Source: Marinagarivorans sp. UBA5868
GTDB taxonomy: Bacteria; Pseudomonadota; Gammaproteobacteria; Pseudomonadales; Cellvibrionaceae
DNA: 20,675 bases
Assembly: GCA_002432095.1 (NCBI GenBank)
Contig: DJFQ01000048.1
Coordinates: forward strand, 1-20,675
Reading direction: 5' to 3'
Shown: piece after piece, positions 1 to 20,675 of the stretch
Layout: the number at the start of each line of letters is the position of its first letter
How positions within the stretch are numbered: position 1 is the first letter of the stretch
Program-made: the position numbers and the translations under genes
Notes under the pieces: model-generated
Told to the model about the DNA's origin: nothing
The model's input: only the letters and a program-made list of their open reading frames with translations
Databases searched by the model: none

Positions 1-90
1 AGCAATGATTTCACCGTCATTTTCATTGGCGCGACTGATAATCAGAATCACGATTCGTTGCCTCTTACGAGCTCTACTATTCTCTGGTAA
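1..90 (+). CDS. Possible C-terminal fragment of an unidentified protein (5' end outside window)
   Basis: Frame 1 of the plus strand is open from the first base and ends at TAA (88-90), giving 29 residues that include FTVIFIGATDNQNHD and end in STILW. The alternating hydrophobic pattern would suit the last strands of a beta-rich or exported domain. The reading frame would overlap the 3' end of the convergent beta-glucosidase gene by 14 bases. A run of 29 open codons can arise by chance and frame 2 is also open here, so this is only a tentative call. No function can be assigned. Confidence 0.35.
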   Translation, partial: SNDFTVIFIGATDNQNHDSLPLTSSTILW

Positions 91-2638
91 AAGTCCCGCT
101 TAATTTGATATCCGCACTGGATACGCCCAACATCACCTCGAATACTCCCGGCTCCACCCGCCAATCGTCCGCGTCCGCATCCCAAAATGCCAAATCGCGC
201 TGGGTGAGGTGGAGAGTGATTTTTTTGGATTCGCCGGGTTCGAGGAATACTTTCTGAAAACCTTTTAATTCTTTCTTTGGCCGCTCAACACTCGATTCCA
301 CGTCATGCACATACATCTGCACAACCTCCGCGCCGGCTTTTTTGCCGGTGTTGCGAACGGTGAGAGTGACCGGAATTTTTTCTGCCTCGGCATTGATTTT
401 GGTCGGCAGCTTTAATTGTGATAATTCAAACTGCGTGTAGGACAAGCCATGACCAAATGGAAATAAAGGCTGAATATTTTGCTTCTCGAACCAGCGGTAA
501 CCAATAAATACACCTTCTTTATAAAGAGAGTCTTTGTCGTTGTAGTCGCCCAATGCGAGTGGCGCGGTATCGGTGAGCTTTTTGGGGAGGGTAATGGGCA
601 TTTTGCCGCTGGGGTTAACCTCACCCAGTAAAATATTCGCATAGGCGTTGCCTGCCTCCATGCCGCCGTACCACCCCCACAGAATAGCGTTAACCTGATC
701 GACCCAAGGCATTTCCACTGCGGAGCCGGCAATCATCACCACAACAGTATTGGGGTTGGCGGCGGCGAGCTTTTTGATGACGCCATCCTGAGTGCCGGGC
801 AGCGTCATATCGACACGGTCATCACCTTCACGATCATGATTGTGATCAAGACCCGCAAAATAAATCACTGCGTCGGCACTTTTAGCGGCCGCAACATAAT
901 CCTCCGCCGTTACGGTTTTTAGCCCCGGCGCATCCCAACCCAATGTGGCGTTTTTGCTGCCGTCGTAAAAGAATTCGATGTCGTATTCCCGATCGGCAGA
1001 CAAATTAACGGACTGACTGTGAACTCTCCCGCTCAGGGATTCGATAGCCAATATTTCCCGCCCGTCGATTTTGACGCGGGCGCCGCCCTGCCCCTGCAGC
1101 TTCAATGTGTGCTCGCCGCTTGCCAATGGTTTGAGCTTTGCAGCGAGGGTCAGGTGCTGCTTTGCAGAATCTTCCGGCAACTCAATACGCGAACTTGGCC
1201 AGTCTTCGCGTTTTAGCTCCTCTTGGCGAGTGGCGTTTTTATAATGTTTAACTTTCCAAACAGGTGTGCCTGAACCACCGTGCCGGGTCAGCACAAAATC
1301 CGCCGGAATTGGCTGCACACGATTGCTCTCCGCCGCAACCAGATATTGAATGTCCACGGCATCACCCAACGCGGCACGAAGGCCCTGCAGCGGCGTCACT
1401 TCATATTCAGACTTTACCTGCGACGAACCGCCGCCCCGACCATGAGCCAAATTGGCATTGGGACCCATCACCAGAATTTTACGCAGTTGGCTTTTTTCCA
1501 GTGGCAGCAAATTATTCTGATTTTTCAACAAAACGACGCCCTGCTCGGCAATTTTTTGCGCGGCTGCGCGATGCTCCTCGGTGTTACGTGCTCCTGGAAG
1601 GCGATCGGAATCCATCATTCCCACGCGCAACTGCAAACGCAGTATGCGACGAACTTTTTCATCCAACACTGTTTCTGGAATTTCGCCGCGTTGAATGGCT
1701 TCGCGCAGCGGACGACCAAAAAAATAATCCTCATAATCGGCTACATGAGTGCCCATTTCCAAATCGAGCCCATTGAATGCCGCATCACGGGTGTTGATAT
1801 CCACATGCCAATCGGTGAGCACAACACCATCGAAACCCCAATCCTCTTTAAGGATATTTTTTACCAACAACTCGCTTTGATTAGCATTGGTGCCATAGAC
1901 GCGGTTATAAGATCCCATCACCGAATAGACGCCGCCCTCTTTTACCGCCGCTTCGAACGCCGGCAAATATACCTCGCGCAACGTGCGCTCATCTGGTCGG
2001 GCGTCCACACCCCAGCGATTTAATTCCTGATTGTTCAGCGCGTAGTGTTTTACGCAAGCGGCCACATCCTGCTCCTGAATCGCCTTGATTTCCGGCACGA
2101 CCATGCTCGCCGCGAGAAAAGGATCTTCGCCAAAATATTCAAAATTCCGGCCATACAGCGGCAAGCGCGCCAGATTGACGCCGGGGCCAAGAATAATGTC
2201 TTTATTGCGATGACGGGCCTCGCGACCGAGCACTGTGCCGTGCATTTTTGCAACCTCTGGATCCCAGCTGGCGGCAACCGTGGTCAATGGCGGTAAATAG
2301 GTCGCGAAATCCGTATCCCAATTGGCGGAATCCCAACTGTGGCGGGAGATTTCCTCGCGCACACCATGGGGGCCATCGCTGAGCGACATCTCTGGAATGC
2401 CCAGACGCGGCACACCGGCGACAGTGAATTTACTGTTCGCATGCACCAGCGAAATTTTTTCGTCCAGGGTGAGAGCAGCGAGCAGGCGCTCAATCTCCTG
2501 CTCGATATGTTTTGCGGAACGCTGTTGCGGTTTAGAGGTTTTTTCGACAATTCCACTACAGGAAGTGAACAAAAAAATGCAGAACAAGGAGACGATGACA
2601 AGCAAAGGGCGCGAGCGCGCGGCGTATTGAGGGTTCAT
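77..2638 (-). CDS. GH3 beta-glucosidase with PA14 insert, lipoprotein
   Basis: Family 3 glycoside hydrolase, expected to release glucose or a related sugar from the non-reducing end of beta-linked oligosaccharides. I place the start at the ATG at 2638 (853 aa): AGG lies 7 bases upstream and it leads directly into a lipoprotein signal (hydrophobic run ending LFTSC, Cys27), whereas the longer open frame lacks a ribosome site. The order of domains is a TIM barrel with the KHY substrate-binding motif near 197-199 and nucleophile Asp276 in GVVLTDW. An alpha/beta sandwich follows, interrupted by a PA14-like domain at about 456-571. The likely acid/base Glu604 lies in DREGDD, and a fibronectin III-like domain after PFGHGLSYT closes the protein. 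Length and architecture match PA14-type GH3 enzymes, complete and apparently active. It probably sits in a membrane facing the periplasm. The exact sugar specificity cannot be read from the sequence. The gene appears to be transcribed alone. Confidence 0.93.
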   Translation of the reverse strand: MNPQYAARSRPLLVIVSLFCIFLFTSCSGIVEKTSKPQQRSAKHIEQEIERLLAALTLDEKISLVHANSKFTVAGVPRLGIPEMSLSDGPHGVREEISRHSWDSANWDTDFATYLPPLTTVAASWDPEVAKMHGTVLGREARHRNKDIILGPGVNLARLPLYGRNFEYFGEDPFLAASMVVPEIKAIQEQDVAACVKHYALNNQELNRWGVDARPDERTLREVYLPAFEAAVKEGGVYSVMGSYNRVYGTNANQSELLVKNILKEDWGFDGVVLTDWHVDINTRDAAFNGLDLEMGTHVADYEDYFFGRPLREAIQRGEIPETVLDEKVRRILRLQLRVGMMDSDRLPGARNTEEHRAAAQKIAEQGVVLLKNQNNLLPLEKSQLRKILVMGPNANLAHGRGGGSSQVKSEYEVTPLQGLRAALGDAVDIQYLVAAESNRVQPIPADFVLTRHGGSGTPVWKVKHYKNATRQEELKREDWPSSRIELPEDSAKQHLTLAAKLKPLASGEHTLKLQGQGGARVKIDGREILAIESLSGRVHSQSVNLSADREYDIEFFYDGSKNATLGWDAPGLKTVTAEDYVAAAKSADAVIYFAGLDHNHDREGDDRVDMTLPGTQDGVIKKLAAANPNTVVVMIAGSAVEMPWVDQVNAILWGWYGGMEAGNAYANILLGEVNPSGKMPITLPKKLTDTAPLALGDYNDKDSLYKEGVFIGYRWFEKQNIQPLFPFGHGLSYTQFELSQLKLPTKINAEAEKIPVTLTVRNTGKKAGAEVVQMYVHDVESSVERPKKELKGFQKVFLEPGESKKITLHLTQRDLAFWDADADDWRVEPGVFEVMLGVSSADIKLSGTFTRE

Positions 2639-2774
2639 GAGCAAGCCTGTTTGAATGAGTCCCGGGAACCCGGCCGTTATTTTCATGAGGAGAGGTAGCG
2701 GCAATGCCGCATGGCCGGAACGCCAAGCTTGAACGCTCACCCCTGAAGGGTCAAGCGCTCAGGTATCGGCGGAA

Positions 2775-3404
2775 TCAAGTCGCTTCAGAGAGGGTGTTTT
2801 TGCCGTCGAGATGTGCCTTGCAAAATGAGAGTGCCTGACGTGCCATAGGCGACAAATGTTCTTTCAGTTTGTCCAGCCGAGCCACCAGCTCGCGGGCACG
2901 GGATTCGTGTATTTCGTATAAAAAATTCCCTTGTAAATCTGCCCGGTAGTTGCCGATGGTCTCGCAGTAATTGGCAGCGACGCGCAGCAATTTTTCCAGT
3001 GACGATTTGAAATAAGCGTCAGGAACTTGGGGGAAAGGAAATGCACCTTCGATATAGTCGGAAAATTCGACTCGACGGGTTCCATCTGCGCTGCCAAACT
3101 CGCGTCGCAACAAATGCGTTAGATCGTTTTCGAACTGTTGCAAGCAGCGCAACCTGTCCTGATTTCGACTTTCTCTTACCATGTTAATCAGATCGTGCTT
3201 CTGGCGACGCAAGCTGTATAGCACGAGAAACAATATGACCCACAACACTAATGGACCGAGAATACCGCCGAAAAAGGTGGCGAAGTCCGACCAGTCCACT
3301 GGCGCTCCGAGCAGGTCGAGAGTGTTGTCCGCGTAATAAAAATAAAAAAATACCGCCAGAGCGATAAGACAAATTCCCACAACCGCTGCAATCACAAATT
3401 CCAC
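2775..3404 (-). CDS. Small membrane protein with two N-terminal helices, unknown function
   Basis: I take the GTG at 3404 as start (209 aa), because it falls directly before the first membrane helix (FVIAAVVGICLIALAVFF). The frame stays open to a TTG at 3578, but the extra 58 residues are Cys-rich, lack a ribosome site and would cover the likely promoter region. Two transmembrane helices (about 3-22 and 42-62) flank a short loop containing VDWSDFATFFGGILGP. A charged, mostly helical cytoplasmic region follows (RRQKHDL onward, about 145 residues). The helix-loop-helix with a DFxxFFGGxLxP motif before the second helix recalls the membrane part of the putative phage abortive infection family (putAbiC), but the soluble part is short and I see no decisive motif. 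That link is weak inference. The gene is divergent from yjdM and separated from the beta-glucosidase gene by 136 bases. Confidence 0.6.
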   Translation of the reverse strand: MEFVIAAVVGICLIALAVFFYFYYADNTLDLLGAPVDWSDFATFFGGILGPLVLWVILFLVLYSLRRQKHDLINMVRESRNQDRLRCLQQFENDLTHLLRREFGSADGTRRVEFSDYIEGAFPFPQVPDAYFKSSLEKLLRVAANYCETIGNYRADLQGNFLYEIHESRARELVARLDKLKEHLSPMARQALSFCKAHLDGKNTLSEAT

Positions 3405-3564
3405 GCGTAAAATCCCGCTTAAGTATGTTGCGCCGCAGCCAAGCCGGATGCAGCGTTTGACGCCAAAAGTCACGTAATATGCTGCACACATTCGCAAATA
3501 ACAAGCGCAACATTGGCCACACTGTTGAGTGCTTGGAGGGAGGTTTGTGAACTTCCGCAAAGTT

Positions 3565-3578
3565 TTGTCATAAGACAA
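3565..3578. promoter_or_regulatory. Perfect palindrome in the divergent promoter region
   Basis: TTGTC-ATAA-GACAA is a perfect inverted repeat, and extends by one more pair to TTTGTC-ATAA-GACAAA (3564-3579). It lies about 90 bases upstream of yjdM and 160 bases upstream of the GTG start of the divergent membrane protein gene. The size and symmetry suit a dimeric repressor or activator site. I cannot assign it to a known regulator. The rest of the 261-base spacer shows only weak promoter-like matches, for example TTGACG at 3457-3462 followed 15 bases later by TATGCT. Confidence 0.3.
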
Positions 3579-3665
3579 ACATTGTCCGGATGGCGCTTAC
3601 AGAAGCTTGATCGGAGACGCATCGAGGCGTAAGGTCCGCCCGCCATTTACCAAACGGAACACATC

Positions 3666-4004
3666 ATGAGTGATATGCCGTCCTGCCCCAAATGCCATTC
3701 CAATTACGCCTACGAAGATCGCGGCTTACTCATTTGCCCCGAATGCGGCCATGAATGGTCCGCAGCAAGTAATGTGGTCAAGGAAGACACAAAAATCGTC
3801 AAAGACGCCAATGGCAATGTTTTGCAGGACGGTGATTCGGTAACCGTGATCAAAGATCTGAAAGTGAAGGGCACGTCACTGGTGGTGAAGGTAGGCACCA
3901 AGGTCAAGAATATCCGCTTGGTGGAAGGCGACCACGACATCGACTGCAAAATCGACGGCATAGGCGCCATGAAGCTTAAATCCGAATTTGTTAAAAAAGT
4001 GTGA
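3666..4004 (+). CDS. yjdM: YjdM/PhnA family zinc-ribbon protein
   Basis: Small cytoplasmic protein of 112 residues, the usual length for the YjdM (PhnA, alkylphosphonate utilisation operon protein) family. The N-terminus carries a zinc ribbon with two CxxC pairs, CPKC (residues 7-10) and CPEC (24-27). The C-terminal half is the compact beta-rich PhnA domain with the typical [21 protein letters not shown] stretch and a [24 protein letters not shown] core. GGAAC lies 5 bases upstream of the ATG. Despite the historic PhnA name, members are not phosphonoacetate hydrolases and their biochemical role remains unclear. There are no phosphonate genes nearby, so context adds nothing. It is the only confidently complete plus-strand gene in the window, and it converges on the large gene at 4026 with 21 bases between the two. 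Confidence 0.92.
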
Positions 4005-4025
4005 CGCCGGCGAGCGGCATCACCC

Positions 4026-7000
4026 TCAGGGCGCCGGTGGAGGCGCAACCTCTTTTTTCTGCGGCGTAAACCAAAAACCCTGCACACCCAGATTGCCCCA
4101 GGCCCAAGGCAGCCAGCGCATCAGCGCAAATGCCAGCCACAGCGCCCATAACAACATGGCAACGCGGTAAATCCACAGCGGCAAAGTGATCGCCCAGCCG
4201 ACTGGGATGACACTTTGGCTATGGTCCTGATACCACTGCAAATAGGTGGCGCTGGAGCCATTGCCAGTCACCAGCATGTCAGGTCTCGATAGCAGAGAAG
4301 CCGGAATGCTGCCGGCCAGTGCGGCCAATACCAGCACGGACAACGCAAATAGCCCGAGCTGCATCAGATTGAACAAATGATCTGCCGGCGCCGCCTGCCG
4401 ACGCCCGCGTAGATGCAGCGCGACAAACCAGATGGCAATCAACGCCAGCACGTACAGGTTGAAGGTGGCCACACCTAAACTCAGCAGAACCCATTCATAC
4501 GCTTTCAGCGGCGTGGTACCGCTGCGGGCCAAACCCACGGCCAATAGCAATACAACCAAAAGTACGCTCCAGAATAAAAGAGCCGGGCCTATGGCGGGAC
4601 CGCCCACCAGTAGCAGCCAGCGATCCGCCGGCAAGTGCATCTGGAGACGCAAATTGGTTGCGGGCATACCCAGATCGAGCGCGGGTGTCTGGCTTTTCAG
4701 GCCTGAGGCCCTGTCGCTTTGCCAATCCACCTGTACTTGGTGACTGCCGGGATTGATGGGGATTTTTAATCGGTTCTGGCTTTGGCTGATGGGCGTTTCC
4801 CGACCATCGATTATCACCCGCTGGAGCTGCGCACCTTCCGGCAGCTGCAAATCGTAGTGTTCACCTTGAGTGGCGCGCATTTGCAATTGCAAGGAGACGG
4901 TATCCGCCCGCTTGCCCACACTCTGCTGCAGCTGCAGAGCATCAATACTGAGCTGGCGCCCCTCTACCGCAACCGGACGGCTGATGGCGACGGTGATGGA
5001 TTCTCCCGGCCAGGGTTGCCAGAGGTTATAACTGCCAGCGACAGGGGGAATTCCACTTACCGTTGCGTGCCAGCTGGGGGACACATCCAATGACCACACC
5101 TCCGCCCAAAGTTGTCCTGCGGGCGCGACAAAGGTCAACTCGGCAAAAGGTTTTAGCGTGGATTCCCAAGTGAATTCATTCTGACCCGCTGCCAGACGGA
5201 CATCCATCGCACCGTCCCTTACCTGCCCACTATTGGGGGCTTCGCCAGGGAGAAGAGGAACGGCGAGATTGATCACTCCATCCGCCGGAGCAATGCGTTC
5301 CACCACGGTGGTAACCGTCCACTCCAGCCCCACGCTCACGCGGCGGCTGACGGAAACATAGGGTGGCATCGGGTCCGGCAGCAGGCGCTGCGTCTCCTCG
5401 CGGGCGGCTTGCGCCTGTTCACGCTGCAATTGCAGCACTTGGCTGGTCTGTTGCGGATTAGGTTCGCCACTGACACGCCAATTGCTCAGGGTCTGGCGAA
5501 CATTGTGAATCGGCAACTCAAACGCCAAGGCGATTTGCTCCCGCCCGGATGTGCCCCCCGACAATATTAATTCGTGCCTGCCCGCCGGCAGGCGCACCCA
5601 TAAACGCCCGTCCCAACTCTTCAGCCACGCAGCTTCTTTGCCATTCACCAAAACGCGGTTCGGGTACCAACCGGGCACTTGGGCTGGCAATGGAAACGCC
5701 ATATCGACGGCGGTATGAACACGCATGGTCAACGTCAGGGTGCTGGCTTCATCCGCGAGCGTAACCGCTTCGATGGAGGCGCAATCCGGCAAACACTTCG
5801 GTGGCTCCAGCAGGCGCTTTTCCAAGGTTTTCAGCAATTCGCTGTCCACCATCACCTGGGCCTCCACGGATGGCGCGCCGCCGCCGAGCACTACGGCGAA
5901 CACCAAAACCGCCATCTGCGCCGGCCACATCCGCAAAGGAGGCAAAGGCACGCGTCCGATGGCATAACGCACGAGCAATAGTGCTAGCAGCACGGGCAGC
6001 ACAATTGCTAGTACCGCGCCCAATCGGTTTAGCCAAGGGGGAGCGAGATAAAGGCCGACTTCGTCTGCGGTGGTGACAGGTCCGCTCCATGTCAGGCTCG
6101 CCTGATTCCAACTCCAATCCGGCATGCCAGGTCCCACTTGGATCTTTTGGCCTGGATCATAGGTTTTTTGCCGGTTCGGCGCCGCTTTGACGAGGGGTCT
6201 CGCCGGACTGTATTCAGACGAACGCAGACCTTGCACCACCACCTCCTCGACAGCCGAGGTGTCCATCATCTCCCGCGCCAACTCGGGCGGGGCGGCATCA
6301 CCAGCAAACCGGGCATCCTGCACCAACCAGCTTTTCTCTAACTGGGGATATAAAACCTGACGCGCCTGCTGTACCAGAAAAGGCAACGCGATCAGCAGAA
6401 GCAGCGCAAAGCTCAGCCACAAATAGCGCTGCAGCCACGTCATCCAGGTGCCTTTGGCAAATGGCAACAGGGCAAATACCACGGCAAAATTCAACCAGAT
6501 CACCACAGGCGAGCCCGGGCGTTGAAACAGTAGAACGACCGTTGCAAAAGCGACGGCGCCAATCAGCGGACTGGTCGCTCGACCCAGGGCCACAGCAACG
6601 ATCAGCACGAGAAAAATCTCCCAAAGACTCCAGTTACCGATCCAGCTGCCGCCGACCCGGTCGACACCGCTGGCGTGCAACAGCGACCAGCCTGGTGGCA
6701 GATGCAATGTGGTATTGACCTGATCGAAGCTCGCCTGCCAGCCGCTCACAGGCAGCGATGTATTACGCTCCAACCGGCTCACGGCCAGCAGATTCAATTG
6801 CTGCGCGCGTATCTCCACTCCTCGCGCGCTGTCTTCCGCTAAGCGCGTCACCGACAGAGGTTGGCCCGCCTGCTCAGCGCGCCCCAACTCGTATGAGGGT
6901 TGCGCCTCAAGGCGCTGGCTATCAGTAAAAGAGCCGCTGATCACATCCTTAACGGTGTAGTACCCGCCATTGAAATCCAGCCATAAATCTTTGTTGAGAG

Positions 7001-8030
7001 ACAATTGATTCGCCACCGGGTTGGGGTCGCCCCGGTGCAATTCGCGCACGACTAGGCGACTGCCGGGGTCCGCCAGATATGTCGGCAAACTTTGCCACTG
7101 GGGTGGTAACTGGGTCTGGCTCGGGTCCATTCCTGGCAGTCCGTCCAACTGCACCGTCCGCAGTTGCGGACTGGCCTGAAACACCCACACTTCCTGACTC
7201 GGCCACAGGTCATTTATGGGTTGATAAGCAAGTTCGGTAAGCGGCTGAGCGCTATGGGCACGCAGGCGGATTTCCCAGCGCCCCGGCTTCAGTTGTACAC
7301 GCAGGCTGCCGTCTTTTTCCACCCGCGCGGCGAGTTCACTGTCGAACCCGCGGGGCTGAAATCCCGGCAGCAAAATCGGGCCAGTGTGCACCTCCCGCTC
7401 CTTGCCGCTCACACTGAGTTGCACCAAGGTTTCCAAAAGTGCCGGATTGGCATCCGTAATATGGCGGAATACTTTGATATCGAGGCTGTCCCCCGCCGGG
7501 GTCGCTTGCTCTTCACGCTGGCCGCGCAACCAGAGTTCGCTCGCAGTTGCCCGCGTGGGATTGGCCACAGCAGCGCCGTTAATGGCTAAATTCAGCAGAC
7601 CGGTTTCGCTGGGAATAGGCAGTGTGCGCGGTAAATCATTCCAGGCCCATATACCGGACACACGATGTTCGCCTTCCGTTAGATACACCTGAGGTTTACC
7701 GTCGCGGCGCACCACCGGAATCGCCTCCCCGCGGTTGGTCACCTGCTGCGGCCAGAATCCGTCTGCCCCAGGCAACACCACCCAAGCAGGTGCAAAGGTT
7801 TCGACCCGTAACTCAAACTGCCCGCCGGCATCGCCCAACTGCAAATCCAGCCGACTGGGCCAATCGCAGGTTTTTTTTGACTGGTTGAGAAAATAAGGGC
7901 AGTTGATATGCGGGTAATCGTGCAACACCCATTCGCGCCAATTTTGCAGCTCCGGTGGAATGGCCACCTGTGCGGCGGCGGAAGAAACCAGGCTGAGCCA
8001 GCCAATGACAATCGCGAAATACCGTCCCAT
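4026..8030 (-). CDS. Very large multi-module inner-membrane/periplasmic protein, unknown function
   Basis: A protein of 1334 residues that I do not recognise as a named family. The start is the ATG at 8030: AGGTGA lies 5 bases upstream, better than an in-frame GTG three codons earlier. A cleavable signal peptide (about 1-20, ending SSAAAQ) leads into a beta-rich periplasmic region of about 450 residues. A cluster of roughly three membrane helices follows (about 470-555), with further hydrophobic segments near 672-690 and 705-720. A second beta-rich region spans about 730-1130, and about five helices close the protein. The second region begins after a hydrophobic stretch ending PSVEAQ that resembles a signal peptide. 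Its CLPDC and RVLVNGKEA / GRLWVRLPAGRHEL motifs repeat the pattern of the first module, so the gene probably arose by duplication and fusion. The gene stands alone, with a terminator upstream. Role unknown; envelope assembly or polysaccharide handling would be guesses. Confidence 0.85.
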   Translation of the reverse strand: MGRYFAIVIGWLSLVSSAAAQVAIPPELQNWREWVLHDYPHINCPYFLNQSKKTCDWPSRLDLQLGDAGGQFELRVETFAPAWVVLPGADGFWPQQVTNRGEAIPVVRRDGKPQVYLTEGEHRVSGIWAWNDLPRTLPIPSETGLLNLAINGAAVANPTRATASELWLRGQREEQATPAGDSLDIKVFRHITDANPALLETLVQLSVSGKEREVHTGPILLPGFQPRGFDSELAARVEKDGSLRVQLKPGRWEIRLRAHSAQPLTELAYQPINDLWPSQEVWVFQASPQLRTVQLDGLPGMDPSQTQLPPQWQSLPTYLADPGSRLVVRELHRGDPNPVANQLSLNKDLWLDFNGGYYTVKDVISGSFTDSQRLEAQPSYELGRAEQAGQPLSVTRLAEDSARGVEIRAQQLNLLAVSRLERNTSLPVSGWQASFDQVNTTLHLPPGWSLLHASGVDRVGGSWIGNWSLWEIFLVLIVAVALGRATSPLIGAVAFATVVLLFQRPGSPVVIWLNFAVVFALLPFAKGTWMTWLQRYLWLSFALLLLIALPFLVQQARQVLYPQLEKSWLVQDARFAGDAAPPELAREMMDTSAVEEVVVQGLRSSEYSPARPLVKAAPNRQKTYDPGQKIQVGPGMPDWSWNQASLTWSGPVTTADEVGLYLAPPWLNRLGAVLAIVLPVLLALLLVRYAIGRVPLPPLRMWPAQMAVLVFAVVLGGGAPSVEAQVMVDSELLKTLEKRLLEPPKCLPDCASIEAVTLADEASTLTLTMRVHTAVDMAFPLPAQVPGWYPNRVLVNGKEAAWLKSWDGRLWVRLPAGRHELILSGGTSGREQIALAFELPIHNVRQTLSNWRVSGEPNPQQTSQVLQLQREQAQAAREETQRLLPDPMPPYVSVSRRVSVGLEWTVTTVVERIAPADGVINLAVPLLPGEAPNSGQVRDGAMDVRLAAGQNEFTWESTLKPFAELTFVAPAGQLWAEVWSLDVSPSWHATVSGIPPVAGSYNLWQPWPGESITVAISRPVAVEGRQLSIDALQLQQSVGKRADTVSLQLQMRATQGEHYDLQLPEGAQLQRVIIDGRETPISQSQNRLKIPINPGSHQVQVDWQSDRASGLKSQTPALDLGMPATNLRLQMHLPADRWLLLVGGPAIGPALLFWSVLLVVLLLAVGLARSGTTPLKAYEWVLLSLGVATFNLYVLALIAIWFVALHLRGRRQAAPADHLFNLMQLGLFALSVLVLAALAGSIPASLLSRPDMLVTGNGSSATYLQWYQDHSQSVIPVGWAITLPLWIYRVAMLLWALWLAFALMRWLPWAWGNLGVQGFWFTPQKKEVAPPPAP
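4031..4058 (+). terminator. Possible intrinsic terminator after yjdM
   Basis: GCGCC (4031-4035) and GGCGC (4042-4046) form a 5-bp GC stem with a 6-base loop, and six consecutive T's follow after a short gap (4053-4058). The site is 27 bases past the yjdM stop, in the right orientation for that gene. It also lies inside the 3' end of the convergent large gene, where it encodes the Pro/Ala-rich tail. It may therefore be a by-product of coding sequence, and the gap before the T-run weakens it. Confidence 0.3.
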
Positions 8031-8106
8031 GTGATTCACCTGTTATTGTTTTTTAGTTTCCTGATGTGGCTGTAGCGTCGTGCCAGAACCTGCTTCCCCG
8101 CCTACC

Positions 8107-8139
8107 GAAAAAAGACCCCCCTGCCCACTTACCAGGGGG
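8107..8139 (-). terminator. Strong intrinsic terminator after the oxidoreductase gene
   Basis: Read on the minus strand, CCCCCTG pairs perfectly with CAGGGGG (8117-8123 and 8133-8139) around a 9-base loop. TCTTTTTTC follows almost at once. The hairpin begins 31 bases past the oxidoreductase stop and ends 77 bases before the start of the large membrane protein gene. It therefore separates two transcripts, and the large gene must have its own promoter in 8031-8106. I see no clear -35/-10 pair there. Confidence 0.85.
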
Positions 8140-8169
8140 CGCCCGGCGAGGGGGCCATCTACTTCCCAC

Positions 8170-9255
8170 CTAAATTTTCACCTGCTTACCCGTCTCCACC
8201 GATTTCAACGCAGCTTCCACCACGCGAATGTCTGCCAAGCCATCGCTGCCGGGCGCCATTACCTCGGTGTCATTCAGGATAGCCAATGCATCGTCGTCCA
8301 TTTGTTTAGCTTGTTGATGAGCGATGGTTTTATCGAGTTTTTTGCCGTCGCTGGTTTGTCCTTTGACGCCGTTGTAGGACTGCATCGGCTGCAACTCGTA
8401 CCAGCCTTTCTCACAATCTACCCGCAGATGGTTCATATTCCGGGTGACACTGGTGGCGCAATTTGCGATCACGCCGCCGGGAAATTCCAGATCAAAAATC
8501 GCCGTCGAGTCGGCTTTGGTGAAAATTTTCGGCAGGTCATTTTCGAAGCGCGCAGTGATTGCCAGTGGCTCCAGTCCCGTTGAATAACGGGTGGCATTGA
8601 TGGGATACACACCCATATCATAAAGCGCGCCGCCGCCTTTACTACGGTCCATCCGCCAATCGTCTGCTGGGCCTCCGCGACCGGCATATCCCGCCTCCGC
8701 TTTGACTTTTTTGATGGCGCCGTAGGGTTTGGTTTCGGCAAATTGAATAACAGTTTGCGTGTTGGGTTCGTGCTGAAGACGATAGCCGAGGCTCAATTTC
8801 ACTTTATTTTTATTGCAAGCGTCGATGATGGCCTGACATTCACCCACCGTCATCGCCATGGGTTTTTCGCACCACACATGTTTACCGGCTTCCGCCGCCA
8901 TCAGTGAAAATTTCTTGTGAAGAAAAGTCGGCGTCACCACGTAGACGACATCAATGTCCGGGTTATCAGCGATTTCCGGCAGGGTTTCGTAGGAGTAAAC
9001 ATTCTTGTCAGCAATGCCGTATTTTTTCTGCCACACCGGTATCTTTTCCGGGCTGCCGGTCACTATGCCGCGCAATTCGCAATATTCAGTCAGTTGCAGA
9101 CCTGGCGCCAAAAGATCGCGGCTGTAACCGCCGAGGCCCAGTAAGGCGACGCCGATTTTCTTTTTGGGTTTTGCAGCCCATGCGGGCAAGATCAAAGATG
9201 AGGCGGAGGCTCCGGCAATACCTTGAAGCAGGCGGCGGCGGGACAGATGGGTCAT
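8170..9255 (-). CDS. Tat-exported GFO/IDH/MocA family oxidoreductase
   Basis: NAD(P)-dependent dehydrogenase of the glucose-fructose oxidoreductase / inositol dehydrogenase / MocA family, 361 residues. The ATG at 9255 has AGGAG 7 bases upstream and opens a twin-arginine signal (SRRRLLQG at 5-12, hydrophobic core, cleavage near LPAWA-AK, 27), so it is preferred over the longer open frame. The Rossmann fold has a GLGGYS nucleotide loop (about 40-45), and EKP at 130-132 carries the family's substrate-site lysine. A C-terminal alpha/beta domain includes GGALYDMGVYPINATRY. Tat export means the protein folds, probably with its nicotinamide cofactor bound, before reaching the periplasm, as in Zymomonas glucose-fructose oxidoreductase. 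Sugar substrates are likely but unproven; other Tat-exported members (GH109) are glycosidases that use NAD catalytically. The gene is single, with terminators on both sides. Confidence 0.9.
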   Translation of the reverse strand: MTHLSRRRLLQGIAGASASSLILPAWAAKPKKKIGVALLGLGGYSRDLLAPGLQLTEYCELRGIVTGSPEKIPVWQKKYGIADKNVYSYETLPEIADNPDIDVVYVVTPTFLHKKFSLMAAEAGKHVWCEKPMAMTVGECQAIIDACNKNKVKLSLGYRLQHEPNTQTVIQFAETKPYGAIKKVKAEAGYAGRGGPADDWRMDRSKGGGALYDMGVYPINATRYSTGLEPLAITARFENDLPKIFTKADSTAIFDLEFPGGVIANCATSVTRNMNHLRVDCEKGWYELQPMQSYNGVKGQTSDGKKLDKTIAHQQAKQMDDDALAILNDTEVMAPGSDGLADIRVVEAALKSVETGKQVKI

Positions 9256-9403
9256 AAGATTTCTCCTGTGGCTGAAGGTAGGTGATGGCGGGACAAGCGG
9301 CAAAGCATATACCACTCCGCGAGAACCGGACCACCGGGATTTGTAAACTGGTTGAGGCGATTGTAGACCGCGGACTTTGGGGGGAATTTCTTACGGGGGA
9401 GAA

Positions 9404-9434
9404 ATGAAAAAGGCCGACGGTAAGTCAGCCTTTT
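9404..9434 (-). terminator. Strong intrinsic terminator after the poly-Ser lipoprotein gene
   Basis: On the minus strand, AAAAGGCTGAC (9434-9424) pairs with GTCGGCCTTTT (9418-9408) around the 5-base loop TTACC. That makes an 11-bp stem with a single G-T wobble, and it ends in a run of T's (TTTTTCATTT). It starts 15 bases past the stop of the lipoprotein gene. The A-rich side also gives a short T-run on the plus strand, so it could act in both directions. The remaining 148 bases to the oxidoreductase start hold the AGGAG ribosome site but no promoter I can defend. Confidence 0.9.
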
Positions 9435-9448
9435 GCGGGAGATACAAA

Positions 9449-10354
9449 TCAATTGCAGCCAATGCGGGTTTGGGAAACGGCGATGTCGTCGAAAAGAATG
9501 GTGGCATTGGCAGAACCACCCCAACCCAAACGCACTTTACGAATATCAAAATTCACGAATCCGCCATAAGCACCCAGTAGGCGCTGATCGAAGCCAGTGC
9601 CGGGATCATTGTCGATCGTCAGCCCAGGTACCTCGTTGTCATTCATCCAGAGTTGGATAACGTCGTTGGCATTGTCATAGAAAAATTCAAAACACGTTAA
9701 TTGGCCAGCCGGGAATTTAACGGTCGAGGCGGCTTGTGCACCACCGGCATAAACATCGGGAGCGGCGGTGTCACCAGGATTTTCCGGGTTCCAGAAGATC
9801 GCACCGCTATCGTGAATCCGCAGACGAATGGATTGGGAATCCAAATTAGAACTTCCGTTTTCCAGAACCATAAAGAAATTGAGACCGCTATGGGACTGGG
9901 GCGAGTGGAAATGGAACCTCACATATCCAGATTCAAGCGCGGGCGCAGCCTCCACATCAAACCATGAACCCCAGAAGGCGCTGGTTTTACGCAATTCAAG
10001 AGAAGCACTGCCTTTGAGCGCCCCACTGGCAACCACACGGAAATCCCCAGGATTCACAAAATTCGCGTCCTCCGGCAGCATGCCGGCCAACCCTTCAAAA
10101 TCCTCACAATACAAAGCCCCACCTGCACAATTCGATACCACACCCGAACTGCTGGAACTGGACGAAGACGAGCTACTGGAGCTGGAGGAAGAACTGCTGG
10201 AACTGCTTGAACTGGATGAAGACGAGGAGCTGGATGACGAACTTGAGGAACTGCTAGAAGAGGACGAGCTGGAACTGCCGGTTCCCGATGAGCCAGTGCC
10301 GCCACAGGCGGAGAGCAACAATACCAGGCTCAGCAAAATAAAAGGCTGTTTCAT
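9449..10354 (-). CDS. Secreted lipoprotein with 44-residue poly-serine linker and a beta-sandwich-like domain
   Basis: A 301-residue exported protein. The ATG at 10354 has GGTGA 5 bases upstream and begins a lipoprotein signal (LLLLSAC, Cys17). A short Gly/Thr/Ser stretch leads to 44 uninterrupted serines (27-70), and a globular domain of about 225 residues follows. That domain starts with NCAGGALYCEDFEG and has regularly spaced aromatic strands. Its Cys residues (NCAGG, YCEDF, TCFEF, terminal GCN) suggest disulphides. The pattern recalls concanavalin-like jelly rolls that bind or cleave polysaccharides (polysaccharide lyase or Cip1-like proteins), but I see no catalytic motif that settles it. 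Poly-Ser linkers join modules in Cellvibrio and Saccharophagus carbohydrate-active proteins; here one tethers the domain to a membrane lipid anchor. The gene is single and ends at a strong terminator. Confidence 0.85.
   Translation of the reverse strand: MKQPFILLSLVLLLSACGGTGSSGTGSSSSSSSSSSSSSSSSSSSSSSSSSSSSSSSSSSSSSSSSSSSSGVVSNCAGGALYCEDFEGLAGMLPEDANFVNPGDFRVVASGALKGSASLELRKTSAFWGSWFDVEAAPALESGYVRFHFHSPQSHSGLNFFMVLENGSSNLDSQSIRLRIHDSGAIFWNPENPGDTAAPDVYAGGAQAASTVKFPAGQLTCFEFFYDNANDVIQLWMNDNEVPGLTIDNDPGTGFDQRLLGAYGGFVNFDIRKVRLGWGGSANATILFDDIAVSQTRIGCN
10145..10276 (-). repeat. Low-complexity serine-codon tract (44 consecutive Ser codons)
   Basis: Every codon from 10276 down to 10145 encodes serine. 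All six synonymous codons are mixed (AGT, AGC, TCC, TCG, TCT, TCA), so this is not a simple repeat made by recent slippage but one kept at the protein level. Read on the opposite strand it becomes an acidic Leu/Glu/Asp frame, which is an artefact. Confidence 0.95.
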
Positions 10355-10387
10355 AATGATCACCAAATTATTGGAGTTTATCGGTGC

Positions 10388-10421
10388 CTATAAGCGGGCA
10401 CAGAGGCCCGCAATCTTATAG
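10388..10421 (-). promoter_or_regulatory. Long hairpin overlapping a possible -10 element upstream of the lipoprotein gene
   Basis: On the minus strand GCGGGC-CTCTGT-GCCCGC forms a perfect 6-bp stem. After a 4-base bulge (GATT) on one side, CTATAA pairs with TTATAG to extend it by 6 bp. The left arm contains TATAAG (10415-10420), a reasonable -10 match 61 bases before the lipoprotein ATG, but I find no matching -35. A second perfect hairpin, GATCCG-CCGCT-CGGATC, lies at 10436-10452. The 129-base gap therefore holds two stems between the ThDP enzyme stop and the lipoprotein start. They could end the upstream operon (no T-run follows) or regulate the lipoprotein gene. Confidence 0.35.
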
Positions 10422-10483
10422 TAGTTTTGACTGCCGATCCGAGCGGCGGATCAAAAAGCTGCTCAGTCACATCTGGCCTTGCG

Positions 10484-12253
10484 CTACTTGCGCCTACTCG
10501 CAGAGTTACCCAAATCCTTAACGCGCTGGGCGATCGGCGGGACTTCTTCGCGATCGATGCGCACATCAAGGAGCACCGGGCCGCGCAAATTGGCGAAGGT
10601 GTTGAAGTCGATATCCTCCAGTTGCGCCGCCGAGTGCACCACTATGCCTGGCACCCCCATAGATTGCGCTTGCATGGCGTAGTTGACCCTGTTCAGCTCC
10701 CAGCCGATGGATTCCGCGCCGGCGATGCGCTGGCCGTGCATTACCATGCCCAATGCCGCGTCATTGAGAACGATAAACACCACCGGCAGGCGATGTTGTG
10801 CAGCGACGCTGATTTCCTGTGCACTCATCAAGTAGGCGCCATCGCCTACCATACAGACCGTTAACACATTCGGATTAGCCTTCGCAGATCCCACCGCAGC
10901 CGCCAACCCCCAACCCATAGCGCCAAAACCATCGCCAATGCGCACCAAGCCGGAATAATTGGTATTCACAAAATAATGGGCGGCCCAGGCCCAGGCGTTG
11001 CCAGCGTCGAGATAAATGCGGGTATCAGTGGGCAACACCCGGTTGAGCACTGCCATCAGGCGCTGTGGTTTGACGGGTGCAGAAGGGTCGCGGCAGCGCT
11101 CGCCGGCATCCAGCGTGGCGCGGGTGCCGAGGCAATTCAGCGGCACATCCTGCTCTACGCAGCAGCGCCAGCGCTTGCCACTCGCCCGCGCAGCATTGAC
11201 CAGCGCATTAAGCTTGCCGAAAACCAGGCCGGGATCGCTACACACATGGTGGTTGGCCATGGGGGAGCGCGTGAAGTGCTCGGCGTTTTGATCGATATGC
11301 ACCAGACGGGTATTCAACAAATGGGCATCCCAACCTCCGGTCGCCAACTCGGTGAGCGCACTGCCCACGGCAAGAATAAGGTCTGGCCGGCCTTCACTGA
11401 GAACGGCGCGCGCGGAGCTGTGACCCGCAAAACCATACACTCCCCGGTAGAGCGGATGGCGCTCATCCACCCAATATTTGCCCGTCGGTCCCACCACGAA
11501 CGGCGCATTCACCTGCTCACAAAAGGCCACCACCTGCTCGGCAGCAGGGCCGATTTCGCCGTCGATAAACACCGCTACTGTGTCCACCTTGAGAATCTTG
11601 CGCCAGAGAATCTCGATAGCGCGCTCATCTGCGATTTTGAAATCGTGGGCGAATAGGTCGGCGTGAATCCTCCGCGGCGGCGCGCTGGCGGAGCTCAACA
11701 CGTCGGAGGGAATGCTCAGGTGGGCAGGCGCTCGGGGGCTGCGGTGGGCCGCCATGATGGCGGAAATCAGCTTGCTCTCCAGTTGTTCGGCATGGGATAC
11801 CAATGATGAGAACGCCGTGCAGTGACGCATCATGCCCACTGTGTCTATGGCAGTGCAGCTGCTCTCCTGCAATGCGCGGCGACCGAACTTCGGCAGCGCC
11901 GTCTGCGCGGTAATCACCAGCATGGGGACGTGATCCGCCATGGCAGAACTGACGCCGGTTAACAAATTGGTTGCACCCGGCCCGGTGGTGGAGCACACCA
12001 CTCCCATTTTCCCCGTTTCGCGGTAGTAGCCATCGGCCATATAAGCCGCTCCACATTCATGTCGGGCCACCACCAGTTGCGGACCACCCGTGCGGCTGCT
12101 TCGGGCGAGAGCATCAAAAAGAGGTTCTATCGCTCCGCCGGGCACTCCGAATACCCACTCAATACCCAGTTGAGCGAGGTAATCGACGATAAGATCCGCG
12201 AAGGTCACTTTTTGCGCGGCGCGCAAGACAGGGGCGAGGCTGCTATCCAACAT
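10484..12253 (-). CDS. ThDP-dependent enzyme, acetolactate synthase-like
   Basis: A 589-residue thiamine-diphosphate enzyme with the three-domain plan of acetohydroxyacid synthases, 2-hydroxyacyl-CoA lyases and related decarboxylases. The N-terminal pyrimidine-binding domain has FGVPGG (35-40) and the catalytic Glu66 in RHECGAAYMADGY, where true acetolactate synthases usually have HEQ. The C-terminal pyrophosphate-binding domain has GDG at 470-472 and Asn497 in LNDAALGM, the normal GDG-x(~25)-N metal motif. It should be active. Such enzymes make or break a bond next to a 2-oxo acid carbon, but neither donor nor acceptor can be read here. The ATG at 12253 has GGTGA upstream. It is the last gene of the receptor / citrate-synthase-like unit, 83 bases after the previous stop, and no small regulatory subunit accompanies it. 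That argues against a role in branched-chain amino acid synthesis. Confidence 0.88.
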   Translation of the reverse strand: MLDSSLAPVLRAAQKVTFADLIVDYLAQLGIEWVFGVPGGAIEPLFDALARSSRTGGPQLVVARHECGAAYMADGYYRETGKMGVVCSTTGPGATNLLTGVSSAMADHVPMLVITAQTALPKFGRRALQESSCTAIDTVGMMRHCTAFSSLVSHAEQLESKLISAIMAAHRSPRAPAHLSIPSDVLSSASAPPRRIHADLFAHDFKIADERAIEILWRKILKVDTVAVFIDGEIGPAAEQVVAFCEQVNAPFVVGPTGKYWVDERHPLYRGVYGFAGHSSARAVLSEGRPDLILAVGSALTELATGGWDAHLLNTRLVHIDQNAEHFTRSPMANHHVCSDPGLVFGKLNALVNAARASGKRWRCCVEQDVPLNCLGTRATLDAGERCRDPSAPVKPQRLMAVLNRVLPTDTRIYLDAGNAWAWAAHYFVNTNYSGLVRIGDGFGAMGWGLAAAVGSAKANPNVLTVCMVGDGAYLMSAQEISVAAQHRLPVVFIVLNDAALGMVMHGQRIAGAESIGWELNRVNYAMQAQSMGVPGIVVHSAAQLEDIDFNTFANLRGPVLLDVRIDREEVPPIAQRVKDLGNSASRRK

Positions 12254-12336
12254 AGGGTCACCAATAAAGTTGCGGGCGCCGCCACAACCGCCAAAGCGAC
12301 CGGAGGCGCGTGTCGTTAAACGGCTTGTAGAAAGGA

Positions 12337-13164
12337 TTACAGCGGCCTGGGTACTGCGCGGCGCGCTACACCCTCGTATTGAACATCCGTGCAGGTTTGC
12401 GGCAGAAAGGCGTCGGCGGGGCAGTCGTACAAATCCCCGTAACAGGCCAATACACCACTCAGCACATCGGCAGTGCGGATTCGGTAGACCTCCATGGCAG
12501 AAAATCCCTGATCCATAAGGAATGCGCAGGCATAAGCCGCCGCATTCATATCAGCCTGGTGATGCACCCGCAGGTGTTCCGCCAGGGCCTCGACAAATTC
12601 AACATAATGACCGGGAGTAAAGCCCAGGTCGGCGCTGAAACGCCGCATCGGCTCCAGCCGCTCATCGGCCACTTTCACCGGTCGGGCGAAGCCGCTGATG
12701 CTGGGTACTCCATTGCGCACAGGAAAGCGCGCCACCAACTCCGCCAGACTTGTGCCCGCTGCGTAGTCGGCGTGCATTTCCGCCAGACTCAGCACCGTGA
12801 GGTACTGAACTTTGCTGCCGTAGGCTTTAGAGTCGGCGGCGAGAATTCCGGCGGCCGTCGCCGCGACGGGCGAGGTTTTGCCGTTGCCGGCCAGCGCTCC
12901 GAGCTGATTGCACCAAATGCGATGGTCCGGATAGCTGGTGAAGAAAACGGTTTTCTCCAGCCAAGTAGCCAAACGCCGGTCGATGACACGACCGGTAATG
13001 TTCAACACAGCAAGTTGGGTCACATTTAGCTGTTGCAGCAAGTCCCGCAGCATCCACTGACCGCGAACCAACACATCGCGCCCGCCCAACCATTTGCCTA
13101 TACCTGTGCGGATATGCCGTCGGCGCTCATTCCAAAAAGCGGTGTCAGTCGCTGGCGCAGTCAT
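12337..13164 (-). CDS. Short citrate synthase / citryl-CoA lyase-fold protein, second of a pair
   Basis: A 275-residue protein with a citrate-synthase-like layout. It begins with a small strand region (GKWLGGRDVLVRG, 24-35) and the segment DLLQQLNVTQLAVLNITGRV, which corresponds to the LLLTGELP region of the family. FTSYPDHRIWCNQ keeps an Asp-His pair (80-81) where active members have a DH. AYGSKV (114-119) stands where HGGA is expected, and SISGFARPVKVADERLEP (155-172) stands for the PGFGHP..DPR segment. The length matches the short citryl-CoA lyase-type form rather than the roughly 430-residue synthases. The histidine of HGGA and that of the GFGH loop are therefore missing. It overlaps the preceding paralogue by 20 bases, and the ATG at 13164 has a weak GGGA ribosome site, consistent with translational coupling. 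It probably works as a complex with its neighbour. Family placement is my reading of motif order, not of a search. Confidence 0.75.
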   Translation of the reverse strand: MTAPATDTAFWNERRRHIRTGIGKWLGGRDVLVRGQWMLRDLLQQLNVTQLAVLNITGRVIDRRLATWLEKTVFFTSYPDHRIWCNQLGALAGNGKTSPVAATAAGILAADSKAYGSKVQYLTVLSLAEMHADYAAGTSLAELVARFPVRNGVPSISGFARPVKVADERLEPMRRFSADLGFTPGHYVEFVEALAEHLRVHHQADMNAAAYACAFLMDQGFSAMEVYRIRTADVLSGVLACYGDLYDCPADAFLPQTCTDVQYEGVARRAVPRPL

Positions 13165-13921
13165 ATTGATCGTCCCGCAGCAAAGGGTTGCTGCTGATGG
13201 GTTGGTGAGTTTGCTCCATGCCCTGCGCCATCACGCCGGGAGCAATGGCGAGTTGAAAAAGGCCCAGAGTTTCCCGTGTTCCTAATCCCAAAGTCATGCC
13301 CACTGCAGCGGCTAAGCCGGGGAGCAACCACCCTTGCTGGTGCTGCTGCAAGACGCGGCTGAACGCCCGGCACCAACGAAGTACCGGATGATCCGGCATA
13401 ACGTCCAACAAATCGGTTGCCAGTTGCTGCCAGATAGGTTCTGGTTCGCCATAGCTGGTACCGAAACCGGGGATTGGTCGCTGCTGACCGAGATATTGAT
13501 CGGCGAGTTCCAGCGGATCGCGGTCGAGGTTCTTACTGAAAAATGCGTGTGCTGCTTCAACTTCGAGCGCTCCGCCCTGGCTACCAGATCCCGTCAGCAA
13601 GCCGATGGGCAACAGGTGCTCCGGCGCGGTTTTACTCACACCGGCCAGCATAGCCGCGCGTACGGCGGGATGACGGGGGCCGGGGTTTAGCAAGCCGATC
13701 AGGAAAACTTCCACTAAGCGGCGCTGCGCCGGGCTGGGCAATTCGCCCGTCAGCAGCACCAGGAGCGCGTCGACATAACTGCAGTTGCGCCACAGCTCCG
13801 CCACATCGTATCCCGCGATATAGCGCCGTTCGGCAATATAAGGGTTGCTCTCCGAGGGAGATTCCAAACAGATTCGAGTGGTAAAGTCCGCGCGGGATTG
13901 CGGTTCAGTCGCCAAAGGCAT
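13145..13921 (-). CDS. Short citrate synthase / citryl-CoA lyase-fold protein, first of a pair
   Basis: A 258-residue protein that follows the citrate synthase family pattern: IAERRYIAGYDVAELW (29-44), SYVDALLVLLTGELPS (48-63), then GSQGGALE (113-120) where catalytic members have HGGA. PGFGTSYG (151-158) follows where they have PGFGHR or PGFGHP, and a helical C-terminus contains LAAAVGMTLGLG. The DH motif after the LLLTGELPS helix is replaced by LLNPGPRHP. So the catalytic histidines are changed while the scaffold is preserved, and the pattern of loss differs from the second member, which retains an Asp-His. The start at 13921 lies inside the receptor gene, overlapping it by 17 bases, and the 3' end overlaps the next gene by 20 bases. 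Coupled expression is therefore expected. Possible roles are a structural or acyl-CoA-binding partner, or half of a composite active site. The substrate is unknown. Confidence 0.78.
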   Translation of the reverse strand: MPLATEPQSRADFTTRICLESPSESNPYIAERRYIAGYDVAELWRNCSYVDALLVLLTGELPSPAQRRLVEVFLIGLLNPGPRHPAVRAAMLAGVSKTAPEHLLPIGLLTGSGSQGGALEVEAAHAFFSKNLDRDPLELADQYLGQQRPIPGFGTSYGEPEPIWQQLATDLLDVMPDHPVLRWCRAFSRVLQQHQQGWLLPGLAAAVGMTLGLGTRETLGLFQLAIAPGVMAQGMEQTHQPISSNPLLRDDQYDCASD

Positions 13922-16046
13922 AAGTCACATCCACCAACCAGTGGCGTCCCGCCAGCGGATAATCATCTGGAATAAAACCGTTACTTGGCTCGCGAGCATC
14001 GGCGTCGGTGAGATTCTTCAAGGCAACGCCCACTTCAAGCGCTTGCCAGCGGGTTTGCAGGCGCGTATCCAGCCACACGTAGTCATCAATCGCCGGTCGC
14101 AGATCCCCCGGTGCACGGGCGCGCTCGCCCACCCACTTTGCCCCGATATACCAATGCCAATTACTTAATCGCCAATGAGCCGCAACATTTGCCATGCGTT
14201 TAGGCACCGCGGAGAAATCCACATCTTTCTGCGTCGAGTCATCCAGCAAGGAATAATTAACATCGACACTAAGGAACTGCCCAGGGCGCCAGCTCACCTG
14301 ATACTCCAAACCGCGGACTTCCAATTCACCGGAGTTTTGGGCCACTTGTACCCCTCCAACCGGCGCAAACGCGATGATGTTGTCGGCCTCATAGCGGAAC
14401 AAGTTCATTTCCATATGCAGTGATTCGGTGAACACATAATTCAAAGACAGGCCGCCGTCCAGCGTATGGATGGACTCCGATTCCAGATTGGGGTTGCCCA
14501 TTCCCGCCGGATTGTTTTGCGCGTAAAGATCGACAAATGAGGGGGCGCGAAAGGCAGTGCCTAAAAACAATTTGCTGGTGAGGTGGGGTGTTGTCTGCCA
14601 AGTCACGCCTAGGCGCGGATTGAAGGTGGAACCAAAATCACTGTAGTGGTCGTAGCGCACACCCAACGTGCTCTGCACTGAGTCGCTGATTTGCCACTGA
14701 TCCTGCAAGGCGACGAAATAACTCTCTCGGGTTTTATTGGGCAGGTAGACATAGGGTGTATCGGTCACATCCGTCAGGGTGCCATCCACCACTGTCACTT
14801 CGGGGGCTAAAACCCCAGGGCCAAAATTTTTCTGCTCAAAAACATCCGTTTTTACGTGTTCGTAACCCACCGCCCAGCGCACTCGGTGATCATCGCCCAC
14901 CTGAAAAATATGATCGAGCTGCAGCGATGTGGCCTGATCGTCATTGCCGGGCACCCCAATGAGTCCCTCAGAAAAAGTGACCTCGCGGGTATTAGGGCCA
15001 AAACCTACGTTGCCGTCCTCCCCTATAGGGACTCGGGCGCCGGCAGGAAACACCTTCGACCAGAGGCGCGAATTCACCCTATGCCAGGCTGCTGTGAGAT
15101 TCATGTCGCCGCTCACAAGTGCGGAGAGATCATAGGTGGCCGCAAAGGTTTGCGCTTGCTGGCGGAAACTGCCCTCGGGATCCAATGCCTGCGCAACACC
15201 TGCTCCATTGCCGGATTCGCGGTTGTTCCAGTTCATGTAGCGCAGGTCGAGATTGCGAAATTCCCATTGCACCCGTGCGCTATAAATTTCGTGGTCGTTT
15301 TCCATAGGTCCCGGAGCGCGGGAGACCGAGGTGTTATACATCTGATCAAACGTGGTTTGAAAATCCGCTGCCACGATGCGATCGCGATCACCGTCTCCCG
15401 TCTGCGCGCCGAGCGCCATCTGCAAAATACTGTCACCCAGTTGTGCTTTGTGGCTCCACTCCAAATGGTGTGTATCAAAGTCGCCGACTCTGGCGGTCAG
15501 TCTCGATGGCATTTCGCCGGGCTGGTAGCTGACCAGATTAATAATGCCGCCCACAGCATCCGCACCATAAATAGCAGACCCTGGACTGCGGATGACTTCG
15601 ATTCTTTTGAACGCGTTAAGAGGAATGCGTTGACCCCAAAGGGTGCCGCCATCGCGAATATGCCGAAATGGCAATCCGTCGATGAGGATGAGAATTTGCT
15701 GCCCAAATGCACCGGATAGTCCGCGTACTACCGGGCGGTTATTGCTGAATGCAGTTTGCGCTTTTGTGATGTGCACGCCCGGCACATGCTGCAAAGCTTC
15801 GAATAGCCGCGTTGCGCCCATCGCCTGCCACTCTTCCGCATTGATTACCGTTACCGATGCGGGCGCCTCTTCCACGTTCTGCTCAAATCCGGCTGCCGCA
15901 GTGACCACACGAACGTTTAACAGGTCATTCAAACCCAATTCAAATAAAGATTCCGTCTTGTTATCAGGTTCGGCGCTAAAAACATTTTGACCGACAGTGA
16001 GACTGGGAATGAACAACAGGCTACGAACCAACCTTCTTACGTTCAT
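13905..16046 (-). CDS. TonB-dependent outer-membrane receptor
   Basis: A 713-residue outer-membrane transporter that takes up a scarce ligand using energy passed on by TonB. A signal peptide (1-25, cut near VFSA-EP) is followed by LNDLLNVRVVTAA, whose VRVVTA (45-50) is a plausible TonB box. The plug domain spans about 58-173 (APASVTVINAEE, RPVVRGLSG, ILILIDGLP, IEVIRSPGSAIYGADAVGGIINL), and a 22-strand-type barrel ends LVDVTYAFGD. The layout is that of BtuB/FepA-like receptors, often for siderophores, haem, cobalamin or oligosaccharides; the ligand is not evident. AAGG lies 7 bases before the ATG at 16046. It is the first gene of a unit with two citrate-synthase-like proteins and a ThDP enzyme. 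I looked for a Fur-type box upstream and saw none. The upstream 16047-16180 is AT-rich with a lone TATACT (16142-16147) as a candidate -10. Confidence 0.93.
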   Translation of the reverse strand: MNVRRLVRSLLFIPSLTVGQNVFSAEPDNKTESLFELGLNDLLNVRVVTAAAGFEQNVEEAPASVTVINAEEWQAMGATRLFEALQHVPGVHITKAQTAFSNNRPVVRGLSGAFGQQILILIDGLPFRHIRDGGTLWGQRIPLNAFKRIEVIRSPGSAIYGADAVGGIINLVSYQPGEMPSRLTARVGDFDTHHLEWSHKAQLGDSILQMALGAQTGDGDRDRIVAADFQTTFDQMYNTSVSRAPGPMENDHEIYSARVQWEFRNLDLRYMNWNNRESGNGAGVAQALDPEGSFRQQAQTFAATYDLSALVSGDMNLTAAWHRVNSRLWSKVFPAGARVPIGEDGNVGFGPNTREVTFSEGLIGVPGNDDQATSLQLDHIFQVGDDHRVRWAVGYEHVKTDVFEQKNFGPGVLAPEVTVVDGTLTDVTDTPYVYLPNKTRESYFVALQDQWQISDSVQSTLGVRYDHYSDFGSTFNPRLGVTWQTTPHLTSKLFLGTAFRAPSFVDLYAQNNPAGMGNPNLESESIHTLDGGLSLNYVFTESLHMEMNLFRYEADNIIAFAPVGGVQVAQNSGELEVRGLEYQVSWRPGQFLSVDVNYSLLDDSTQKDVDFSAVPKRMANVAAHWRLSNWHWYIGAKWVGERARAPGDLRPAIDDYVWLDTRLQTRWQALEVGVALKNLTDADAREPSNGFIPDDYPLAGRHWLVDVTYAFGD

Positions 16047-16180
16047 TACTTTGCCTTATTGTGAATTTTGACGAGCCGATCACCGCCCGTTTAACAGGAA
16101 AACTATCTAAGCGCCAAAATCAGCAGTGATGATGTTTTTTGAGTATAGACAAGAATAAGAAAGCAAGTGACGGAAGTGAA

Positions 16181-16211
16181 AATAATTGCGCCGTCCAGGG
16201 CGGAGCGGCGC
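16181..16211 (-). terminator. Probable intrinsic terminator between the energy-transduction operon and the receptor gene
   Basis: On the minus strand GCGCCG (16211-16206) pairs perfectly with CGGCGC (16193-16188) around a GC-rich 12-base loop, followed by AATTATTTTC. It begins 9 bases past the stop of the TonB-like gene. The T-run is interrupted, so termination may be partial and some read-through into the receptor gene is possible. Confidence 0.55.
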
Positions 16212-16219
16212 GAAGGGTT

Positions 16220-17185
16220 TTAATAGGGCAAAAAGTCGAAGGAATAATTTAACGTGGTCTGCAATACATCAGAGCCACCGAAGTTAATACCGCGGACAGC
16301 GGCGAGAAGTTTGCGCTCCAGATCCGCATCATTCAATTCGCTGGAAACAATTTGTGCGCTGGAAACAGCGCCGCTGGGTTCAATCACTAACTTGAATACG
16401 ACCTTACCCTGCAGCGTCGGGTTTTCCCGCAATGCACGGTTGTAAATACCAAAGATTCGGCCCTTGGCTTCTTCCATTTTTTGACGAATAGATTGATCAC
16501 CGCGAAACGCTTTTTCCCGCGTTTGCTGCTGGCGATTATCCGCAGCGGCAGCGGATACTTCTTCCAACTTGCTCTCCACCACGGTGGTCTCGCGTCCAGA
16601 AAGTGCAACGCCTCCGGTGTCGCGGCTCAACGCTGCGGTATTCACACCGCCGCTTTTTGCCTGGGCACCACTGCTGATGAAGTTGCGCTCCACTTGGGCG
16701 GCGTCGGCGGTGGCGCGGGTAATGTTGGCGCTGGGCGTTTTCACATCGGATACGTCCAACGCATCGCGCATATCGGCGAGATCATCGGCGAACTGCAGAA
16801 CGCCGCTCTGCTTCGCCTGCTCAATCGCCTTCTGCAATTTAACCGGTTCTGGCTCTGACTTTTTCGGCTCCGGCGGTTTGGGCTCGGGTTTTTTCTCTTC
16901 CGGTTTCGGCTCGGGCTTTTTTTCCTCCGGCTTTTTTTCTTCCGGCGGCGGTGGAGGCGGTGGCTTCGGCAGTTCTTTTTTCTCCAAAACCACTCGCGCC
17001 AGTTGCGGCGGTAATTGCTCTAATTCTTCACGTTTGGGTTCTGGCAGTGGGATAAAAGGAATGGCGATGCTCAAAATAAGCAAAGGTACGCAGAGCGCAC
17101 CGAGCACCCGCCAAAAACGTTTGTCCTCGTCCTGCGAGCTGCTCCAGGGGAGTTCCAGATTGGGCGTTACAACCACAGCCACCAT
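16220..17185 (-). CDS. TonB-like energy transducer with AgmX/PglI-type C-terminal domain
   Basis: A 321-residue inner-membrane-anchored periplasmic protein. The start is the ATG at 17185, one base past the stop of the preceding ExbD gene, with AGGGGG 5 bases upstream; the longer frame to 17230 would overlap that gene. A short cytoplasmic N-terminus precedes one membrane helix (about 27-46). A rigid Pro/Lys/Glu spacer (about 70-115, EEKKPEPKP repeats) follows, as in TonB. A helical, Ala/Gln/Glu-rich middle leads to a C-terminal domain (about 235-320) with GRIFGIYNRALRENP, GKVVFKLVIEPSGAV and a final beta strand YSFDFLPY. The last resembles TonB C-domains and the AgmX/PglI tail. It should pass energy from the neighbouring ExbB/ExbD complex to an outer-membrane or cell-surface partner. 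Whether that partner is the adjacent receptor is an inference. Confidence 0.85.
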   Translation of the reverse strand: MVAVVVTPNLELPWSSSQDEDKRFWRVLGALCVPLLILSIAIPFIPLPEPKREELEQLPPQLARVVLEKKELPKPPPPPPPEEKKPEEKKPEPKPEEKKPEPKPPEPKKSEPEPVKLQKAIEQAKQSGVLQFADDLADMRDALDVSDVKTPSANITRATADAAQVERNFISSGAQAKSGGVNTAALSRDTGGVALSGRETTVVESKLEEVSAAAADNRQQQTREKAFRGDQSIRQKMEEAKGRIFGIYNRALRENPTLQGKVVFKLVIEPSGAVSSAQIVSSELNDADLERKLLAAVRGINFGGSDVLQTTLNYSFDFLPY

Positions 17186-17186
17186 C

Positions 17187-17723
17187 TCAACCCCCTTGCG
17201 CCGAAACGGCGGGTGTCGCACTGCCGTCATCGGGAATCTGACTGACGGCCAAAGAAATATTGCGATACTCGGACTGGGCGCAGGTAGTCATGATTTTTTT
17301 CAGTAGCGTATACGGCAGAGCGGCGTCGCCCATGATGGTCACATCGCGGCCTTTCTGTTGTTCTTCATCGGATGCATAAGGTTTGCGCGAAGCGAGATAT
17401 TCCAGCTCTTTTTTCAGCGGTGCGATTTCTTCGCCTTCAACCGCCATTGCGGTTTTGATATCGGTAATCAAACGACCATTGATGATGATCTCGTCGTTGC
17501 TCACCATCACGATCAAATTGTCTTGCGGGCGTTTGTCGGCGACAGATTCCGGCAGCTTGATACTTTTGTTATTTTGCAACACTTCCACGTCGGAGGAATT
17601 TACCAACAGGAAAAACACCAGGATGGTAAAAATATCCATCAGCGAAACCAGATTCAGTTTCGGCTGCGATTTAGTGCGTTTGTGATGCCTCGCCATGCGG
17701 CGTGCATGCATGGACTGCTTCAT
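17187..17723 (-). CDS. ExbD/TolR family protein (keeps the membrane aspartate)
   Basis: A 178-residue proton-channel subunit. A basic N-terminus (ARRMARHHKRTKSQPKLN) precedes one membrane helix with the essential Asp30 in SLMDIFTILVFFLL, and a periplasmic domain (IKLPES, IIINGRLI) follows. The tail is longer than in typical ExbD (about 140 residues), with an insert around EEIAPLKKELEYLASRKP and a Ser/Ala/Gly-rich end. Its ATG overlaps the stop of the first exbD-like gene in an ATGA arrangement, and its stop lies one base before the TonB-like start, so all three are probably translated in sequence. It is expected to couple proton flow through the ExbB pentamer to the TonB-like protein. Confidence 0.9.
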   Translation of the reverse strand: MKQSMHARRMARHHKRTKSQPKLNLVSLMDIFTILVFFLLVNSSDVEVLQNNKSIKLPESVADKRPQDNLIVMVSNDEIIINGRLITDIKTAMAVEGEEIAPLKKELEYLASRKPYASDEEQQKGRDVTIMGDAALPYTLLKKIMTTCAQSEYRNISLAVSQIPDDGSATPAVSAQGG

Positions 17724-18244
17724 GGCGCACCTCCGGCGGACGTATTTACCGGCGCGTCACCTAAGGAAATTTCTGGAAATAATTCCGCATTAACAACTGA
17801 TGCAGCGAGAACCGCTTTAAACGAACGCACAGTGTCCATGGCGGAGACGATGGTCTGATAATCGGTGTTGGGCTGGGAGAGAATAAAAATATCGCGCTTT
17901 TCGATGCCTCTGTCTTTCAGCAGACGTTTAACTTCCTGGAGAACATCGGAAAGCAATTTGTAATCGTACTCACCGTCTTTTTGCGGCACGGTTTTTAGCG
18001 GGGCACCGGCGGGATAATTCACGACAAAACGATCCGGCAAAATCACCAACTCCAGCATTTGATTCTCCGGCTGGTCATTGGGCTCGGAGGAGTCCGCTGC
18101 GAGATCCGGTAATTTCAGATCCAACACGGTGATATGGGAGAACACCATGCTCATTAGCAGCACAGGAACCAGAATGATCATCAAATTCATGAACGAAGTG
18201 ATCTCTAGATCCGCTTCTTCACGATTTCGTTTTCGAATTCGCAT
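17720..18244 (-). CDS. ExbD/TolR family protein with Asn in place of the membrane Asp
   Basis: A 174-residue ExbD/TolR-type protein, first of two. The N-terminus is basic and acidic (MRIRKRNREEADLEIT). The membrane helix reads SFMNLMIILVPVLLMSMVF, so the position of the conserved proton-carrying Asp is Asn20. The periplasmic domain has LDLKLPD, PDRFVVNY and a long C-terminal half with KRDIFILSQPNTDYQTIVSAMDTVR. Losing the acidic residue suggests a structural or regulatory subunit paired with the second ExbD, whose Asp is present. 21 bases separate it from the ExbB stop. The ribosome site is weak (GGTCGG), perhaps relying on coupling. Confidence 0.88.
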   Translation of the reverse strand: MRIRKRNREEADLEITSFMNLMIILVPVLLMSMVFSHITVLDLKLPDLAADSSEPNDQPENQMLELVILPDRFVVNYPAGAPLKTVPQKDGEYDYKLLSDVLQEVKRLLKDRGIEKRDIFILSQPNTDYQTIVSAMDTVRSFKAVLAASVVNAELFPEISLGDAPVNTSAGGAP

Positions 18245-18265
18245 GTAAAACCGACCAGCGGGAAA

Positions 18266-18961
18266 TTAGAGAGTTTTCGGCTTGGCAGCAGCTGCAGCGG
18301 TCGCAGGGTCTGTCGCGCGGGTTTTCGCGCTGAACGCGTCGCTGTTGGACATGATATTCAGCGTTTTCACGCCGGCCATTTCCAAACTGTCGACGATTTC
18401 TGCCGTTTTGTTTTGAATCGCTGTGTGCAGAAGCAACAAAGGGATCGCCGCCATCAACCCAAAGGCCGTGGTATTCATGGCCACAGAAATACTTTGCGAA
18501 AGCAGCGCGGCTTTTTCCGACGGGTCCGCATTGGCAACGGCGGTAAATGCGGCAATCAAACCCATGATAGTGCCCAAAAGCCCAAGGAGCGTGGCGATGT
18601 TCGCAAGGGTGGCAATATAAGCGGTGCGTTTTTCCAGGCGCGGCACTGCTTCCATCACGCCCTCTTCCATCGCGTATTCAATCTCATCGCGGCGCGGCGT
18701 GTGCTGCATGCGCGCGATACCGGCGGCGATGATGCGGCTGATCGGCGCATTGGATGAACGGCCCAAATCAGCGATGGCGGCGTAATCGCGTTTTTTTAGC
18801 AGCGGCAAAATTCGGTCAAATGCCCGCCGGTTTGCCACCTTCGCAGTGGTCAGAAACACCCAGCGTTCGATCGCGACCGCCAGCCCCACCACCAATACCA
18901 GGGCGATGGGGTACATAAATGAACCACCGTCCTGAAAAAACCGCACAGCTGCATCGAACAT
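18266..18961 (-). CDS. MotA/TolQ/ExbB family proton channel protein
   Basis: A 231-residue inner-membrane protein that forms the channel core with ExbD subunits. Three membrane helices are visible: about 16-33 (MYPIALVLVVGLAVAIERW), 115-137 (IATLLGLLGTIMGLIAAF) and 160-182 (MNTTAFGLMAAIPLLLLHT). A large cytoplasmic loop lies between the first two (KKRDYAAIADLGRSSNAPISRIIAAGI). The GLLGTIMGLIAAF and NTTAFGL motifs are those of the TolQ/ExbB family. GGAGGT lies 9 bases before the ATG at 18961. It is upstream of, and close to, the two exbD-like genes. The 86-base gap before it (18962-19047) is AT-rich but shows no promoter I would defend. Confidence 0.92.
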   Translation of the reverse strand: MFDAAVRFFQDGGSFMYPIALVLVVGLAVAIERWVFLTTAKVANRRAFDRILPLLKKRDYAAIADLGRSSNAPISRIIAAGIARMQHTPRRDEIEYAMEEGVMEAVPRLEKRTAYIATLANIATLLGLLGTIMGLIAAFTAVANADPSEKAALLSQSISVAMNTTAFGLMAAIPLLLLHTAIQNKTAEIVDSLEMAGVKTLNIMSNSDAFSAKTRATDPATAAAAAKPKTL

Positions 18962-19047
18962 AATGAATTAACCTCCAAAAACCTTGAGACGAAATAATTT
19001 AATTTTAATGACCGGAGCAAGGACCAATACGAATCAACTCGCCCCAC

Positions 19048-19317
19048 TTACTGTTCCGGCGCCAACTGCTCCAGATATTGCAATTCGCGCACATGCTCCG
19101 GGCGCTCGATATGAGCAAACACATCACGGTGCAACTTGGTGGTGAGCGGTTGAGTAAGGATAGTGGTGTCCTCCGCCGGCTGCCAGGGCACTATGTACAA
19201 CACTTTAGGTTGTTCCTGATTTCCGGTAACCGTATCACTTAACACCACCACGCCTTCACTCTGCGCAAACGCCGAACTTGCGATCACCATGAGCACTATC
19301 ACAATCAGTTTTTTCAT
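19048..19317 (-). CDS. Small exported protein, unknown function
   Basis: An 89-residue protein from the ATG at 19317 (AGGGG 10 bases upstream). It has a clear cleavable signal peptide, MKKLIVIVLMVIASSAFAQ, so the mature part of about 70 residues is periplasmic. It contains VVVLSDTVTGNQEQPKVLYIVPWQ and ends in a charged HIERPEHVRELQYLEQL helix. An in-frame ATG at 19341, 24 bases earlier, would add MKSRGNHF and is less likely. I do not recognise a family. Its position between TPR proteins and ExbB suggests an accessory part of the energy-transduction complex. Confidence 0.75.
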   Translation of the reverse strand: MKKLIVIVLMVIASSAFAQSEGVVVLSDTVTGNQEQPKVLYIVPWQPAEDTTILTQPLTTKLHRDVFAHIERPEHVRELQYLEQLAPEQ

Positions 19318-19353
19318 AAAGTGATTACCCCTGCTTTTCATAAGGTAATTACC
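19311..19353 (-). repeat. Imperfect tandem repeat covering two in-frame start codons
   Basis: Two 19-base copies, 19311-19329 and 19335-19353, match at 17 of 19 positions and are offset by 24 bases (8 codons). On the minus strand each reads GGTAAT, a few bases, then an ATG followed by AAAA. The repeat duplicates the translation start of the small exported protein and also covers the last codons of the preceding TPR gene. Confidence 0.8.
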
Positions 19354-20005
19354 CCGCTGCCAGACGACGTTTTAAATCGATGATCCAACCTTCCACCTCT
19401 TTGTTGGGCTCGCTGGATAATTTCAGCACCATTTCATAATGCTTCATGGCCGCATCAAACTTTCCCATATACAAGTCGTAAAGAATGCCCAGATTGCGGT
19501 GGGCCGCAGCGTTGTGTGGCCACACTTCCAGGGCTTTTAAATAGGTGGCCTCCGCGTCGGCAAACCGACCATCCTCACGCAAAAACATACCGTATTGAAT
19601 ATAGGCATCGTTATTTAGCGGGTTCAGTGCAAGCGCCTGCTTGAAATAATTTTCCGCTTCAGCCGGTTTTTCTTGATGCCAATACACGATAGCGAGATTG
19701 ACCAACGGACCGGACAACTCCGGGTGTTTTTGCTGCAGATCGAGCAATTGTTTTTCCGCAGTATTCCAGTCTTCACTCTGCATCGCGACCAGGGCATTGC
19801 GAAACGACGTTTCCGCCGCCGGCGGCACTTTAACTTGGTCGGCAAAATAGGGGTTGGGAATGAGCTCTATGGGCGCGCTGGAATCAACAGAAGCTTCTAT
19901 TTGTGTATCGGGCGTCGTCTTTTTTTCATTAGACGCACAGCCTGCGCCTATCAATGCGATCACCCAGATCAGCAGAAGCGCCGCGCGCGGCTTAATACAG
20001 GCCAT
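19349..20005 (-). CDS. TPR-repeat protein, probable lipoprotein
   Basis: A 218-residue protein. The ATG at 20005 has GAGG 6 bases upstream. The N-terminal signal (ALLLIWVIALIGAGC) ends at a Cys (23) that could be lipidated, although the residue at -3 is Gly, so the lipobox is imperfect. The rest is about four tetratricopeptide repeats (for example NLAIVYWHQEKPAEAENYFKQAL, YGMFLREDGRFADAEATYLKAL, NLGILYDLYMGKFDAAMKHYEMV), which bind protein partners. It overlaps the preceding TPR gene by 14 bases. It is probably a periplasmic scaffold for the ExbB/ExbD/TonB-like machinery that follows in the operon. Confidence 0.85.
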   Translation of the reverse strand: MACIKPRAALLLIWVIALIGAGCASNEKKTTPDTQIEASVDSSAPIELIPNPYFADQVKVPPAAETSFRNALVAMQSEDWNTAEKQLLDLQQKHPELSGPLVNLAIVYWHQEKPAEAENYFKQALALNPLNNDAYIQYGMFLREDGRFADAEATYLKALEVWPHNAAAHRNLGILYDLYMGKFDAAMKHYEMVLKLSSEPNKEVEGWIIDLKRRLAAG

Positions 20006-20675
20006 CACTCACCTCGCTTCGCTGTTCCTGTTTGCCGTAACGCGCTGGCAGAATTTTGGCGAGTTCGGTAAAACTCTGTTTTACCCACTTGTCGTACAGC
20101 CCTTCCCAGGAGCGTTCCGCCGTCGCTGCCAGCAGCTCCACGGATTTTTCCTCAAAGGGATACGCCTGTTCTTCCAGCAGAATTTCGTATTGCTCCAGCG
20201 CCAAGTCGTCCAGCCCTTTGGGCCGTTCGGAATTCATCAAATCGCGGCTGAGTTGTGAATAAACGTTGCCGATCCGGTAGTTGGCCTCGGTGACGAATTC
20301 TGCCACTCCGTAATCCAAAACTTTTTTATACGCCTTAAGCGTTTCATCCAGTGCGCCTTTTTTTGCCGCCAGACTCTTTTTGATGGGCAGCGTCAGTTTG
20401 ATGCGCTCGAAGCGAGCAAATGCCTCACCGGCAAATTGGCTCGATGCGTAAGCCGCCAAATAGCGGGAGCGATCATTGCGGTCGCCACCGGCTTTCGCGT
20501 CGGCATCAATTAACTGGTTCAACCAATAACGTCGCGCCTTGTCATCATCTTGTTGCTGGGCGAGCTGCAACAGTTGATAGCGCGCTTCGGTCGCCAAGGC
20601 GAACGGCTTGGGATAAGCCTTAACATATTCCGCATAGCGGTTAGCGGCATCTCCCAACCTGCCGGACTTTTGATA
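19992..20675 (-). CDS. TPR-rich protein, C-terminal part only (5' end outside window)
   Basis: The frame is open to the window edge; the residues before LGDAANRYAEY (YQKSGR) continue a TPR-like helix, so the real start lies to the right. 227 residues are visible. They form helix pairs such as ANRYAEYVKAYPKPFALATEARYQL, ETLKAYKKVLDYG, TEANYRIGNVYSQLSRDL and LALEQYEILLEEQAYPFEEKS, typical of periplasmic TPR scaffolds. The 3' end overlaps the TPR lipoprotein gene by 14 bases, so both belong to one operon with the ExbB/ExbD/TonB-like genes. No catalytic motif is visible. Confidence 0.8.
   Translation of the reverse strand, partial: YQKSGRLGDAANRYAEYVKAYPKPFALATEARYQLLQLAQQQDDDKARRYWLNQLIDADAKAGGDRNDRSRYLAAYASSQFAGEAFARFERIKLTLPIKKSLAAKKGALDETLKAYKKVLDYGVAEFVTEANYRIGNVYSQLSRDLMNSERPKGLDDLALEQYEILLEEQAYPFEEKSVELLAATAERSWEGLYDKWVKQSFTELAKILPARYGKQEQRSEVSDGLY

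Follow-up and report, generated by a model that had tools for sequence, protein, structure and literature searches.

Gene layout of the locus

The window is the whole 20,675-nucleotide stretch of Marinagarivorans sp. UBA5868 DNA that was analysed. Four of its genes encode a TonB-dependent receptor, two proteins related to citrate synthase (CS1 and CS2), and a ThDP-dependent enzyme, and the genes of an energiser set are located just upstream.

16220..18961, minus strand: ExbB-ExbD-ExbD-TonB energiser with an AgmX-type C-terminus (Pfam and NCBIfam)
13905..16046, minus strand: TonB-dependent receptor of a cassette-dedicated family (Pfam PF00593/PF07715 and receptor profile)
13905..13921, minus strand: 17-base overlap of the receptor and CS1 genes (ORF coordinates)
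13145..13921, minus strand: CS1, citrate-synthase/citryl-CoA-lyase fold, lacking the citrate-synthase catalytic set (profiles, model, Foldseek, alignment)
13145..13164, minus strand: 20-base overlap of the CS1 and CS2 genes (ORF coordinates)
12337..13164, minus strand: CS2, second, deeply diverged citrate-synthase-fold protein (profile, model, Foldseek, alignment)
12268..12289, minus strand: terminator-like site in the 83-base gap between the CS2 and ThDP genes (not above chance)
10484..12253, minus strand: ThDP-dependent carboligase-like enzyme (Pfam, NCBIfam, cassette profile)

The ORF coordinates agree with the first-pass annotation, which placed the four genes on one strand with these overlaps and this gap. 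The plug and barrel of the receptor (PF07715, PF00593) and all three domains (N, M, and C) of the ThDP enzyme score above the Pfam cut-offs, in line with the identities given there. The terminator and hairpins that were thought to delimit the unit did not hold up. The upstream gap 16047–16219 contains no terminator-like site on the minus strand and folds like its shuffles (z 0.53), and the terminator was therefore rejected as a boundary of the unit. The downstream stretch 10367–10486 folds with z −1.01, which was equalled by 30 of 200 shuffles. The single terminator-like site between the CS2 and ThDP genes (12289–12268, minus strand) is located in a gap that also folds like shuffled sequence (z −0.13), and the twelve such sites of the whole region compare with 8.5 ± 2.9 expected by chance. 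The site may nevertheless separate the expression of the ThDP gene from that of CS2. Carbohydrate genes surround the four genes in the window.

A profile built from the receptors of ten other cassettes scores the window receptor at 600 bits and the next receptor of the genome at 84 bits. The ExbB-ExbD-TonB set likely powers the receptor. However, ten relatives in which no CS1 match was found have an ExbB of 70–81% identity, which excludes the set as a part of the cassette; judged by this distribution, it belongs to the general equipment of the family rather than to the conserved cassette.

Two citrate-synthase-fold proteins and a ThDP enzyme

The match of CS1 to the Pfam citrate synthase family PF00285 reaches 25.6 bits, just below the 27-bit cut-off, and the Pfam scan of CS2 returned no match at all. 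The best NCBIfam citryl-CoA lyase scores are 60.3 bits for CS1 and 45.7 bits for CS2, against cut-offs of 212 and 193 bits, respectively. The AlphaFold2 models of the two proteins have mean pLDDT values of 94.7 and 94.1, and the top Foldseek match of both is the citryl-CoA lyase 6hxp, with TM scores of 0.76 and 0.75, which agrees with the fold assigned to them previously. Profile comparison with 6hxp gave E-values of 4.7e-29 for CS1 and 4.1e-17 for CS2. The citryl-CoA lyase of Hydrogenobacter thermophilus (PDB 6hxp) and the corresponding module of ATP-citrate lyase are likewise short, about 260 residues, with a citrate-synthase fold. Where relatives of CS1 and CS2 carry names in databases, they are called citrate synthase, citryl-CoA lyase, or hypothetical protein.

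Residue positions were transferred by hand from the profile alignments with 6hxp to alignments of 93 CS1 rows and 95 CS2 rows. In pig citrate synthase numbering, we take the catalytic residues to be H274, H320, and D375, and the arginines that bind oxaloacetate or citrate to be of the R329 and R401 types. The H274 position of CS1 is occupied by H in 47 rows, Y in 10, and Q in 9, the last of which is the residue of the window protein; in CS2 the position holds A (37 rows), M (18), L (10), or S (10). The H320 position of CS1 contains S in 47 and T in 16 sequences, and CS2 has no counterpart of this residue, which lies within an insertion of 6hxp. The aspartate of the D375 position is replaced by T (45), P (27), or S (11) in CS1 and by N (38), A (31), or G (13) in CS2. 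An arginine is present at the R401 position in 8 of 93 CS1 and none of 95 CS2 sequences. All 95 CS2 sequences have arginine at the R329 position, where CS1 mostly has M, L, I, V, or F, so that CS2 keeps one of the two arginines and CS1 generally neither. CS2 has invariant residues of its own, since R82, R161, D167, and R169 are present in all 95 sequences. By model and alignment, CS1 and CS2 keep the citryl-CoA-lyase fold but have lost the citrate-synthase catalytic set. In contrast to citryl-CoA lyase, both lack the H320-, D375-, and R401-type residues, and the H274-type residue is absent from CS2 and variable in CS1. A further difference is that they are encoded by a pair of distinct partner genes, where the lyase has a single gene. 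The scores below the cut-offs and the missing catalytic residues rule out a genuine citrate synthase or citryl-CoA lyase.

The ThDP enzyme shares three ThDP domains with the large subunit of acetolactate synthase and with BbmA and CsmA (PDB 8x3x, 8x3z), its closest solved relatives, of which BbmA is the best match (E 4.6e-80). Nothing relevant to the function of BbmA and CsmA was found in the open-access part of the literature. Glu66, GDG(470–472), and N497, which are presumably the catalytic glutamate and the GDG...N motif of ThDP enzymes, are invariant in 15 aligned cassette enzymes. Unlike the acetolactate synthase large subunit, the window enzyme is linked to CS1 and CS2 and remains below the listed acetolactate synthase cut-offs, scoring 288.9 bits against the 538.35 bits required by the NCBIfam equivalog. 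With a profile from ten other cassettes, it scores 824.5 bits, compared with 274 for the ThDP gene that ranks next in the genome. These scores contradict its identification as an ordinary acetolactate synthase; the first-pass annotation had named independent transcription of the gene as such an enzyme as an outcome that would speak against its proposal. A Pfam scan of 18 window ORFs detected no regulatory small subunit of acetolactate synthase.

Conservation of the cassette and its signalling neighbours

Relatives were collected with CS1 and CS2 separately. The CS1-only genome scan was evaluated for the best 80 of 105 CS1 relatives, picked by one motif, and one lone match (L018) lies outside the search profile. 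CS2 matches below 1e-50 were found in 41 genomes besides that of the window, and one of them, where the frame is in pieces (G091), was left out; 26 genomes with weaker CS2 matches were not counted as carriers, and four of these (L213–L216) contain an isolated gene with a weak match and none of the remaining cassette families. Among the best 80 of the 105 CS1 loci, CS2 is present in 75, the receptor in 71, the ThDP enzyme in 54, and all four families in 50. This linkage shows that the four genes belong together, as was proposed, and contradicts the scattering that would have spoken against it. CS1 comes before CS2, with both on one strand, in all 112 loci that have the two genes (120 examined). 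In many relatives, the ThDP gene is found on the opposite strand or at another place in the cluster. The distances of the ThDP enzymes correlate weakly with those of CS1 and CS2 (0.39 and 0.47, 52 loci), and some deltaproteobacterial loci carry a different ThDP branch with 31–33% identity. Fusions join a ThDP part (16–593), confirmed by Pfam, to CS1 (611–861) in L164, and CS2 (13–280) to a short-chain dehydrogenase (SDR) part (293–528), also confirmed by Pfam, in L068.

Incomplete loci were also found. The fetched stretch contains no ThDP gene in 26 of the best 80 of 105 CS1 loci and 9 of 40 CS2 loci, some of which reach a contig end. CS2 occurs without CS1 in three of the 40 CS2-drawn loci (L140, L141, L170), and five of the best 80 CS1 loci have CS1 without CS2, beside fatty-acid-degradation families. 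A diverged locus (L205) comprises CS1, CS2, a receptor, and a binding protein, with neither a ThDP gene nor a kinase within 20 kb. Carriers belong to Gammaproteobacteria, Gallionellaceae, Desulfobulbaceae (including a cable bacterium), Desulfuromonadales, and Magnetococcales, together with one Nitrospirota MAG, and cultured carriers include Cellvibrio sp. OA-2007, Teredinibacter waterburyi, and Saccharophagus sp. K07. By comparison of these genomes, the four genes are a dedicated, conserved bacterial cassette, the families of which travel together. No description of it was found in a search of open-access literature.

The neighbours of the cassette were compared with 20 control regions at hand-picked positions, of which 16 were located in target genomes and 4 in relatives. 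The domain profiles used for this comparison had been built from cassette neighbours, and targets and controls were scanned with them in the same way. Genes for a kinase, receiver, GGDEF, or EAL domain are present in 35 of 40 CS2-drawn loci and 6 of 20 controls (Fisher p 1e-5), and five CS2-drawn loci lack signalling genes. The corresponding values are 31 and 3 for histidine kinases (p 5e-6), 23 and 3 for GGDEF (p 2e-3), 24 and 1 for EAL (p 2e-5), and 26 and 0 for a PF04392-like binding protein (p 3e-7). Among the best 80 of 105 CS1 loci, 60 have any signalling gene, 47 a histidine kinase, 34 GGDEF, 31 EAL, 36 the PF04392-like protein, and 17 a YfiR-like domain, which is fused to a kinase in L055. 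In 68 of 76 four-family loci, the stretch that contains the cassette also includes a signalling gene, and in 8 it does not. The order ThDP-CS1-CS2-receptor-PF04392 followed by histidine kinase, response regulator, GGDEF, or EAL genes recurs in L159–L161, L163, L165, and L169, and the CS1-CS2 pair is located beside kinases even without the receptor in L166 and L168. In Magnetaquicoccus (L100), the pair adjoins a Ser/Thr kinase-GAF-histidine kinase and a LuxR-type regulator; chemotaxis-receptor, SpoIIE, and LuxR-type proteins are also among the partner outputs. Possible tailoring enzymes near the core include an SDR (21 of the best 80 of 105 CS1 loci, 4 of 40 CS2 loci), a sulfotransferase with APS kinase, an O-methyltransferase, and an Asn-synthase-like protein.

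The sensor kinases, c-di-GMP enzymes, and periplasmic binding protein encoded beside the cassette of relatives point to signalling. This was missed previously because the partner genes lie outside the window. No kinase or GGDEF gene is present within about 20 kb in the window locus or in the two others of its own genus (L021, L022). The window genome also yielded no orthologue of the Cellvibrio-type partners, a kinase and a GGDEF-EAL protein; its best matches, about 33–36% identical over the kinase or GGDEF-EAL parts, were rejected as candidates.

Possible functions of the cassette

Because most relatives carry the cassette near sensor-kinase or c-di-GMP genes, a signalling role can be proposed. 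We consider the chances evenly balanced that the cassette makes a small diffusible molecule and perceives it through its own outer-membrane receptor. The ThDP enzyme would join an acyl unit derived from a 2-oxoacid to a second substrate, and either its product or an acyl-CoA partner would be processed by a heterodimer of CS1 and CS2. An SDR, methyltransferase, or sulfotransferase may complete the molecule in certain lineages. The molecule would leave the cell, return through the receptor, be bound in the periplasm, and shift the kinase or c-di-GMP output. More tentatively, and with somewhat less confidence, we speculate that the ThDP carboligase and the repurposed citrate-synthase-fold heterodimer produce a signal resembling an acyloin or alpha-hydroxyketone that some lineages would reduce, methylate, or sulfate. 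The signal would re-enter by a TonB receptor of its own, and the periplasmic binding protein would read it together with hybrid kinases that control c-di-GMP, chemotaxis, or transcription. This would be a new class of bacterial communication across Pseudomonadota and sulfate- and iron-cycling bacteria.

The proposed signalling resembles known systems in part. Alpha-hydroxyketone quorum sensing is represented by CqsA/CqsS of Vibrio and Lqs of Legionella, where CqsA is a PLP enzyme. The cassette would work alike, with a synthase that forms C–C bonds beside a sensor kinase; however, CqsA is unrelated to its enzymes, and the Vibrio and Legionella systems are not known to include an outer-membrane receptor. 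ThDP and citrate-synthase-fold enzymes also differ in family from the known quorum-sensing synthases LuxI and LuxS. In FecA/FecR/FecI, a receptor is similarly coupled to a regulatory output, but through a sigma and an anti-sigma factor, whereas in cassette loci kinases and c-di-GMP enzymes take the place of these factors, and enzymes belong to the unit. The YfiR-like domains recall the control of diguanylate cyclases by YfiR/HmsC (PF13689), although the YfiBNR system is not known to include enzymes or a TonB receptor.

A rather unlikely alternative, if a serious one, is that the receptor imports an environmental compound, which is detected by the periplasmic protein and kinase and cut for use by a CS1-CS2 lyase and the ThDP enzyme. 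Sensed uptake and breakdown would be consistent with the frequency of the receptor (71 of the best 80 of 105 CS1 loci), with citryl-CoA lyase as the nearest fold, with the acyl-CoA degradation families that adjoin lone CS1 genes, and with the carbohydrate genes around the window cassette. However, CS1 and CS2 have lost the catalytic residues of the lyase, outputs such as c-di-GMP, chemotaxis-receptor, SpoIIE, and LuxR-type proteins are uncommon in a catabolic operon, and the sulfotransferase and APS kinase better match synthesis. Moreover, there is no permease among the scanned recurring neighbour families, a few small unnamed or unscanned families aside. The ABC ATPase that is encoded in 5 of 40 loci has an ABC_tran_CTD domain and is presumably of the non-transport ABC-F type.

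It is improbable that the enzymes make a metallophore-like ligand that the receptor takes back for metal supply. The combination of biosynthetic-type enzymes with their own receptor would fit such a role, and the best NCBIfam matches of the receptor are to heme, B12, and siderophore receptors, but these matches are weak, the highest reaching 163.6 bits against a cut-off of 316.85. In 5 of 72 loci, an ArsR-family regulator and a methyltransferase are found at a distance of some kilobases; they could be connected with metals, or may be unrelated arsenic genes. Neither an NIS (IucA/IucC-type) nor an NRPS gene was detected among 18 scanned window ORFs or the scanned recurring neighbours, and sensor kinases and c-di-GMP genes do not serve metal supply. 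The suggestion that the window unit deals specifically with metals or with a carboxylate ligand also lost ground, since the R401-type carboxylate-binding arginine and the catalytic residues are absent. The database names of the CS relatives would suit an accidental neighbourhood of ordinary acetolactate synthase and citrate lyase or synthase genes. This explanation is scarcely credible, because the ThDP enzyme and both CS proteins score far below the curated NCBIfam cut-offs, catalytic residues are gone, and the CS1-CS2 linkage (75 of the best 80 of 105) and the fusions contradict chance.

Proteins of the cassette that are named citrate synthase or hypothetical belong to a receptor-linked and often kinase-linked system and lack citrate-synthase active sites. 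If the cassette makes a signal, numerous uncultured bacteria of sediments and biofilms would be linked by an unknown chemical language. Otherwise, the enzymes would still be of a new type, with a clear route to the substrate, since it is established which proteins are the receptor, the binding protein, and the enzymes. Receptors beside YfiR and kinases also exist without the enzymes (L218, L219), and the receptor and sensor may therefore be the older unit.

Linkage of the cassette genes

The four open reading frames of the window's cassette, which encode a TonB-dependent receptor, the citrate-synthase-fold proteins CS1 and CS2, and a ThDP enzyme, were reproduced exactly, including their junctions, as described in the first-pass annotation. 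The upstream terminator and downstream hairpins that it had proposed as boundaries of the unit were not supported by a terminator scan and folding check. A terminator-like site is located between CS2 and the ThDP gene, and the number of such sites is not above chance. Neither this site nor the three drawn CS2 loci that lack CS1 (below) alters the odds of the readings discussed below, since the ThDP gene is separated from the CS pair in many relatives anyway.

The proposed co-occurrence of the four families was upheld by genome searches. A species-genome collection was scanned with CS1 alone, and the best 80 of 105 CS1 loci contain CS2 in 75 cases and all four families in 50; 21 lack the ThDP gene in the fetched stretch, four lack the receptor, and five contain CS1 only, and many fetched stretches run out at contig ends. 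CS1 matches were found in 18 of 58 genomes of the window and its relatives, the window's own included, and the 19 short loci from this search include 18 with CS2 directly beside CS1. Strong CS2 matches (E < 1e-50) occur in 41 genomes besides the window's own, of 369 drawn from the class, and 11 of 398 genomes drawn from the phylum, including the window's, pass 1e-15. The 40 loci fetched from the 41 class genomes contain CS1 in 37, the receptor in 33 and the ThDP gene in 31; L140, L141 and L170 have no CS1 in the fetched locus, also when re-checked at a loose threshold. Both CS genes are present in 112 of 120 loci (the best 80 of 105 CS1 loci and the 40 drawn), always as CS1 then CS2 on one strand (112/112), with midpoints at most 1.2 kb apart in 109 and 1.72 kb at maximum; these counts, and those of gene context, come from related genomes and hence are not independent. 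Single ORFs join the ThDP enzyme to CS1 (L164) and CS2 to an SDR (L068).

Properties of the cassette proteins

The citrate-synthase fold assigned earlier to both CS proteins was confirmed by profile searches and AlphaFold2 models as a short variant, nearest to citryl-CoA lyase 6hxp. The score of CS1 for PF00285 is marginally under the Pfam cut-off, and CS2 has no match in a Pfam scan. The two proteins are mutually related (hhalign probability 99.1), yet form distinct families. Aligned to citrate synthase, the first catalytic-set position of CS1 is variable (histidine in 47 of 93 sequences, glutamine in the window), and the other two are Ser/Thr and Thr/Pro in the 93 aligned sequences. CS2 has Ala, Met, Leu or Ser at the first position and Asn, Ala or Gly at the third, and the second catalytic histidine has no counterpart in the alignment to citrate synthase and 6hxp. 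Citrate chemistry is unlikely because the catalytic set is not retained as a whole in either protein. Judged by sequence, the constraint on the CS proteins resembles that of enzymes or binding proteins, not of decaying copies, since R82, R161, D167 and R169 of CS2 are kept in 95 of 95 aligned sequences. The pairing of the genes suggests that the proteins may form a heterodimer.

The receptor and ThDP enzyme have clear Pfam assignments, and the NCBIfam functional models listed for the cassette proteins were all missed by wide margins. The ThDP enzyme, whose closest solved relatives are BbmA and CsmA, retains the catalytic glutamate and ThDP motif in the alignment of cassette enzymes. It scores 824.5 bits with a profile built on ten other cassettes, the window left out, versus 274 for the runner-up ThDP gene of the window genome (C257); the cassette receptor profile gives 600 versus 84 bits. 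Based on these gaps, both proteins are dedicated members of the cassette families. An APS kinase and a sulfotransferase adjoin the cassette in relatives (L028, 11584-12204; L045, 12199-13320), and the ThDP enzyme of L045 belongs to a different ThDP branch.

Signalling context and possible function

Kinase, receiver, GGDEF or EAL domains are encoded in 35 of the 40 drawn loci versus 6 of 20 hand-picked control regions, and a PF04392-like periplasmic binding protein in 26 versus none, with the domain profiles behind the signalling counts themselves seeded from neighbours in these cassettes. Of the best 80 of 105 CS1 loci, 60 contain a signalling domain, 36 a PF04392-like protein and 17 YfiR. The scans of individual neighbour proteins cover samples of them. 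The order ThDP-CS1-CS2-receptor-binding protein-hybrid kinase recurs often, the kinase carrying GGDEF and EAL domains; the 1494-aa hybrid kinase of L160 combines HisKA, HATPase, Hpt, receivers, GGDEF and EAL. Two relatives of the window's family, L055 and L212, encode a YfiR-kinase-receiver protein, which in L212 precedes the receptor, and a receiver-GGDEF-EAL protein follows CS2 there. The receptor is missing in 16 of the 120 loci, ten of which have both CS genes, and five of these ten (L096, L100, L144, L166, L168) have a signalling gene by our own profiles. In a deeply diverged branch, with CS1 24-31% identical to the window's, L204 and L206 contain the CS pair, ThDP enzyme, receptor, binding protein and kinase; L205 has no ThDP gene and no kinase within 20 kb.

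Genes near the cassette in individual relatives
L100 (Magnetaquicoccus), 6057-12013: 1771-aa Ser/Thr kinase-AAA-GAF-histidine kinase and LuxR-type response regulator, directly after CS2
L150, 4522-6657: chemotaxis receptor
L149, 14492-16228: receiver-SpoIIE phosphatase
L139, 10298-12211: asparagine-synthase-like protein
L038, 4480-5714, minus strand: methyltransferase and ArsR-family regulator

The methyltransferase and ArsR-family pair, present in 5 of 72 loci, possibly represents unrelated arsenic genes.

The core enzymes, together with candidate tailoring functions encoded near them (an SDR, a methyltransferase, a sulfotransferase accompanied by an APS kinase, and an asparagine-synthase-like protein), suggest that the cassette may synthesize a small molecule, and the receptor, binding protein and kinases suggest that the molecule would be perceived. 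The simplest joint reading, to which we give an even chance, is that the cassette makes and senses a signal. The main alternative, in which the same proteins would serve to sense, take up and break down a compound, we consider possible but doubtful. The literature covered, mainly open-access, yielded no description of the cassette and no biochemical evidence. CS1 without CS2 occurs in L042, L049, L053, L061 and L066, among the best 80 of 105 CS1 loci, where the clustered genes include members of the thiolase, enoyl-CoA hydratase/3-hydroxyacyl-CoA dehydrogenase, AMP-ligase and thioesterase families, each family named from one scanned member. These fatty-acid-degradation neighbours hint that CS1 might handle acyl-CoA. 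CS1 acting on acyl-CoA, with the ThDP enzyme and an SDR, could yield alpha-hydroxyketone-like products.

The cassette in the window's genus

All four cassette genes, and no signalling gene within about 20 kb, are present in the window and in L021 and L022 of the same genus. Elsewhere in the window genome, L218 and L219 combine a receptor with a YfiR-like protein and a kinase but lack the enzymes, a separate receptor-to-c-di-GMP layout.

Other loci and neighbouring genes of the window genome
L218, 7687-14030: TonB receptor, YfiR-like protein, kinase, GGDEF-EAL
L219, 411-4887: TonB receptor, YfiR-like protein, kinase
Window, 16220-18961, minus strand: ExbB-ExbD-ExbD-TonB set with AgmX/PglI-type TonB C-terminus, directly upstream of the receptor
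Window, 77-2740, 8170-9315 and 9449-10366, minus strand: carbohydrate-type genes (GH3, Gfo/Idh/MocA oxidoreductase, Cip1-like protein)
Window, 2775-3578, minus strand: 267-aa ORF, no Pfam or NCBIfam match
Window, 4026-8039, minus strand: 1337-aa ORF, no Pfam or NCBIfam match

The ExbB of the set upstream of the receptor is conserved across the family, also in relatives without the cassette. The 1337-aa ORF has a relative in L022 with 72% identity.
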